Origin: Lachnoclostridium edouardi
GTDB lineage: Bacteria > Bacillota > Clostridia > Lachnospirales > Lachnospiraceae
NCBI RefSeq assembly: GCF_900240245.1
Contig: NZ_OESQ01000001.1
Coordinates: 1,354,156-1,418,155, forward strand
Reading direction: 5' to 3'
Length of the DNA: 64,000 nt
The translations under genes were made by a program, and so were the position numbers. The notes below the pieces were generated by a model that made no database searches, was not told where the DNA came from, and was given only the letters and a program-made list of their open reading frames with translations. This document shows positions 1 to 64,000 of the stretch, piece by piece (the stretch's first letter is position 1; each line of letters begins with the position of its first letter).

Positions 1-1616
<1,616 letters not shown>

Positions 1617-1652
1617 TTATTTTGTTTCTTTTCCATTTTATATTGTTATTCT

Positions 1653-1685
1653 ATACCCCCCCCCCGGCATACATGGTGGGGGTAT
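1653..1685 (-). promoter_or_regulatory. Leader hairpin with a 10-base homopolymer tract
   Basis: ATACCCCC (1653-1660) pairs with GGGGGTAT (1678-1685). The left arm sits inside an uninterrupted run of ten C (1656-1665), which is G10 in the mRNA sense. It lies between the predicted promoter and the start codon of the surface protein gene. The T7 run after 1685 is on the plus strand, where no upstream gene exists, so a terminator role is unlikely. A length-variable regulatory tract is an inference. Confidence 0.45.
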
Positions 1686-1716
1686 TTTTTTATTAAAAAA
1701 AATTTAAGACATTTGT

Positions 1717-1745
1717 ATTATACATAAATAATTTTGGACAGTAAA
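1717..1745 (-). promoter_or_regulatory. Predicted promoter of the collagen-like surface protein gene
   Basis: Minus strand: TTTACT (1740-1745), 17-nt spacer, TATAAT (1717-1722). Transcription would start near 1710, leaving a leader of roughly 115 nt that contains the G10 tract and hairpin at 1653-1685. Confidence 0.55.
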
Positions 1746-1842
1746 GCTATTTTTTCAAATCTTTATATAATTCTGCAAATTAAACAATTACTGGAATTAT
1801 CTGCTACATATTTTGGACTTTTTGAGCATCAAAATAAGCATC

Positions 1843-1872
1843 AAAAAAACCCGGAAAGCAAAGCCTTCCGGG
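1843..1872 (-). terminator. Rho-independent terminator of tuf
   Basis: On the minus strand, stem CCCGGAAGGC/GCTTTCCGGG (one G-T wobble) with a 3-nt loop, followed by seven T (1843-1849). It lies about 95 bp past the tuf stop codon and ends the str operon. Confidence 0.9.
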
Positions 1873-1966
1873 CCATTTTATACTTGGACACAAATCATGC
1901 ATACACATGAAGTTTATATTCGATTGAGAACCTTTATTTGTGTTTCACAAAAAAGTTCAATGATTC

Positions 1967-3160
1967 TTATTCAACGATAGAAACTACTCTACCAGATCCT
2001 ACTGTACGTCCGCCTTCACGGATAGCGAAACGAAGTCCCTGCTCCATAGCTACTGGGTGGATCAGCTCAACAGTCATCTCTACGTTGTCGCCAGGCATAC
2101 ACATCTCTGTGCCAGCTGGTAACTCGCAAACGCCTGTAACGTCAGTTGTTCTGAAGTAGAACTGTGGACGGTAGTTGTTGAAGAAAGGTGTATGACGGCC
2201 ACCCTCGTCTTTTGTCAGAACGTAAACCTGAGCTGTAAATTTATTATGGCATTTTACAGAACCTGGTTTAACAAGACACTGTCCTCTTTCGATTTCAGTT
2301 CTCTGAACACCACGAAGCAGTGCGCCGATGTTATCGCCAGCCTGAGCCTCGTCAAGGAGCTTACGGAACATCTCGATACCAGTTACAACAACCTTACGGC
2401 TCTCCTCTTTAATACCAACGATCTCAACTTCGTCAGATACGTGAAGAGTACCACGCTCTACTCTACCTGTAGCAACAGTACCACGGCCTGTGATAGAGAA
2501 TACGTCCTCTACTGGCATCAGGAATGGCTTATCTGTGTCACGAACTGGGTCTGGAACGTAGCTGTCAACTGCAGCCATTAATTCCAGGATCTTGTCGCCC
2601 CACTCGCTAGATGGATCTTCAAGAGCCTTTAATGCAGAACCCTGGATGATTGGTGTGTCATCGCCTGGGAACTCATACTCTGTTAACAGGTCACGAATTT
2701 CCATCTCTACTAATTCAAGAAGTTCTTCGTCGTCAACCATATCGCACTTGTTCATAAATACAACGATATAAGGAACGCCTACCTGACGGGACAGAAGGAT
2801 GTGCTCTCTTGTCTGAGCCATAACACCGTCTGTAGCAGCTACAACCAGGATAGCGCCGTCCATCTGAGCAGCACCAGTAATCATGTTCTTAACGTAGTCA
2901 GCATGTCCTGGGCAGTCAACGTGTGCATAGTGTCTGTTCTCTGTCTCATACTCAACGTGTGCTGTAGAGATAGTAATTCCACGCTCTCTCTCTTCTGGAG
3001 CCTTATCAATATTTTCAAAAGCAACAGCCTCACCTGTACCTAATCTCTCATGCAGAGTCTTTGTGATAGCAGCTGTTAAAGTTGTTTTACCATGGTCAAC
3101 GTGTCCGATAGTACCAATGTTACAATGCGGTTTGTTTCTTTCAAACTTAGCTTTAGCCAT
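1967..3160 (-). CDS. tuf: Elongation factor Tu
   Basis: Translation GTPase that carries aminoacyl-tRNA to the ribosomal A site. The 397-residue length is standard. The P-loop GHVDHGKT is at residues 19-26, followed by RGITIS (switch I), DCPGH and the guanine-specificity motif NKCD. Domains II and III follow in normal order ([14 protein letters not shown] near residue 225). Start ATG is preceded by AAGGAGG. A small oddity is HCNIGTIGH where most bacteria have HVNIGTIGH, placing Cys at position 13. It is the last gene of the str operon but also has its own predicted promoter at 3231-3259. Confidence 0.98.
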
Positions 3161-3230
3161 TTTATAACGTCCTCCTTAATTTGCGCCCTGTTGAGGGCTA
3201 TTATAGTTTTCTATATCTAGGCTGTCTTTA

Positions 3231-3259
3231 ATTATATTCTATTTGAACACGATTTTCAA
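3231..3259 (-). promoter_or_regulatory. Predicted internal promoter for tuf
   Basis: Minus strand TTGAAA (3254-3259), 17-nt spacer, TATAAT (3231-3236), in the fusA-tuf spacer. The leader contains a small hairpin GCCCT-gttg-AGGGC (3185-3198) just before the tuf ribosome binding site. This would let tuf be expressed above the level of its operon neighbours. Confidence 0.65.
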
Positions 3260-3271
3260 GCCTATTTTCCG

Positions 3272-3304
3272 GGTTTCCGGCCGCGAATTAAGCTGCCGGA
3301 AACC
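3272..3304 (-). other. 10-bp perfect stem-loop between fusA and tuf
   Basis: GGTTTCCGGC (3272-3281) and GCCGGAAACC (3295-3304) form a perfect stem with a 13-nt loop. It starts 15 nt after the fusA stop. No T-tract follows on either strand, so it is not a standard terminator. It could be a 3'-end stabiliser or processing site that uncouples fusA from tuf mRNA. Confidence 0.6.
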
Positions 3305-3318
3305 GGTAAAGCAGATTA

Positions 3319-5439
3319 TTATTTGCCTTTTCTTTCAGCAAGAACTTTCTCCTGTACACTCTTTGGTACTGGTTCGTATTTCTCAAAGAACATGGAGTAG
3401 TTACCACGTCCCTGTGTTCTGGAACGCAGGTCTGTGGAATATCCGAACATTTCAGAAAGAGGGACAAATGCTTTGATCATCTTTCCGCCGCCAATGTCGT
3501 CCATACCTTCAATACGTCCGCGGCGGGAGTTAATATCGCCGATAACATCACCCATGTAATCCTCTGGTGTTGTTACCTCTACCTTCATAATTGGCTCCAG
3601 AAGGATAGCGCCTGCTTTGTTCATGGCATCCTTAAATGCCAGAGAACCAGCGATCTTAAACGCCATCTCAGAAGAGTCAACCTCGTGGTAGGAACCGTCG
3701 TATACAGTAGCTTTAACGCCCAGCACTGGGAATCCGCCTAAGATACCTGCCTTGGAAGCTTCCTCAATACCTGCGCCGACTGCCGGGATGTATTCCTTAG
3801 GAATCGCACCGCCCACAACAGTAGACTCAAACTTGAATACTTCTTCTGCGTTGGCATCCATTGGCTCAAAGTGAACTTTACAGTGACCGTACTGTCCACG
3901 TCCGCCAGACTGTTTTGCGTACTTGCTGTCTACATCAACAGCCTTTGTAAATGTCTCTTTGTAAGCAACCTGAGGAGCGCCTACGTTAGCTTCTACGTTG
4001 AACTCGCGAAGGAGACGGTCTACGATAATTTCCAGATGGAGCTCACCCATACCGGAGATAATTGTCTGTCCTGTCTCTGCGTCAGTTCTTGCGCGGAATG
4101 TAGGATCTTCTTCAGCCAGCTTTGCAAGAGCCTCGCCCATTTTGCCCTGACCAGCTTTAGTCTTAGGCTCAATAGCGATATCAATAACTGGCTCTGGGAA
4201 TTCCATGGACTCCAGAATTACTGGATGCTGTTCATCACAGATTGTATCGCCAGTACCTGTTGTCTTAAATCCAACAGCTGCAGCAATATCGCCAGAGTAA
4301 ACCTTGTCGATTTCCTGTCTCTTATTTGCGTGCATCTGAAGAATACGTCCAACACGCTCTTTCTTTCCCTTTGTTGCGTTCAGCACATAAGAACCGGAGT
4401 TCATAGTACCGGAGTAAACGCGGAAGAATGCCAGCTTACCAACGAATGGGTCTGTCATAATCTTGAAAGCCAGAGCTGCGAAAGGTTCTTCGTCAGAAGA
4501 GTGTCTTTCTATTTCATTACCCTCTAAGTCAACGCCCTTAATAGAAGGAACGTCTAATGGAGAAGGCATAAATTCAATAATTGCATCCAGAAGCTTCTGA
4601 ACGCCTTTGTTTCTGTAAGCTGTACCGCAGCATACAGGAATAGCGGCACATGTACATGTGGCTTTTCTCAATGTAGCTTTCAGCTCTTCTACAGAAGGCT
4701 CCTCACCTTCCAGATACTGCATCATCAGATCATCGTCTAATTCGCAGATTTTCTCTACTAATTCTGTACGATACAGTTCTGCATCATCCTTCATATCCTC
4801 TGGGATATCAGTGATGGAGATATCATCGCCCTTATCATCATTGTAGATGTAAGCTTTCATTTCAAATAAGTCGATAATACCCTTAAATTCATCTTCTTTG
4901 CCAATAGGAAGCTGAATGCAGATTGCATTCTTTCCTAATCTTGTTTTAATCTGATCTACGGCTCCGTAGAAGTTAGCGCCTAAAATGTCCATCTTATTGA
5001 TGAAAGCCATTCTTGGCACGTTGTATGTGTCTGCCTGACGCCATACGTTTTCAGACTGTGGCTCAACACCGCCCTTTGCACAGAAAACGCCTACAGCGCC
5101 GTCCAGTACACGAAGGGAACGCTCAACCTCAACTGTAAAGTCAACGTGTCCAGGAGTATCAATAATATTGATACGATGCTCTAATGCGCCTGGCTTTGGC
5201 TTACAGTTTTCCTGCAGAGTCCAGTGACAGGTTGTAGCAGCGGAAGTAATTGTAATACCACGCTCCTGCTCCTGCTCCATCCAGTCCATAGTGGCGGTTC
5301 CTTCGTGAGTATCACCAATTTTATAATTTACACCAGTGTAATAAAGGATACGCTCTGTTGTGGTGGTTTTACCAGCATCAATATGAGCCATAATACCAAT
5401 ATTTCTGGTTCTTTCCAATGGATATTCTCTTCCAGCCAA
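3319..5439 (-). CDS. fusA: Elongation factor G (TTG start)
   Basis: Ribosomal translocase GTPase. The start chosen is TTG at 5437-5439, giving [13 protein letters not shown] and 706 residues, the usual EF-G length. An ATG thirty bases upstream would add ten residues that themselves encode the AAGGAGG ribosome binding site, which sits 8 nt before the TTG. P-loop AHIDAGKT is at residues 18-25; DTPGHVDF and NKMD follow, then domains II-V (for example GRGQYGHCK in domain IV). The gene sits between rpsG and tuf in the conserved str order. Confidence 0.97.
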
Positions 5440-5513
5440 TGGATTTTCCTCCTTATGATTTAAAACCAAGCATTTACGCGCATTTCTTTAAGAAACCTGC
5501 GCCTGCCGTCTGA

Positions 5514-5984
5514 TTAGAAACGGTAATGAGCAAATGCTTTGTTTGCTTCTGCCATTTTGTGCATATCTTCTTTTTTCTTTACAGATGCACCTGTGTTGTT
5601 GGCAGCATCCATGATTTCGTTAGCCAGTCTTTCTTCCTGGGTTTTCTCGCCTCTCTTGCGGGAGTAGAGAGTAATCCAGCGAAGTGCAAGAGCCTGTCTT
5701 CTTTCTGGTTTAACCTCGATAGGTACCTGGTATGTGGCTCCGCCGATACGTTTAGCCTTAACTTCCAGAACTGGCATAATGTTGTTCATAGCCTCTTCAA
5801 ATACTTCTACAGCGTCCTTGCCTGTCTTCTCTGCAACACGGCCGAATGCGCCGTATACGATCTTCTGGGCAACACCCTTTTTACCATCTAACATAATGTT
5901 GTTTACCAGCTTGGTAACAACCTTGTTATTGTATAAAGGATCTGCCAATACGTCTCTTTTCTGAGTATGTCCTTTACGTGGCAC
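5514..5984 (-). CDS. rpsG: 30S ribosomal protein S7 (GTG start)
   Basis: Primary 16S rRNA-binding protein of the small-subunit head. The start chosen is GTG at 5982-5984, giving [20 protein letters not shown] and the canonical 156 residues. The ribosome binding site AAGGAGGG lies 8 nt upstream, inside an in-frame extension that would begin with ATG at 6005. The family motifs [11 protein letters not shown] and [14 protein letters not shown] are present. A 177-nt spacer separates it from rpsL upstream; in other bacteria S7 represses its own operon by binding such a spacer, but no such site could be confirmed by eye here. Confidence 0.97.
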
Positions 5985-6161
5985 GTTACTTCCCTCCTTA
6001 ATCATTGTGCACGGCTTTTACCGCGCTTATTAAATCCTCGGTACTCACGCGGCACAGCTTCCCCACTGCGCTTTAGTGTCGTGCTCGGTTCCTCAATCTA
6101 TATTCCTGCAACCTACAGGGTCAATATCAAAAAGTCCGGCACTTAAATATTATTGCGTGAA

Positions 6162-6581
6162 TTATTTCTTGTCTTTTGGTTTCTTAGCGCCGTACTTGGA
6201 ACGAGCCTGTTTCCTGTTAGCAACACCTGCTGTATCCAGTGTACCTCTGATAATGTGGTATCTGGTACCAGGTAAGTCTTTTACTCTTCCTCCACGGATC
6301 AGAACAACGCTGTGCTCCTGAAGGTTGTGTCCCTCTCCTGGAATGTAGCTTGTTACTTCGATACCGTTAGAAAGACGAACTCTGGCGATTTTTCTCAGAG
6401 CAGAGTTTGGCTTTTTAGGAGTAGCTGTCTTTACTGCTGTACATACACCTCTCTTCTGCGGAGCAGACATGTTGGTTGCACGCTTCTGTAAAGAATTGTA
6501 GCCTTTCTGAAGAGCCGGAGCTGTAGACTTCTTTTCTGTAGTCTGTCTTCCTTTTCTAACTAACTGGTTAAATGTTGGCAT
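6162..6581 (-). CDS. rpsL: 30S ribosomal protein S12
   Basis: Decoding-centre protein of the small subunit and first gene of the str operon. Starting at ATG 6581 gives [12 protein letters not shown] and 139 residues, normal for Firmicutes, with AGGAGGTG 7 nt upstream. An ATG three codons earlier lies too close to that site. The streptomycin-related stretches [11 protein letters not shown] and GGRVKDLPG carry the usual lysines, so no classic streptomycin-resistance substitution is visible. Confidence 0.97.
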
Positions 6582-6673
6582 TCTTTTCACCTCCTGTGAT
6601 ATTGTCTGTGGTTGCGCTTAAATCAGCGTATTTTTGCATACAAAAAACGTATCCTGTTTTCGCACGCTTCATT

Positions 6674-6702
6674 ATTATATCTACATTGCCATTTTGTGTC
6701 AA
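6674..6702 (-). promoter_or_regulatory. Consensus promoter of the rpsL-rpsG-fusA-tuf operon
   Basis: Perfect sigma-A-type elements on the minus strand: TTGACA (6697-6702), 17-nt spacer, TATAAT (6674-6679), about 90 bp before the rpsL start. The strength fits a translation-apparatus operon. Confidence 0.85.
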
Positions 6703-6737
6703 GGGTTTTTCCCAAAAACTGACGAAAACCGGGAAAA

Positions 6738-7211
6738 TTAAAAGCCTTCCCGCCGTCTTTGTCTCCGCAGCTGAGCCCGCTTCTCCCCTGTGGCCCAGGC
6801 ATTTTTTTCTTCCTCAGTCTCCAAAATCAGCTTAGGCACCTTGGCAGGTTTTCCCCCCTGAATAGCCACATAAACTAAAAACGCTCTATTTACCATATCT
6901 CTGGAGCCGTCCAGACTTTCTACAAATGTGTCTACCTGAACCTCCATTGAGGTATTTCCCACATACGTAACTTTCCCCACCAGCACTACGTTTTGGTTAG
7001 GCAGCACTGGCTTTACAAAATGCAGATGATCTACTGCGGCAGTGGTAACTGCTGCATTGCAGTGGCGCCTGGCTGTAATGGCCCCTGTTTCGTCTATCCA
7101 GGCCATCAGACTTCCTCCAAACAAACGGCCTGCGGCGTTTAAATACCTGGCTCTCACTATATACACCTGCTCTGTTCTGCTTTCTGAAACTTTCTTATAC
7201 CTTTCTTCCAT
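6738..7211 (-). CDS. Acyl-CoA thioesterase, hotdog fold
   Basis: Predicted to hydrolyse acyl-CoA thioesters in the cytoplasm. The start chosen is ATG 7211 (MEERYKK), with AGGAGA 8 nt upstream, giving 157 residues; a longer frame has no ribosome binding site. The hotdog pattern NAAGRLFGGSLMAWIDETGA near residues 20-40 includes the conserved acidic residue, and VDHLHFVKPV plus a central V.V...V sheet follow, as in the YciA/BACH group. The C-terminus is a basic tail (RAQLRRQRRREGF). It lies between rpoC and rpsL, an insertion into an otherwise conserved block. Substrate range cannot be read from sequence. Confidence 0.85.
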   Translation of the reverse strand: MEERYKKVSESRTEQVYIVRARYLNAAGRLFGGSLMAWIDETGAITARRHCNAAVTTAAVDHLHFVKPVLPNQNVVLVGKVTYVGNTSMEVQVDTFVESLDGSRDMVNRAFLVYVAIQGGKPAKVPKLILETEEEKNAWATGEKRAQLRRQRRREGF

Positions 7212-7376
7212 TATTAATATCTCCTGCTTTTTTGTTTTTGTTTCTTCTATAATTAACAGAATTAAAAAGCGCCTCTGGGCCGGAAGCTTTTGATTGGCAG
7301 AATACAAAGTTTTTTTATGAATCAGGAAAGAGCTGCCCTGAAAACATAGTTCAAAGACAGCCCTTCCTGTTTATTC

Positions 7377-10300
7377 TTAGATTTCAATTTCTTCTGCAAT
7401 ATCCAGAACTTCCTCAGCGTTTTCCTCGTCGCTGAGCATGATTTCATCATCCATAGACATGTCGGTATCCAGCTTTACTCCACGGTATCTCTTCATACCA
7501 GTACCTGCCGGAATCAACTTACCGATAATTACATTTTCCTTCAGACCGATCAGATGATCCACCTTTCCGTTAATGGCGGCCTCAGTAAGAACCTTAGTAG
7601 TCTCCTGGAAGGAAGCGGCAGATAAGAAGGAATCTGTAGCCAGGGAAGCCTTTGTAATACCTAACATTACCTGTTTGCCCTCTGCAGGCTTCTTGCCTTC
7701 TTCAATTAAGGCTTCATTCATATCGTTAAAGTCCAGAACGTCCATAGAAACTCCCGGCAATACGTCTGAATCTCCACTTTCCTCTACCTTAATCTTCTTT
7801 AACATCTGGCGCACAATTACTTCAATATGCTTGTCGTTAATTTCTACGCCCTGGAGACGGTATACACGCTGTACTTCCTGGATCATATAATCCTGTACTG
7901 CCCGAACTCCTTTGATTTTAAGAATATCATGTGGATTTACACTACCTTCAGTCAGCTCATCGCCGGCCTCCAGCACCTGACCTTCCTGAACCTTAATTCT
8001 GGAGCCATAAGGAATCAAATAGGTTTTGGAATTGCCTGTTTCATTATCTGTAACAACGATTTCTCGTTTTTTCTTTGTATCTTTAATGTTGACTACGCCG
8101 CCAAACTCAGCGATAATTGCCAGACCCTTTGGCTTACGCGCCTCAAAAAGCTCCTCTACACGGGGAAGACCCTGTGTAATATCGCCGCCGGCAACGCCGC
8201 CTGTATGGAAGGTACGCATAGTCAGCTGTGTACCAGGCTCACCGATAGACTGAGCCGCAATAATACCTACTGCCTCTCCAACCTGCACCGGCTGTCCTGT
8301 AGCCATGTTGGCGCCGTAACATTTTGCGCAGACTCCAATATGGGATTTACAGCTTAAAACTGTACGGATCTTTACAGAATCTCTTCCCATCTTCTGAAGC
8401 ACCTTCATCACTGCAGCCGCACGTTTTGGCGTACACATGTGGTTTGCCTTTACAACTACTTCCCCTGTGTCAGGATCTGTAATTGTCTCTGCAATATATC
8501 TGCCTGTCAGTCTCTCTTCCAGACTTTCAATAGTCTCCTGTCCGTCTGCAAATGCCTTAATCTCCATAAACGGAATGCTTTTTCCCTCACAGCAGTCAGT
8601 TTCTCTTACAATTAAGTCCTGAGATACGTCTACCAGACGTCTTGTCAAATAACCGGAGTCAGCTGTACGGAGAGCCGTATCAGACAGACCTTTACGAGCT
8701 CCATGAGCGGAAATAAAGTACTCCAATACATCCAGACCTTCACGGAAGTTAGACTTAATAGGAAGCTCAATGGTGTGTCCTGTTGTATCAGCCATCAGAC
8801 CTCGCATACCGGCCAGCTGCTTAATCTGTTTGTCAGAACCACGGGCTCCGGAGTCGGCCATCATATAAATATTATTATATTTATCAAGGCCTGTCAGCAG
8901 ATCGTGAGTAAGCTGATCGTCAGTGTTCTTCCATGTCTCAATAACTTCTTTATAACGCTCTTCCTCTGTAATAAGACCGCGGCGGAAGTTTTTAGCAATT
9001 CTGTCTACAGTGGCCTGAGCGTCTGCAATCAGCTTAGGCTTGCTTTCAGGCACAGTCATGTCGGAAATAGAAACTGTCATGGCTGCTCTTGTAGAATATT
9101 TATATCCAATAGCCTTAATATCGTCCAAGGTTACAGCTGTCTGTGTAGCTCCGTGAACATTAATAACCTTTTCCAGAATCTGTTTTAACTGCTTCTTTCC
9201 AACGTGGAAATCCACTTCCGGCTTTAACTCGTTGCCTTCAATGGTTCTGTCTACAAATCCCAGATCCTGAGGAATAATCTCATTGAAAATGAAACGTCCC
9301 ACAGTAGACTCTACCACGGCGCTGTGTACAGTTCCGTCTGCCATAGGTCTTTCTACTCTTACCTTAACTCTGGAATGTAATGTAACCACGCCGTTTTCAT
9401 AAGCTAAAATAGCTTCATTTACGCTCTTAAAGCACTTTCCTTCTCCCTTGGCTCCCGGTCTTTCCTGAGTCAGATAGTAAATTCCAAGTACCATATCCTG
9501 AGAAGGAACAGCCACAGGGCCGCCGTCTGAAGGCTTTAACAGGTTGTTAGGGGACAGCAGCAAAAAGCGGCACTCAGCCTGAGCCTCTACAGACAAAGGC
9601 AGATGAACAGCCATCTGGTCGCCGTCAAAGTCAGCGTTAAAAGCAGTACAAACAAGAGGATGGAGCTTAATAGCCTTACCTTCTACTAAGATTGGCTCAA
9701 AAGCCTGGATACCCAGTCTGTGCAAAGTAGGAGCGCGGTTTAACATAACTGGATGCTCTTTAATAACATCCTCCAGCACATCCCAAACCTCAGACTGAAG
9801 TCTTTCTACCATTTTCTTAGCGTTTTTAATGTTGTGAGCCGTACCGTTGGAAACCAGCTCTTTCATAACAAAAGGCTTAAACAGCTCAATAGCCATCTCC
9901 TTAGGCAGACCGCACTGGTAAATCTTTAACTCCGGTCCGACTACAATAACTGAACGTCCTGAATAGTCTACACGTTTTCCCAACAGGTTCTGACGGAAAC
10001 GTCCCTGTTTACCTTTCAGCATATCAGAAAGAGATTTTAAAGCTCTGTTTCCAGGTCCGGTTACAGGTCTTCCTCTTCTTCCGTTGTCAATGAGAGCGTC
10101 TACAGCCTCCTGCAGCATACGTTTCTCATTGCGGACAATAATATCAGGAGCTCCCAGCTCCAGCAGTCTGGCCAGACGGTTGTTGCGGTTAATAATTCTT
10201 CTGTACAGATCATTCAGGTCAGAAGTAGCAAAACGGCCGCCGTCCAGCTGTACCATAGGGCGGATATCCGGAGGAATAACAGGAATCACGTTCATAATCA

Positions 10301-10997
10301 TCCATTCCGGACGGTTGCCGGAGTTGCGGAATGCCTCCACAACCTCCAGTCTTTTAATAATTCTGGCTCTCTTCTGCCCTGTAGCTTCTTTTAAACCTTT
10401 TCTAAGCTCTTCAGAATCCTTTTCCAGGTCAATGGCCTGCAAAAGCTCCTGAATTGCCTCAGCGCCCATTCCCACACGGAAAGCGCCGCTTCCATATTTC
10501 TCTATTTCATCACGGTATTCCTTTTCAGACAACACCTGTTTGTACTGAAGAGCAGTCTGACCTGCATCCAGCACAATATAGGAAGCAAAATACAGAACCT
10601 TCTCCAGAGTTCTGGGCGAAATGTCCAGAATCAGGCCCATACGGCTTGGAATACCTTTAAAGTACCAGATATGAGACACAGGAGCAGCCAGTTTAATATG
10701 TCCCACACGTTCGCGGCGGACGCTGGCTTTAGTCACTTCCACGCCACACCTGTCGCAGATCACACCTTTATATCTGATCTTTTTATATTTTCCGCAATGA
10801 CATTCCCAGTCCTTTGTCGGTCCGAAAATTTTCTCACAGAACAAACCGTCTTTTTCTGGTTTTAATGTTCTGTAGTTAATTGTCTCCGGCTTCTTTACCT
10901 CGCCGTGGGACCACTCCAGAATCTTTTCCGGGGAAGCCAGACCAATCTTAATGGCGTCAAATGTCAATGGCTGATAAGTTTCATTTGTCTCAGGCAT
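7377..10997 (-). CDS. rpoC: DNA-directed RNA polymerase subunit beta'
   Basis: Largest subunit of RNA polymerase, 1206 residues. It has the N-terminal zinc ribbon (CHCGKYKK...CDRCG), the active-site [12 protein letters not shown] that binds catalytic Mg, the trigger-loop region ([21 protein letters not shown]) and the second zinc site ([13 protein letters not shown]). It follows rpoB by 19 nt, with an AGAAGGGAG ribosome binding site in the gap. The C-terminus is acidic. A structured but T-tract-less sequence lies between its stop and the thioesterase gene, so read-through into that gene is plausible. Confidence 0.98.
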
Positions 10998-11016
10998 GTA
11001 TGATACTCCCTTCTAC

Positions 11017-14000
11017 TTATTCTTCGTCTTCAAAAGCCTCATCGTCATCTGTTTCAAAGGCATCGTCAGCGAAATCGTCGCTTTCCACATCCACCAGCTC
11101 GTCACCCTTAAATTCCTGCTCCTGATATCCGTAGGAGCCATAGGATTCTTCCTGATTGTAGTGTCTGTCGCCTTCTATGATGGAACGCAGGTCAGTATCG
11201 CCGTAGTCAATATTCTCTGTCAGCTCTACTTCTGTGTTATCGTCTCTTAAAACTCTAACGTCAAGTCCCAGAGACTGCAGCTCTTTCAGAAGTACCTTAA
11301 AGGACTCCGGAATACCTGGCTCAGGGATATTTTCACCTTTGATAATAGCCTCGTAAGTCTTCACACGTCCTACTACGTCGTCAGATTTTACTGTAAGGAT
11401 TTCCTGCAGAGTGTAGGAAGCGCCATATGCCTCCAAAGCCCAAACCTCCATCTCTCCGAAACGCTGGCCGCCAAACTGAGCTTTACCTCCTAATGGCTGC
11501 TGTGTAACAAGTGAGTATGGGCCTGTAGAACGAGCGTGAATCTTATCGTCAACCAGGTGATGAAGCTTCAGGTAATGCATGTGTCCAATGGTAACAGGGC
11601 TGTCAAAGTACTCTCCTGTACGTCCGTCTCTTAAACGAACCTTACCGTCTCTGGAAAGAGGAACTCCTTTCCACAGCTGTCTGTGGTCTAAATGCTCTTC
11701 CAAATACTCCATAACTTCTGGTTTTAAAGTATCTTTATATTTATCCTGGAATTCTTCCCAGGTAGAATTAACATAATCATTGGCCACATCCAGAGTATCC
11801 ATAATGTCAATCTCGTTTGCCCCGTCAAAGACAGGTGTGGCAATGTTAAATCCAAGAGCTTTTGCAGCCAGGCTTAAATGAATCTCCAAAACCTGACCAA
11901 TATTCATACGTGAAGGCACGCCCAAAGGATTCAGCACAATGTCCAAAGGACGTCCATTTGGCAGGAACGGCATATCTTCTACTGGAAGCACGCGGGAAAC
12001 AACACCCTTGTTTCCGTGACGGCCGGCCATTTTATCACCTACAGAAATCTTTCTCTTCTGGGCAATGTAAATGCGCACTGTCTCGTTTACTCCAGGTGAC
12101 AGCTCGTCGCCGTTTTCTCTTGTAAACACCTTAGCGTCCACAATAATACCGTATGCGCCGTGAGGCACCTTTAAAGAAGTATCACGAACCTCTCTGGCCT
12201 TCTCGCCAAAGATGGCTCTAAGCAGTCTTTCTTCTGCTGTCAGCTCAGTCTCTCCCTTTGGAGTAACCTTGCCCACCAGAATATCTCCGGCGCGAACCTC
12301 TGCTCCGATGCGGATAATACCTCTTTCATCCAAATCCTTTAAAGCGTCCTCGCCTACGCCTGGAACATCTCTTGTGATTTCTTCCGGTCCTAATTTTGTA
12401 TCGCGGGCCTCAGCCTCATACTCTTCAATATGAACAGATGTATATACGTCTTCCTGAACCAGTCTTTCACTTAACAGAACCGCGTCCTCGTAGTTGTAAC
12501 CCTCCCAGGTCATAAATCCAATAAGAGGATTCTTTCCAAGAGCAATCTCTCCGTTTTGTGTAGACGGGCCGTCGGCGATTACTTCCCCTGCCTGAACGTG
12601 ATTTCCCTTGAAAACAATAGGCTTCTGATTGTAGCAGTTGCTCTGGTTGCTTCTGGAAAACTTAATCAGACGGTACACGTCTCTGTTTCCGTCGCTGTCT
12701 CTTTTAATAATAATCTCGTTGGAGGCAGAACGCTCAACTACGCCTGCATTCTTTGCCACCACGCATACGCCTGAGTCTACTGCGGCCTTAGATTCAATTC
12801 CAGTTCCCACTACAGGAGCCTCTGTCATCAGAAGCGGCACTGCCTGACGCTGCATGTTGGAGCCCATCAGGGCGCGGTTGGCGTCGTCGTTCTCCAGGAA
12901 AGGAATCATGGAAGTAGCTACTGAGAATACCATCTTAGGAGATACGTCCATCAGGTCTATATTTCTCTTCTGGAACTCAGATGTCTCCTCACGGAAACGT
13001 CCAGATACATTGTTGTGAATAAAGTAGCCGTTTTCATCTAAAGGCTCGTTAGCCTGAGCTACAATAAAGTTATCCTCCTCGTCTGCAGTCAGATAAACAA
13101 CCTCATCTGTAACTCTTGGATTTGCCGGGTCCGTCTTGTCTACCATACGGTAAGGAGCCTCGATAAATCCGTATTCATTTACCCTTGCATATGTTGCCAG
13201 GGAGTTAATCAGACCAATGTTAGGACCTTCAGGCGTCTCAATAGGACACATACGTCCGTAATGAGTATAGTGAACGTCGCGGACCTCAAATCCGGCTCTG
13301 TCTCTGGACAGACCGCCTGGACCTAATGCAGAAAGACGTCTCTTGTGAGTCAGCTCTGCCAGAGGATTGTTCTGATCCATAAACTGTGACAGCTGGGAGC
13401 TTCCAAAGAACTCTTTTACTGCAGCTGTTACAGGCTTAATATTAATTAAGGACTGAGGAGTAATGCCCTCCATATCCTGTGTCGTCATTCTCTCACGAAC
13501 TACACGTTCCATTCTGGAAAGTCCGATGCGGTACTGGTTCTGAAGCAGCTCGCCTACGGCGCGGATACGTCTGTTTCCCAAGTGGTCAATATCGTCAGCC
13601 GTTCCCACTTCCTCCTCCAGATGCATATTGTAGTTAATAGAAGCAATAATGTCTTCCTTTGTAATATGCTTTGGAATTAACTCGTGAATATTTTTGTGAA
13701 TCGCTTCCTTGATCTCTTCCTGGCTTCCACATTCTGACAGAATAGTTTGAAGCACTGGATAGAATACTAACTCTGTAACACCAACTTCCTCCGGATCAAA
13801 GTCCACATAAGCAGACAGATCTACCATCATGTTGGAAAGCACTTTCTGGTTTCTTGTAACGCCCTGAATCCAAACGTGGGCAACGCCTGCGTTCTGAATT
13901 GCAGAAGCCAGCTCCTTATCTACAGATGTGCCCTTTTCTGCAACGATCTCGCCTGTGGACTCGTCTACTACGTCCTCAGCCAGAACATGACCGGCGATTC

Positions 14001-14862
14001 TGTTTTTCAAGTGAAGCTTTTTATTAAATTTATATCTGCCGACTTTCGCCAAGTCGTATCTTCTGGGATCAAAGAACATACTGTTCAGTAAGCTCTCTGC
14101 ACTATCAACGGATAAAGGCTCGCCTGGACGAATCTTTTTGTACAGCTCTAAAAGACCATCCTGATAATTGTCAGATGTGTCCTTTCCAAAGCTGGCCAAA
14201 AGCTTAGGCTCCTCGCCGAACAGATCAATAATCTCTGCGTTTGTGCCATATCCTAAGGCACGAATCAGCACTGTCACCGGTACTTTTCTGGTTCTGTCTA
14301 CACGCACATAAAAAATATCATTGGAATCTGTCTCGTACTCCAGCCATGCTCCTCTGTTTGGAATTACAGTGCAGGAATACAATTCTTTACCGATTTTATC
14401 ATGGCCAATGCCATAGTAGATGCCTGGGGAACGTACCAGCTGGCTGACGATTACTCGTTCAGCGCCGTTAATGACAAAAGAGCCAGTATCCGTCATAAGC
14501 GGTAAGTCACCCATGAAGATCTCATGTTCATTGATTTCATCTTTATCTTTATTGCAGAGTCTCACCTTTACTTTTAAAGGCGCTGCATAAGTAGCATCCC
14601 GCTCCTTGCATTCTTCGATTGTATATTTGATATCGTCTCTACACAATGTAAAGTCTACAAATTCCAAACTTAAATGTCCTGCAAAATCAGCGATTGGAGA
14701 GATATCATCGAAAACCTCTTTCAATCCCTCATCAAGGAACCACTGGTAGGAATCCTTCTGAATCTCAATCAGGTTAGGCATATCAAGAACTTCTTTTTGC
14801 CTTGAAAAACTCATTCTAAGGCTTTTCCCTGCATGGACCGGACGCATTCTGCTTTTTTCCAT
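11017..14862 (-). CDS. rpoB: DNA-directed RNA polymerase subunit beta
   Basis: Second-largest RNA polymerase subunit, 1281 residues. The rifampicin pocket reads [15 protein letters not shown] then [14 protein letters not shown]. The residues equivalent to E. coli D516, H526 and S531 are all wild type, so target-based rifampicin resistance is not indicated. The C-terminal end carries a lineage-specific, strongly acidic tail of about 40 residues (for example [20 protein letters not shown]) beyond the usual end. Ribosome binding site AGGGGTG precedes ATG 14862. Its own strong promoter is at 14946-14974; ribosomal protein genes rplJ/rplL are not adjacent. Confidence 0.98.
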
Positions 14863-14904
14863 TGACGTTTCACCCCTGTTTTCTTTTTCTATCTATAGAC
14901 ATAG

Positions 14905-14921
14905 TGTGCCCAAAAGGCACA
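14905..14921 (-). other. Short hairpin in the rpoB leader
   Basis: TGTGCC/GGCACA with a small loop lies in the leader about 45-60 nt before the rpoB start, downstream of the predicted promoter. No T-tract follows; it may only tune mRNA stability or translation. Confidence 0.35.
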
Positions 14922-14945
14922 TGCCTCCACAATAGTGCACATTAC

Positions 14946-14974
14946 ATATTATCATAGGGTTGTCAAGGTGTCAA
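14946..14974 (-). promoter_or_regulatory. Promoter of rpoBC
   Basis: Minus strand TTGACA (14969-14974), 17-nt spacer, TAATAT (14946-14951). A second TTGACA at 14961-14966 has no partner at proper spacing. It is divergent from the plus-strand promoter at 14986-15014. Confidence 0.75.
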
Positions 14975-14985
14975 GGATTTTTTAC

Positions 14986-15014
14986 TTGCACTTTTCGTCA
15001 AAAAATGGTATACT
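14986..15014 (+). promoter_or_regulatory. Promoter of the small membrane protein gene at 15075
   Basis: TTGCAC (14986-14991), 17-nt spacer, TATACT (15009-15014). Its -35 lies only 11 bp from the -35 of the divergent rpoBC promoter, so the two could compete for polymerase. Confidence 0.7.
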
Positions 15015-15074
15015 ATCCCAGATAGGTTTGTCCTATAAAATATGAACAGAATAACGAACCCGGAGGTAATCCCC

Positions 15075-15524
15075 ATGCTGAACACATTTTTAGATGTAGT
15101 ACTGGTTATTATGGTACTTGTGTTAATCGCATTAGTAGTACTTTATTTTTTAGGCCGAAAGATGGAAAAACGCCAGATGGAACAGCAGGCCGCCATTGAA
15201 GCCGCTGCCCAGACTGTGTCCATGCTGATTATTGATAAAAAGAAACTGCGCCTGAAAGAAGCCGGACTTCCAAAGATAGTTTACGAGCAGACTCCCAAGT
15301 ATCTGCGCCGTTCTAAAGTACCGGTAGTAAAAGCAAAAGTAGGACCTAAGTTTATGACTCTCATGGCTGATGCAAAGGTATTTGAAGCCCTTCCTGTAAA
15401 GTCTGAGGTTAAAGTAGTTGTCAGCGGAATCTACATAACAGAGATTAAAAGCGTAAGAGGCGGCACCATTCAGACCCCGCCAAAGAAAAAAGGATTTTTT
15501 GCAAGATTTAAGAAAAATAAATAA
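15075..15524 (+). CDS. Conserved small membrane-anchored protein of unknown function
   Basis: 149 residues from ATG 15075, chosen because GGAGGT lies 7 nt upstream; an earlier in-frame ATG at 15042 has no such site. Residues about 5-27 form one transmembrane helix. A short charged, possibly coiled segment (GRKMEKRQMEQQAAIEAAAQ) follows, then a soluble domain of about 90 residues with alternating basic and hydrophobic strands. The C-terminus is Lys/Phe-rich (KKKGFFARFKKNK). I do not recognise a named family. It has its own promoter and a terminator at 15531-15563, so it is a monocistronic gene, divergent from rpoBC. Confidence 0.8.
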   Translation: MLNTFLDVVLVIMVLVLIALVVLYFLGRKMEKRQMEQQAAIEAAAQTVSMLIIDKKKLRLKEAGLPKIVYEQTPKYLRRSKVPVVKAKVGPKFMTLMADAKVFEALPVKSEVKVVVSGIYITEIKSVRGGTIQTPPKKKGFFARFKKNK

Positions 15525-15530
15525 AACCAC

Positions 15531-15563
15531 AAAAAAGTCTGGTATGTGGTACCAGACTTTTTT
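15531..15563. terminator. Bidirectional terminator between convergent genes
   Basis: AAAAAA-GTCTGGTA, 5-nt loop, TACCAGAC-TTTTTT. The stem is perfect over 8 bp, with A6 on the left and T6 on the right, so it can end both the plus-strand gene at 15075 and the minus-strand enolase-family operon. Confidence 0.92.
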
Positions 15564-15603
15564 ATATATTATATATTTTTATGTACTATATATAAGGAAG
15601 AAA

Positions 15604-16776
15604 CTATTCAGAATATTTCTCAACAACATCCCAGTTCAGCTCAATTCCAAGGCCCGGGCCTTCAGGAACCAGATAGCTCATCTCCTTATCGTGCTCTAAA
15701 GGATTCTTCAAAAGCTCTGTTCTTAAAGGATTAAAGTTTTCTTCTGATTCAATAAACGGCACGTTAGGCAGGGAGGCTGCAAAGTGAATATTAGCCGCGG
15801 TCAGCACTGCCGAGAAGAAGGTGTGGGGGGTAAACAACTTATTGTAGGCCATAGTGAGAGCCGCGATTCTTCTGCACTCAGTAAAGCCTCCGCTCCACCC
15901 CAGGTTTGCCTGAACCACATCTAAAGCTTTCATGGAAAGCAGCTCCTTATATCTGGCCAACCCCTGCTCTGACTCGCAGCCTGCCACCAGAATATTTTTC
16001 AGCCGGGCAGTCATTTTCACGTAGCCTTCCACATCATCTGTTCTTGCCGGCTCTTCTATCCAGAAAATCCCCAGCCTGTCCAGATCTGCTTCTGCAGCCA
16101 GCACATCCTCCACTGTCCATGTACAGTTCATATCCAACATCAAGGTTTTGTCTTTTCCCACTGTGTTTCTCACCAGCTCCACCCGCTTCATATCCTCCTC
16201 CTGGGAGATGGTAAAGCTGCCGTTTCTCATATACTGCAAAGGCATTCTGAAATTCTTTCTGGATCTGCCCACCTTCATTTTAAATGCGCTGTAGCCCTTT
16301 TCCAGATAGCCTTCCATTTCTCTTTTTAAGTCGTCCTCTGTTTTGTCCTGTCCATAAAATCCGGCGCTGGCATAGCCTGACACCTTATTTCTGTTGGCGC
16401 CGAACAGTCTGTACAAAGGCATACCAGAAGCTTTTCCTACAATATCCCACAAGGCGATATCGATGCCGCTGGCAGCTCCCATAACGATTCCACGCCTGCC
16501 GTTGGCCCAGTTGTTCCACAGCATTTTTTCCCACAGTCTCTCTGTGTCTAAGGGATTTTCCCCTATAAGTAAAGGCTTCAGCTGGCTTTTCACCACCTCC
16601 GCCATAGCCTTTGGGGAAGCCCCAAAGGTAGCGGATTCTCCAATGCCTGTCAGCCCTTCATCTGTTTCCACCAGGATTAAAAACGCTCCTCTTCCGTAGC
16701 AGCAGCTTAAACCGTCGGCAATAAATTTTTCATAAGGAAATTTTAAGCTAATTGTTTTAATATCTGTAATTTTCAT
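15604..16776 (-). CDS. Mandelate racemase/muconate lactonizing enzyme family protein (enolase superfamily)
   Basis: Enolase-superfamily enzyme of 390 residues, expected to abstract a proton alpha to a carboxylate, probably on a sugar acid or related acid taken up by the adjacent TRAP transporter. The capping domain (1-130) precedes a TIM barrel. The second-strand motif KMK has K166/K168; Mg ligands appear to be D215 (LMLDMN), E241 (WIEEP) and E268 (GCESE). His318 (TPHTF) matches the general base of the MR subgroup, but the partner Asp of the His-Asp dyad is Asn291 (VQANLGWSGG). An insertion of about 20 residues follows KMKVG. Last gene of the dctPQM operon, 33 bp after dctM. Exact substrate unknown. 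Confidence 0.85.
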   Translation of the reverse strand: MKITDIKTISLKFPYEKFIADGLSCCYGRGAFLILVETDEGLTGIGESATFGASPKAMAEVVKSQLKPLLIGENPLDTERLWEKMLWNNWANGRRGIVMGAASGIDIALWDIVGKASGMPLYRLFGANRNKVSGYASAGFYGQDKTEDDLKREMEGYLEKGYSAFKMKVGRSRKNFRMPLQYMRNGSFTISQEEDMKRVELVRNTVGKDKTLMLDMNCTWTVEDVLAAEADLDRLGIFWIEEPARTDDVEGYVKMTARLKNILVAGCESEQGLARYKELLSMKALDVVQANLGWSGGFTECRRIAALTMAYNKLFTPHTFFSAVLTAANIHFAASLPNVPFIESEENFNPLRTELLKNPLEHDKEMSYLVPEGPGLGIELNWDVVEKYSE

Positions 16777-16809
16777 TTATTTACCTCCATATTCACGCCT
16801 TAAACTTCA

Positions 16810-18081
16810 CTACTTTAATAAATTAGGAAGAGTGAGGGACATTGGAGGGGCAAATGTAATAATCATAAGGTCCAGAATCAGTACTCCAAAATAAATCACT
16901 AAGTACTTTAACATGCCTTCAATTTTTACCTTGGCGCTGTCGCAAACCACATAAAGGTTTACTCCTACCGGCGGAGTTACCATACCGATAGCCAGGTTTG
17001 TCATCATAATAATACCAAAGTGCACCATATCTATGCCTAAGGTGGAGGCTACCGGAGCCAGCAAAGGAGCCAGAATAACCATGGCAGCTCCTGCTTCACA
17101 GAACATACCTACAATTAAAAGCATAACGTTTACTAACAAAAGGAATACAATTTTGCTGGAGGACATGCCTAAGAAGGCCTGAGCCACAGCCTGAGGGACC
17201 TGTTCCTTTGTCAGCACCCAGCCAAACGCATTAGATGCAGCCATAATCATTAAAACTGTAGACATTGTCAGCACTGAATTTAAAAGGATTCCCTTTAAAT
17301 CTGCCAGCTTAATTTCTCTGTAAATAAAGATTCCTACAATCAGACCGTAAAATACAGATACTACCGCCGCCTCTGTAGGTGTGAAAAATCCTGTGTAAAT
17401 ACCTCCCAGAATAATTACCGGCATAAGCAACGCTAAAATCGCGTCTTTAAATGCACTGATTCTTTCTTTTGCCGACTTTTTCTCTGAAGGCACAAAGCCC
17501 TGTTTTTTTGTAAGTATGTGGGCAACAATACAAAGAGTGACACAGATGAAAATTCCAGGTATAAATCCTGCCATAAACAAGTCGCTGATAGAAGTTTCTG
17601 TAGCTACTCCGTACTGAATTAAGCCAATGCTGGGAGGGATAATTACTCCCAGCTCTGCTGAGGAGGCGATTGTAGCCGCCGCAAAATTTTTGTCATATCT
17701 GTTTTTCAACATTTCCGGAATAATAATTGCGCCTACTGCCGCTGCAGTTGCGGCGCTGGAGCCGGAAATCGCCGCAAAGAATGCACAGGTCACTACCGCT
17801 ACCATTGCCAGTCCGCCGGAAATATGGCCAAATAAGCTGTTGCACAAGTTTACCAGACGTCTTGAGATACCGCCGGAGCTCATCAGGTTGCCTGCCAGCA
17901 CGAAAAACGGAATTGCCAAAAGAGTAAAGCTGCCGCTGCCTGCAAACATTCTCTGAATTACTACAGAAAGATTTACGTCTCCTGCCATTAAGGCTAATGT
18001 TGATGAGGCCCCCAGCACAAACGCAATAGGAAGACCAATAATCAGCAGCACAACCATGCTGATAAATAATACTGCCGTCAT
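16810..18081 (-). CDS. dctM: TRAP transporter large permease, DctM
   Basis: 423 residues, very hydrophobic, about 11-12 predicted membrane spans, typical for the large (4TMS-extended) subunit that carries the Na+-coupled translocation path of tripartite ATP-independent periplasmic-type transporters. Family patterns such as IPFFVLAGNLMSSGG near residue 55 and MVTPPVGVNLYV near 365 are present. Its start overlaps the dctQ stop by one base, indicating translational coupling and stoichiometric production. Together with dctP and dctQ it should import a carboxylate, with the downstream enolase-family enzyme acting on it. Confidence 0.93.
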   Translation of the reverse strand: MTAVLFISMVVLLIIGLPIAFVLGASSTLALMAGDVNLSVVIQRMFAGSGSFTLLAIPFFVLAGNLMSSGGISRRLVNLCNSLFGHISGGLAMVAVVTCAFFAAISGSSAATAAAVGAIIIPEMLKNRYDKNFAAATIASSAELGVIIPPSIGLIQYGVATETSISDLFMAGFIPGIFICVTLCIVAHILTKKQGFVPSEKKSAKERISAFKDAILALLMPVIILGGIYTGFFTPTEAAVVSVFYGLIVGIFIYREIKLADLKGILLNSVLTMSTVLMIMAASNAFGWVLTKEQVPQAVAQAFLGMSSSKIVFLLLVNVMLLIVGMFCEAGAAMVILAPLLAPVASTLGIDMVHFGIIMMTNLAIGMVTPPVGVNLYVVCDSAKVKIEGMLKYLVIYFGVLILDLMIITFAPPMSLTLPNLLK

Positions 18082-18563
18082 TATTTCTCACCCTCCCCTG
18101 CAAAAAGATAATATACCATTAAAACTGTATTAAACAGCATAAATACTGCTCCTACAGGAATGGCCGCGTACATCAGCCCCATAGGCATTTTCAGTACCGG
18201 CGTAGTCTGCCTCCAGACCTGAGCGCAGGTCTGAAAGCCGATTTTAATAATTACACATAAAAAGATCACTGTAATAACATTTACAAGTAAAGAACATATT
18301 TTTCCAACATTTTTAGGCACAACCATATATAATATTTCCAGTCCTACCATGGAACCTTTTCTTATGCAGAGCGCCGCGCCAAGAAAAGTACACCAGATTA
18401 AAAGATATTTTGATACTTCCTCGCTCCACGGAATAGAAGCATGAGCCAGCCTGAAAACCACCTGGGCAAATACTACGACAGACATTACTGTCAGCATAAC
18501 AATGGCTACAAAGGCTAAAAGCCCGTTTACCCCTTTGTCTACTGCCTTAATTCCCTGTTTCAT
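18081..18563 (-). CDS. dctQ: TRAP transporter small permease, DctQ
   Basis: 160 residues with four predicted membrane spans (about 15-37, 50-70, 90-112, 128-150). The family pattern PWSEEVSKYLLIWCTFLGAA around residues 45-65 is clear. It associates with DctM in the cytoplasmic membrane. The order dctP-dctQ-dctM is the common one. Start ATG 18563 follows the dctP stop by 19 nt, with a GGAGGAATAAAGG ribosome binding region. Confidence 0.92.
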   Translation of the reverse strand: MKQGIKAVDKGVNGLLAFVAIVMLTVMSVVVFAQVVFRLAHASIPWSEEVSKYLLIWCTFLGAALCIRKGSMVGLEILYMVVPKNVGKICSLLVNVITVIFLCVIIKIGFQTCAQVWRQTTPVLKMPMGLMYAAIPVGAVFMLFNTVLMVYYLFAGEGEK

Positions 18564-18582
18564 ATACCTTTATTCCTCCTGA

Positions 18583-19614
18583 TTACTCTGCCTTAGCACC
18601 CTGAATCTTTTCTACAATGTCGCCAAATTCTGCCTGGTACTTATCATAAACTGGTTTTGTAGCCTCAATAAATAACGCCTTATCCACCTCATTTACTTCC
18701 ATGCCGTTTTCCTTGCAGCCCTCCAGCATTTTGTCCAGCTCCTGACCGCTTAACTCTCTTTCGTAAGCCACTGTTTTCTCTAAAGCGTCTGCAACCAGCG
18801 CCTGCTGCTCTGCTGACAGCTTATTCCATGTAATTTCACTTACCATTACAGGGCATACTGGATAAAAATGCTCTGTCAGAGATAAGTATTTCTGAACCTC
18901 ATAGAAACGAGAGTTGTAAATTGTAAATAAAGGATTCTCCTGTCCGTCTACAGCTCCTGTCTGAAGGGCTGTAAACAGCTCGGAAAAGCTCATAGCAACA
19001 GCGTCCATTCCCAGCTCTCCAAGAGCGTCTACACATACAGAGCTTTCCAGAGTTCTCACTCTTAATCCCTTACAGTCCTCTGGGGTTGTAATAGGCAGCT
19101 TAGAGTTGGTCATGCTGCGGAAGCCTAAGTCAAATGTACCGAAGGTTTTAATTCCTGAGCTTTCCAGGTTCTTAAAAATATCCTGGCCTACTTCACTGTC
19201 TAACACCTGGAACGCCTGCTCTCTGCTGTCAAATAAATAAGGCAGGTTAAATACGTCCATGCTCTGATCAAAGCCGCTTAAAGCTGCTGCAACGGCAACA
19301 GAAATATCAATAGTTCCCATCTGAAGGCCTTCCGCCATTTCTCTTTCGTCTCCTAAAGCTCCGTTAGGCTGTACATCTACAGTAATCTGACCGCCGCTTT
19401 CTTCCTCCACCAGGTCTTTAAAATATAAAGCCGCCAGCTGATATGGATGGCCCTCTGCCTGCCCATGTCCAAATGTTAAAGTAATGGATTCAGACGTTGT
19501 ATTTGCTGCCTGTCCTCCATCTCCTCCCTGCTGTCCGCTTTTTCCGCATCCTGAAAGTCCTGCTGTAAGAATCAGCGCTGCTGTTAATACTGCACAATAT
19601 TTCTTCTTCATCAT
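18583..19614 (-). CDS. dctP: TRAP transporter solute-binding lipoprotein, DctP
   Basis: 343 residues. The N-terminal lipoprotein signal ends with lipobox LSGC (Cys23), followed by a Gly/Gln/Ser-rich linker, so it is tethered outside the membrane. The DctP fold follows: TLTFGHGQAEGHPYQLAALYFKDLVEEESGGQ at the N-terminus (residues about 45-75), the carboxylate-binding Arg region GLRVRTLESSV, and QTGAVDGQENP near residue 220. First gene of the operon and downstream of a palindromic operator, so probably induced by its substrate through the divergent GntR protein. Confidence 0.93.
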   Translation of the reverse strand: MMKKKYCAVLTAALILTAGLSGCGKSGQQGGDGGQAANTTSESITLTFGHGQAEGHPYQLAALYFKDLVEEESGGQITVDVQPNGALGDEREMAEGLQMGTIDISVAVAAALSGFDQSMDVFNLPYLFDSREQAFQVLDSEVGQDIFKNLESSGIKTFGTFDLGFRSMTNSKLPITTPEDCKGLRVRTLESSVCVDALGELGMDAVAMSFSELFTALQTGAVDGQENPLFTIYNSRFYEVQKYLSLTEHFYPVCPVMVSEITWNKLSAEQQALVADALEKTVAYERELSGQELDKMLEGCKENGMEVNEVDKALFIEATKPVYDKYQAEFGDIVEKIQGAKAE

Positions 19615-19686
19615 CTCTTTTTTTCTCCCTCTCTTTTTTCTTTATAAATATCCTCTGCCCATCTGCTAGATATTTTGTATATTTTT

Positions 19687-19715
19687 ATTATAAAAGACGG
19701 CCATTCTTATGTAAA
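19687..19715 (-). promoter_or_regulatory. Promoter of the dctPQM-enolase operon
   Basis: Minus strand TTTACA (19710-19715), 17-nt spacer, TATAAT (19687-19692). The -35 box lies 3 bp from the edge of the 24-bp palindrome at 19719-19742, so a bound regulator would contact or exclude RNA polymerase. Confidence 0.75.
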
Positions 19716-19718
19716 AGC

Positions 19719-19742
19719 ATTCATCTTGTATACAAGATGAAT
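19719..19742. promoter_or_regulatory. 24-bp perfect palindromic operator for the GntR/FCD regulator
   Basis: Half-site ATTCATCTTGTA is followed directly by its exact reverse complement. The core CTTGTATACAAG matches the TTGTxxACAA pattern known for FadR/FCD-type GntR regulators. It lies between the divergent dctP promoter and the GntR gene promoter, adjacent to the dctP -35 box. Assignment to the neighbouring regulator is inference from position and core sequence. Confidence 0.8.
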
Positions 19743-19771
19743 ATGAAATATGCATATGTTGTCGCCTTTTG

Positions 19772-19800
19772 TTGAATTAGAAAATTGAATATGTTACAAT
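19772..19800 (+). promoter_or_regulatory. Promoter of the divergent GntR gene
   Basis: TTGAAT (19772-19777), 17-nt spacer, TACAAT (19795-19800), with an extended -10 TGT. It begins 30 bp to the right of the palindromic operator. Confidence 0.6.
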
Positions 19801-19853
19801 ACCATCAGTATTAAGTGCAGAAAGCTTCAGTAAGGGGAGGGGACATACTGGTT

Positions 19854-20507
19854 ATGGACATGAATTTAAAGAATATTGCATATGAGGTGATTAAAGGTAA
19901 AATTATCACCTGCGAATACCGCCCCAACACCTTTTTAAGCGAGGCATTTTTGATGCAGGAAATCGACGCCAGCCGCACGCCTATCAGGGAAGCCTTAAAT
20001 AAATTAGAGCAGGAGGGATTTGTGCAGATCATCCCTAAAAAGGGAGTGGTTGTCACCGCCCTTTCTCTCAACGAGGTCAATATGACATTTGAAGCCAGGC
20101 TGCTTTTAGAGCCTTATATTATTCATCACTATATGGAATTTATAAATTTACATAAAATACGGGAAATTTATTCTCAGACTGAACACCTTGTTCCCGGAGA
20201 AGAGTTTTACGCCGACTTCTGCCGTCTGGACGACACCCTTCACCGGCTGATATCAAGCGCCTGCTCCAACAAGTTTCTCAATGAGAGTCTGATTCACATT
20301 TATGACCAGAACAACAGAATCCGGATTTTAGCCGGGAAGAATATTTGGCAGAGGCATATAGAAGCGGCCAAAGAGCATCTTGTTTTAATGGATTTGATTC
20401 TCCAGGGCAAAAAAGAGGAGGCTGCAGAATCTATTACTAACCACTTAATTAAGTCTAAAACAGAAGCCATCCGCTCTCTCATTAATGAGCAAATGCCTAT
20501 TAACTAA
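19854..20507 (+). CDS. GntR family transcriptional regulator, FCD subfamily, likely regulator of dctPQM
   Basis: 217 residues from ATG 19854, placed 11 nt after a GGGGAGGGG ribosome binding site. The winged helix (about 5-68) contains the GntR signature SRTPIREALNKLEQEGFV and a wing IPKKGVVVT. The FCD ligand domain (about 80-215) shows the usual metal-site candidates in LDDTLHRLI and in later His residues (RHIEAAKEHLVLMD). FCD proteins typically sense carboxylates and dissociate from DNA. Divergent placement, and the palindrome between it and dctP, argue that it controls the TRAP/enolase operon. Confidence 0.88.
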   Translation: MDMNLKNIAYEVIKGKIITCEYRPNTFLSEAFLMQEIDASRTPIREALNKLEQEGFVQIIPKKGVVVTALSLNEVNMTFEARLLLEPYIIHHYMEFINLHKIREIYSQTEHLVPGEEFYADFCRLDDTLHRLISSACSNKFLNESLIHIYDQNNRIRILAGKNIWQRHIEAAKEHLVLMDLILQGKKEEAAESITNHLIKSKTEAIRSLINEQMPIN

Positions 20508-20549
20508 AATTTTTCCTTAGTTTTATGGAATATTTATTGAAATAAAAAA

Positions 20550-20606
20550 GGCCTAAAATAATCAGTTCAGTGAATCCCTTTGATTATTTTAGGCCCCGCC
20601 TTTTTT
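20550..20606. terminator. Strong bidirectional terminator
   Basis: A 15-bp perfect stem GGCCTAAAATAATCA (20550-20564) pairs with 20581-20595 across a 16-nt loop. A6 precedes it (20544-20549) and CCGCC-T6 follows. It separates the plus-strand GntR gene from the minus-strand gene at 20619. Confidence 0.9.
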
Positions 20607-20618
20607 AATTATATTTTT

Positions 20619-21065
20619 TTATGACTGAAGGTGAAGAGCCGCCCCGGCTCTTGGGCGCACATCCACTACAATATTGCAGTTAGCCATGTGCTCATAATTT
20701 ACATCCAGAGAATAGTCTACTGTCACCTTTAAGTTATCCTCCTGCTCATCTACCACAATATCGTTTGTACTGATTTCCACAAGCATCTCCCCAAAAGGCG
20801 TCATATAACAGGAAGTGTTCTTTTTATTTTTTTCAAAGGCCATATGTACCTGAATACTGCCTTTTTTTATAATATCCAAACCGCCGGAGTGGATTTTAAT
20901 AGTATTTTGAATAACATCCTCCCCGCCTTCCTGAATCTCCTCATATCTGATATAGTGCTTTCCATTTTTATTGTAATAATCTCCTGCTGTAATCAGCTCT
21001 ACATCATTTGTATCTCCCTCCAGCAGCTGCACGCCGCTGATGCTGATAAGCACGTCTTTCGTCAT
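20619..21065 (-). CDS. DUF1934 domain protein (YwiB-like)
   Basis: 148 residues, cytoplasmic, predominantly beta strands. It matches the calycin-like small beta-barrel family DUF1934: N-terminal VLISISGVQ, a TAGDYYNKNGKHYIRYEE strand pair, and a C-terminal VTVDYSLDVNYEHMANCNIVVDV. The biochemical function is unknown in the family. It begins 4 nt after the murI stop, so it is cotranscribed with ddl and murI and may serve cell-envelope or general physiology. Confidence 0.85.
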   Translation of the reverse strand: MTKDVLISISGVQLLEGDTNDVELITAGDYYNKNGKHYIRYEEIQEGGEDVIQNTIKIHSGGLDIIKKGSIQVHMAFEKNKKNTSCYMTPFGEMLVEISTNDIVVDEQEDNLKVTVDYSLDVNYEHMANCNIVVDVRPRAGAALHLQS

Positions 21066-21068
21066 ATA

Positions 21069-21884
21069 TTAAAACTCCTCTATATCTATTTTCCTTACCT
21101 CTCCCACCTGATTTGGAAGAATGGAGGCAGCAAAGCTTGTAAATTTTTCCGCCAGATCGCTGACAAAAAATTGAAATTTTTCCTGCTCCTTTACGCCCTT
21201 TTCACAATCCAGGCCATGTTCCTTTAACAAGGTCTTTAATTCAATGGCCGTCTCATATGCAGGGTTTACTAAAACTACGCCTTCCCCCATAATCCGGCCT
21301 AAGGTGGACCTGATTAAAGGATAATGAGTGCAGCCTAAGACTAAGGTATCCACATATTTAGCTTTTAATTCTGATACATATCTGGAGGCAATTTCATCTG
21401 TCACAGAATCGTGAAATAAACCTTCCTCCACCAGGGGCACAAACAAAGGGCAGGCTTTTCCAAAAACCTGAATTTTAGGATCTAATTTTCTGATTACCTG
21501 AGTATAAATACCGCTGTGAATAGTGCCTTCTGTGCCAATAACTCCTATTTTCCCGCTGGCAGTAGACTGCACCGCCGTTCTGGCGCCGGCGTTTATTACC
21601 CCAATAATAGGAATATCCACCTCGTTTTTCACTGTCTCCAGGGCATAAGCGCTGGCTGTATTGCAGGCAATCACAATCGCCTTTACGTTCTGGGTTTTCA
21701 GAAAACGGATAATCTGCCTAGAAAACCGGATAATGTTTTCCTTTGACTTGTTTCCGTAGGGCAGTCTGGCTGTATCTCCAAAATATACTACCCTCTCGTC
21801 CGGCAGCTGGCGCATAATTTCCCTGACTACAGTCAGGCCTCCGATTCCGGAATCAAAAACTCCCACAGGCGCATTTCTGTCCAT
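21069..21884 (-). CDS. murI: Glutamate racemase
   Basis: Interconverts L- and D-glutamate to supply D-Glu for peptidoglycan; PLP-independent two-base mechanism. All key elements are present: FDSGIGG (D11), ACNTASA with catalytic Cys74, and LGCTHYPL with catalytic Cys185 and His187. The 271-residue length is standard. Gene order ddl-murI-DUF1934 on the minus strand puts two peptidoglycan-precursor enzymes together, with a 14-nt spacer from ddl. Confidence 0.96.
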   Translation of the reverse strand: MDRNAPVGVFDSGIGGLTVVREIMRQLPDERVVYFGDTARLPYGNKSKENIIRFSRQIIRFLKTQNVKAIVIACNTASAYALETVKNEVDIPIIGVINAGARTAVQSTASGKIGVIGTEGTIHSGIYTQVIRKLDPKIQVFGKACPLFVPLVEEGLFHDSVTDEIASRYVSELKAKYVDTLVLGCTHYPLIRSTLGRIMGEGVVLVNPAYETAIELKTLLKEHGLDCEKGVKEQEKFQFFVSDLAEKFTSFAASILPNQVGEVRKIDIEEF

Positions 21885-21898
21885 ATTACTTGTTCTCC

Positions 21899-22966
21899 TT
21901 ATTTGTCATACCTGTGCATAGCCAGATCTATTAATCCCTGAACCAATTTGGCCTTATCCATTCCGGCAGCCTCCCACAGCATAGGATACATGCTGATGGC
22001 GGTAAAGCCGGGCATAGTGTTGATCTCATTAAATACAATCTGCCCGTTTTCCTTTACAAAAAAGTCTACTCTGGATAAGCCGAAGCCGTCTACAGCTTTG
22101 AAAATTCTGACCGCCGCGTTTCTGACCTCTTCTGTGGCATTTCCTGGAAGTTCCGGGTTCACTACTGTTTTAGACTCTGCGTTGTAATATTTGGCGTCAA
22201 AGTCGTAAAAGTCTGCTGCAGCCAGAATCTCCCCTACTCCTGAGGCCTTTACTTCTGCGTCTTTGCCGCCGAAAACAGCGCATTCTATCTCTCTTCCTAT
22301 AATTGTCTCTTCCACCAGAATTTTAGAGTCATGGCGAGCCGCCTCTGTCAAAGCCGCCTTTAATTCTTCCCTGTCATCCGCCTTTCCAACTCCTCTGGAG
22401 GAGCCTGCATTAGACGGCTTTACAAATACAGGGTAAGAAAACTTTGCTTCCACCCTTTCTACCGCCTGGTCCATAGCAGTTTCCACCTCATGTCTTCTCA
22501 CAGCCACATAATCCGCCTGCTTCACCCCTAAATCATCTACAATAATTTTTGTATATAATTTATCCATGGAAACAGCAGAGGAAAGAACACCGCAGCCTAC
22601 ATAAGGGATTCTGGCCAGCTCTAAAAGCCCCTGAATCGTTCCGTCCTCCCCAAATAAGCCGTGAAGCACTGGAAAGGCTACGTGGATCTTTACTTTCTCC
22701 CATGCTCCGTTTTCTAAAATCAACGCGCACTGTTCTGTGGCGTCAGGAGAAATAAAGGCCTGGGCCTTGCTTTCTCTCCAGGCGCCATTTTCAATACTTT
22801 CTATAGAATCCGCCTTTACCCACCGGCCCTCTTCTGTAATTCCTATTAACAATATATTATATTTTTCTTTATCAACGTGGTTTGCAACATTCAGCACTGA
22901 CATACAGGACACTACATGCTCTGATGACTGTCCTCCAAAAATCACTGCCACTGTCTGTCTGTCCAT
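21899..22966 (-). CDS. ddl: D-alanine--D-alanine ligase
   Basis: ATP-grasp ligase making the D-Ala-D-Ala dipeptide of peptidoglycan, 355 residues. N-terminal VAVIFGGQSSEHVVS and HGLFGEDGTIQG (substrate loop), the ATP-grasp PVFVKPSNAGSSRGVGK, and FNEINTMPGFTAISMYP at the C-terminus are clear. The omega-loop region FDAKYYNAES has a Tyr, as in D-Ala-D-Ala rather than D-Ala-D-Lac ligases, so this is not a vancomycin-resistance type. Ribosome binding site TTGGAGGAT precedes the ATG. Confidence 0.96.
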   Translation of the reverse strand: MDRQTVAVIFGGQSSEHVVSCMSVLNVANHVDKEKYNILLIGITEEGRWVKADSIESIENGAWRESKAQAFISPDATEQCALILENGAWEKVKIHVAFPVLHGLFGEDGTIQGLLELARIPYVGCGVLSSAVSMDKLYTKIIVDDLGVKQADYVAVRRHEVETAMDQAVERVEAKFSYPVFVKPSNAGSSRGVGKADDREELKAALTEAARHDSKILVEETIIGREIECAVFGGKDAEVKASGVGEILAAADFYDFDAKYYNAESKTVVNPELPGNATEEVRNAAVRIFKAVDGFGLSRVDFFVKENGQIVFNEINTMPGFTAISMYPMLWEAAGMDKAKLVQGLIDLAMHRYDK

Positions 22967-23006
22967 AATTCTTTATCCTCCAATTTCTTTTCCTAGAAGT
23001 GTCTAT

Positions 23007-23034
23007 ATTATAGCACACCTGGTTACAATTACAA
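23007..23034 (-). promoter_or_regulatory. Promoter of ddl-murI-DUF1934
   Basis: Minus strand TTGTAA (23029-23034), 16-nt spacer, TATAAT (23007-23012), about 40 bp before the ddl start. Confidence 0.6.
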
Positions 23035-23066
23035 TTAGAAACCCAAAATTAAACATTTTCAACAAA

Positions 23067-23130
23067 AAATAGTTGAGCGCCAAAGCGCGAAACTATTTGC
23101 TACCCAAAGTTCGCCATAGCGAAGTTTGGG
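23067..23130. repeat. Two tandem hairpins in the divergent ddl-spoIIR spacer
   Basis: Hairpin 1: AAATAGTT-ga-GCGC-caaa-GCGC-ga-AACTATTT (23067-23098, written in parts). Hairpin 2: CCCAAAgTTCGC-cata-GCGAAgTTTGGG (23103-23130). Neither is followed by a T-tract. They lie upstream of spoIIR and of the ddl promoter. They resemble palindromic units that recur in clostridial intergenic DNA, but no second copy was seen in this window. Confidence 0.55.
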
Positions 23131-23193
23131 GTTCCCGTAGTTTTTATGAAACGAGGAACGAGTGAAATAAAAAAAGTAAAGGAGCAAATTTAT

Positions 23194-23817
23194 ATGAATC
23201 GTAAATTATATCTTGTTTTATCACTTTCCTGTTTTCTTATTGCCGGCCTTACATACGGAACCGGGCGCCGGCAGGCGGACGAGGCTCTGGCTCTTCGTCT
23301 GGCGCCTTCTATTCTCCGCTTCCATATTTTAGCCAACAGCAACAGCAAAGAGGATCAGGAATTAAAGCTAGAAGTCCGCTCTTATCTTCTTCATCTGATT
23401 CAGCAGGACTTTCCCTCTCCCTCCGGCAAGGCGGAGCTTTGCGCCTACTTAACAGAGCGCAAAGACTTTCTGGAGAGCCAGGCGGAAACCTTTATGCAGG
23501 AAAAAGGCTACGGCTATACTGCTCAGTTAGATATTGTCTCTGATTATTTTCCTCAAAAGGCCTACGGCGATATGGTATTTCCCTGCGGCACCTATGATGC
23601 AGTCCGGGTTACTATAGGCAATGGAAAAGGACACAACTGGTGGTGTGTCCTCTATCCTTCTCTGTGTTTTGTTGATCCTGTATCTGCAGTAGTGCCTGAC
23701 TCCTCTAAAGAGCAGTTAGAATCTGCGCTGGAACATGAAGATTATCTGCGCCTTCAGAAGCCGGAACATAAACTTCGTCCCAAAGGACGTTTTAAATTGG
23801 CGGAGCTTTTTCAATAA
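23194..23817 (+). CDS. spoIIR: Stage II sporulation protein R
   Basis: Secreted forespore-made signalling protein that triggers SpoIIGA-dependent processing of pro-sigma-E in the mother cell. Start ATG 23194 follows AAAGGAG by 9 nt, giving 207 residues; an in-frame ATG 48 bp earlier lacks a ribosome binding site. An N-terminal hydrophobic segment (about 5-20) serves as signal. Family motifs are strong: LRFHILANSNSKEDQELKL, FPQKAYGDMVFPCGTYDAVRV and GKGHNWWCVLYPSLCF. It is direct evidence that the organism has an endospore programme. No sigma-F promoter could be confidently assigned. Confidence 0.95.
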   Translation: MNRKLYLVLSLSCFLIAGLTYGTGRRQADEALALRLAPSILRFHILANSNSKEDQELKLEVRSYLLHLIQQDFPSPSGKAELCAYLTERKDFLESQAETFMQEKGYGYTAQLDIVSDYFPQKAYGDMVFPCGTYDAVRVTIGNGKGHNWWCVLYPSLCFVDPVSAVVPDSSKEQLESALEHEDYLRLQKPEHKLRPKGRFKLAELFQ

Positions 23818-23831
23818 GCCGCCTTACATAT

Positions 23832-24023
23832 TTACTTTTGACTGTCCAGCAAATCTTTTAAGGCCTCGTCGCTGTCGTCAATCCAAATATCCTCTTCCTC
23901 TGAAGAAAGGCCTAAAAAAACTGCCAGCCTTCTTTCATCATCACTGTTGTTCCACTGTGTAATATATGTATCAATTTCCTCAAAGGGAATTTCTCCTGCC
24001 AAATATTTTTCTTTAAATGTCAT
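23832..24023 (-). CDS. Small acidic protein of unknown function, coupled to a GntR gene
   Basis: 63 residues, strongly acidic (EEEDIWIDDSDEALKDLL), starting MTFKEKYLAGEIPFEEIDTY. The ATG overlaps the stop of the upstream GntR gene by one base, so it is translated by coupling. No family name is recognised. The IPFEEIDTYITQWN pattern, and a second half rich in acidic residues with leucines, suggest a small helical protein that may bind a partner. It is the last gene of ispE-gntR-this gene; a role with the regulator is possible but unproven. Confidence 0.7.
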   Translation of the reverse strand: MTFKEKYLAGEIPFEEIDTYITQWNNSDDERRLAVFLGLSSEEEDIWIDDSDEALKDLLDSQK

Positions 24024-24700
24024 TAAACGTCCCTTTCTTTAATATTTCTGGAAACTGTAATCTCCTGGTTATCAATATGCTCCCGCATAGCTTCCTTCAC
24101 TTCATCCATTTTCCGCTCTTTTAATCCCTTGAGAATGTGCTCGTGCTCTATAAGGAGAATCTGTCTTTTGTCTGCTTCCTTAATATACTCTAAACGGTAG
24201 CGGTACATTTGCTCGCGCAGGTTATTTAAAAGCTGAATCAGGCGCACGTTGCCAGTTCCGTTATATATAATATCGTGATAATGCTCGTCCGTCTCCGCAA
24301 TGGCCATAGCCTCCCCTTTGTCCACAGCGGCCTTAAAGTCCTCCTGAGCGCTTTCCAATTTCTTAATATCTTCCTCTGTCATTCTCTGACATGCCAACTC
24401 CACAGCCAGCACCTCCAGGGCTCGTCTTACCTCCAGCACATCTCTCAGACTTTTCTCTGAAATCTTTGCCACCTCCGCGCCTTTTCTGGGGATCATCAGC
24501 ACAAGGCCTTCCAGCTCCAGCTTTCTAATAGCCTCTCTAATAGGAGTTCTGCTTACCCCCAGCCTGTCTGCCAGCTGAATCTCCATCAGTCTTTCCCCTG
24601 GAGCCAGCTCGCCTTTTAAAATCGCCTGTCTTAATGTATTAAAAACCACGTCTCTCAGGGGCAAATATTCGTTCATTGTCACCTTTAAATTATACTCCAT
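24023..24700 (-). CDS. GntR family transcriptional regulator, FCD subfamily
   Basis: 225 residues. The N-terminal winged helix (about 10-75) carries the GntR signature LGVSRTPIREAIRKLELEGLV and wing MIPRKGAEVAKIS. The FCD domain (about 85-215) contains DEHYHDIIYNGTGN, HEHILKGLKERK and EAMREHIDNQ with the usual Asp/His metal-site residues. Start ATG 24700 follows AAGGAGG and overlaps the last 11 bp of ispE. A TTGTATACAA palindrome next to the operon promoter (25639-25648) suggests autoregulation. The inducer and other targets are not evident. Confidence 0.88.
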   Translation of the reverse strand: MEYNLKVTMNEYLPLRDVVFNTLRQAILKGELAPGERLMEIQLADRLGVSRTPIREAIRKLELEGLVLMIPRKGAEVAKISEKSLRDVLEVRRALEVLAVELACQRMTEEDIKKLESAQEDFKAAVDKGEAMAIAETDEHYHDIIYNGTGNVRLIQLLNNLREQMYRYRLEYIKEADKRQILLIEHEHILKGLKERKMDEVKEAMREHIDNQEITVSRNIKERDV

Positions 24701-25598
24701 GATTGGAAACCTCCTTGCAGTTGTAAAAATTCGTCAAATATACCTGTTTTGCCAGATCTGCTCCCTGTCCAAAGCGCATCTCCTCATAGGCTTCCTCCGC
24801 AGCCTGAGGCCGGGTAAATACGCCAAATACTGTGGGACCGCTGCCGCTCATCATAGCATTTACAGCCCCCAGGCTTATCATTTGGCTTTTAATCTGGCTG
24901 ATCACCGGATATTCCTTTTCCGTCACTTTTTCCAGTACATTTCCAAATCTGGAGGTGACTCCATATAAATCTTTTCTTTTAATTGCCTCTACCATTCCGT
25001 CAATATCAGGATGATCCTCTTTCTTCAAATCATTGGCGTGAAGATTTTCATATACAAACTTAGTGGAAACATTAATTGCCGGCTTTGCAATCAGCACCTG
25101 ACACTGAGGCATAGGCGGCAGGGGAGTCAGAATCTCCCCAATTCCCTGAGAAAGGGCCGTGCCTCTCATAATACAGTAGGGTACGTCAGCCCCTATTCTT
25201 ACGCCCCGCTCCATCAAAGCTTTTTTCGTCAGCCCCAGGCCAAACATTTTATTTACTCCCACTAAAACAGCAGCCGCGTCGCTGCTGCCTCCCGCCATAC
25301 CTGCTGCCACAGGTATAAATTTTTTCAGTTTAATTTTAACGCCTTCCTCAATGTGAAACTCATCCATTAAAAGCTTAGCCGCTTTATATACCAGATTATT
25401 TTCATTACATGGAAGGTAATACAGATTGGTTTCCACCTGAATGCCCGGTTCTTCTGTCCGAATCAAATCAATTTTATCGAAAATGCCAACTGTCTGCATA
25501 ATCATTTTCACTTCATGGTAACCGTCTTCTCTTTTTCTCAGTACATCAAGTCCCAGATTTATCTTCCCATAGGCCTTTAGTCCCAAATGGTTTATCAT
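24690..25598 (-). CDS. ispE: 4-(cytidine 5'-diphospho)-2-C-methyl-D-erythritol kinase
   Basis: GHMP kinase of the MEP isoprenoid pathway, 302 residues. It shows KAYGKINLGLDVLRKREDGYHEV at the N-terminus (catalytic Lys and Asp region), the ATP-binding PVAAGMAGGSSDAAA (about residues 95-109), and MSGSGPTVFGVF near residue 255. It is the first gene of a three-gene minus-strand unit with a GntR regulator, an arrangement that ties a housekeeping kinase to a transcription factor. Ribosome binding site AGGGGAG precedes ATG. Confidence 0.95.
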   Translation of the reverse strand: MINHLGLKAYGKINLGLDVLRKREDGYHEVKMIMQTVGIFDKIDLIRTEEPGIQVETNLYYLPCNENNLVYKAAKLLMDEFHIEEGVKIKLKKFIPVAAGMAGGSSDAAAVLVGVNKMFGLGLTKKALMERGVRIGADVPYCIMRGTALSQGIGEILTPLPPMPQCQVLIAKPAINVSTKFVYENLHANDLKKEDHPDIDGMVEAIKRKDLYGVTSRFGNVLEKVTEKEYPVISQIKSQMISLGAVNAMMSGSGPTVFGVFTRPQAAEEAYEEMRFGQGADLAKQVYLTNFYNCKEVSNHGV

Positions 25599-25638
25599 TC
25601 TCTACTCCCCTGTGATTCGATTGTATTTTTCTATTTTT

Positions 25639-25648
25639 TTGTATACAA
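25639..25648. promoter_or_regulatory. Candidate GntR/FCD operator TTGTATACAA at the ispE-gntR promoter
   Basis: A 10-bp perfect palindrome identical to the core of the 24-bp operator at 19719-19742. It lies 4-13 bp beyond the -10 box of the ispE promoter, around the transcription start, where binding would block initiation. Autoregulation by the GntR gene in this operon is inferred. Confidence 0.45.
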
Positions 25649-25651
25649 TAT

Positions 25652-25680
25652 ATTATATACTCTAAACAATAAAAATACAA
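25652..25680 (-). promoter_or_regulatory. Promoter of ispE-gntR
   Basis: Minus strand TTGTAT (25675-25680), 17-nt spacer, TATAAT (25652-25657). The spacer is shared with the divergent cyclophilin gene. Confidence 0.6.
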
Positions 25681-25773
25681 GCACTTTCCTTGGAAAAAAC
25701 TAAACGCCTGGACAAACAGCCTGAAATTTTTTATAATAAAACAGAAAAAACATCCAGAAAAGGAGATTTAAAT

Positions 25774-26292
25774 ATGGCGAATCCAGTAGTAACTATTGAA
25801 ATGGAAAATGGAGACGTAATTAAGGCGGAGCTTTATCCGGAAATCGCTCCAAATACAGTAAATAATTTTATCAGTCTGATTAACAGCGGCTTTTACGACG
25901 GACTGATTTTCCACAGGGTAATCAGCGGCTTTATGATTCAGGGCGGCTGTCCTGACGGAAACGGCATGGGAGGCCCAGGCTATTCTATTAAGGGAGAATT
26001 TAATCAGAACGGCTTTATGAACGCCATGAAACACGACGCAGGAGTTTTGTCTATGGCAAGAGCCATGCATCCTAATTCCGCCGGTTCTCAGTTTTTTATT
26101 ATGCATAAAGCGGCTCCTCATTTAGACGGAGCATACGCTGCATTCGGCAAGGTAACTGAAGGTATGGACGTAGTAAATAAAATCGCCGACGTGCGCACTG
26201 ATTACAACGACCGCCCTATGAAGGAGCAGAAGATCAGCAAGGTTACTGTAGATACCTTTGGAGAAGTGTACCCAGAACCGGAGAAATGTTAA
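25774..26292 (+). CDS. Peptidyl-prolyl cis-trans isomerase, cyclophilin type
   Basis: 172 residues from ATG 25774, chosen for the AAAGGAG site 8 nt upstream; the longer frame before it reads through the ribosome binding site. No signal peptide is seen, so it is cytoplasmic. Cyclophilin motifs are complete: FYDGLIFHRVISGFMIQGGCPDGNG (with catalytic Arg), MARAMHPNSAGSQFFI, and HLDGAYAAFGKVTEGMDVV. Role: prolyl isomerisation in protein folding. A GNAT gene begins 4 nt after its stop, implying cotranscription. Confidence 0.95.
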   Translation: MANPVVTIEMENGDVIKAELYPEIAPNTVNNFISLINSGFYDGLIFHRVISGFMIQGGCPDGNGMGGPGYSIKGEFNQNGFMNAMKHDAGVLSMARAMHPNSAGSQFFIMHKAAPHLDGAYAAFGKVTEGMDVVNKIADVRTDYNDRPMKEQKISKVTVDTFGEVYPEPEKC

Positions 26293-26295
26293 TCT

Positions 26296-27051
26296 ATGAC
26301 AACCACGCGACAGATCACTATTTCCGGTGTTTCTCACACCGTCGTCCTGTCCGATGATTCCACAGCCCTTCAAGCTGCCAGCGCAGCGGGAAGGGCTGTT
26401 GTAGGATTGTGGGACAAAAACCATCCTGACAAGTCTCTTTTTCCTGCCTTTTATGTAATTGAAAATATAGAGCAGGCGGACCGGGATTTTCTCACAAAGG
26501 TGGTTCTCCGTCACCTGGGCCTTCCATGGGAAATCTGCTGCACCAAACGTTTGACTATACGGGAATTTACCTTAAATGATGCAGAAAATATTCCCGGCGG
26601 GGAATATTCAGGACCTGGAGACTTTGTTTTCTTATCCCAGGAGACTTTATCTGCATATATCAAACATCAATATACATTTTTTGAGTATGGAATTTGGGCT
26701 GTAATTGAAAAAGCGAAAGGACAGCTTATAGGAAAGGCCGGTCTTTCAGATCTTCCCCAGGAGGTTTTGGCCCAATTTCCAGCTCTTCAAACTTTTGATT
26801 CTGTTTTAGAGCTAAGCTACCATATTTTTTCTCCCTACAGAAATAAAGGGTACGCTTTGGAGGCCTGCACGGCTATTTTAGATTACGGGGAAACATACGG
26901 ACTTCCTATAGCCGCCCGGGTTTCCAGCCTGAATAAGCCTTCCATGAGACTATTAAAACATTTAGGGTTTACTGAGATGGGGACATGCAGCCCCTGTCCG
27001 GGGGAGAATATTTTGCTTTATATCCGAAAGAATTCGCTTTTCCCTGTATAA
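26296..27051 (+). CDS. GNAT family N-acetyltransferase with extra N-terminal domain
   Basis: 251 residues. The C-terminal GNAT domain (about 85-245) has LTIREFTLNDAENI, YGIWAVIEKAKGQLIGKAGL, LSYHIFSPYRNKGYALEAC (acetyl-CoA loop of the RimJ/RimL type) and SLNKPSMRLLKHLGF. The first 80 residues are not GNAT. The segment DDSTALQAASAAGRAVVGL looks like the end of a HAD-type hydrolase Rossmann domain (variable index plus ageing-substrate loop), so this may be a fused remnant. Substrate unknown. Cotranscribed with the cyclophilin gene. Confidence 0.85.
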   Translation: MTTTRQITISGVSHTVVLSDDSTALQAASAAGRAVVGLWDKNHPDKSLFPAFYVIENIEQADRDFLTKVVLRHLGLPWEICCTKRLTIREFTLNDAENIPGGEYSGPGDFVFLSQETLSAYIKHQYTFFEYGIWAVIEKAKGQLIGKAGLSDLPQEVLAQFPALQTFDSVLELSYHIFSPYRNKGYALEACTAILDYGETYGLPIAARVSSLNKPSMRLLKHLGFTEMGTCSPCPGENILLYIRKNSLFPV

Positions 27052-27095
27052 ATTCTTTGTTCTCTCATAAAAATAATGCAAGAACCATGTATTTA

Positions 27096-27104
27096 TGATA
27101 TAAT
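27096..27104 (+). promoter_or_regulatory. Extended -10 promoter for iadA
   Basis: TGA-TATAAT; no good -35 hexamer at 17 nt. It lies about 110 bp before the iadA start. The leader contains no recognised riboswitch. Confidence 0.45.
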
Positions 27105-27215
27105 TTATTAACAGAATTTTAACAGCGATCTATAGCAGTCTATAACAATTTATTACACAGCCAGGCGCAGCAGATTAAAAAATTTGCAGCTTGGCTATTT
27201 TTAGGAGGAATTTCT

Positions 27216-28391
27216 ATGCTTTTTCTAATTAAAGGCGCTGATGCCTTTTCCCCAGAACCATTGGGAGTAAAGGACGTACTATTTGACGGCTCCGGCATCC
27301 TTTCCATAGGCGACAGTATCCCTGATTTCCCCCCTTATAATGTGCAGGTAATAGACGGCTCTGACATGTATTTATTTCCAGGATTTATAGACAGCCACGT
27401 GCACATTTTAGGAGGGGGCGGGGAGGGCGGTTATCACACCAGAACCCCGGAAATTAACCTTACTGATATTACTATGGGAGGCGTCACCACTGTTGTAGGC
27501 TGCCTGGGCACTGACGGGACTACCAGAAACATGGCTTCTCTTCTGGCAAAAGCCAGAGGACTTTCTGAGGAGGGGATTTCCACTTATATTTACACCGGCT
27601 CCTATCAGGTTCCTGTAAAGACTTTAACCGGCTCTATTATGGATGATCTGATTCTTATTGACAAGATAGTTGGAACAGGTGAAATCGCATTGTCGGATCA
27701 CCGCTCCTCCCAGCCCTCTAAAGAAGAATTTGCCCGCATTGCGGCGGATACCAGAGTAGGCGGCATTTTATCGGGAAAGGCTGGTCTTGTAAATATTCAT
27801 ATGGGAGACGGCCCCCGTATGCTTTCATGGCTCAGATATGTACTGGAGAAAACAGAAATTCCCGCTTCCAATATGCTTCCCACTCATATTAACCGCTCTC
27901 TGGCTCTTATGAAGGACGGCATAGACTACGCGAAAAACCTGGGCGGTTATATTGACCTGACTACCAGCTCTGATCCTGATTATCTGGAGGAGGACGAAGT
28001 AAAAGCCTCCGCCGGGCTGCGGATGGCTCTTCATGGGGGAGTGCCGGAAAGTCACATTACCTTTTCTTCAGACGGTCAGGGCAGTCTGCCTGTTTTTGAC
28101 TCCAACCGCCAGCTAATAGGTTTAAGCGTGGGAAAGGTTTCTTCTTTGTACAGGGAATTCCGGGATGCAGTTCTCACAGAAGGGCTGCCTATTCAAAAAG
28201 CCCTGCTGCCTGTCACCTTAAATCCTGCTACTCTTTTAAAGCTGGGTAAAAAAGGACGTATCGCCTTAGGCTCAGACAGCGACCTTGTTCTAGTGCGGAA
28301 GGACTCTTTAGAAATCGACAGCGTATTTGCCCTGGGACAGTGTATGGTCCGGGGAAGACAAGCCCTTGTGCGGGGAACCTTTGAGGGTTAA
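27216..28391 (+). CDS. iadA: Isoaspartyl (beta-aspartyl) dipeptidase
   Basis: Binuclear zinc amidohydrolase that cleaves beta-aspartyl dipeptides arising from damaged proteins. The 391-residue length is normal. Motifs: metal-binding HVH (His61, His63) followed by the Gly-rich LGGGGEGGYHTRTPE loop, GEIALSDHRSSQPS, NIHMGDGPRM, LPTHINRS and the catalytic-Asp region TFSSDGQGSLP. A ribosome binding site (TTAGGAGGAA) precedes ATG. It is likely monocistronic, with a terminator at 28603-28653. Confidence 0.94.
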   Translation: MLFLIKGADAFSPEPLGVKDVLFDGSGILSIGDSIPDFPPYNVQVIDGSDMYLFPGFIDSHVHILGGGGEGGYHTRTPEINLTDITMGGVTTVVGCLGTDGTTRNMASLLAKARGLSEEGISTYIYTGSYQVPVKTLTGSIMDDLILIDKIVGTGEIALSDHRSSQPSKEEFARIAADTRVGGILSGKAGLVNIHMGDGPRMLSWLRYVLEKTEIPASNMLPTHINRSLALMKDGIDYAKNLGGYIDLTTSSDPDYLEEDEVKASAGLRMALHGGVPESHITFSSDGQGSLPVFDSNRQLIGLSVGKVSSLYREFRDAVLTEGLPIQKALLPVTLNPATLLKLGKKGRIALGSDSDLVLVRKDSLEIDSVFALGQCMVRGRQALVRGTFEG

Positions 28392-28407
28392 TTACAGTTG
28401 TTTTAAT

Positions 28408-28583
28408 AGGTTTTCATTAGGCTGTTCATGGTTTGTTCACAAATCATTTAAAAACCTTTCATATTAATAACATGATTTCTTCATGTTTTCCTCCTATACT
28501 AAACATGTAAACAGTTAAAGCTGTTTCAAGCAGGTTACAAGATTTTTTTCATAATACTTGAGCTGATTTATAATCATCAGCTC
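28408..28583. other. AT-rich spacer with three hairpins after iadA
   Basis: The 297-bp gap between iadA and the exchanger gene holds no credible gene. Hairpins seen: a nested one (AGGTTTT 28408-28414 with AAAACCT 28451-28457, enclosing ATGGTTTGT/ACAAATCAT 28428-28447), AAACAG/CTGTTT around 28510-28526, and GAGCTGAT/ATCAGCTC 28560-28583. The terminator at 28603-28653 follows. They could be 3'-end structures of iadA mRNA. Confidence 0.4.
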
Positions 28584-28602
28584 TCCTCCCTTTTAAAAAT
28601 AT

Positions 28603-28653
28603 AAAAACGGCTGCTGCCCAGGATTCACTCATCCTTTGGCAGCAGCCGTTTTT
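28603..28653. terminator. Bidirectional terminator between iadA and the cation exchanger
   Basis: AAAAACGGCTGCTGCC with GGCAGCAGCCGTTTTT, plus an inner AGGAT/ATCCT pairing, giving a long stem with A and T tracts on both sides. The two flanking genes are convergent. Confidence 0.92.
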
Positions 28654-28688
28654 AAGCTGTCCGCTTTTTAAAATCACTAAGCTGCAGT

Positions 28689-29612
28689 TTACCGCATAAT
28701 AATATATGCCAGATATCCGGAGTAAATAAGTATCATCGCCAGGCCCTCCATCCTGCCGATTTCCATTTTGGTCCATGTCACCACCCATCCCAGAATGCTG
28801 ACTCCCAGCAGGAAAATCATATCATACACATTGATTATTTCCACTGTAATAGGATGAAGCAGACTGGACAGGGATAAAATAGCCAGAATATTAAAAATAT
28901 TAGAGCCAATTACATTGCCCATGGCTAAACCGCTTTCTCCTTTACAGGCGGCTACAGCAGAAGTAACCAGCTCAGGCAGAGAGGTTCCCACGGCTACTAT
29001 GGTCAAACCGATTAAGGTCTGGCTCATGCCGAAAACTGCGGCGATCTGGCTGGCGCTGTCTACTACCAAGTTTCCCCCCATAATAATAGCCGTCAGGCCT
29101 AAGGCAATATAGAAAATACATTTTCCGGGAGGCAGCAGCTCTTCCCGTTTTTCCTCTTTGGTCCTGTTTTTTAAGGCTGTCTTTATGGTAGCGTACAGAA
29201 AATACAGGAAAAATCCAAAAAGAACGAGCCCGTCTATTCTTCCCAGCTCTAAGTCAAAGGCAATCATCCCCAAAAGAACTACAGATACAACAATAGAAAA
29301 AACAAAGTCCCCATATAAAATTTTTTTATTGGCCGCTACTGGCAGCAAAAGACTGCTGACCCCCAGAACTACCAGCAAATTAAAAATATTGGAGCCGATT
29401 ACATTGCCCACTGCAATACCGTTATTTCCTTCTACTGCCGCAGTGATGCTTACAGCGGCCTCCGGTGCGCTGGTTCCAAAAGCTACAATAGTCAGCCCTA
29501 TAATCACGCTGGGAACACGCAGATATTTTGCGGCGGCAGAGCTTCCGTCCACAAAATAATCGGCGCCCTTTACCAGCAGTACAAATCCTACAATCAGCCA
29601 TACATATATCAT
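28689..29612 (-). CDS. Calcium/sodium antiporter, CaCA family (YrbG type)
   Basis: 307 residues from ATG 29612, placed 8 nt after GGAAGG; an upstream TTG has its site too close. About ten membrane spans in two inverted halves, each with the alpha-repeat signature: GTSAPEAAVSITAAVEGNNGIAVGNVIGSNIFN (about residues 45-75) and GTSLPELVTSAVAACKGESGLAMGNVIGSNIFN (about 205-240). The conserved acidic residues (PEA, PEL) needed for Na+/Ca2+ exchange are present. Its promoter overlaps the end of the upstream symporter gene. Confidence 0.93.
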   Translation of the reverse strand: MIYVWLIVGFVLLVKGADYFVDGSSAAAKYLRVPSVIIGLTIVAFGTSAPEAAVSITAAVEGNNGIAVGNVIGSNIFNLLVVLGVSSLLLPVAANKKILYGDFVFSIVVSVVLLGMIAFDLELGRIDGLVLFGFFLYFLYATIKTALKNRTKEEKREELLPPGKCIFYIALGLTAIIMGGNLVVDSASQIAAVFGMSQTLIGLTIVAVGTSLPELVTSAVAACKGESGLAMGNVIGSNIFNILAILSLSSLLHPITVEIINVYDMIFLLGVSILGWVVTWTKMEIGRMEGLAMILIYSGYLAYIIMR

Positions 29613-29673
29613 CAGTATTTTCCTTCCCAAGCTCCTCTTTCATCCTCAGGAACCTTTGTATACATTTTACAGG

Positions 29674-29702
29674 AGTATAAAAAAGTTTTTCTCAATTGTC
29701 AA
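29674..29702 (-). promoter_or_regulatory. Promoter of the cation exchanger gene
   Basis: Minus strand TTGACA (29697-29702), 17-nt spacer, TATACT (29674-29679). The -35 overlaps the last codons of the upstream symporter gene. Confidence 0.7.
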
Positions 29703-31053
29703 GTGCTCCCACCTGTTTTCTCAGCAGCATAAGGCCAATAAGATTAGGCACCGCCAGCAGCCCGTTCCATATGTCAGAAAACTCCCAGACAGTTTCCAGT
29801 CTGGCTAAACACCCCAGAAAGACTGCGTTTAAATACAACAACATATAAATTTTCTCGCCGATTTCTCTGCTTTTTGGAACCCGCTCCGTCAAATAGGACA
29901 CTGCCTGTTTTCCCATATAATACCAGGCAATGATTGTGGCAAATGCAAATACTATCATAGAAAAGGCTACAAAATATTCTCCTGCTGCTCCCATTTTTAT
30001 GGAAAAGCAGTAAGCTGTTAAGGCCGCGCCGTCTACGTCTGCAGCTTCCGGCCTGCCTCCTGTAGCCAACAGTATAACAAAAGCTGTTAATGTGCAGATG
30101 ACTACAGTGTCAAAAAACACCTCAAACATGGCCCACATTCCCTGCTTCTTTGGGGTAGTATCCTCGGCGGCTCCGTGCAGCACGGCTAATGTGCCCAGGC
30201 CTGCCTCATTTGAAAATACTCCTCTGGAAATTCCGTACTGCAGGCTTTTGTTAATACAATATCCGGCAGTTCCCCCAAAGACTGCGGACATATCAAAGGC
30301 GGAGCGGAGAATCCCTGCAATCATTTGGGGAATCTGCTGATAATAAGAAAATATGATTATCATGGAAAATATAAAATAAATTCCCGCTGAGACAGGCATC
30401 AGCCTTTCCGCCACAAGAGAAATTTTGCTGATTCCTCCCCTGATTACAAGAAATACTAAAATGGTTACAAGAGCCCCGCAGACAAGCCCAGGCATTCCCA
30501 GAGAGTAGCCTGCTGTGTCTGCCAGGGAATTGGCCTGCACCATGCTTCCCATTCCCAGAGAGGCCATAACGCAGAAAAAGGCGTACAATATTCCCAGCAC
30601 CGGCATGTGAAGCCCTTTATCCAGATATACCATTGGGCCGCAGACCCATTGGTCCTGTTTATTTTTATACCGATACTTTAACCCCAGCACAGTTTCAGAA
30701 TAGGCAGTCATCATTCCGATTACAGCGGAAACCCACATCCAGAATATAGCTCCCGGCCCTCCTGCAGTTAAAGCTGTGGCTACTCCCACAATATTTCCGG
30801 TTCCTATAGTGGCGGCCAGGGCGGTGCAGGCTGATTGGAACTGGCTGACTTTCTTTTTTTCTCCAGCCTGCTCCCGCCGGACAGTTTCCTCATTGTCCTG
30901 CCCTCCGCCTAAGCTTCCCACAGTCTGCCCCATCCAGTACCAGAATTTTCTGATCTGGAAAAACCGGCCCGAGAAGCTGTAATAAAATCCTACGGCTAAA
31001 AATGCAAATAACAGCCAGGGACCCCACACAATTTCATTTATTTTATGTATCAC
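29692..31053 (-). CDS. Alanine/glycine:cation symporter (AGCS family; GTG start)
   Basis: 453 residues with about ten to eleven membrane spans. The family signatures are clear: ALAATIGTGNIVGVATALTAGGPGAIFWMW (about residues 77-106), and SRGVFSNEAGLGTLAVLHGAAEDTTPKKQGMWAMFEVF further on. It imports alanine or glycine with Na+ or H+. The start codon is GTG (31051-31053); the only purine-rich site is GAAGAAGTGAG, which is weak, so modest expression is likely. Divergent from the phospholipase-like gene. Confidence 0.93.
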   Translation of the reverse strand: MIHKINEIVWGPWLLFAFLAVGFYYSFSGRFFQIRKFWYWMGQTVGSLGGGQDNEETVRREQAGEKKKVSQFQSACTALAATIGTGNIVGVATALTAGGPGAIFWMWVSAVIGMMTAYSETVLGLKYRYKNKQDQWVCGPMVYLDKGLHMPVLGILYAFFCVMASLGMGSMVQANSLADTAGYSLGMPGLVCGALVTILVFLVIRGGISKISLVAERLMPVSAGIYFIFSMIIIFSYYQQIPQMIAGILRSAFDMSAVFGGTAGYCINKSLQYGISRGVFSNEAGLGTLAVLHGAAEDTTPKKQGMWAMFEVFFDTVVICTLTAFVILLATGGRPEAADVDGAALTAYCFSIKMGAAGEYFVAFSMIVFAFATIIAWYYMGKQAVSYLTERVPKSREIGEKIYMLLYLNAVFLGCLARLETVWEFSDIWNGLLAVPNLIGLMLLRKQVGALDN

Positions 31054-31162
31054 ATACTCACTTCTTCCATTTCTTTTCCTGTCGCATTTTATGTAAAATT
31101 ATGATAATATATACTTAGAATTTGATATTTCGGAACTTTATGAAAGAACAGGTGACAATATT

Positions 31163-32143
31163 ATGCCAGGTTTTACCACTCACTATATTTTAGGCATGAA
31201 AGTATATAACAGCCTTCCCAACCAGCAGCTGAAGTATATAATTGCCAAGCACCGCTGGCTGTATCAGCTGGGTCTTCAGGGGCCGGATATGTTTTTTTAT
31301 AACATTCCTATTCTGCGCCACCGGGATTACCGCAATGTAGGCTCTTATATGCACGAGAATCATGTCAATGATTTTTTCAGAAATTATCTGAACCGTATGT
31401 CCCAGCTTCCATATAAGCAGCAAAGAGAACAGGCCATGTCTTATCTGGCAGGCTTCTTATGCCATTATATCGGCGATTCCATCTGCCACCCTTATGTTTA
31501 CGGCAGAACCCACTATAATGTGAAAAGCCCTACTACTCACCAGTACGCTCTCCACGCTGCCTTGGAAAATGATATTGACGCTATTCTTCTCAGCAAGTAC
31601 AAAAAGAAAAAGCCTTCTGAATTTAATCAGGCTGCCACCATCTGTTTAAACGGGCTGGAGATGCAGTTTGTTTCCAGATTTTTGGCCTCCTGCATTAATG
31701 AAACCTACTATCCCATCAGCCATGAGAATAACTTTCAGGTATCTCCCAGAATGGTTTACCGCTCTATTTTGGCGATCCGTTTTGGCTGCCGCACCTTAGC
31801 CGACAAATCCGGCAGGAAAAAGAACAGCATAGAATTTGTAGAGTCCTTATTTTTAAAAAATCCTATTGCGTCTACTAAGATTGTCACAGATCACGTTGAA
31901 AACCCCAGAGAATGTTTGAATCTGGACCACCAAATCTGGTGCAATCCCTGGGATAAGGGCCTGGCCTCCAACGCCTCCTTTGTGGATCTGTTTATTCAGT
32001 CTCTGAAAAAATGCAGCACTGTTTATTACCTGCTGAATCATATTTTAGTAAGCAGCGTTCCCATGGAAGAGCAGGATTTTCACGCTTTGCTGGAGCAGTT
32101 AGGCAATTATTCCTATCACAGCGGTCTTCCTATTGAGGATTAA
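31163..32143 (+). CDS. Zinc-dependent phospholipase C family protein
   Basis: 326 residues, matching the zinc_dep_PLC domain common in clostridia: N-terminal MPGFTTHYILGMKVY, LGLQGPDMFFY, LCHYIGDSICHPYVYGRT and HAALENDIDAILL. The His and Asp residues in these motifs are the expected zinc ligands of the phospholipase C/P1-nuclease fold. There is no signal peptide, unlike secreted phospholipases C, so it probably acts inside the cell and its true substrate is unknown. The ribosome binding site is modest (CAGGTGA). Confidence 0.85.
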   Translation: MPGFTTHYILGMKVYNSLPNQQLKYIIAKHRWLYQLGLQGPDMFFYNIPILRHRDYRNVGSYMHENHVNDFFRNYLNRMSQLPYKQQREQAMSYLAGFLCHYIGDSICHPYVYGRTHYNVKSPTTHQYALHAALENDIDAILLSKYKKKKPSEFNQAATICLNGLEMQFVSRFLASCINETYYPISHENNFQVSPRMVYRSILAIRFGCRTLADKSGRKKNSIEFVESLFLKNPIASTKIVTDHVENPRECLNLDHQIWCNPWDKGLASNASFVDLFIQSLKKCSTVYYLLNHILVSSVPMEEQDFHALLEQLGNYSYHSGLPIED

Positions 32144-32181
32144 TTTTTTCTTTCCACAAAACTTCAGGAGGTGCTTTTCAC

Positions 32182-32973
32182 ATGGCAATTCAGCTTCACA
32201 ATGAAGAAGAATGGCGGCTTCTTGCAGATACGGCGGCCCTGGCGGGAAAGATTATGCTGGTGTCCGGCGGGGAAACCTACCGGGTGGAGGACACCATCCG
32301 GCGGATTCTTTCCACCTCTGGTTTTGAGTACTGCGAGGCCTTTGTAGTGACAACAGGGATTATTATTACTTTAGAAGATAAGCAGACAGGAACCATTACT
32401 CTTACAAGACGTGTGGGAGAAAAACAGACGAATCTTGGAAATATTGCAAATGTAAACAAGATTTCCAGACAATACTGCCAGGGAAAGCTTTCCCTGGCAG
32501 AAACTTATCATATTCTGAAACGGTTAGAGCCTGTCAGCTATCCTGACTGGATTACATTTCTGTCTATGTGTCTCACTGCTTCCAGCTTCACATTTATATT
32601 AGGAGGCGGCTTTCCTGAATGCGCCACCGCCGCATGGAACGGCCTTTATTTTATTATCAGCAAGCTGATAAACAGAAAGCTTCAGGTCAACGGTTTTGTT
32701 TTTAATATGGTGGCCTCCTTTTTTATGGCCTTTACCAGCATCTGGGTTCAAAAATTGCTTCTCCCAAATCTGCTTTTAGAGCCTTTAATCGCCGGCTCTA
32801 TTATGGCTTTGCTGCCGGGACTGGCATTAACAAACGGAATCCGGGATACTTTAGCCGGAGACTATATGTCAGGGGGAGCCAGAATTGTGGAGGCATTTGT
32901 CATCGCCGCTTCCCTGGCAATTGGAATCGGCGCAGGCCTGTTTTTAGGCGGGACTATTTCAGGAGGTGTGTAA
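32182..32973 (+). CDS. Threonine/serine exporter, large subunit (ThrE N-terminal type, DUF1212)
   Basis: 263 residues. A cytoplasmic segment of about 115 residues (LADTAALAGKIMLVSGGETYRVEDTIRRI, then VVTTGIIITLED) precedes five predicted membrane spans. This equals the N-terminal half of the ThrE exporter. It overlaps the next gene by one base (TAATG), which encodes the other half, so the pair should form one transporter for threonine/serine or a related small amino acid. Ribosome binding site TCAGGAGGTG. Confidence 0.92.
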   Translation: MAIQLHNEEEWRLLADTAALAGKIMLVSGGETYRVEDTIRRILSTSGFEYCEAFVVTTGIIITLEDKQTGTITLTRRVGEKQTNLGNIANVNKISRQYCQGKLSLAETYHILKRLEPVSYPDWITFLSMCLTASSFTFILGGGFPECATAAWNGLYFIISKLINRKLQVNGFVFNMVASFFMAFTSIWVQKLLLPNLLLEPLIAGSIMALLPGLALTNGIRDTLAGDYMSGGARIVEAFVIAASLAIGIGAGLFLGGTISGGV

Positions 32974-33389
32974 TGGTCTTACACTTTATTGGCGCATTTA
33001 TTGCCGTCATCACTTTAAGCATTATTTTCTGTGTTCCCAGAAAGTTTCTGGCCTGCTCCAGCATAACCGGCGCCTTAGGCTGGGTGCTGTATTTAGGCCT
33101 TATGAATCTGGGGGTTCAGGAAATGCTTGCCATGTTTTCCGCCGCCTTTGCAGTATCTGTTATTTCTCAGATTTTCGCCCGGTTCTTTAAGGCGCCTGTA
33201 ATTATTTTTCTGGTGCCGGGAGTTCTGCCTTTAGTTCCCGGCGTAGGAGTGTACCGTGTGGTTTACTATCTGCTTCTGGAAAACAGCTCTATGTCCGGCT
33301 ATTATTTTTTATACACATTGCAGATGGCCGGTATGATCGCCATAGCTATTTTTCTTACAGACACTCTATTTAGAGTATTGTTTTCTTAA
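32973..33389 (+). CDS. Threonine/serine exporter, small subunit (ThrE C-terminal type, DUF3815)
   Basis: 138 residues, four to five membrane spans, with the family pattern APVIIFLVPGVLPLVPGVGVYRVVYYLL (about residues 73-100). Translationally coupled to the large subunit through a TAATG overlap. Together they match the split form of ThrE found in many Firmicutes. Confidence 0.92.
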   Translation: MVLHFIGAFIAVITLSIIFCVPRKFLACSSITGALGWVLYLGLMNLGVQEMLAMFSAAFAVSVISQIFARFFKAPVIIFLVPGVLPLVPGVGVYRVVYYLLLENSSMSGYYFLYTLQMAGMIAIAIFLTDTLFRVLFS

Positions 33390-33402
33390 TAGAAGAGGCT
33401 AT

Positions 33403-33434
33403 AAAAACAGGGCAATGCATTATGCATCGCCCTG
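33403..33434 (-). terminator. Terminator of the MBL-fold gene
   Basis: Stem CAGGGC/GCCCTG with inner ATGCAT/ATGCAT; on the minus strand it is followed by five T (33403-33407). On the plus strand the T-tract is broken, so it works best for the minus-strand gene but may also stop ThrE transcription. Confidence 0.75.
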
Positions 33435-33458
33435 CTATTATTTTATAAGACTGTCAGC

Positions 33459-34469
33459 TTACTCTATTACCTGATCTCCGTCCTTCATAATATAATGCTT
33501 TTTCACTCCCAGATTATTCATCCAGCGCTTTGTAGTCTCTGTGGCAAAATTGCCGCTTCCCGGACCCGAGCCGCCGTCGTTATCCCACAGCCACTGAGGC
33601 GTTGGCCACAGACAGATTTTAGGGCGGAATATTTTGTATACTTCCTCTGTAACTCCATCCTGGCCATGGTGAGCCATCTGGATTATGTCGCATTTCAAAA
33701 GATCTGTATCCCATGTTTTAATCAGCTTTTCCCCGCCTTCACGGCCCAGATCTCCCAGAAAATCAATATAAACCCCATTTACATTAATCATGTAGCACAC
33801 AGAGCTATTGTTGATAGCGTCTGTGTCAAACTCAAAGTGCTCGTTAAGGACTGTAATCACTACGTCGTCTACCTGAATCTGTGTATCCTTTTTAATATCC
33901 CCGTGAAGAGCTTCTGCAGGCAGCTTGTCCTCCAGGTTTTTCATAAAGTTTTCCACTACCGCCACATCTGAGGCTGAAGATGTTTTTTTATAAAAGCTTA
34001 AAGGTCCCAGGGAATAGTAGACGTTTTCAATGGTAATCCCCTGCTCCTCCCTGGCAAGTATTGTATTTAAGGCTCCTACATGGTCAATGTGAGGATGGGT
34101 AATCAGCCATGCGTTGACATGACCGCCCTTGGCCTTTAAGGTCTCCACTAAATGATCTGTGTCGTGGGGAGTTCCTCCGTCTACTACAATCAGCCCGCCG
34201 TTTTTTGTCTGTATTACTGCAGAAAGCATCTGGCTGTTGCTTTGGTTGGCTAAAAGTGTTAAATTCGCTCCGCCTAACAGCTTTTCCTCTTCCTGGACAT
34301 TTTCAGCTTCCGCCTCATTTCCATTGTCAGCTGTCTGAAACAGGCCCATATTCCCCTGAAGCAGCGCTGTTCCAGATGCATCTTCCTTCTTTTCGCCGCC
34401 TCCCAGAAGAATTGCAGCCCCCATAAATCCTATCAGGCAGTTTACTGCCCACCGTCTCCAATTTTTCAT
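33459..34469 (-). CDS. Exported metallo-beta-lactamase-fold hydrolase (ComEC C-terminal type)
   Basis: 336 residues. The N-terminus has a positive patch (KNWRRW) and a hydrophobic segment (about 8-24) without a lipobox cysteine, so it is probably secreted or membrane-anchored. An acidic linker (about 26-65) precedes the MBL domain: THPHIDHVGAL (HxHxDH zinc motif), FLGDLG, and MAHHGQDG with a further His. This arrangement matches stand-alone ComEC/Rec2-like MBL proteins; the substrate could be nucleic acid or a phosphodiester but is unproven. It lies 8 nt after the lipoprotein gene, so they form an operon. Confidence 0.85.
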   Translation of the reverse strand: MKNWRRWAVNCLIGFMGAAILLGGGEKKEDASGTALLQGNMGLFQTADNGNEAEAENVQEEEKLLGGANLTLLANQSNSQMLSAVIQTKNGGLIVVDGGTPHDTDHLVETLKAKGGHVNAWLITHPHIDHVGALNTILAREEQGITIENVYYSLGPLSFYKKTSSASDVAVVENFMKNLEDKLPAEALHGDIKKDTQIQVDDVVITVLNEHFEFDTDAINNSSVCYMINVNGVYIDFLGDLGREGGEKLIKTWDTDLLKCDIIQMAHHGQDGVTEEVYKIFRPKICLWPTPQWLWDNDGGSGPGSGNFATETTKRWMNNLGVKKHYIMKDGDQVIE

Positions 34470-34477
34470 AGGTTCAC

Positions 34478-35038
34478 CTACTGCTTGACGCTTTCAGCCT
34501 CTGGTTTATTTAAGTCAGTGATGCTCATTTTAGAAAGCCATCCCTCTGCTGATACAGGGTCCTGGTTTCCAGCTACAATTACATCATCTACCAGCCATGT
34601 ACTCTCATCCTCTTTTGTGCTTTCAGGCATAACCTGAATCCACATATTGTGAGTTTCTGCAAATCCGCCGTAATAATTGTCTGAAGACATTGCATAGTTG
34701 GCGTCCTGATCTGCAACTGCATCGTTGCAGGCTCCGATTAAAACAGTAGCGTACTCTAAAGCTTCCTCCTCAGTGGTTTCATCATCTACTGTAACCATAA
34801 TGTAAGCGCTGTCTTCATCGCTGTTTACCTCAATACCTTTTCCGTAAGGAAAGTCTTCTGAGCCTACATAATCAGCATTTAAATCCTCCTGTACCTGGCC
34901 CCAGTCAATTACAATGCCTTTTTTTAAGGACATATCAGGCGCTGCGTCCTTTCCCTCTGGAGTCACAATATTACTTTGTGTACATCCGCTTAATAATACT
35001 GCACAGCCAAACATGGCTAAAAATCTCTTAACTTTCAT
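34478..35038 (-). CDS. Putative lipoprotein of unknown function
   Basis: 186 residues. Lipoprotein signal MKVKRFLAMFGCAVLLSGC ends at Cys19. The mature part is acidic, with many Asp/Glu residues (EVNSDEDSAYIMVTVDDETTEEEALEYA) and a probable alpha/beta fold. No family recognised. It is encoded immediately upstream of the exported MBL-fold protein in the same operon, so the two may act together at the cell surface. Confidence 0.75.
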   Translation of the reverse strand: MKVKRFLAMFGCAVLLSGCTQSNIVTPEGKDAAPDMSLKKGIVIDWGQVQEDLNADYVGSEDFPYGKGIEVNSDEDSAYIMVTVDDETTEEEALEYATVLIGACNDAVADQDANYAMSSDNYYGGFAETHNMWIQVMPESTKEDESTWLVDDVIVAGNQDPVSAEGWLSKMSITDLNKPEAESVKQ

Positions 35039-35226
35039 TTGTAATTCCTCCTTACTATTAGACCATTGTATTATATCGAAAGTCTTAGGATTTTTATAGG
35101 GGTTTTCAAAAAAAGTCAGAAATTCTTCATATTTTCCCCTTGCTTTCTCCTTCCATCCATGGTAGTATGTTCAATATATTTTATTTTTATCATTTATTGA
35201 ACAAAATATTTTAAAGGGAGACTCTT

Positions 35227-36735
35227 ATGTTAAGAAAACAACTAGATTGGATCACCACTGTAATACCATTTATAAGCATTTTAATATTGTGCGCCTTATT
35301 TATTCTGAATCCTCAGGCTTCTTCTAATGTTTTAGGAAATATCCGCTATTTGCTGGGAGACCGCCTGGGAAGCTATTATCTGCTTATAGGGCTGGCTGTA
35401 TTTATATGCTCCCTTTATATGGCATTTTCCAGATTTGGAAATATTCGTCTGGGAAATTTGGAGAAGCCGGAATATTCTTCTTTTAAATGGGGCAGCATGA
35501 TGTTTACTGCCGGTTTGGCAGCCGACATTTTATTTTACTCTATCTGCGAGTGGATGCTGTACGCCTCTGAGCCCCGCATTTCAGATTTGGGTGGGATGCA
35601 GGACTGGTCCTCTGTTTACCCTCTGTTTCACTGGGGTCCTATTCCCTGGAGCTTTTACATCAGTCTGGCAGTTGCCTTTGGCTTTATGCTTCATGTAAGG
35701 AAGAGAAAGAAGCAGAAATATTCTGAGGCCTGCCGTCCTCTTTTAGGAAAACATGTGGATGGTATATTGGGAAAGCTAATTGATCTGCTGGCTGTTTTTG
35801 CTCTTTTGGCTGGCACGGCCACCACCTTTTCTCTGGCAACCCCTCTTCTCTCCATGGCTGTCAGCCGGGTATTTGGTTTTTCCACCAGCAATCTTCTTAC
35901 TATTGTTATTTTAGCGGTTATTGGAGTCACTTACACTGTTACTGTATATTTTGGAATGAAGGGGATTTCCAGGCTGGCCGCCTCCTGCACATATTTATTT
36001 TTTGCCCTGCTGCTTTATGTTTTTATAGGAGGGGGAGAGGCCCAATACACTGTTGAAACAGGTATTTCTGCTTTAGGCAGCCTGACCCAGAATTTTATTG
36101 TTATGTCTACATGGACAGATGCATTAAGAACCTCCTCCTTCCCTCAAACATGGACTATTTTCTATTGGGCTTATTGGATGGTATGGTGCGTGGCTACCCC
36201 GTTTTTCATAGGCTCCATCAGCCGCGGAAGAACTGTGCGCCAGACTGTGCTGGGGGGATATTTCTGGGGCTTATCAGGCACATTTACTTCCTTTATTGTG
36301 CTGGGCAATTATGGACTGGCTTTAGAAATGAAGGGAAGGGCAGATTTAATGGGGGTTTATCAGGCAACCGGCGATTTGTATCAGACCATTCTCACTATAT
36401 TTGAGACCCTCCCATTTGCCCAGGTAGCCTTAATCCTGCTGGCTGTCACTATGATTGCCTTTTACGCCACCTCCTTTGACGCCCTGGCCTTAGTTGCCTC
36501 CTTCTATTCATACAAGGAATTAGATTCAGACCAGGAGCCGGACAAAAAGGTAAAGCTGTTCTGGTCTGTGCTTCTTATGCTGCTGCCTATTGCATTGATC
36601 TTTTCAGAAAATTCAATGGCTAATCTGCAGACAGTTTCTATTATTGCCGCCTTTCCTATTGGCATTGTTATATTTATGATCTTATACAGCTTTTTTAAAG
36701 ACGCAGCAGCTTATTTAAATGAAATGAAAAAATAA
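35227..36735 (+). CDS. BCCT family transporter (betaine/carnitine/choline type)
   Basis: 502 residues, about twelve membrane spans. The BCCT signature appears as WTIFYWAYWMVWCVATPFF, with GSISRGRTVRQTVLGG after it. The Trp-rich helix and the Gly-rich segment early in the protein fit the family. Substrate is likely a quaternary ammonium compound such as glycine betaine, carnitine or choline, driven by Na+ or by exchange; sequence alone does not decide. Ribosome binding site AAAGGGAG. It ends at a bidirectional terminator. Confidence 0.92.
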   Translation: MLRKQLDWITTVIPFISILILCALFILNPQASSNVLGNIRYLLGDRLGSYYLLIGLAVFICSLYMAFSRFGNIRLGNLEKPEYSSFKWGSMMFTAGLAADILFYSICEWMLYASEPRISDLGGMQDWSSVYPLFHWGPIPWSFYISLAVAFGFMLHVRKRKKQKYSEACRPLLGKHVDGILGKLIDLLAVFALLAGTATTFSLATPLLSMAVSRVFGFSTSNLLTIVILAVIGVTYTVTVYFGMKGISRLAASCTYLFFALLLYVFIGGGEAQYTVETGISALGSLTQNFIVMSTWTDALRTSSFPQTWTIFYWAYWMVWCVATPFFIGSISRGRTVRQTVLGGYFWGLSGTFTSFIVLGNYGLALEMKGRADLMGVYQATGDLYQTILTIFETLPFAQVALILLAVTMIAFYATSFDALALVASFYSYKELDSDQEPDKKVKLFWSVLLMLLPIALIFSENSMANLQTVSIIAAFPIGIVIFMILYSFFKDAAAYLNEMKK

Positions 36736-36738
36736 TCT

Positions 36739-36799
36739 AAAAAACGGGCCTGTCAAATTTTTCCATATACTTTGGATAAAATCTGACAGGCCCGTTTTT
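36739..36799. terminator. Bidirectional terminator between BCCT and the XRE gene
   Basis: ACGGGCCTGTCA pairs with TGACAGGCCCGT across a loop of about 30 nt. A6 precedes and T5 follows, so both convergent genes can end here. Confidence 0.9.
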
Positions 36800-36832
36800 A
36801 CAGCGGACAATTCATTTTGCTTAACAATATTT

Positions 36833-37072
36833 TTAATCTTCTTGATCTAAATTATCAAACATATCTGAGTCATAAAACTCTCTGATGGACATTCCAAACC
36901 CATCAGCTATTTTCTTAATGTTTACTATTCCTGGATTTCTGCTTTTTCCATTCATAATACTTTTAAAGGTCGATGGCGGCATACCCGACTGATAAATAAG
37001 CATGTACTCTGTCATCTGCTTATTTCTGCAAAGTTCCTGAATCCGTCTACCTGTAGCTTCTCGTACATTCAT
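36833..37072 (-). CDS. Small XRE-family DNA-binding protein
   Basis: 79 residues from ATG 37072, chosen because GGGAGAG lies 8 nt upstream; the longer frame includes the palindrome and has no ribosome binding site. It is a single helix-turn-helix: RRIQELCRNKQMTEYMLIYQSGMPPSTFKSIMNGKSRNPGIVNIKKIADGFGMSIREFY, the standard five-helix XRE fold (residues 8-68), with a short acidic tail. A 16-bp palindrome 53 bp upstream is a candidate operator. It lies at the downstream end of the glycan locus and could regulate itself or that locus. Confidence 0.85.
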   Translation of the reverse strand: MNVREATGRRIQELCRNKQMTEYMLIYQSGMPPSTFKSIMNGKSRNPGIVNIKKIADGFGMSIREFYDSDMFDNLDQED

Positions 37073-37124
37073 GTTTATCTCTCCCTTTCTACCATATAGT
37101 TTAGTAGAAAAAGAAACCAAATCA

Positions 37125-37140
37125 GGTCGATATATCGACC
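37125..37140. promoter_or_regulatory. 16-bp perfect palindrome upstream of the XRE gene
   Basis: GGTCGATATATCGACC, 53 bp before the XRE start and 34 bp from the end of the adjacent glycosyltransferase gene. Position and symmetry suit a dimeric HTH operator; binding by the neighbouring XRE protein is inference. Confidence 0.5.
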
Positions 37141-37173
37141 CAGAGATAAAAATGCATAGTCTCATTTTGGATA

Positions 37174-38112
37174 TTATCTTCTGTCAATATTTTCTGTCTC
37201 ATCCACAATGTAGATCGGACGATCCTTTAACTCGCTGAATAGAATTCCAATATATTCTCCTATAATCCCTACTATTAAAAACAACACGGAGAACATAAAG
37301 CATATCAGCACTACTATAGTGGCATACCCTGAGGGCGCTCCTACGCGCACCCACGTGAAAATTGTATAAATCATCATCAGGATTCCTAAGGCCCCTGAGC
37401 CTAAGCCTGCATAGATTCCCAGCTTTAAAGGCATATTAGAAAAGCACAGGATTGTATTTACTGCAAAATAAAACAGCTTTTTTAAACTGTATTTACTTTG
37501 TCCCGCCACCCTGGCTCCGGCCTCATAATTCAGATTGTGTACGCGAAATCCCAAATTCTGTACATAACCTCTGAGAAAGCGCACCTTTTCCCTGTAATTC
37601 TCCTTTAATACCCGGGCTACTTTGTGATTTACTGCAAAGAAGTCAGAGGCGTTGGCCTCAAAATTCACATCTGACACTTTATTAATAAACCAGTAAAAGC
37701 CGGCTGAAGTAATATTTTTCAACAGCCCTGCAGATTGGTTCTTCGTTCTCACCATATTTACAATGTCAGTTCCATTGTCCATTAGCTCTAAAATTTCCGG
37801 AATACATTCCGGGGGATGCTGCAGATCTGCATCCATGCATATAACTGCATCCCCGCTGCTGTAATCAATCCCTGCAATCATGGCGGCCTCATGCCCAAAA
37901 TTTCTGGAAAAGGAAATGATTTTCACCTGACTATCTTCTGCCGCCAGATCCTTCATAACCTGAAGACTTTCATCCTGACTTCCATCGTTGACAAAAAGCA
38001 GCTCATATTCCCATGTAATTTCTCTGAGAACCTTTACAGCCTCCCTGTAAAATTCCGGCAGAGCCTGTTCCTCATTGTACACTGACACTACTACTGAAAC
38101 TTTTTTCCCCAT
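37174..38112 (-). CDS. Glycosyltransferase family 2, GtrB/DPM1-like, membrane-attached
   Basis: 312 residues. GT-A domain (about 5-215): SVVVSVYNEEQALPEFY, FVNDGSQDES, ICMDADLQHPPE (DxD-type motif), and RVAGQSKYSLKKL. Two C-terminal membrane helices (about 230-255 and 265-290) end in the family pattern IGIIGEYIGILFSELKDRPIYIVDE. Such enzymes transfer a sugar to undecaprenyl phosphate on the cytoplasmic face, feeding glycan decoration outside the cell. Last gene of the glycan locus, 6 nt after licD. Confidence 0.92.
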   Translation of the reverse strand: MGKKVSVVVSVYNEEQALPEFYREAVKVLREITWEYELLFVNDGSQDESLQVMKDLAAEDSQVKIISFSRNFGHEAAMIAGIDYSSGDAVICMDADLQHPPECIPEILELMDNGTDIVNMVRTKNQSAGLLKNITSAGFYWFINKVSDVNFEANASDFFAVNHKVARVLKENYREKVRFLRGYVQNLGFRVHNLNYEAGARVAGQSKYSLKKLFYFAVNTILCFSNMPLKLGIYAGLGSGALGILMMIYTIFTWVRVGAPSGYATIVVLICFMFSVLFLIVGIIGEYIGILFSELKDRPIYIVDETENIDRR

Positions 38113-38118
38113 AGGCTG

Positions 38119-38961
38119 TTACTCGTAAATTTTAATCTGCATACTGGAGTGGGAAGGCACTCTTTTTTCCTCTGGAGGCAGCTTCATATAATCTCCATAA
38201 AGCTCCTTTAACACCTGATGATAACCTACAGGCGCCATGTAATATCCGCCTTCAAATTCCAGCAGCGTACATTTGCATACGCTTTCTCTGTCCACAGTTA
38301 CATATAAAAAATCAGGCTGGTAATTGCTGTAATAGAAACGGCGGCACTTCTTTCCGTCCCACATAACCGCCAGCTTTTCCTGAAATTTGTTCAGCCACTT
38401 CATAGGCACCGCCTTTCCCACAAAAGAAAGGCAGCTGATCATAAGCTTTTCAGCCCCGCGATAGCGGGACATATCTAAATGGTATCTGTGGCCCATTGCC
38501 ATACCGTATATGGCCTTGTGGAGGAATCTGACTATTCCCGCCTCCCAGTCTCTGTCCGGCAGCTCGTCCAATATAAATATATCCACCCACAAATGGGTCA
38601 GCTTGTTGTCGTAATATTCCATTTCCGGCCCGTCCTCATGCTTTTTGCTGGGCAGGTAAAGAATTCTGGGGGTAAAATCATAAAACCCTTTTCCCCGGTG
38701 AAATGCCTTATAATCCATCAGCTCCATAGTATCCGGCAGCTCTCTTTTCACCACTTTCATAAAAGCCTTATAATTTGACCTGGTAAAGGCAATGTCCACA
38801 TCATCATCCCAGGGAATAAATCCCTTATGTCTTACTGCTCCTAAAAGAGTGCCGGCGTCCATTAAATATTTGATTTTATATTTCCGGCAGATCCGGTCTA
38901 CCTCTTTTAATATTTTCAGGTTTGCCTGGTGTACTTTTTCCAGTCCGTGACTTTCTTCCAT
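38119..38961 (-). CDS. LicD family phosphotransferase
   Basis: 280 residues. The LicD/fukutin nucleotidyltransferase-like core is clear: [35 protein letters not shown] (residues about 30-65), containing the DDDVDI metal-binding acidic cluster. LicD proteins attach phosphocholine, phosphoribitol-like or similar phosphate groups to surface glycans. No choline uptake or activation genes (licA, licB, licC) lie in the locus, so the donor is undetermined. Downstream of rfbH by 17 nt with an AGACGAGG site. Confidence 0.9.
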
Positions 38962-38978
38962 TTTATAACCTCGTCTCC

Positions 38979-40319
38979 TTAAATAAGCACTGCCTTCTTA
39001 ATGGTTTCCGCCATATAATCAATCATCTCATCTGTCATCCCAGGGTACACCCCAACCCAAAAAGTATCTTTCATAATTCTGTCTGTATTTTTCAGGTCTC
39101 CGCAGATTCTGTATCCTTCCTTACTTCCCCTCATCTGGTCAAAGCAAGGATGCTTTGTCAGATTTCCTGCAAACAGCATACGGGTCTGAATTCCGTTTTC
39201 TTCTATATACTGAACCGCTTTATTTCTGTCTGTGCCCTCCTTACAGGTAATTAAAAATCCAAACCAGCTGGGGTCTGAATTCTCACAGGCCTCCGGCAAA
39301 ATCAGCTTTTCTTCTGTTCCTGCCAGTCCTGCCTTCAGACGTGCAAAATTATGCTTTCTTCTTTCTACAAAGGAAGGGAATTTCTTTAACTGAGCGCAGC
39401 CTACTGCAGCCTGCATATCAGTAGCCTTTAAATTATAGCCAAAATGAGAGTACACATATTTGTGGTCATATCCTAAAGGCAGCTCCCCGTACTGTCTGTC
39501 AAATCTGTGGCCGCAAAGGTTATCCCGTCCAGAAGGACAAACGCAGTCTCTGCCCCAGTCTCTGAAGGAGCGGATAATTTTATTTAACAGAGGATTGTCT
39601 GTATAAACGGCTCCTCCCTCTCCCATTGTCATGTGGTGAGGCGGATAAAAGCTGGAGGTGCCTATATCGCCTATGGTGCCTGTAAACTTAGTATTTCCGT
39701 CTATGGTATAGCGGCTTCCCAAGGCGTCGCAGTTGTCCTCCACCAGCCATAAATTATGTTTACGGCAAAATTCCTTCACTGCCTTTAAATCAAATGGATT
39801 TCCTAAGGTGTGGGCGATCATTACTGCCTTTGTCTTAAGAGAATATGCTTCCTCCAGCTTTGTCACGTCAATATTGTACTGAGGAATCGTTACGTCCACA
39901 AATACAGGCACTGCCCCGTACTGAATCACCGGAGTAACTGTTGTAGGGAAACCGGCTGCCACTGTAATAATCTCGTCCCCTCTTTTTACCTGTCTGTCCC
40001 CTAAAAGAGGAGAGGTCAAGGTCATAAAGGCCACCAGATTGGCTGAGGAGCCGGAATTAACAAGGGCGCAGTATTTCACTCCCAGGTACTCTGAAAGACC
40101 TTTTTCAAATTCATCTGTATATCTGCCTGAGGTCAGCCAGAATTCTAAGGAGCTGTCCACCAGATTTACCATCTCCTCATGGTCATATACGCGGGAAGCA
40201 TAGGAAATTCTGTCTCCCGGCCGGAACTCCTTTTTCTTGTTGTGGTATGTGTCGCAGTACTGGGAAACCATTTCTAAAATCTGCTGTCTGGCCTCCTGCT
40301 CTGTCATATTGTCAAACAT
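38979..40319 (-). CDS. rfbH: CDP-6-deoxy-D-xylo-4-hexulose 3-dehydrase (E1, RfbH/DdhC type)
   Basis: 446 residues. PMP- and iron-sulfur-dependent C-3 deoxygenase of 3,6-dideoxyhexose biosynthesis. It has the aminotransferase-like DegT fold, but the PLP-binding Lys is replaced by His in [14 protein letters not shown], the hallmark of E1 dehydrases. The [2Fe-2S] cysteines are visible: [17 protein letters not shown] with three Cys, plus an upstream Cys in [11 protein letters not shown]. It follows rfbG in the order F-G-H. The partner reductase (E3/DdhD) and the terminal sugar-forming reductase are not in the window. Confidence 0.94.
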
Positions 40320-40334
40320 GTTTTTCCTCCTTTT

Positions 40335-41393
40335 CTATGAGAAAAATTCTCTGATTTGTCTGTCTGTCACCGCCAGCATATCTTCCCCTGCCAGCCATGA
40401 TTTAGACCACTGAACTGTTTTTTCCACAGCCTCTTTTACATGGTATCTAGGCTGCCAGCCAAACACCTTTTTCACCTTGGAGCAATCCAGCTTCAGGAAA
40501 TTCGCCTCGTGGGGCCCTCCGTCATACTGGTTGATCCACTTAGCGTTCTCCCCCCACTGACTGCAGAAAAGATCCACCAGCTGCCCTGTAGTAATACAGT
40601 CCCTGTCGTCAGGGCCTACATTGTAATAGCCCTCATAAGCTTTGTCCTCATACTGCTTCATAGCTATTGTTAAATACATGGCTAAAGGCTCCAGCACATG
40701 CTGGTAAGGTCTGGTGGAAAACGGATTTCTCACAATAATATCTTTGCCCCGGGAGGCCGCTCTAATACAGTCCGGAATAATTCTGTCATTGGCAAAATCT
40801 CCGCCGCCGATTACATTTCCCGCCCTGGAAGTGGAGATGGCGCAGCCGCCGTCTGCAAAAAAGGATTTCTGGTAGCTGTGAGTAATAAGCTCTGAACAGG
40901 ACTTGCTGTTAGAGTATGGGTCATAGCCGTCTAAGGGATCATTTTCCCTGTAGCCGTACTCCCACTCCTTGTTTTCATATACCTTATCTGTTGTTACATT
41001 TAAAAATGATTTTACGCTGTCCGCAGTGCGGACGCACTCTAAAATATTCACCGTACCCATAACATTTGTCTCATATGTGTACGCCGGATTTTTGTAAGAA
41101 TCTCTTACAATAGGCTGGGCTGCCAGGTGAAACACTATTTCAGGCTTTGCCTGATGAAATACTTTTTTCAGTCCCTCTAAATCTCTAATATCTCCTATTA
41201 CGCTGTTTACAGTTTTCTCCAGCCCTGCAATCTGAAATAAGGACGGATCTGTAGGTGGATTTAAGCTGTAGCCTGTTACCTTTGCCCCAGAAAGCGTTAA
41301 AATGCGAATCAGCCAGGAACCCTTAAAGCCTGTATGGCCTGTTACAAGAACGGATTTACCTTTATAAAATTTCTCCAGCTCTGTTAAATTCAT
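40335..41393 (-). CDS. rfbG: CDP-glucose 4,6-dehydratase
   Basis: 352 residues, short-chain dehydrogenase/reductase fold. NAD-binding GHTGFKGSWL (about residues 18-27), the catalytic YSNSK (Y-x-x-x-K), and the family's VTTDKVYENKEW. It converts CDP-glucose to CDP-4-keto-6-deoxyglucose, the second step of the CDP-dideoxyhexose pathway. Adjacent rfbF and rfbH make the assignment firm. Confidence 0.95.
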   Translation of the reverse strand: MNLTELEKFYKGKSVLVTGHTGFKGSWLIRILTLSGAKVTGYSLNPPTDPSLFQIAGLEKTVNSVIGDIRDLEGLKKVFHQAKPEIVFHLAAQPIVRDSYKNPAYTYETNVMGTVNILECVRTADSVKSFLNVTTDKVYENKEWEYGYRENDPLDGYDPYSNSKSCSELITHSYQKSFFADGGCAISTSRAGNVIGGGDFANDRIIPDCIRAASRGKDIIVRNPFSTRPYQHVLEPLAMYLTIAMKQYEDKAYEGYYNVGPDDRDCITTGQLVDLFCSQWGENAKWINQYDGGPHEANFLKLDCSKVKKVFGWQPRYHVKEAVEKTVQWSKSWLAGEDMLAVTDRQIREFFS

Positions 41394-41410
41394 AGATTAT
41401 CTGCCTTTCT

Positions 41411-42187
41411 CTACTTATCCCAGATTTTCCACGGCGCCTTTCCAGACTGCCACAGTTCCTCCAGCTTTTTCATTTCTCTCTGAGTGTCCATACACTGCCA
41501 GAAGCCGTCGTGGTAAAAGGACTTTAACTGCCCCTCTTCTGCCAGACGTTTCATTGGCTCCTGCTCAAAAACAGTGCTATCGTCCTTTAAATAATGAAAG
41601 ATTTCAGGCTGAAGCACCATAAAGCCGCCGTTAATCAGGCTTCCGTCTCCCTCTTCCTTTTCCCGGAAAGAAGTAATCGTATTATTGTCTCCGATTTCCA
41701 GCACTCCCTTTAGCTGGCTTAAATTAACAGTTGTAATTGTAGCTATTTTCCCGTGGCTTTTGTGGAAGTCCAACAGCTTCTTTAAATCTACATTGCAAAC
41801 CCCGTCCCCGTAAGTAAGCATAAACGGCTGGTCTCCAATAAAGGGCTGAATCCTTTTTACTCTTCCTCCAGTCATAGTAAGCAGCCCTGTATCCACCAAA
41901 GTTACTTTCCACGGCTCCGCATAATTATTGTGCACCTCCATCTGATTATTGGCTAAATCAAAGGTTACATCTGAGGTGTGAAGGAAGTAATCTGCAAAAA
42001 ATTCTTTTACTACGTACTGTTTGTATCCCAGACAAATGACAAAGTCATGGAACCCAAATTGGGAGTAATATTTCATAATATGCCAGAGAATCGGTTTCTC
42101 CCCTATCTCAATCATAGGCTTTGGTTTTAAATGGCTTTCCTCGCTGATTCTAGTTCCCAGGCCTCCTGCCAGTATTACTACTTTCAT
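41411..42187 (-). CDS. rfbF: Glucose-1-phosphate cytidylyltransferase
   Basis: 258 residues from ATG 42187 (MKVVILAGGLGTRISEES). Nucleotidyltransferase fold: the N-terminal LAGGLGTRI signature, KPKPMIEIGEKPILWHIM, TYGDGVCNVDL (Mg-binding Asp) and INGGFMVLQPE. Makes CDP-glucose from CTP and glucose-1-phosphate, the first step of CDP-dideoxyhexose synthesis. A longer frame would start 14 codons earlier inside the upstream membrane-protein gene but lacks a ribosome binding site. Confidence 0.95.
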   Translation of the reverse strand: MKVVILAGGLGTRISEESHLKPKPMIEIGEKPILWHIMKYYSQFGFHDFVICLGYKQYVVKEFFADYFLHTSDVTFDLANNQMEVHNNYAEPWKVTLVDTGLLTMTGGRVKRIQPFIGDQPFMLTYGDGVCNVDLKKLLDFHKSHGKIATITTVNLSQLKGVLEIGDNNTITSFREKEEGDGSLINGGFMVLQPEIFHYLKDDSTVFEQEPMKRLAEEGQLKSFYHDGFWQCMDTQREMKKLEELWQSGKAPWKIWDK

Positions 42188-42212
42188 TTTATATTCCCCT
42201 TTCCCTCTTCTG

Positions 42213-43592
42213 TCAGTTTCTGAATACATTTAAATGATTATCCTCCAGGATTTTTAAAGCCCTGCGGATTCTCTCCGGATCTTTATATTGGAACCATGTT
42301 TTCAGTTCATCATCATCATAGCTGTTGTAATCCCTGGCCATTTCCTCCACAGTCATCCCCCACTCCTTCCTGTTGTGGGCGATTCTGATTTCTCTTTCTG
42401 TAGTATAAAAATTTCCTGCCAGCATAATCACGCACCAGGCGGCAGCTGCAATTCTTATCCATTTTCCCTTTAGCCTGTCCCACAAAAGTCCTGCCGTCAG
42501 CAGGATTCCCAATATACCCACCTGAAACTGAAGGGCGTAGCGGGAGCTCATGCCGTAGCTGTCTCTAAGGAATATCCACCGGGACATTAAAATCAGCACG
42601 TGGTTCATTCCCCCTGCCATAATCAGCATCAGGGGAAGAATGGTTTCTTTATACAATTCATAGCGGAAATTCAGCCACAAGCCCACTGCATAAGCCATCA
42701 TTACAAGCAGCCCCAATCCGTACACGCAGGCGTAGGGAATCAGGCCTTTATTCACCAGCTCCTCAAATGCCTCCTGTCCCACCGCCATACCTGCAAAGGA
42801 CTTGATAAAAAATTTTACAAACAGCATAGGCTGCTCTAAAAGCACAGGCTGCACAGGCCCGTCATAAGCGCCTGCGTGTTCTGTCACGGCAAAGGAGCTG
42901 CTCCACATGTATAAAAACAGCGGAATTAAGGTACAGACTGCATATTGTCCATAACGTTTATCCCATTTTTTTGTCAAAATCCTTTTTCTGGCTCCGCAAA
43001 AGCCAAAAGCCAGGAGAAGGGTGCCTGTGTATACTGCGCAGTAAGGCCCTGCCACACAAAGAGTAATAAAAAACGGCAGCGCCATCATGCGGATATGATC
43101 TCCTTTTTTCCCCTCCCCGCTTTCCATGCGGTCAAATACAATATAGTGGTAGTAAAAGCAGGCAAAGGCCAGAAAATGCACCCAGCCGGTTCCGTTTGTC
43201 AGCATCTCCCACTTATTTAAGCTGAAAAACAAAAGCATCAGCCATAAAAACCATCCTGTATGCAGCTTTCTTCTCCTGGAATACCCCCCTAAGAAAACAC
43301 CTGCCAGACCCAGGCCGGCAGCCCCCAGCATTAAGTCAAACAATACAGAAAATCCCAGTACCTCCACATTAAAAGCTCTCACTGGAAAGTTTACGGGAAT
43401 TCTGGTAAGAATATCTGCCACAAAAAACTTTTCAGGGTTCCACACATCAGGCAGGTAGGAAATAATCTGTCTAATATAGTCTGAGTAGGGCATATCGCAG
43501 GCCGCGGCCCTTACATACCAAAATACAAATAGAAATCCTGCCAGAGGCAGGGCGTAATATATCCAATTTTCCTTAATACTTTTTTTATTCAT
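42213..43592 (-). CDS. Polytopic membrane protein of the glycan locus
   Basis: About 459 residues from ATG 43592 (MNKKSIKENW), which overlaps the preceding glycosyltransferase stop by 8 bp; an ATG three codons earlier is also possible. About eleven to twelve hydrophobic spans, with short charged loops and a cytoplasmic-like C-terminal tail of about 60 residues (VEEMARDYNSYDDDELKTWFQYKDPERI). An early acidic loop after the first span (ACDMPYSDYIRQI) fits GT-C-type enzymes (DUF6056-like). Could be a GT-C glycosyltransferase or a polymerase-like protein. Function unproven. Confidence 0.7.
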   Translation of the reverse strand: MNKKSIKENWIYYALPLAGFLFVFWYVRAAACDMPYSDYIRQIISYLPDVWNPEKFFVADILTRIPVNFPVRAFNVEVLGFSVLFDLMLGAAGLGLAGVFLGGYSRRRKLHTGWFLWLMLLFFSLNKWEMLTNGTGWVHFLAFACFYYHYIVFDRMESGEGKKGDHIRMMALPFFITLCVAGPYCAVYTGTLLLAFGFCGARKRILTKKWDKRYGQYAVCTLIPLFLYMWSSSFAVTEHAGAYDGPVQPVLLEQPMLFVKFFIKSFAGMAVGQEAFEELVNKGLIPYACVYGLGLLVMMAYAVGLWLNFRYELYKETILPLMLIMAGGMNHVLILMSRWIFLRDSYGMSSRYALQFQVGILGILLTAGLLWDRLKGKWIRIAAAAWCVIMLAGNFYTTEREIRIAHNRKEWGMTVEEMARDYNSYDDDELKTWFQYKDPERIRRALKILEDNHLNVFRN

Positions 43593-44367
43593 AAGCTCCA
43601 TACGCTTTCTTGTAAAAATATTCCAGTGCCTGCACTGCCGGCTTTGGCCAGAACTTAGCAAACATAGCCAGCTCCTCTTCACTTCTTTTATTATTCTGTA
43701 TCCACTTTTTAGTGGTGGCTCCGCTGTGAACCCGGTAATAAATCAAAGGCCGCTCTACACATATAAAACGTCCCCTTCTTTCAGCCAGGGAAAGCAGAGT
43801 ATCCCAATCTAAGGTATAGCGGAATTCAGACTGAAATAAATGGTCCCCTAAAATCTTTTTCTGGTAAGTGCAGGCAGGGCAGCATATAGAATTTCCAAAC
43901 ATAAGAGCCGCTTTTTTTACCCAGGTGAAATGATTCCACTTAGGATTCCTTAATGGCAGCCTGAGAATTACCTTCACCCACTCCACCAGCTTTTTCCCTT
44001 TTAAATCCCTTTCCTTTACAGTCACATAGTCTGTAGTAAACAAGGTCATGTCCGGATATTTGCCGTAGTATTTTAAAAGAGTTTTTACATAATCTTTCCC
44101 GTACATATCGTCCTGATGAGCGATTGTCACCAAAGGGCTGTCCGCCTTATCATATGCAAAATTCCAATCATCCTGAATATCGCTTTCTCCCTGGCGCACA
44201 TAAACCGGGATTTTATATTGAGCAGCCAGCTTTTCAATATACTGGCTGGGGGTTGACGTACATAAAATAATATTGGTTTTTACACTCTGGCTTACCAGGG
44301 ATTTCATACAAGCCTCTAAATAAGGGGAATCTCCATAAGCACAGATAGCAAATGTGTGTTTTGTCAT
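43585..44367 (-). CDS. Glycosyltransferase family 2
   Basis: 260 residues from ATG 44367, preceded by TAGGAGA. GT-A fold: FAICAYGDSPYLEACMKSLVSQSV at the N-terminus, VTIAHQDDMYGKDYV with the acidic metal motif (QDD), then CTYQKKILGD and LDWDTLLSLAERRGRF (acceptor-binding Asp region). No membrane helix, so cytoplasmic or peripheral. It presumably adds one of the sugars made by the locus. Overlaps the next gene by 8 bp. Confidence 0.9.
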   Translation of the reverse strand: MTKHTFAICAYGDSPYLEACMKSLVSQSVKTNIILCTSTPSQYIEKLAAQYKIPVYVRQGESDIQDDWNFAYDKADSPLVTIAHQDDMYGKDYVKTLLKYYGKYPDMTLFTTDYVTVKERDLKGKKLVEWVKVILRLPLRNPKWNHFTWVKKAALMFGNSICCPACTYQKKILGDHLFQSEFRYTLDWDTLLSLAERRGRFICVERPLIYYRVHSGATTKKWIQNNKRSEEELAMFAKFWPKPAVQALEYFYKKAYGAYE

Positions 44368-44377
44368 TTCTTTTCTC

Positions 44378-45019
44378 CTACAAAGCAAAAAAATGCTCCT
44401 CCAACATAAGGCAAAAGGCGTGGTAAATAGGAAGATGAAGCTCCTGGATTTTATAAGTCTCCGGCTCAGGAACTATTACCGCAACGTCTGCAGCCTTTCC
44501 TAAAAGACCTCCGTCCTTTCCTGTAAGAGCTGCAATTTTCATCCCCTTGGCCTTGGCTACAGCCACAGCATAAGAAATATTTTTAGCGTTTCCCGAGGTG
44601 GAAATCCCTAAAAATACATCCCCCTCTTTTCCGTATCCATATGTCTGCTGGGCCACCGCCAAATCTCCGTCCACATCATTTAAATACGCCGACGTTAAAG
44701 CCGGGTGTCCCACTAAAGAAATCGCAGGCAGACATCCCTGAAGCTTTGCCGCTAACTCATCTGCCTTTTCAGGATCTGCTTCTTTCAGCCTGGCCTCAAA
44801 CTCCGGTGAAACTCTTCTTTTCTTTAAAAAACCTTTCATCAGCTCCCCTACAATATGCTCCGAGTCTGCGCAGCTGCCGCCGTTTCCTGCAATCAGCAGC
44901 TTCCCACCCTGCTCATAGCAGTCTGCCGCCAGCTGATATAAATTCCAAATATCCTCCTCCACCTGCTTTAACACAGGATATCTTTCTGTCAGTTCATTTA
45001 AAATCTGCCTTTCCTTCAT
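44378..45019 (-). CDS. gmhA: Sedoheptulose-7-phosphate isomerase
   Basis: 213 residues, SIS-domain isomerase. AGNGGSCADSEHIVGELM (about 44-61) carries the phosphate loop and the zinc/acid-base residues His and Glu; LGISTSGNAKNISYAVAVAK is the second SIS motif; the C-terminal IQELHLPIYHAFCLMLEE has the remaining His. Converts sedoheptulose-7-phosphate to D-glycero-D-manno-heptose-7-phosphate. About 20 residues longer than many homologues owing to an insertion after residue 70 (EARLKEADPEKADELAAKL). Next to gmhB and hddC, so part of a heptose branch. Confidence 0.93.
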   Translation of the reverse strand: MKERQILNELTERYPVLKQVEEDIWNLYQLAADCYEQGGKLLIAGNGGSCADSEHIVGELMKGFLKKRRVSPEFEARLKEADPEKADELAAKLQGCLPAISLVGHPALTSAYLNDVDGDLAVAQQTYGYGKEGDVFLGISTSGNAKNISYAVAVAKAKGMKIAALTGKDGGLLGKAADVAVIVPEPETYKIQELHLPIYHAFCLMLEEHFFAL

Positions 45020-45038
45020 GTGATTTCCTTTCTGTAAT

Positions 45039-45626
45039 TTATATCATAGGAGCGCTTTCCTGTGATAAAATAAAATCCACAGCCTCCTTCATAGTAGATG
45101 CATAAAAGCAATATATTTTTTCTGCCTTTCCTGCCTTCACCTGGCTGTGAAACTCTTTTCCATAGCCGGTGCCTATAAGGATACCCGGCACTCCATATTT
45201 GTTTCCCGCCTCCACGTCGATCAGCTTGTCCCCTATCATATAGGAAGCTTTTTTGTCTATAGAAAACTCCTGCTCCGCCATTTGAAACATGCCGGTTCCC
45301 GGCTTGCGGCAGCTGCACTCTGTTTTATATTTTCCAATTCCGTGGTGAGGGTGATGAGGACAGTAATAAAACTTGTCAATATGCGCCCCGGAAAGGCTTA
45401 AAACCTGGTTCATATACTGGTGAAGACGATTTACGTCCTCCTCCGTATAATAACCTCTGGCCACTCCTGCCTGGTTGGTGATTACTACCACCTTATATCC
45501 TGCCTGGTTCAGCCTTTTTATTGATTCCGGCACATCTGAAAAAAGCTCCATGTCCTCCGGCTTATAAAGGTAATTAACTTCTTTATTTAAGGTGCCGTCC
45601 CTGTCTAAAAATACTACTTTATCCAT
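45039..45626 (-). CDS. gmhB: D-glycero-D-manno-heptose 1,7-bisphosphate 7-phosphatase
   Basis: HAD-superfamily phosphatase, about 195 residues from ATG 45626 (MDKVVFLDRDGTLNKE). The alternative start at 45650 overlaps hddC and has no better ribosome binding site. Motif I is DRDGT with nucleophile Asp; motif II is VITNQAGVARG; the zinc-binding loop is CPHHPHHGIGKYKTECSCRKPGTGM; motif III/IV is MIGDKLIDVEAG. Removes the 7-phosphate before nucleotide activation by HddC. It has 3 nt between its start and the hddC stop. Confidence 0.93.
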   Translation of the reverse strand: MDKVVFLDRDGTLNKEVNYLYKPEDMELFSDVPESIKRLNQAGYKVVVITNQAGVARGYYTEEDVNRLHQYMNQVLSLSGAHIDKFYYCPHHPHHGIGKYKTECSCRKPGTGMFQMAEQEFSIDKKASYMIGDKLIDVEAGNKYGVPGILIGTGYGKEFHSQVKAGKAEKIYCFYASTMKEAVDFILSQESAPMI

Positions 45627-45628
45627 TT

Positions 45629-46351
45629 TCAGCTTTGATCTCCCCGCCACGTAATCACGCCTGATTTCACATCCTGAATAAATTTAAAATAATCCTCCGG
45701 AACGCCGATGTCAATAAAATATCCTTCATTCACAAAGCCTCCTAAGCGCTTCTCTTCCTTCAGCCATTTAGGAATCATCTGGTTTTCTAAGGACACCTGC
45801 CCTTCTGGAATCTCTTCTAAAAGCTTTGTTTTCATTAAATAAACTCCGCCGTTAATTGTGCCCGGCTCTTTTATCTCTGACTTTTCATTAAACCCTGTAA
45901 GCATATGATCTGTAAGAACTGCCTTTCCATATCTGGAAATGTCAGGAACCTGCCGTAAAACTAAAGCCATATCCAAACTTTTTTCTTCTGCAATTTTCTT
46001 TAAGCGGCTGTAATCTAAACGGTAAAAGGTATCGGCATTTAAAACGAAAACCTGCTCCTCGGTCACAAACCGCCCTGCATTTTTAATGGCTCCTGCAGTG
46101 CCTAAAAGAGTTTCCTCATAAGCGTAGGATACGCAAATTCCAAAGTCCTTTCCGTCCCCAAAATATTCCTCCACCATAGACCCTTTATAGCCTACGGCAA
46201 AAATAATATCCTGAATTCCGTTTTCAGAAAGCTCTTTAATTACATACTCCATAAAAGGTTTATCTTCTATAAGCGCCATAGGCTTAGGCCTGTCGCTTAC
46301 TACGCTTCTCAGCCGCGTTCCCAGCCCGCCTGCCAGTAATATTGCCTGCAT
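45629..46351 (-). CDS. hddC: D-glycero-alpha-D-manno-heptose 1-phosphate guanylyltransferase
   Basis: 240 residues, nucleotidyltransferase fold with LLAGGLGTRLRSVVSDRPKPMALIEDKPF at the N-terminus, EETLLGTAGAIKNA, VLNADTFYRLD (Mg-binding Asp) and FIDIGVPEDYFKFI. The neighbouring gmhA and gmhB make HddC (GDP-heptose synthesis) more likely than a mannose or glucose pyrophosphorylase. The expected heptose-7-phosphate kinase gene hddA is not in the window, so one step is missing here. Confidence 0.88.
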   Translation of the reverse strand: MQAILLAGGLGTRLRSVVSDRPKPMALIEDKPFMEYVIKELSENGIQDIIFAVGYKGSMVEEYFGDGKDFGICVSYAYEETLLGTAGAIKNAGRFVTEEQVFVLNADTFYRLDYSRLKKIAEEKSLDMALVLRQVPDISRYGKAVLTDHMLTGFNEKSEIKEPGTINGGVYLMKTKLLEEIPEGQVSLENQMIPKWLKEEKRLGGFVNEGYFIDIGVPEDYFKFIQDVKSGVITWRGDQS

Positions 46352-46395
46352 AAGTATATAAGTCCCTTCTTTTTAAAAATACAAAAAATATTTTA

Positions 46396-47493
46396 TCATT
46401 TTTCTTTCAAAGTTTCTACCTGGTTTCCATTACATTTTTCAGCTGTTTTTCTGCCGCCTGACAATATTCTGCCGCCGCTGTGGAGAGCAGCCAGAAAAAT
46501 CCCCACTAAAACAGCTCCCAAAACCTGATATCCAATGCCTATAATATTTTTCTGAATATAGTTTTCCCTGATCAATAAAGGCATATATTCAATCACCACA
46601 ATATTCATAACAATAGGGGCATATATATGGTATCCCATAATGTACAGGCTGCACCGGCCGCACAAGGCCAAAAAACCTTTTATAACAGGCGCTTTAGTTA
46701 AAATCCGGCTGACTATAAAGGTAAGATAAATACCTGCCAGAGCTGTTAAGTAAAATAGAAAAACATTTCCAAATACTGCCGCGTTCATATCTACACGGCC
46801 GTTTTTTAAAACGCCCAACAGCCATATCAAAGCCGCAGCCAAGGCTCCTCCTGCCTGAAAGGCAAAGGCCTTTTTTTTGTCCTGCATCTGCAGCCAAAGC
46901 TCCGCCCTTCTAAAATAGGCGCCGGCCAGAAAAAATATCTGGGAAATAAGAGCCAGTTCTATACTCCAGGGCAGCCGCTTTACATGCTTTAACAGCCAAA
47001 AGCCCAGTACTGCCGCTGCCAGACAAAGAATTTCCTCCAGCCCAAAAACCTTTTTTCCCGCCTTTTTTTCAGCGGCCAGAGAAATTCTGTGAATGCCGTA
47101 AAATGCCAAATTGGCCAAAAAGAACATAGGCATAAACCACAACGGCGTATTGACGCTGTCGCTTCCGGCAATATTTCCTTGAAATATTTTGGCTATGCCA
47201 ATGTGAAGGGGGGTGTACCCCTCAGGCCAGGAAAGGAGAAGGGATACAATGGCAAAAAGAAAATAAGGACGTACCAGCCTGTCAAATTTTTTCACAGCAA
47301 ATTCTCCGGCCGTTCCATCCTTTTTCCCGTCAATCCAGTATCCGCCTAATAAAATAAATAAGGGCAGATGAAAGCTGTACACCAATGTGCACAGCCTTCC
47401 ATCATATGAAAAGTAGTTCTGATGTCCCAGAACAATTAAAAGAATCCCTATTCCCTTTGCAATGTCTAAATAAAGCTTTCTTTCCTGTTTCAT
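46396..47493 (-). CDS. Acyltransferase 3 family membrane protein
   Basis: 365 residues, about ten membrane spans. The N-terminus has the acyltransferase-3 signature YLDIAKGIGILLIVLGH (catalytic His near residue 23), followed by FHLPLFILLGGYWID and KKFDRLVRPYFLF. Such proteins O-acetylate or acylate surface sugars. Its ATG overlaps the stop of the large glycosyltransferase (ATGA), so they are translationally coupled. Confidence 0.92.
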   Translation of the reverse strand: MKQERKLYLDIAKGIGILLIVLGHQNYFSYDGRLCTLVYSFHLPLFILLGGYWIDGKKDGTAGEFAVKKFDRLVRPYFLFAIVSLLLSWPEGYTPLHIGIAKIFQGNIAGSDSVNTPLWFMPMFFLANLAFYGIHRISLAAEKKAGKKVFGLEEILCLAAAVLGFWLLKHVKRLPWSIELALISQIFFLAGAYFRRAELWLQMQDKKKAFAFQAGGALAAALIWLLGVLKNGRVDMNAAVFGNVFLFYLTALAGIYLTFIVSRILTKAPVIKGFLALCGRCSLYIMGYHIYAPIVMNIVVIEYMPLLIRENYIQKNIIGIGYQVLGAVLVGIFLAALHSGGRILSGGRKTAEKCNGNQVETLKEK

Positions 47494-50400
47494 CGTTTAA
47501 AGTCCTCTTCTATCCTGCTCCAGGCTCCGTCTATACTAAAATACTTTTTAATATATTCCTGAGTGGCCAGACACAGTCTCAGGCATTCTTCTGGATTCTT
47601 ATAAAGATCCGCCGCTTTTTCAGCAAACAGCTGCTTGTCATCCTCCACCAAAAGCACTGTTTCTACATCAGGAATTCCCTCTGCTCCCACAGAGGTAGTA
47701 ATAATAGGAGCTCCGTTGTAAATAGCCTCTACAACCTTTCCCTTTACTCCCGCGCCGTAGCGCAAAGGCACTACTACAATCCGGCACTCACTGTACAGTC
47801 TGGCCAGCTCCTCTTCACTTACAAAGCCTTTTACTATAATGCCGTTTTCCGGCTGCTCCAAAGCTTTAATCTCCTCTGTTACCTTAGAGCCTACAATGTA
47901 AAACGGCGCTCCTGTTTTCCTTCTGATCTCCGGATAAATTTCTTTGGCAAACCACAATACTGCGTCCGCATTTGGAGGATGGGAAAACCCGCCTACAAAC
48001 AGCAGCCCTTCCCTCTTTTCAAAATCCTGATTTATATTTTCCAGAAATTCCTCATATACATAGGCCGTAATATCCTTTACCTTAATTCTGGAATCTATGT
48101 CGTGAATGGCCTCCCGCTCAATATATGAGGGATAGTAGGAAATATCTGCCTTTTTCATAAGAGACAGCTCTACAGAACGCCAATAGTCAGAGGCTTTCTT
48201 CTTTTCCTCATCCCCAGTCAGCGCATATTCCCTTCCCTCCCTTAGGAAATGAAGGTCATGGCCATAATAAATTACCTTTATATCTGTATATTTTTTTATA
48301 AAATCAATGTATTTGCTGGCAATGTGAGGCCTATTTAAATAGGCGTACCCGATTTCACTGCCGTTCTCCTTCAGCCAGTCCCAAATTTTAGACTGGAATT
48401 CCGGTCCGTAAAGTATTTCAATTCCCATTTGCTGAAGCGCTGTAGAATACGGCTCCTGGTGAAGGAAATTATCTCCTAAAAACTTTACTACATAACCTTT
48501 TTTCAGGAACATTTTCAAATACTGATATGTGGTCTTAGAACCTGCGTCCCGGTCAAAGGTAGGCACATAATGATCCACCACCAGTATAATTTCCTTGCCC
48601 ATACTTCTTTCTCTGGCTCTAATCGGGTTGGGATTTCCATTGTTTACACACTGTTTCTTAAATTCTTCCGCCCACTTTTCCTGCAGCTTCCTGCTGTTCT
48701 CCACCTGATACCGCTTTAACCCTGTTCCGTTTACATCAGTGCCGTTGGAGACTCCCTCAAAGTGAATCACCTTTGAAAGAGGCTGGTAAACAACTCTGTA
48801 CCCTGCTTTTCTCACCTCAAAAGCCAGGTCTGAGTCTTCGCAGTAAGCCGGAGCAAATCTTTGGTCAAAGCCTCCGATTTCATTCCACAGCTTTAACGGC
48901 AGCAAAATAGCTGCTCCTGAAATATAGTCCACGTCTTTTACATAATTATATTCCGGCTTATCCGGGTCGTCCAGCCGTCCGTAATTCCACCCTGAGCCGT
49001 CGCTCCATATAATGCCGCCGGCCTCCTGAAGACGGCCGTCGGGATAAACCAGCTTGGAGCCCACCATTCCAATAGATGAATCTGACTCAATTAAGGATAC
49101 TAAAGAGGACAGCCAATTTTCTGTCACCTGAGTGTCATTGTTAAGAAACATAATATACTTGCCTCTGGCAGCCTTGGCGGCCTGATTACAGTTTCTTAAA
49201 AATCCCTGATTTGTCTGATTTCTCATAATTACTGCATTTTCCACATATTTATTCAAATCCTTAGTGGCGTCTGTAGATACGTCGTCTGCAATAATTACTT
49301 CATAACTTATATCCTTTGTGTGCTCCTCAATAGACCTGAGGCAGGCATAAGTATAGTGGATCTGGTTGTAAACAGGTATCACTATAGATACTAAAGGCGC
49401 CTCTGCTCTGGGAAGACGTACTTTGCCGTATATTCTGTAGTCATCTCCGATTTTAAAATCACCGTCTATTTTATTTCTGCCTTCTTCTGTAAAATACAGC
49501 TTTAAATATTGGCCTGGGTGAACCAAAGTATTTTTTCCGTAGGACATGATTTTTCTTTTTCTTGTGCCCTTTGGAAAGAAGCGGTTATACACTGCCCCCA
49601 GTTTTCTTCTCACTCTGTAGGGCAGGGAAATGTGGCGGTTCAGCACCTGAACAGTCTGAGCCAGCTCCCCGTTTTCTCTTCTTAAATCACTGATAATGAT
49701 TTCCAGATTTGTCACGTGATTTTGAGTCAGGCGCTGAATTTCTTTTAGCTTGCTCAGCTCTGTATCCCTGTTCTCCAGCTCATACTCCAGCTCTTTCATA
49801 TGAGAAAGCTGTTCTCTGGCTTCCTTCATTTCCTCTTCCACCCCTACCAGATCTTCCACAGGCCTGTAGGTTTTTCTGTAATTTAAAAGATATGTTTCCT
49901 GGTTTTCTCCGTGCACATAGTGCTGAAACCTTTCTTCCATTTCAGCAAAGACTTTGCACTGTTTTTCTGAAACGCCAAATTCCTGGAAATATTCTTCCAA
50001 ATTGGCGTATTCCATTAAGCTGTAATATTTTCTGTAAAAATAAAACAAAATTCTATAACGGACAAAGGACAGAGGCACCGGAAAATCATAAACCCACTCA
50101 TAATCAATTCCATACCAACCGTCTTCTGTATCCAGTATGTTTTCCAAAAGGGCGTCTATGTTTGTCACAGTCATAGAATTGTCTTCTATACGGACAAATT
50201 CTCCAAACACCTTGCCAAATTGTTTTGTAGGAGTAAAGGGAATCAGGCAGCCTTCCTTTACACTGCATATTTTTTCTATTGCTGACTCTAACGCCGCCAC
50301 AGGAGCCCTGCCCTCTGTGATTTCATGGCCCAGCTGTTCTGCTAAAGTCTTTCCCTCTAAATATGGAAAACGCACTTTAAAACCGTCTGCAGACACCTCC

Positions 50401-50600
50401 GGCTTTGCCGCCTTTAAAAAACAATGCTGTTTTCCAAGACCTTCATATTTATCCAAAAAAGAGCAGATATGAGCCCTTCCCTTTTCTGTAAGAGCCTGCT
50501 TCTCCACCCAGGTAACGCCGTTTTCTTCCAAAATCACTGTCTTAATCTGAAATTCTTCTTTTCTTGTCCTGTTGTATTTTACAAACTTAATCTGTTCCAT
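47490..50600 (-). CDS. Multidomain glycan protein: kinase-like domain, coiled coil, GT2 and GT4 domains
   Basis: 1036 residues in four parts. (1) Residues 1-240: a small-molecule-kinase-like region with a possible N-lobe Lys34 (WVEKQAL), TNIDALLEN (D149 and N154 in a DxxxxN spacing like HRDxxxxN) and GIDYEW (D166, like DFG). (2) About 252-325: charged coiled coil. (3) About 402-640: GT2 domain, SIVIPVYNQIHYTYACLRSIEEH, DDVSTD, FLNNDTQVTENWL. (4) About 680-1030: GT-B/GT4 domain with RYGAGVKGKVVEAIYNGAPIITT. It overlaps the upstream methyltransferase gene by 14 bp. The kinase call rests on motif spacing only. The combination and position suggest a WbdD-like chain-capping or length-control role. 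Confidence 0.85.
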   Translation of the reverse strand: MEQIKFVKYNRTRKEEFQIKTVILEENGVTWVEKQALTEKGRAHICSFLDKYEGLGKQHCFLKAAKPEVSADGFKVRFPYLEGKTLAEQLGHEITEGRAPVAALESAIEKICSVKEGCLIPFTPTKQFGKVFGEFVRIEDNSMTVTNIDALLENILDTEDGWYGIDYEWVYDFPVPLSFVRYRILFYFYRKYYSLMEYANLEEYFQEFGVSEKQCKVFAEMEERFQHYVHGENQETYLLNYRKTYRPVEDLVGVEEEMKEAREQLSHMKELEYELENRDTELSKLKEIQRLTQNHVTNLEIIISDLRRENGELAQTVQVLNRHISLPYRVRRKLGAVYNRFFPKGTRKRKIMSYGKNTLVHPGQYLKLYFTEEGRNKIDGDFKIGDDYRIYGKVRLPRAEAPLVSIVIPVYNQIHYTYACLRSIEEHTKDISYEVIIADDVSTDATKDLNKYVENAVIMRNQTNQGFLRNCNQAAKAARGKYIMFLNNDTQVTENWLSSLVSLIESDSSIGMVGSKLVYPDGRLQEAGGIIWSDGSGWNYGRLDDPDKPEYNYVKDVDYISGAAILLPLKLWNEIGGFDQRFAPAYCEDSDLAFEVRKAGYRVVYQPLSKVIHFEGVSNGTDVNGTGLKRYQVENSRKLQEKWAEEFKKQCVNNGNPNPIRARERSMGKEIILVVDHYVPTFDRDAGSKTTYQYLKMFLKKGYVVKFLGDNFLHQEPYSTALQQMGIEILYGPEFQSKIWDWLKENGSEIGYAYLNRPHIASKYIDFIKKYTDIKVIYYGHDLHFLREGREYALTGDEEKKKASDYWRSVELSLMKKADISYYPSYIEREAIHDIDSRIKVKDITAYVYEEFLENINQDFEKREGLLFVGGFSHPPNADAVLWFAKEIYPEIRRKTGAPFYIVGSKVTEEIKALEQPENGIIVKGFVSEEELARLYSECRIVVVPLRYGAGVKGKVVEAIYNGAPIITTSVGAEGIPDVETVLLVEDDKQLFAEKAADLYKNPEECLRLCLATQEYIKKYFSIDGAWSRIEEDFKR

Positions 50601-51357
50601 TTTTTCTCCATATCATTAAAAAAGAATTTGCAAATTCTTCAAACTGGCCCTCCTCACAAATCATGTCGTAGGAAGCCCCAATGTCCGCCTTTAAAAATTC
50701 CGGATAATCGTAGGAAATAACAGTGCCTGATAAATCTCCCTTTTCCGGCAGATAATTTTCCGAATAAATCTCCACAGGCAATTTATAGTCCGGAAATGGA
50801 TAATAGCACACAGCCTCCGGCCCCATTAACTTTTTCAGCCGCTTTCTCCCAATAGAAAACTGTTCTCTGGGCGCTCCCGCCCAGTGCTTTAAACCAGAGG
50901 GATTATCTGCCGCCGCCATTAATACTCCTCCAGGCGCCAGAAGGGATTTGGCTGTTTCCAGTTCCCTGGAAGCCTTATCAGTCAATGTGCCTGGAAATAC
51001 AATGTAATGAAACGGGCCTTCTTTCTCTAAAGCAGAATTTTCCAGGTCTCCCAGATAATAAGAAATATTGCCCTGCCCGGACCACCTTTTTTCGTTTACA
51101 GCCAAGTCATTTTCGTCTCTGTCCAAAACGTAAACTTTAGCCAGCCTTCTGGCAAATAATCCAGTTAAAGCTCCACAGTCAGAACCTACCTGAAGCAGAT
51201 TCTTTTCCTTATCAAAGGGATACCACTCCAGAAGATTTTCCCTGGCCTTTGACAATGCATATAAATACTCCAGATTTTTTTCCTCTGAAAGCAGCTTTTC
51301 TATGTTGCCCTCGTACTGTTCCAGCAGCTTAATCAATTCCTTTGCCCTGTTTTCCAT
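50587..51357 (-). CDS. Class I SAM-dependent methyltransferase
   Basis: 256 residues. The Rossmann SAM-binding site is NLLQVGSDCGALTGLFA (motif I, about 53-69), then KVYVLDRDEND (motif II acidic residue) and GDLENSALEKEGPFHYIVFPGTL. The N-terminal 45 residues are helical and charged. It sits between wzt and the kinase-like/coiled-coil/glycosyltransferase gene and overlaps the latter by 14 bp. In that setting it could methylate a sugar or a phosphate at the glycan end, as the methyltransferase domain of WbdD does; this is inference. Confidence 0.85.
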   Translation of the reverse strand: MENRAKELIKLLEQYEGNIEKLLSEEKNLEYLYALSKARENLLEWYPFDKEKNLLQVGSDCGALTGLFARRLAKVYVLDRDENDLAVNEKRWSGQGNISYYLGDLENSALEKEGPFHYIVFPGTLTDKASRELETAKSLLAPGGVLMAAADNPSGLKHWAGAPREQFSIGRKRLKKLMGPEAVCYYPFPDYKLPVEIYSENYLPEKGDLSGTVISYDYPEFLKADIGASYDMICEEGQFEEFANSFLMIWRKNGTD

Positions 51358-51370
51358 TGCGTATACCTCA

Positions 51371-52723
51371 TTATTTATTAGGCGTAAGCACGGCCTCCAC
51401 CTGGGATTCCATGTCGTAAACTCCTACTGTATTTTTATTAGAAATAACTGTAATATTGGCCACGTCGTACAGGCGGTGATATACTACGTGCTCTCCATTT
51501 TCAAAGCCGGTGCAGCTCATGGAAAGCAAATATTCTCCTCCCTGAAGGGTCATCTTCTGCGTAAAGGAAACCTCATAAATATCTCCTGCCTTTACCGGCT
51601 TAATATCTGTGCCCTCAAACATAGTGTTGGTGCCGGATAAGTCGGTTCCCTTCTTATCTTTTATAGTATAGGTAAAAATAGGGGCCTGTATATCAGCGTG
51701 AAACTGAATTTTTTCTTTTATTGTAAACATTTCCCCTTTTAAAAGCAGATTTGTCAGGCTGCCTTTGGCGTCCACCAGACCTAAGTCTACAATCTCCGCC
51801 CGGCCGTCCCCATATTCAGTGCGATTGGCATTAATAGTAATCTTGTCCTTCATCAGTCCCTGATGCTTTCCTGCTTCAGCCTGGAAATTCTTATTTTCCA
51901 AAAGATTTTCTTCCTCCAAGGCATCCTCCCCGGAAAAATCATTCATCTTTGCCAGATCTTCCTCCAGAGAATCCATTCTCCCTGCCAAAATCTTTTTGTA
52001 TAAATCCACAATTCTTCCCGGAGCGCCTTCTGCCACAAACTCGCCCTTATTCAGCAGAACAGCCTTATCGCAATATTTAATAATACTGCCCATATCGTGA
52101 GTTACCATTAAAATCGTGGTGCCGTTTTTTCTGATTTCCTCCATTCTGCGGTAACATTTAGACTGGAAGAAAACATCGCCTACAGAAAGAGCCTCGTCCA
52201 CAATTAATATTTCCGGCTCTACATTAATAGCCAGGGCAAATGCCAGACGGACAAACATACCGCTGGAATAGGTTTTTACAGGCTGGTACACAAAATCCCC
52301 AATATCTGCAAAATCCAGAATATCCTGAAGCTTTCCCTCCATTTCCTTCCTGGAAAACCCCATCATAGTGCCGTTCATATATATATTTTCAATTCCCGTA
52401 TAATCCATATTAAAGCCTGCCCCTAATTCCAGCAGGGCAGAAATCACTCCGTCTACCTTAGCCTCCCCGGAAGTAGGAGTAAGGACTCCTGTAATAATCT
52501 TTAAAATTGTGGACTTTCCGGAACCGTTAGTGCCTATAATCCCTACTGATTCCCCTTTTTTCACATGAAAGGAAATTCCGTTTAACGCATAAAAGTCCCT
52601 GTGATAATTCTTATGCACCGGACTTAAAGATTCCTTTAAACGGTCAATAGGCTTATCATATAATTTATAAATTTTCGTCACATTTCTGACCTCAATAGCA
52701 TAATCGCTGTTTGTTTTATTCAT
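51371..52723 (-). CDS. wzt: Polysaccharide ABC transporter ATP-binding protein with C-terminal glycan-binding domain (Wzt)
   Basis: 450 residues from ATG 52723 (MNKTNSDYAIEVRNVTKIY), with CGGAGG 5 nt upstream. The ATPase domain (about 8-245) has Walker A GTNGSGKST, the signature TYSSGMFVRLAFALA and Walker B ILIVDEALSVGD, closest to polysaccharide/teichoic-acid exporters. A linker (about 250-300) joins a Wzt_C-type domain (about 305-445: RTEYGDGRAEIVDLGLVD, SGTNTMFEG, GGEYLLSMSCTG). In Gram-negative O9a/O8 systems this domain binds the modified non-reducing end of the glycan before export. Its permease partner (54155-54967) is separated by two other genes. Confidence 0.92.
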   Translation of the reverse strand: MNKTNSDYAIEVRNVTKIYKLYDKPIDRLKESLSPVHKNYHRDFYALNGISFHVKKGESVGIIGTNGSGKSTILKIITGVLTPTSGEAKVDGVISALLELGAGFNMDYTGIENIYMNGTMMGFSRKEMEGKLQDILDFADIGDFVYQPVKTYSSGMFVRLAFALAINVEPEILIVDEALSVGDVFFQSKCYRRMEEIRKNGTTILMVTHDMGSIIKYCDKAVLLNKGEFVAEGAPGRIVDLYKKILAGRMDSLEEDLAKMNDFSGEDALEEENLLENKNFQAEAGKHQGLMKDKITINANRTEYGDGRAEIVDLGLVDAKGSLTNLLLKGEMFTIKEKIQFHADIQAPIFTYTIKDKKGTDLSGTNTMFEGTDIKPVKAGDIYEVSFTQKMTLQGGEYLLSMSCTGFENGEHVVYHRLYDVANITVISNKNTVGVYDMESQVEAVLTPNK

Positions 52724-52783
52724 TGGATTCCTCCGTCGGTGGTTCATAAACCTGAATTTATATGGCTTATGGCCTGCGTGGAC

Positions 52784-52792
52784 ATTATACCA
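52784..52792 (-). promoter_or_regulatory. Extended -10 promoter for the wzt-led operon
   Basis: Minus strand TGG-TATAAT, about 65 bp before the wzt start, downstream of an A/T-rich tract (T-rich 52797-52809). The -35 is poor. This would drive wzt and the genes below it, independently of the upstream half of the glycan locus. Confidence 0.5.
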
Positions 52793-52895
52793 TACCTTTT
52801 CTTTTTTTTATAGAGGTTCTTTTTTTACAGAGCTATAATATTGGCTGAAAATTCCTTAAAAAATGTGAATTTATTGTAAATTTTAAAGTTTCTTG

Positions 52896-52924
52896 TTGAC
52901 AAGGCAATTCTTCTATGGTTTAAT
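52896..52924 (+). promoter_or_regulatory. Promoter of mgsA
   Basis: TTGACA (52896-52901), 17-nt spacer, TTTAAT (52919-52924), 30 bp before the mgsA start. Confidence 0.75.
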
Positions 52925-52953
52925 CAGGGCAAATCCAGAAAAGGAGGGATAAT

Positions 52954-53418
52954 ATGGATTTTTTAACAATGACAATCGTCAAACAGAAAAATATAGCATT
53001 AATTGCCCATGACAGTAAAAAGCATGAGCTGATTCAGTGGTGCGAAGCAAATAAAGAAATTCTGAAGGGACATTTTCTCTGTGGAACAGGTACCACAGCC
53101 CGTATGATTACAGAGTACACAGGACTTCCTGTAAAAGGTTACAACAGCGGACCTTTAGGTGGAGATCAGCAGATCGGCGCAAAGATTGTAGAGGGGAGAA
53201 TAGATTTTGTGATTTTCTTTTCTGATCCTCTCACAGCTCAGCCCCATGACCCTGACGTAAAAGCCCTGCTGCGCATCGCCCAGGTATACGATATCCCAAT
53301 TGCCAACAACAAAGCTACAGCGGACTTTATGATTACCTCTAAGTTTATGGATTCTGAGTATGAGCACAGGATTATTAACTTTCACCAGAATATTAAGGAG
53401 CGGGCCAACACTTTGTAA
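52954..53418 (+). CDS. mgsA: Methylglyoxal synthase
   Basis: 154 residues. Converts dihydroxyacetone phosphate to methylglyoxal, a bypass under sugar-phosphate stress. Motifs: IALIAHDSKKHELIQW, HFLCGTGTTARMI, SGPLGGDQQIG, DFVIFFSDPLTAQPHDPDVKALLR and NNKATADF, with the catalytic Asp and His. Ribosome binding site AAAGGAGGG. It is the only plus-strand gene within the glycan locus and separates wzt from wzm, so it is probably a resident core gene into which the locus was assembled, or an inserted one. Confidence 0.95.
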   Translation: MDFLTMTIVKQKNIALIAHDSKKHELIQWCEANKEILKGHFLCGTGTTARMITEYTGLPVKGYNSGPLGGDQQIGAKIVEGRIDFVIFFSDPLTAQPHDPDVKALLRIAQVYDIPIANNKATADFMITSKFMDSEYEHRIINFHQNIKERANTL

Positions 53419-53527
53419 AACCTTAAAAGTGATTTATATGGCCGGAAATTTCAGCAGCCCTGAGAAGGATTTATTTGTATTCTTCACAGGGCTGTTATGT
53501 TATTATGTTTCATTTTTCGTAAAAAGC

Positions 53528-54115
53528 CTACACCTCTCCCCCGTGGTCTCTTAACCACTTTCTTCTGACTTTATAATCAGGCAGAATCTGCTCCACCTCT
53601 TTCCAGAAAAGTGGGGAGTGGTTCATATGCTTTCTGTGAGCCAGTTCGTGAACCACCACATAGTCTAACACTTCCTCAGGCATTAGGGCCAGCTTCCAGT
53701 GAAAGTTTAAATTTCCCAGAGAGCTGCAGCTGCCCCACCTGCTTTTGGCGGCTTTCACTGTGATGCGACCGTATGTTACTCCCATTGCCTTTGCAAAATA
53801 AGCTGTCCGCCGCCTTAATTGCTCCCCTGCCATTTTTCTGTACATCTGTTCCAATTCAGGCTGTACTTCATAATCCTTAGGCGGAATCTGCTCCATTCTC
53901 TTTTTCTTTTCCTGGAAAAACATATACTTCTCCAATATCCAGGGGCTTTTTATTCCCACAAATTCTTTTACCTTATAATCCGGGGTTCTTTTAGGCACTC
54001 TCGCCTTTACCTTAGCCTCTGCCGTTACCTCCAGCCCCATAGTTCTTCTGGAGGAGTAAATCACTTCCACAGGAATACAGATTTTTTCGCCTTGAAGTAA
54101 AATTTCCCTGAGCAT
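53528..54115 (-). CDS. YgjP-like zinc metallopeptidase (DUF45/SprT-like fold)
   Basis: 195 residues. The zinc motif VVHELAHRKHMNHSPLFWKEVE has HExxH plus a third His, preceded by AKSRWGSCSSLGNLNFHWKL, the diagnostic YgjP/DUF45 pattern. Cytoplasmic, no signal peptide. Homologues are annotated as M48-type peptidases or UTP-related hydrolases; the true substrate is unclear. It follows wzm by 39 nt on the same strand, but a link with glycan export is not evident. Confidence 0.88.
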   Translation of the reverse strand: MLREILLQGEKICIPVEVIYSSRRTMGLEVTAEAKVKARVPKRTPDYKVKEFVGIKSPWILEKYMFFQEKKKRMEQIPPKDYEVQPELEQMYRKMAGEQLRRRTAYFAKAMGVTYGRITVKAAKSRWGSCSSLGNLNFHWKLALMPEEVLDYVVVHELAHRKHMNHSPLFWKEVEQILPDYKVRRKWLRDHGGEV

Positions 54116-54154
54116 TAAATTCCTCTTTTCTCATTGCTCCCTGTACACTAGTGG

Positions 54155-54967
54155 CTATAATACATCTGAAAAATGTGGTCTAAGTTTTTTAAATACCTTT
54201 AAGCCTGCTAAAAACATTACTGCTGTAAACGCCCAGAAGTACAAGGTCAAAGTGGGCCTTTCCCAGAACCAGTTTCCTTCCAGAATACTGCCTCTGTAGC
54301 CTGCCACAATATAATAAAAAGGATTCAGCTTAAATACAGTCAGCACCCAGGGAGCCTTGTCCGTAAACATTTCTTCCTGGTACATAATAGGCACCAGCCA
54401 CATGCCAAACTGAAGGCAAATACTTACAATTTGAGCCATGTCTTTAAAAAATACGTTTACAGCGCAGGTAAAATATCCGATTCCAAGAGCTAAAACTGCG
54501 GCGGCAAAGCTATAATAAAAAATCTGGAGCCATGTAATCTTAGGAGCCTGACCGTAGCACAAGGTCATTGCCAGCATAATTAAAATAAAAAAGCCGTGGA
54601 CCATAAGACAGGAAATCAGTTTAATAACCGGCAGAATCTCCACCTGAAACACTACTTTTTTTACCAGGTAGTGATATTCCTGAAGACACCCGGTAACTGT
54701 ATTCAACACCTCGCTGTAAAAAAACCAGGGCACGATTCCCGGCACCAGCCACAGCACATAAGGCACTCCCGGCACAGGCGGCACACTTTTAAATCCCACC
54801 TGGAAAATAAAGAAGTAAATCAGCACTGTCACCACCGGCTGAACAAACATCCACACTACGCCAAAATAGGAACCTACAAATCTTTTTCTAAAATCAGCCT
54901 TTGACAGATCCCAAATCAGCTTCCGTTTATTTACAATCTCTTTTAGCAGAGAAAGCACATATCTCAT
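54155..54967 (-). CDS. wzm: Polysaccharide ABC-2 type transporter permease (Wzm)
   Basis: 270 residues, six predicted membrane spans. N-terminal amphipathic region LIWDLSKADFRKRFVGSYFGVVW is the coupling element of the TagG/Wzm/RfbA family. LNPFYYIVAGYRGSILEG near residue 225 is the family C-terminal motif. It should pair with the Wzt ATPase encoded 1.4 kb downstream beyond ygjP and mgsA, although wzm and wzt are normally adjacent. Confidence 0.93.
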   Translation of the reverse strand: MRYVLSLLKEIVNKRKLIWDLSKADFRKRFVGSYFGVVWMFVQPVVTVLIYFFIFQVGFKSVPPVPGVPYVLWLVPGIVPWFFYSEVLNTVTGCLQEYHYLVKKVVFQVEILPVIKLISCLMVHGFFILIMLAMTLCYGQAPKITWLQIFYYSFAAAVLALGIGYFTCAVNVFFKDMAQIVSICLQFGMWLVPIMYQEEMFTDKAPWVLTVFKLNPFYYIVAGYRGSILEGNWFWERPTLTLYFWAFTAVMFLAGLKVFKKLRPHFSDVL

Positions 54968-55001
54968 TGAATTAAATTCCTTTCTCTGGATGTATTTTGT
55001 C

Positions 55002-55556
55002 CTAAAACTGGAAGGTTTCTTTAAAGCCTCCCCATTTCTGATCTTTTTCAGAAATAATCAGCTCCATTCCAGGTTCTATAGGCCACTGAATTCCAATTTC
55101 CGGATCATTATAGGCCATTCCTCCCTCGTCTCCGGGATGGTAGAAGTCAGTGCATTTGTATGCAAATTCCGCCTCCTCAGATAATACAAGAAATCCGTGG
55201 GCAAACCCTTCTGGAATGTAAAACTGCTTTTTATTTTCTGCTGACAACACAACTCCAAACCATTTTCCATATGTTTCTGAGTCAGCTCTTAAATCTACAG
55301 CCACGTCAAAAACCTCTCCTCTCACAACCCGAACCAGCTTTCCCTGGGGAAACTGCTTCTGATAGTGAAGTCCTCTCAGCACGCCCTTTACTGACATAGA
55401 CTGGTTATCCTGAACAAACACCATGTCAAGCCCTGCCTCCTGAAAGTCGTTTTGATTATATGTTTCCATAAAATAGCCTCTTTCATCCTTAAATACTGTA
55501 GGCTCGATTACATACAATCCTTTAATATTACATCGAGTTACCTTTATCTTTCCCAT
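55002..55556 (-). CDS. rfbC: dTDP-4-dehydrorhamnose 3,5-epimerase
   Basis: 184 residues, cupin fold. Motifs: TVFKDERGYFMETYNQNDF, VQDNQSMSVKGVLRGLHYQ (catalytic His), VDLRADSETYGKW, and FYIPEGFAHGFLVLSEEAEFAYKCTDFYHP (catalytic Tyr). Third step of dTDP-L-rhamnose synthesis. The other steps (rfbA, rfbB, rfbD) are not in the window, so this copy serves either a rhamnose pathway completed elsewhere or another dTDP-deoxysugar made with the DegT aminotransferase. Confidence 0.95.
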   Translation of the reverse strand: MGKIKVTRCNIKGLYVIEPTVFKDERGYFMETYNQNDFQEAGLDMVFVQDNQSMSVKGVLRGLHYQKQFPQGKLVRVVRGEVFDVAVDLRADSETYGKWFGVVLSAENKKQFYIPEGFAHGFLVLSEEAEFAYKCTDFYHPGDEGGMAYNDPEIGIQWPIEPGMELIISEKDQKWGGFKETFQF

Positions 55557-55620
55557 TGTGAAATCTCCTTTTTTATTTTACCTTTTGCCGGAGGAAACCG
55601 CCGGCATTCCTACTATACCA

Positions 55621-57222
55621 CTAGATTCTCATACTGACAATACTGAACAATCTTACTGCGGCGTACACGTCGCTGCAGATTATGAGAAACAAAAGCTGCC
55701 TGTCATAGTTTTTTTTCAGCACCAGCCACTCATTTTTAAATGTGAGAAGAAATATAGGCAGAAGAGGCAGAAAATACCTTCCCTGAACGCCTAAAATCAC
55801 CCTGGAGCTGGCGGGAGTCCAGGCCACCAGCATGGAAAACATAGTTGCGCCTGCGCAGGCCAGAAATAAAAACCAGATCCACGCCCTTTTCCATCCCTTG
55901 ATATAAATTGTTTCATCCCCAGGCTTTTTTAACGCCATCACGACCAGGGCAAATGTCAGGAACAAAATAATAAAATAGGGCACGTCTAAAACCTGATCTA
56001 TATTTCCCAAATACGCCCCAAACATTGTTAAATGATAATACTGCAGCTGCCACACCAAGGTGTTGTAAAACATTTCAATCAGTTTTCCCGGGCTGTGAAG
56101 AAGGCCGCTGAAGGTAAATCCAGGTTCCTCGGCCCATCCAATATAATTTTCCGTGCCTCCTGTATACACCTGGATTGTCTGAAGGTTAATTAAAACCATA
56201 GCCGCCCCATACACGAAAAGCACTGCCGCAGCCGCAGCCGCCCACTGCTTTAAGCCTCCAAATTTTCTCACCGGAATCAGCAGACAGAATCCCATACAGA
56301 CAGCGTAAACCATTTTGCAGGGACCTACAATTCCCATGACTGCAGCCAGCAAAACCACATCCCTGATTCTTACATTTTTCCCGCTGTAAGCCAAATCCAG
56401 ACAAATAGCCGCAAAGTAAATGCTTATACATATAATCATAGCATCATAGGAAAATGACGCGGCCAGGTGGAGAGTCATAGGCAGAAGGCCTACTGCGCAC
56501 AGAATTTCCTTTCCAAACGGCATCCTTTTTACAGCCAGCCACATCACTGCAGTAAACATTAAAAGGTTAAACAGACGGCCTAAATATAAAAGGCCCAGGC
56601 CTCCTAAATTAAGGAGACGGCCTAAGGCAATACCGGCGCCAGGGGCCACATATGCAAGAGGGGTGGTGGCCACAGCTGTCTGCCCTGAAAGCACCGTCTG
56701 GTTATCCCCCGTTCCTTTTAAACCTCTTTTTTCAATTTCCCTGTAGGTTTTTTCCTCCAAAAATAATCCCAGGCCCTGTCCTGTTTCAGCCCCATCCTGG
56801 CTTCCCCCAGAGTTTTCTATAAATAAATCCTGGCTTCTTATATACACCCTTCCATTTTCATCTGTGGAAGGCTGCCCTAACATAGTGCTGGAAATTTTGT
56901 AAGCTGAAATATAATGGCGGATTTCATCAGGGGCTGATAAAGGCGGCAGCACAAAACAATATATCAGCCCCAGCAGAAGGCAGGCAGCTGCAAATATGGT
57001 TTCTATTTTAAATTTTGCCTTCCCTAAAAGCAGCCACCCTAAAGCAAAAACTGCGGCCAAACCTAACACAGCCAGAATCCCGTACCACCACGTTAAAAAT
57101 CCGTCCTGGCTTTCCAGGGCCCCGGCTTTTACCCCCTGGTAATGCCACAGAGCCAGCAAAAGCACTGCCCCTGTCCCCAGAGCCCAAAGAATTTTCTTTC
57201 CTTCTATCTCCCCCAGTTTCAT
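55621..57222 (-). CDS. DUF2142 polytopic membrane protein
   Basis: 533 residues, about twelve to thirteen membrane spans. It carries the DUF2142 patterns: FVLPPLSAPDEIRHYISAYKISS (an acidic-His motif in the first extracellular loop, near residues 90-115), the RLFNLLMF region, and a C-terminal VILGVQGRYFLPLLPIFLL. The family is GT-C-like and occurs in capsule and rhamnan loci, so a glycosyltransferase using undecaprenyl-phosphate sugars is likely. The ATG overlaps the DUF2304 stop (ATGA). Confidence 0.85.
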   Translation of the reverse strand: MKLGEIEGKKILWALGTGAVLLLALWHYQGVKAGALESQDGFLTWWYGILAVLGLAAVFALGWLLLGKAKFKIETIFAAACLLLGLIYCFVLPPLSAPDEIRHYISAYKISSTMLGQPSTDENGRVYIRSQDLFIENSGGSQDGAETGQGLGLFLEEKTYREIEKRGLKGTGDNQTVLSGQTAVATTPLAYVAPGAGIALGRLLNLGGLGLLYLGRLFNLLMFTAVMWLAVKRMPFGKEILCAVGLLPMTLHLAASFSYDAMIICISIYFAAICLDLAYSGKNVRIRDVVLLAAVMGIVGPCKMVYAVCMGFCLLIPVRKFGGLKQWAAAAAAVLFVYGAAMVLINLQTIQVYTGGTENYIGWAEEPGFTFSGLLHSPGKLIEMFYNTLVWQLQYYHLTMFGAYLGNIDQVLDVPYFIILFLTFALVVMALKKPGDETIYIKGWKRAWIWFLFLACAGATMFSMLVAWTPASSRVILGVQGRYFLPLLPIFLLTFKNEWLVLKKNYDRQLLFLIICSDVYAAVRLFSIVSMRI

Positions 57223-57644
57223 TTCCTGATCTCCTCTTTTTTCTCTGCCGCTTCCTTATTTTTTTCCCCACAAGACTTTTTTTCATCCCCGGATTTGCTT
57301 TCTGACCTTTCCTGGTCTAGAGCCACTCTCTGCACCAATTCTCTTAGCTTTGCCTCCAGCAGAGAAATCCTGATAGTCATGGAAAATACTTTTACCAGCA
57401 ACAGGAAAATCACAAAGAGGAATATAAAGTTGGAGGTGGAGTAAGTTCCCACCAAATTAGACAGCCACAAAGCAATGCCTGGAAACAGGCTGAAAATCAT
57501 CAGTATGGCTGACATAAACACCCAAAACAGAGAGTCCTCAATCTGTACCTTAGACTGGCGAATTTTGTGAATCATCAGCATCCCGGTGCCCAGAGAAGCT
57601 AAAATTAATACGATGCGAAGCATCACAGGAATCTGTAATCCCAT
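57219..57644 (-). CDS. DUF2304 small membrane protein
   Basis: 141 residues. Three membrane helices (about 5-24, 38-58, 68-92) with the family pattern KVQIEDSLFWVFMSAILMIFSLFPG, and a very polar Lys/Glu/Ser C-terminal tail (about 105-141). DUF2304 proteins occur with DPM-like glycosyltransferases and may help membrane glycosyltransferase complexes. Translationally coupled to both neighbours. Confidence 0.88.
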   Translation of the reverse strand: MGLQIPVMLRIVLILASLGTGMLMIHKIRQSKVQIEDSLFWVFMSAILMIFSLFPGIALWLSNLVGTYSTSNFIFLFVIFLLLVKVFSMTIRISLLEAKLRELVQRVALDQERSESKSGDEKKSCGEKNKEAAEKKEEIRK

Positions 57645-57645
57645 A

Positions 57646-58581
57646 TTATTTTTCCTCCTGCATCTTCCAATAATTTTTGTTCATGGCAAAACGTTTTACT
57701 AACCAGAAAGGCAGCTTTTCATACCGTTTTCCCAGCTGGTACCCTAAAAATTTAAATCCGCTGTTTATTACTAAACCTGGTATTAAATGAAACTTTTTCT
57801 TTCCCGCCAAAAATGCAGCCGTGCTTTTTACAAGGCGGACCCCCTCCCCCACAGAAGGCACTCCCTGAAATACCTCCGGGTGGTCTGCCTGGGACACTCC
57901 CAAATCAAAATTTCTGTGAAACTGCTGAAAACATGAGTAATTATGAGAATGAATCACCTTGGCCTTGGCCTCATATTGTACTGCATACCCTGCCTTTAAA
58001 GCTTTTGCGGCAAAAATCATATCTTCATTAAAAATTGTCCTGTTAATAAAGCCTCCCAGCTCTAAAAACTCTTTTCTTCTGTAAGCGCAGCACACATTGG
58101 AGGCAAAAAATGTTTTTATTCCCAGACGCGGCAGATCCTTTATGGTTTTTAACTGGCTTTTATCAGGATAATTAAACTGTCTTGTATATGCTTCCGCCAT
58201 CCTGCAGTCCTTTTCAGCCAACTGGCGCCCGTAAACCTCAATTACCTGCTCCCCGTCCGGACCCTGATTTTCAAAAGCCTTTACTAAAGCCTTTGTCAGC
58301 TTTCCGTCCGCCGGCATGGCATCGTCTGTCATACACAGGAAAATATCTGCCTGAGAATACGATGCTCCCAGATTCCTGGCCGCCCCGTGGTCAAATTCCT
58401 CTTTAGAAATATGATGCACTTGTAAAATAGGACAGGCCTCAAATTCTTCCTTCCAATATTTTTTTTCTGTATTAATTACAATAATCTTTCTAACAGGAAG
58501 CTCCTGTTTTTCCAACCTTTTTAACATCTCCCTAAACTTAGGCCCCGGCTTATAAGAAGGTATAATCACATCTATAGTCAC
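57646..58581 (-). CDS. Glycosyltransferase family 2, rhamnosyltransferase-like
   Basis: 311 residues. GT-A domain with VIIPSYKPGPKFREMLKRLEKQ, FDHGAARNLGASYSQADIFLCMTDDAMP (RN and DD motifs typical of rhamnosyltransferases), FASNVCCAYRRKEFLELGGF, NEDMIFAAKALKAGY and VIHSHNYS. No clear membrane segment. It may use dTDP-L-rhamnose, which fits rfbC in the locus. Its ATG overlaps the wzx stop by 4 bp. Confidence 0.9.
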   Translation of the reverse strand: MTIDVIIPSYKPGPKFREMLKRLEKQELPVRKIIVINTEKKYWKEEFEACPILQVHHISKEEFDHGAARNLGASYSQADIFLCMTDDAMPADGKLTKALVKAFENQGPDGEQVIEVYGRQLAEKDCRMAEAYTRQFNYPDKSQLKTIKDLPRLGIKTFFASNVCCAYRRKEFLELGGFINRTIFNEDMIFAAKALKAGYAVQYEAKAKVIHSHNYSCFQQFHRNFDLGVSQADHPEVFQGVPSVGEGVRLVKSTAAFLAGKKKFHLIPGLVINSGFKFLGYQLGKRYEKLPFWLVKRFAMNKNYWKMQEEK

Positions 58582-59888
58582 AGCGCTTCCTCCTTTGCTT
58601 TATTTAACAATATAAGCTGACACACAGTAAATCCTGCGGCCAGGCCTGCCATAAGAAGTAAATAGCTTAGGGCGGCCCCTGTAATTCCCATGCCTCCCAC
58701 TAAAGTGAAGGAAAGCACGGCTCCCACTGCGGCCCCCAAAAAATAAATCCAAAAAATCAGATTTTGTTTTCTCATTATCACCAGCAGGTAATAGGACAGA
58801 TTAGCCAGGGCATAAAGGCCCCCTCCTATAATTATCATAGTAAAGGGCAGGCTGAATCTAACCAGCATACCTTTATAATGTTCTCCCAGCAAAAGCTCCA
58901 TAATCCCTAAGGCCCACGGCCCTAAAACAATGGCAAGGATTCCTGCCAGTACAGTGAGACCTGCAATCACTCCTCCGATTTTCCTGCTGATTTTAGTAAA
59001 TTCCTTATAATTTTTCTCATTCCAGCAGTCTGTTAATCTGGTGAGAAAGGGACGGATAATAAAGTTAGCCACCAAATAAATAACAGAGGTAGGCATAAAA
59101 ATAATATTAAAATATCCGTTCATGGCATCGTTCATTTTATAATCAATGGCATATTTTGCTGCGGAGAAAACGAAAAAATCTAAAAATACAGATAAAAATA
59201 AAAGATCTGTGTTTAAAAACAGGGATTTCGTTTTTTCTTTTCTCACATTATAATCTACAGACGGCAGAATCCCCGCCTTCATTACAGATAAGTTAAATAA
59301 TACTACTCCCGCCGCCTGAGCCGCCACAGCTGCGCCGCAGGCAAATGTAAGGCTTTTTCCAATCTGAAAGCTGATGAGAAAGCATGTTACTGACAATATG
59401 GTTCGGAATGTATTGGACTTTCCTGTTAAATAAAGACAGCTCTGGCGCTGAAATTCCGACTCATACACATCTGCAAAACCGTCTATTACTTTATACACTA
59501 CTAATAAAAACAGGATTACTGCTTTTCTTGGACTGTAAGGCCCTAAGACAGTCATACCTGTCAAATATAAGGCGCCTATTAAAATAGCCAGCCCTACGGT
59601 GAAAAAGCGCAGGTTCAGATAATCTCCAAAGGAATATTCCTTTTTTCCGTCTGTAATCTGAAAAGGGCGTATTCCAAAATACGCCACAATAAATAGCTGC
59701 TGCCCCAGAGCAGAAAAACCTAATGAAAAAATTCCTCCGTCGTCCTCCCCTGCCAGACGCATCACCACAAAAGCCAGAACCATAGAGGCAGCCGCGTATA
59801 CGCCGCTTCCCAGAATATTCCAGATCACATCTGCCTTCTGCCGATTGTTCCCTTTATATAATAAAAACTTTTTTGCAAACCAGACCAT
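58578..59888 (-). CDS. wzx: Oligosaccharide flippase family protein (Wzx-like)
   Basis: 436 residues, twelve to thirteen predicted membrane spans, MATE/MOP-superfamily pattern with the N-terminal NILGSGVYAAASMVLAFVVMRLAGEDDGGIFSLGFSALGQ. It would flip undecaprenyl-linked oligosaccharides. Having it in the same locus as an ABC exporter is unusual, because one glycan normally uses one of the two routes. Start ATG shares one base with the stop of the upstream glycosyltransferase? In fact it starts at 59888, the last base of that gene (TAATG). Confidence 0.85.
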   Translation of the reverse strand: MVWFAKKFLLYKGNNRQKADVIWNILGSGVYAAASMVLAFVVMRLAGEDDGGIFSLGFSALGQQLFIVAYFGIRPFQITDGKKEYSFGDYLNLRFFTVGLAILIGALYLTGMTVLGPYSPRKAVILFLLVVYKVIDGFADVYESEFQRQSCLYLTGKSNTFRTILSVTCFLISFQIGKSLTFACGAAVAAQAAGVVLFNLSVMKAGILPSVDYNVRKEKTKSLFLNTDLLFLSVFLDFFVFSAAKYAIDYKMNDAMNGYFNIIFMPTSVIYLVANFIIRPFLTRLTDCWNEKNYKEFTKISRKIGGVIAGLTVLAGILAIVLGPWALGIMELLLGEHYKGMLVRFSLPFTMIIIGGGLYALANLSYYLLVIMRKQNLIFWIYFLGAAVGAVLSFTLVGGMGITGAALSYLLLMAGLAAGFTVCQLILLNKAKEEAL

Positions 59889-60583
59889 TATCGTCTCCTT
59901 TGGCGGAAATTCTGGATAATTAAAATAGAAGCCAGCATACGGATCATGTACTTCATGGCCACCACAGGCTTTAAGTAGCTTTCCCCTTCCTTCCGCTGGT
60001 CAATCTTTACCTGAACCTCCCCAATTCTGGCCCCCTGCTTTAAAAGAAAGGACACTGTATCCGGCTCCGGCCCATAATTAATATTGTAGGCGAATTCCTG
60101 AATCATTTCCCTGTCAAACATCCGCATTCCAGATGTGGGGTCTGTTATTTTAACCCCTGTAGTAAGGCGGATGGCTAAAGAAATCATACGGCTGCCTATC
60201 ATTCGCATAGAATTATCCTTTTTTTCATTGAGAAAACGGGAACCGATTACAATATTGTAGCCTTCCTTAATTTTCTCTCTCATAGGCAATACAAACTCCG
60301 GCCTGTGCTGACCGTCCCCGTCAAACTGAACAGCATATGAATATCCCTTTTCATATGCATATTTCATCCCTGTCTGAAAACAGCCGGCTAACCCTAAATT
60401 AACCGGCAGCTTTATTAAGTGGTAGCCCTTGCTTTCACAAATCTCCGGCGTTCTGTCTGTGGAGCCATCGCTGATCACCACATAATCCAGCTCCGGGTGA
60501 TTCATAATCAGATTGTCCACTACATGCTCAATATTTTTTTCCTCATTAAATGCAGGGATAATCAATAGTACTTTGTCCTTCAA
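59888..60583 (-). CDS. Glycosyltransferase family 2, DPM1/DPG-synthase-like (TTG start)
   Basis: 231 residues beginning at TTG 60581-60583 (MKDKVLLIIPAFNEEKN). GGAGG lies 10 nt upstream, inside the end of the degT gene, and no ATG or GTG fits before the first motif; extending further would overlap degT by 157 bp. Motifs: IPAFNEEKNIEHVV, ISDGSTDRTPEI, QFDGDGQHRPEF (DxD), MRMFDREM. A C-terminal patch (YMIRMLASILIIQNFRQRRR) may lie on the membrane. Likely charges a polyprenyl phosphate or adds the first sugar. Confidence 0.88.
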   Translation of the reverse strand: MKDKVLLIIPAFNEEKNIEHVVDNLIMNHPELDYVVISDGSTDRTPEICESKGYHLIKLPVNLGLAGCFQTGMKYAYEKGYSYAVQFDGDGQHRPEFVLPMREKIKEGYNIVIGSRFLNEKKDNSMRMIGSRMISLAIRLTTGVKITDPTSGMRMFDREMIQEFAYNINYGPEPDTVSFLLKQGARIGEVQVKIDQRKEGESYLKPVVAMKYMIRMLASILIIQNFRQRRR

Positions 60584-60588
60584 GATTT

Positions 60589-61692
60589 TCAGTCCTCCAA
60601 AATAATACGGCAGATTCGCTCTACAGTCTCCTGATCCAGATCTGCGTATAAAGGCAAGGTTAAAATGCCCTGGGACACTTTCTTTGCCACCGGCGTATCC
60701 TCTGGATGATACATGCTGCTGTAGCACTGGTAAGCATTTACACAAGGGTAAAAATATTTTCTCGGCGTAATATTGTGCTCCTTTAAACGGGCGTACACTT
60801 GATCTCTATTTAACCTGTACCCGTCAAATAACACCGGCATGTATGTATAGCTGTAGGCTATATTTTCCTGCTCCTTAACAAGGCGGATTCCCTTTATTCC
60901 TTCTAAACGCCCTCTGTACAGTTCTGTCAGTTTCTTTCTCTTTTCTATGTTCTGCCTAATATATTTTAAATTGCAAAGGCCCATGGCAGCCTGAAATTCA
61001 TTCATTTTGCCGTTGCCTCCCACAAACTCTACAGACTCTTCTCCTGTAATCCCAAAATTCTTCAGCTGATACAGCCTGTCCTTCAGCTCAGGGTCCTTAA
61101 ATACAACGGCTCCCCCCTCTATGGTATTAAAAACCTTTGTGGCGTGAAAGCTGAACATTGAGGCGTCTCCCAGGCTGCCTACTCCTGCGCCGTCAATCTC
61201 CTCCCCAAATGCATGGGCGGCGTCATAAATAACCTTTAAGCCGTACTTATCCGCAATTTTCTGAATTTTTTCCCAATTACATATATTTCCGTACACATGA
61301 ACCGGCACAATGGCGCAGGTCTTAGGAGTAATCAGACTTTCAATCTTATTTTCATCTATGGTATAATCCTCAGGCTTAATATCGCAGAATACTGGTTTTA
61401 AACCATTTCTGACTATAGCGTGAGTAGTTGAAGCAAAGGTAAACGGCGTTGTAATTACTTCCCCCTCCAGCTCAAAGGCCTGTATAGCCATCTCCAGGGC
61501 GGTATGGCCATTGACAAACAGCTCCAGATTCTCCGCTTTCATAAAATCCCTCAGCTTTTCTTTCAGCTTTTCGTGAAATTCCCCCATGTTGGTCAGCCAT
61601 GCCGACTCCCAAATCGGCTTCAGCATCTCCATATATTCCTCATAGGGAGGAAGAGAAGATCTGGTAACCAGAACCGGTTTTTCATTTTTCAT
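60589..61692 (-). CDS. DegT/DnrJ/EryC1/StrS family aminotransferase
   Basis: 367 residues, fold-type I PLP enzyme. The catalytic lysine is present in FSFHATKVFNTIEGGA (contrast with RfbH, which has His), with FVNGHTALEMAIQAFEL for PLP phosphate binding and VIYDAAHAFGE for the ring-stacking/Asp contact. It transfers an amino group to a keto-deoxysugar nucleotide, similar to FdtB/QdtB or WecE types. Its substrate is not set by the locus, since no dTDP-4-keto-sugar isomerase is seen. First gene of the upper glycan operon. Confidence 0.9.
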   Translation of the reverse strand: MKNEKPVLVTRSSLPPYEEYMEMLKPIWESAWLTNMGEFHEKLKEKLRDFMKAENLELFVNGHTALEMAIQAFELEGEVITTPFTFASTTHAIVRNGLKPVFCDIKPEDYTIDENKIESLITPKTCAIVPVHVYGNICNWEKIQKIADKYGLKVIYDAAHAFGEEIDGAGVGSLGDASMFSFHATKVFNTIEGGAVVFKDPELKDRLYQLKNFGITGEESVEFVGGNGKMNEFQAAMGLCNLKYIRQNIEKRKKLTELYRGRLEGIKGIRLVKEQENIAYSYTYMPVLFDGYRLNRDQVYARLKEHNITPRKYFYPCVNAYQCYSSMYHPEDTPVAKKVSQGILTLPLYADLDQETVERICRIILED

Positions 61693-61799
61693 CTTTCTAT
61701 TACCTTCTTCTTACATATTGTTGTCATTTTTTTTACAATTTTAAGATACAAGGTGGAAAAAACAATTCATCTATGGCATTTTTCCCACATCTGTGTTAG

Positions 61800-61829
61800 A
61801 TTATAGCATATATGATATTTTTTGTACAA
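61800..61829 (-). promoter_or_regulatory. Promoter of the upper glycan operon (degT onwards)
   Basis: Minus strand TTGTAC (61824-61829), 18-nt spacer, TATAAT (61800-61805), about 110 bp before degT. Genes down to ygjP follow with short gaps or overlaps, so this may drive 60 to 53.5 kb. Confidence 0.6.
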
Positions 61830-61855
61830 CTAAGATTTAGGAGGTTTACACCACT

Positions 61856-63289
61856 ATGCACAGATTATTAAAGCATACTGCAGCAGCGCTTCTGGCAGCT
61901 TCGCTGGTGTTCGGTCAGGCTTTTGCAGCATTGGCTGATGAGGAAGTTATGGGCCCAGGCGCTTTTATAACAGAGGACGGTTCCTCCACTGCTCCTCAGG
62001 AGACAGACAGTTCTGCAGACCAGGGTGATACTGGTTCTCAGCAGACAGAAGGACAGACTGCTGATACTTCTCAGCAGGAAACTCAAAGTGAGCAGCAAAC
62101 TGCCCAGGAGGAGATTCCTCAGGAGGTAGTACAAGCAAATACGCCATATACTCAGGCACAGGTTTACCGTCACGATAATGTGTGGAGCGACCCTGTAGTA
62201 GGGGACGGTGTGATTACAGCAGGCGACGCAGGATTTCGTTCTGCATGTATTTATTTAAATAATATTGTGGGGGATATTTATTACCGTACCTTTACCAGCT
62301 CTTACGGGTGGACCCCATGGGCTATGAACGGCGGACATACCTTAGTGTTCGGAGAGGGAACTGAGGTGGAAGCCATTCAGATTAAACTGGTGGGCTTTGC
62401 AGGAAATCGTTTTTCTATTTATTACTCCACCACTCTTTCTGACGGCACCCAGCTGGACTGGACAAAAGACGGCGGCACTTCAGGCACCATGGGACAGGGC
62501 AAATCTATCCGCACCCTTCGCCTGGCGCTTTGGGGAAAAGAGGGGGAGGCATTCCCTTATTCTACAGAACGTCCTTTAGATTCCGCCGCTTATGACGGCG
62601 TCATCACAGGTGAGGGCGTGGCTACATATTCCAACGGCAACGGCGCTCCTTTCACCGGATGGGGATGGAATTACAGAGACCGTTACTATTTTGTAGACAA
62701 TCAGGCTGTCACCGGATGGCAGTATATTGACGGATATAAATACTACTTTGACGAGACAGGAAAGCTGGTAACAGACTTAGAGCCATTAATCGGCACAAGC
62801 GTTCCATTCCTGATTAAGATCAACAAAGAGATGAATACTACTACTGTTTATGCTCAGGACGGGGCCAACGGATTTATTATTCCTGTAAAAACCTTCCTGT
62901 GCTCTGCAGGCGACGATACGCCATTAGGCACTTATCAAACTCCTGCCAAATACCGCTGGCATTTAATGATCAACGACGTTTACTGTCAGTATCTCACCAG
63001 AATCACAGGCAGCTTCCTGATGCATTCTCTGATTTACGACAGACCTGACCCATATACGATGTGGCCGGAGACATACAATTATCTGGGCGTTGCCCGTTCC
63101 GCCGGCTGTATCCGCTTTAAAACAGAGGACGCCAAGTGGATTTATGACAACTGCAGCTTAGGGACTACTGTAGAAATCTACAATTCTTCTGTACCCGGCC
63201 CTTACGAAAGACCGGCCATTGAGCAGATTATTTCCATGGATCAGCATTATGATCCTACAGATCCTAATTTGCCTGAAAATCAGGGATAA
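61856..63289 (+). CDS. L,D-transpeptidase with ChW repeats and cell-wall-binding repeat
   Basis: 477 residues, exported. Signal peptide about 1-27 (ALA before DEE). A Gln/Thr/Ser/Glu-rich low-complexity linker spans about 30-95. Residues about 130-235 look like two ChW (clostridial hydrophobic Trp) repeats: YRTFTSSYGWTPWAMNGG...VEAIQIKL and FSIYYSTTLSDGTQLDW...IRTLRLAL. About 262-300 is a choline-binding-like repeat (TGWQYIDGYKYYFDETGKL). The YkuD catalytic domain (about 312-440) has His390 and SAGCIRF with Ser415/Cys418. It makes 3-3 peptidoglycan cross-links or attaches proteins. Ribosome binding site TTAGGAGGT. Confidence 0.93.
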   Translation: MHRLLKHTAAALLAASLVFGQAFAALADEEVMGPGAFITEDGSSTAPQETDSSADQGDTGSQQTEGQTADTSQQETQSEQQTAQEEIPQEVVQANTPYTQAQVYRHDNVWSDPVVGDGVITAGDAGFRSACIYLNNIVGDIYYRTFTSSYGWTPWAMNGGHTLVFGEGTEVEAIQIKLVGFAGNRFSIYYSTTLSDGTQLDWTKDGGTSGTMGQGKSIRTLRLALWGKEGEAFPYSTERPLDSAAYDGVITGEGVATYSNGNGAPFTGWGWNYRDRYYFVDNQAVTGWQYIDGYKYYFDETGKLVTDLEPLIGTSVPFLIKINKEMNTTTVYAQDGANGFIIPVKTFLCSAGDDTPLGTYQTPAKYRWHLMINDVYCQYLTRITGSFLMHSLIYDRPDPYTMWPETYNYLGVARSAGCIRFKTEDAKWIYDNCSLGTTVEIYNSSVPGPYERPAIEQIISMDQHYDPTDPNLPENQG

Positions 63290-63313
63290 AGTAAAGGGTT
63301 ATTGTTAAATAAT

Positions 63314-63444
63314 CAAGACCACCGGCTAAGCCGGTGGCTTGCTTTGACCCTATAAGGGTCTGTTACCGGCACTGGAGTCTAAAGACTCACCGAAATAGGT
63401 TCGCCAAGCGCAACATCATTTACCTACTAAGCCCTAAAGGGCTT
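63314..63444. other. Array of four hairpins on the downstream side of tnpA
   Basis: Hairpin 1 63314-63341 (CAAG plus CCACCGGCT/AGCCGGTGG, 13 bp with a one-base bulge); hairpin 2 63346-63360 (GACCCT/AGGGTC); hairpin 3 63375-63388 (GAGTCT/AGACTC); hairpin 4 63429-63444 (AAGCCCT/AGGGCTT). Loops are 1-3 nt. Between 3 and 4 is the subterminal repeat. IS608-type ends usually need only one hairpin, so the extra ones may form a structured RNA or regulate tnpA. Confidence 0.7.
63398..63412. repeat. Subterminal inverted repeat, tnpA downstream side
   Basis: GGTTCGCCAAGCGCA; its reverse complement matches 63943-63957 at 14 of 15 bases. Confidence 0.7.
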
Positions 63445-63447
63445 ATT

Positions 63448-63918
63448 TTATTTGTTTGCTTTTACTGGCTCATCCGTAAACGGGTCAATATACTCTTTCA
63501 GTGTCATCTGATCATATTCCAAATCTTCTTGTAACTGATTTGCTATATATTCCTGTATTTTCTTTGCATTTTTCCCTACCGTATCTACATAATATCCTCG
63601 ACACCAAAAATGTCTATTTCCATATTTATATTTCAAATTTGTATGTCTTTCAAATATCATAAGTGTACTTTTTCCTTTCAAATACCCTACAAAATACGAT
63701 ACGCTAATGCTTGGCGGAATTTCTACTAGCATATGTACATGATCTGGACATATCTCTGCTTCTACAATTTTTACACCTTTTCTTTTGCATAACATACTTA
63801 AAATATTTGCTATATCCTGTTTTATTTTTCCGTATGCTATTTTTCTCCTATATTTTGGTGCAAATACAATATGATACTTACAATTCCATTTTGTATGTGA
63901 TAAACTGTTACTATCCAT
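63448..63918 (-). CDS. tnpA: IS200/IS605 family transposase TnpA (HUH, single Tyr)
   Basis: 156 residues, complete. Y1 transposase with KYHIVFAPKYRRKI near the N-terminus, the HUH motif HVHMLVEIP (about 61-69), WCRGYYVDTVGKN, and the catalytic tyrosine in IQEYIANQLQEDLE (about 123-136). Such enzymes move single-stranded DNA using hairpins at each end. Ribosome binding site AAAGGAGG is 7 nt before ATG. The C-terminal tail (FTDEPVKANK) is short. Not adjacent to tnpB. Confidence 0.95.
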   Translation of the reverse strand: MDSNSLSHTKWNCKYHIVFAPKYRRKIAYGKIKQDIANILSMLCKRKGVKIVEAEICPDHVHMLVEIPPSISVSYFVGYLKGKSTLMIFERHTNLKYKYGNRHFWCRGYYVDTVGKNAKKIQEYIANQLQEDLEYDQMTLKEYIDPFTDEPVKANK

Positions 63919-63937
63919 ATGGATACCTCCTTTGTTT

Positions 63938-63967
63938 ATTAATGCGGTTGGCGAACCTTACATTAAT
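63938..63967 (-). other. Hairpin on the upstream side of tnpA
   Basis: ATTAATG (63938-63944) pairs with CATTAAT (63961-63967), enclosing GGTT/AACC. It lies between the tnpA promoter and ribosome binding site; it is the likely end-recognition hairpin. Confidence 0.65.
63943..63957. repeat. Subterminal inverted repeat, tnpA upstream side
   Basis: TGCGGTTGGCGAACC; reverse complement of 63398-63412 with one mismatch. It is contained in the hairpin at 63938-63967. Confidence 0.7.
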
Positions 63968-63994
63968 TATAACACTGGAGGTTTTTTGCTGTAA
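63966..63994 (-). promoter_or_regulatory. Promoter of tnpA
   Basis: Minus strand TTACAG (63989-63994), 17-nt spacer, TATAAT (63966-63971). The -10 overlaps the base of the adjacent hairpin, so hairpin extrusion could affect transcription. Confidence 0.55.
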
Positions 63995-64000
63995 GCTGAA

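Follow-up and report, generated by a model that had tools for sequence, protein, structure and literature searches.

The window, by which we mean the whole stretch of 64,000 nucleotides from Lachnoclostridium edouardi that was analysed, contains both genes of a glycan ABC exporter on its minus strand. The permease gene wzm (54155..54967) matches ABC2_membrane at 1.1e-11, and the ATPase gene wzt (51371-52747, 458 amino acids) matches the Pfam domains ABC_tran (2.9e-22) and Wzt_C (6.8e-43), with 8dku, which is named an ABC transporter, as the top-scoring solved relative of its product. The Wzt_C domain at residues 309-446 (51410..51823, minus strand) reaches 146.5 bits with PF14524, for which the cut-off is 30.4, and Wzt thus carries the C-terminal domain of cap-recognising ABC exporters, as the original prediction had held. 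In characterised systems, this domain binds the terminal cap, according to the available part of PMC11231755. While the gene and its Wzt_C domain had been correctly identified, the extent had not: the start is at 52747, and the position first given, 52723, is an internal ATG in the same frame. A YgjP-like metallopeptidase gene and an opposite-strand methylglyoxal synthase gene are placed between wzm and wzt (52954-54115). In all nine loci nearest to the window (L001-L009), mgsA is located at most 2.2 kb before wzt, and wzm was seen beyond mgsA in five of them; wzm and wzt are adjacent in some other loci, for example L012-L017.

Downstream of wzt follow, in the predicted order and all on the minus strand, a gene for a methyltransferase (50587..51357) and a gene for a protein of 1036 amino acids (47490-50600). 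The predicted overlap of 14 bp between the stop of the first and the start of the second was read directly from the sequence at 50587..50600. The methyltransferase is a class I SAM methyltransferase of 256 amino acids, proposed to methylate the phosphate of a cap. It has four weak methyltransferase matches in Pfam, each under its curated cut-off, while a 17-row profile matched SAM methyltransferases among the solved chains at 1.1e-11; WbdD was not seen among the best 60 of the 115 solved-chain matches listed for this profile. The protein of 1036 amino acids contains a kinase domain with an APH/AmiN-like fold (residues 1-240, 49881..50600), a coiled coil (residues ~250-325, 49626..49853), a GT2 domain (residues 405-650, 48651..49388) and a GT4 domain (residues 668-1034, 47499..48599), all on the minus strand. 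The two glycosyltransferase domains expected after the coil were recovered by Pfam as Glycos_transf_2 (3.1e-25 at residues 405-526), with matches to solved GT2 enzymes extending to residue 649, and as Glyco_trans_1_4 (1.8e-24 at residues 865-1002).

The next gene in the cluster encodes a membrane acyltransferase (46396..47493, minus strand; Acyl_transf_3 2e-25) and is followed by hddC-, gmhB- and gmhA-like genes (44378..46351, minus strand), which match the NCBIfam models HddC (5.9e-56), GmhB (1.3e-51) and GmhA (4.9e-36), none of them at the equivalog cut-off, with the GmhB subfamily model TIGR00213 above its own. Judged from these matches, the three genes probably supply an activated heptose. 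On the other side, rmlC (55002..55556, minus strand; TIGR01221 8.6e-80, above cut-off) is assigned to the supply of dTDP-rhamnose. The region at 37174-42229 contains RfbF-, RfbG- and RfbH-type CDP-3,6-dideoxyhexose genes, a gene for a LicD-family protein and a glycosyltransferase of the undecaprenyl-phosphate-sugar type, which probably serve in side-chain decoration of the glycan. At 61856-63289, there is an L,D-transpeptidase with ChW and choline-binding repeats; together with the LicD gene in the same window, these repeats hint at phosphocholine on the cell surface.

The cryptic kinase domain and the coiled coil

The N-terminal domain of the 1036-residue protein had been described as kinase-like on account of Lys34, D149/N154 and D166. 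These residues are all present and are invariant in the 61 rows of kinase alignment A5, which consists of the window and 60 of the best 80 loci (252 confirmed). The predicted structure of residues 1-240 folds as a kinase, and the fold searches with Foldseek and VIA agree with this. The matches listed are mostly APH, macrolide and AmiN phosphotransferases, which are also the best ones, together with a few eukaryotic protein kinases, and the Foldseek TM-scores are modest, 0.35-0.55 by query length among the matches listed. With its catalytic aspartate, the domain thus resembles the AmiN-like cryptic kinases of ORF6-O7-type terminators. Sequence searches did not reveal it: the first 245 residues have no Pfam kinase match, a Pfam search of the 61 kinase members at E up to 0.1 gave 13 weak families and a kinase in none of the 61, and single-protein and profile searches against solved chains gave no known kinase. 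At E up to 10, the kinase profile matched only two solved chains, both endoxylanases at E ~1, and no WbdD chain, although WbdD is present in the PDB. In the fold searches with the kinase domain, WbdD may rank below the 50 matches listed by Foldseek or by VIA, among which it was not seen.

The original prediction had proposed a split module of the WbdD type in a Gram-positive; the kinase of this type is eukaryote-like. The order of methyltransferase, kinase and coil is indeed the same, the D/N/D residues are spaced by 5 and 12 residues here and by 5 and 13 in WbdD (D351/N356/D369, in the available part of PMC3482155), some relatives are free methyltransferase-kinase proteins near the 708 residues of WbdD, and the few eukaryotic kinases in the fold matches listed point the same way. 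However, the phosphotransferases rank best among these matches, D166 sits in a DYE motif, invariant in the 61 rows, in place of the DFG motif of WbdD, the kinase profile retrieved no WbdD chain, and homology to the ORF6-O7-like proteins described below fits better. We therefore consider a kinase of the WbdD type very improbable.

Alternatively, the kinase-like domain could be a dead scaffold and the methyltransferase could O-methylate the terminal sugar itself. Such a methyl-only cap, of the 2-O-methyl type, is proposed for WsaE, which has a methyltransferase and glycosyltransferases and for which no kinase is described in the available part of PMC2943079, and the silence of the sequence profiles would agree with a domain that has lost its function. 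But residues as invariant as K34, D149, N154 and D166 (61 of 61 rows) are not what a pseudokinase in decay would show, kinase activity and its loss in an Asp mutant have been proven for the related domain of ORF6-O7 (PMC11231755, available part), and a methyltransferase accompanies the kinase in every one of the best 80 of 252 loci, which makes this alternative unlikely.

The coiled coil, predicted at residues ~252-325 and proposed as a ruler, corresponds to a single helix at residues 250-321 in the full-length model, where the local confidence is low (pLDDT ~40-53) and the overall values are a pLDDT of 75.9 and a pTM of 0.44. Of 458 homologues, 120 were listed, and 43 of these entered alignment A1. 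In a 44-row alignment, the hydrophobicity peaks at a period of 3.5 in each of the three overlapping stretches tried, and the peak was equalled by 46, 43 and 103 of 5000 shuffles. A helix with heptad character, modelled at low confidence, thus lies between the terminator and glycosyltransferase parts, as in ORF6-O7-type proteins. The coil stretch varies between 80 and 91 residues in 44 proteins, compared with 239-283 residues for the kinase. The DYEW motif and the GT2 start are 239 residues apart in the window, and the distance ranges over 235-252 residues in 76 of the best 80 of 252 loci, the other four being fused loci without both motifs in one frame. This near-constant length may reflect what a ruler needs, yet it is also expected from shared descent.

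Split, fused and free forms and their linkage to Wzt_C

The scan of genome contigs gave 252 confirmed stretches, of which the best 80 (L001-L080) were kept, and the loci nearest to the window are from Lachnospiraceae. A chance arrangement is of no concern, since the same one is found again in 80 genome loci (best 80 of 252). All of these 80 loci pair the kinase with a methyltransferase, which is fused before the kinase in 42 (with broken frames in L032 and L069) and encoded separately in 38. The separate methyltransferase, noted at first as a difference from WbdD, is thus one of two forms among the best 80 of 252. The frames overlap in 33 of the 38 split loci, as judged by mechanical ORF starts, and by exactly 14 bp in 16 of them. 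Wzt_C was identified in 79 of the 80 loci (best 80 of 252); the sole miss, L052, is at a contig end.

Another 20 regions from the wider family were hand-picked for variety, and a methyltransferase was seen in all but two (L088 and L089). They include free methyltransferase-kinase proteins of 681-714 amino acids (L081-L085, L097), separate methyltransferases with kinase-only proteins of 412-431 amino acids (L092, L094, L100) or with kinase-GT2-GT4 proteins (L090, L091), and kinases with two GT2 domains (L088, L093, L095). Two further candidates for the free methyltransferase-kinase form, P0078 (650 amino acids) and P0103 (648 amino acids), were rejected because they stop where GT2 begins and may have been cut short. 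In a quick tree of 101 kinases, in which 31 of the 98 inner branches are open and several branches are long, 10 changes are required to explain the split/fused label, compared with 33 for shuffled labels, and starred branches force at least four of the 10. The recurrence of fusion gives good evidence for joint action of the methyltransferase and the kinase.

The identity to the window in L001-L080 is 74-90% for GT2 and 73-90% for Wzt_C, compared with 40-67% for the kinase and 31-56% for the methyltransferase. The kinase and the methyltransferase thus diverge far more than Wzt_C, though they are expected to make the cap that Wzt_C reads.

We also counted the genes in 250 genomes from the family of Hungatella hathewayi (Lachnospiraceae, NCBI taxonomy), which include the source of locus L012 as genome G002. 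Wzt_C was found in 149 and the kinase in 129 genomes (both in 125, only the kinase in 4, only Wzt_C in 24, neither in 97), counts that overstate independence as the genomes are related, that include some drafts, and that were obtained with a kinase profile built from the same family. When Wzt_C was called strong at a best E of at most 3.4e-38, a threshold chosen after the scores were seen, the kinase was present in 122 of the 123 genomes with a strong and in 3 of the 26 with a weak Wzt_C, and in 4 of the 101 genomes where Wzt_C was not found. In the single genome with a strong Wzt_C and no kinase, Wzt_C is 283 bp from a contig end, on the downstream side. The kinase is located within 6 kb of Wzt_C in 119 of the 127 genomes with a placed kinase (127 of the 129 kinase genomes). 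The genes thus occur together, as anticipated, both in the best 80 of 252 loci and in the 125 of 250 genomes that contain kinase and Wzt_C. A phylum-wide search for the kinase gave matches in 7 of 299 genomes, at least three of which belong to the family sample (G002, G186 and G213), which makes the kinase, as defined by this profile, mostly a feature of the family. Four kinase regions, L086-L089, come from genomes without a Wzt_C match, and two of them, L086 and L087, encode methyltransferase-kinase proteins of 556 and 627 amino acids.

The linkage to Wzt_C also bears on the idea that methyl-phosphate is added to internal sugars of each repeat, with no ending or measuring of the chain. The data collected here are compatible with both terminal and internal modification, and the LicD-family gene in the neighbourhood is of a decorating enzyme type. 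However, the kinase follows strong Wzt_C domains across genomes and is rare where Wzt_C was not found, Wzt_C binds a terminal cap in the characterised systems of PMC11231755 (available part), and the coil is placed between the modifying and the polymerising domains. Internal decoration is decidedly unlikely on these grounds.

Gram-negative relatives

According to the available part of PMC11231755, ORF6 of K. pneumoniae O7 contains a methyltransferase and a 223-residue domain missed by annotation, followed by a CBM and a coil, then two GT2 modules. Its kinase has AmiN as the closest fold, the D441A mutation abolished phosphorylation, and the terminal rhamnose of the product carries methyl-phosphate at position 3, part of it lacking the methyl group. 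The authors regard this kinase domain as quite different from that of WbdD, and call the terminator strategy widespread in bacteria. We compared ORF6-O7 by its published residue numbers and architecture, and made the sequence comparison with its relatives.

A tblastn search of plasmids with the methyltransferase-kinase relative P0078 gave matches in 2 of 72,556 records. Both records are Gram-negative, and in both the match is confined to the methyltransferase part; they encode a protein of 649 amino acids in Citrobacter braakii and one of 1457 amino acids with two GT2 domains in Pseudomonas asturiensis. Each gene is placed after ABC permease and ATPase genes, and the ATPase carries Wzt_C. In the P. 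asturiensis protein, Y28, Y66, G91, G93, E112 and Y158 stand at the exact numbers published for ORF6-O7, and its D443, conserved in 49 of 49 rows, is near D441 of ORF6-O7; this agreement is confined to P. asturiensis, the relatives in Citrobacter and E. coli NT1F25 being shifted.

The Gram-negative comparison set was enlarged by 47 matches before the hhalign runs. The methyltransferase aligned with that of the Gram-negative methyltransferase-kinase proteins at 99.9% (4.8e-35, 222 columns), and the kinase with the Gram-negative kinase at 94.8% (E 5.3e-8, residues 3-241), compared with 0.3, 0.2 and 2.7% for three unrelated pairs. The kinase homology is based on this one profile-profile match together with the motifs; with the plain kinase HMM, the P. 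asturiensis protein reached 10.6 bits and the proteins from Citrobacter and E. coli gave no significant score. K34 aligns with a histidine in P. asturiensis, and Lys34 is therefore not common to the wider family. While the window thus has a SAM methyltransferase homologous to that of the relatives of ORF6-O7, the methyltransferase and the kinase are encoded by separate genes, which makes it a split variant rather than a standard member of the ORF6-O7 type.

A DNA search with the Citrobacter wzt matched 225 of 5426 E. coli genomes; 40 of the matches were listed, and three genomes were examined. E. coli NT1F25 contains an ORF6-O7-like methyltransferase-kinase-GT2-GT2 gene for 1279 amino acids (L112:7199-11038), located with wzm, wzt and dTDP-rhamnose genes and flanked by insertion sequences. 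Another wzt locus encodes a protein annotated as GT99. In E. coli KBN10P04869, a protein of 705 amino acids with coil-like repeats at its end is encoded directly after a Wzt_C-bearing wzt (L111:7280-9397); it gave no Pfam, methyltransferase or kinase match and is a candidate terminator.

A putative terminator and polymerase, and its known counterparts

By computation, the fold class of the kinase is shown, and the kinase and the methyltransferase are homologous to the Gram-negative module; the methyltransferase-kinase pairing is constant among the best 80 of 252 loci, the linkage to Wzt_C is tight, and the heptad coil is near-constant in length. The genes thus likely form a module that polymerises and terminates a surface glycan exported by the ABC transporter, and that is related, in a Gram-positive, to ORF6 of K. 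pneumoniae O7. Chain extension at the membrane would fall to the GT2 and GT4 domains, and the kinase, held at the distal end of the coil, would phosphorylate the non-reducing end once the chain reaches it. The separate methyltransferase would then methylate the terminal phosphate and halt growth, and Wzt_C, by analogy with known systems, would bind the cap so that Wzm-Wzt exports finished chains only. Of the Gram-positive split WbdD-type capping and ruler module first proposed, the kinase fold, the Wzt_C domain and the co-occurrence have held, whereas the WbdD type was not supported and the split is not peculiar. Nor are glycosyltransferases after the coil, for which K. pneumoniae O7 provides a known example (PMC11231755, available part).

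A wider reading, which we put forward as a tentative possibility, is that most Wzt_C-bearing Lachnospiraceae (125 of the 149 sampled) make a length-measured glycan ending in methyl-phosphate by means of kinases that Pfam does not recognise, that the module has repeatedly been re-cut into free terminators, terminator-polymerase fusions and forms with the methyltransferase split off, and that the split form can leave bare-phosphate caps. If true, such caps would be a second, tunable cap state. Under the main, likelier reading of the module, the cap-and-ruler logic of Gram-negative O antigens, kinase step included, would extend to a large Gram-positive gut family, a cryptic kinase family would gain a testable function, and the chain end of surface glycans in gut Clostridia would be predicted. 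The natural split, fused and free forms make the ruler idea testable. Our literature search, which covered few subscription papers, did not find the kinase-bearing module for Lachnospiraceae; the 2019 Glycobiology survey (Mann, Kimber, Whitfield) could list it. Capping with Wzm-Wzt export in a Gram-positive has already been proposed for Geobacillus WsaE (PMC2943079, available part).

Among the known systems, as described in the available parts of the sources, ORF6-O7 shares the methyltransferase, the cryptic AmiN-like kinase, the coil, the glycosyltransferase modules and the cluster with wzm-wzt (PMC11231755). It differs in that here the methyltransferase has its own gene, the second glycosyltransferase is GT4 rather than GT2, a CBM-like domain was not seen between the kinase and the coil, and the bacterium is a Gram-positive member of Lachnospiraceae. 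WbdD of E. coli O9a and K. pneumoniae O3 has the same order of methyltransferase, kinase and coil, a partner Wzt with a cap-binding domain, and, with 708 amino acids, a length near that of the free methyltransferase-kinase relatives, but it is one protein without glycosyltransferases, and its kinase is eukaryote-like with a DFG motif (D369) rather than DYE (PMC3482155). WsaE, for the S-layer glycan of Geobacillus stearothermophilus, is likewise Gram-positive, combines a methyltransferase with two glycosyltransferase domains and is proposed to act with Wzm-Wzt export of the capped chain, but is described with an O-methyl cap and no kinase (PMC2943079), whereas a kinase-fold domain is present here. 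Finally, WbbB of K. pneumoniae O12 also joins terminator, coil ruler and polymerase glycosyltransferases in one chain, but there an N-terminal glycosyltransferase caps the chain with a Kdo residue (PMC11231755).
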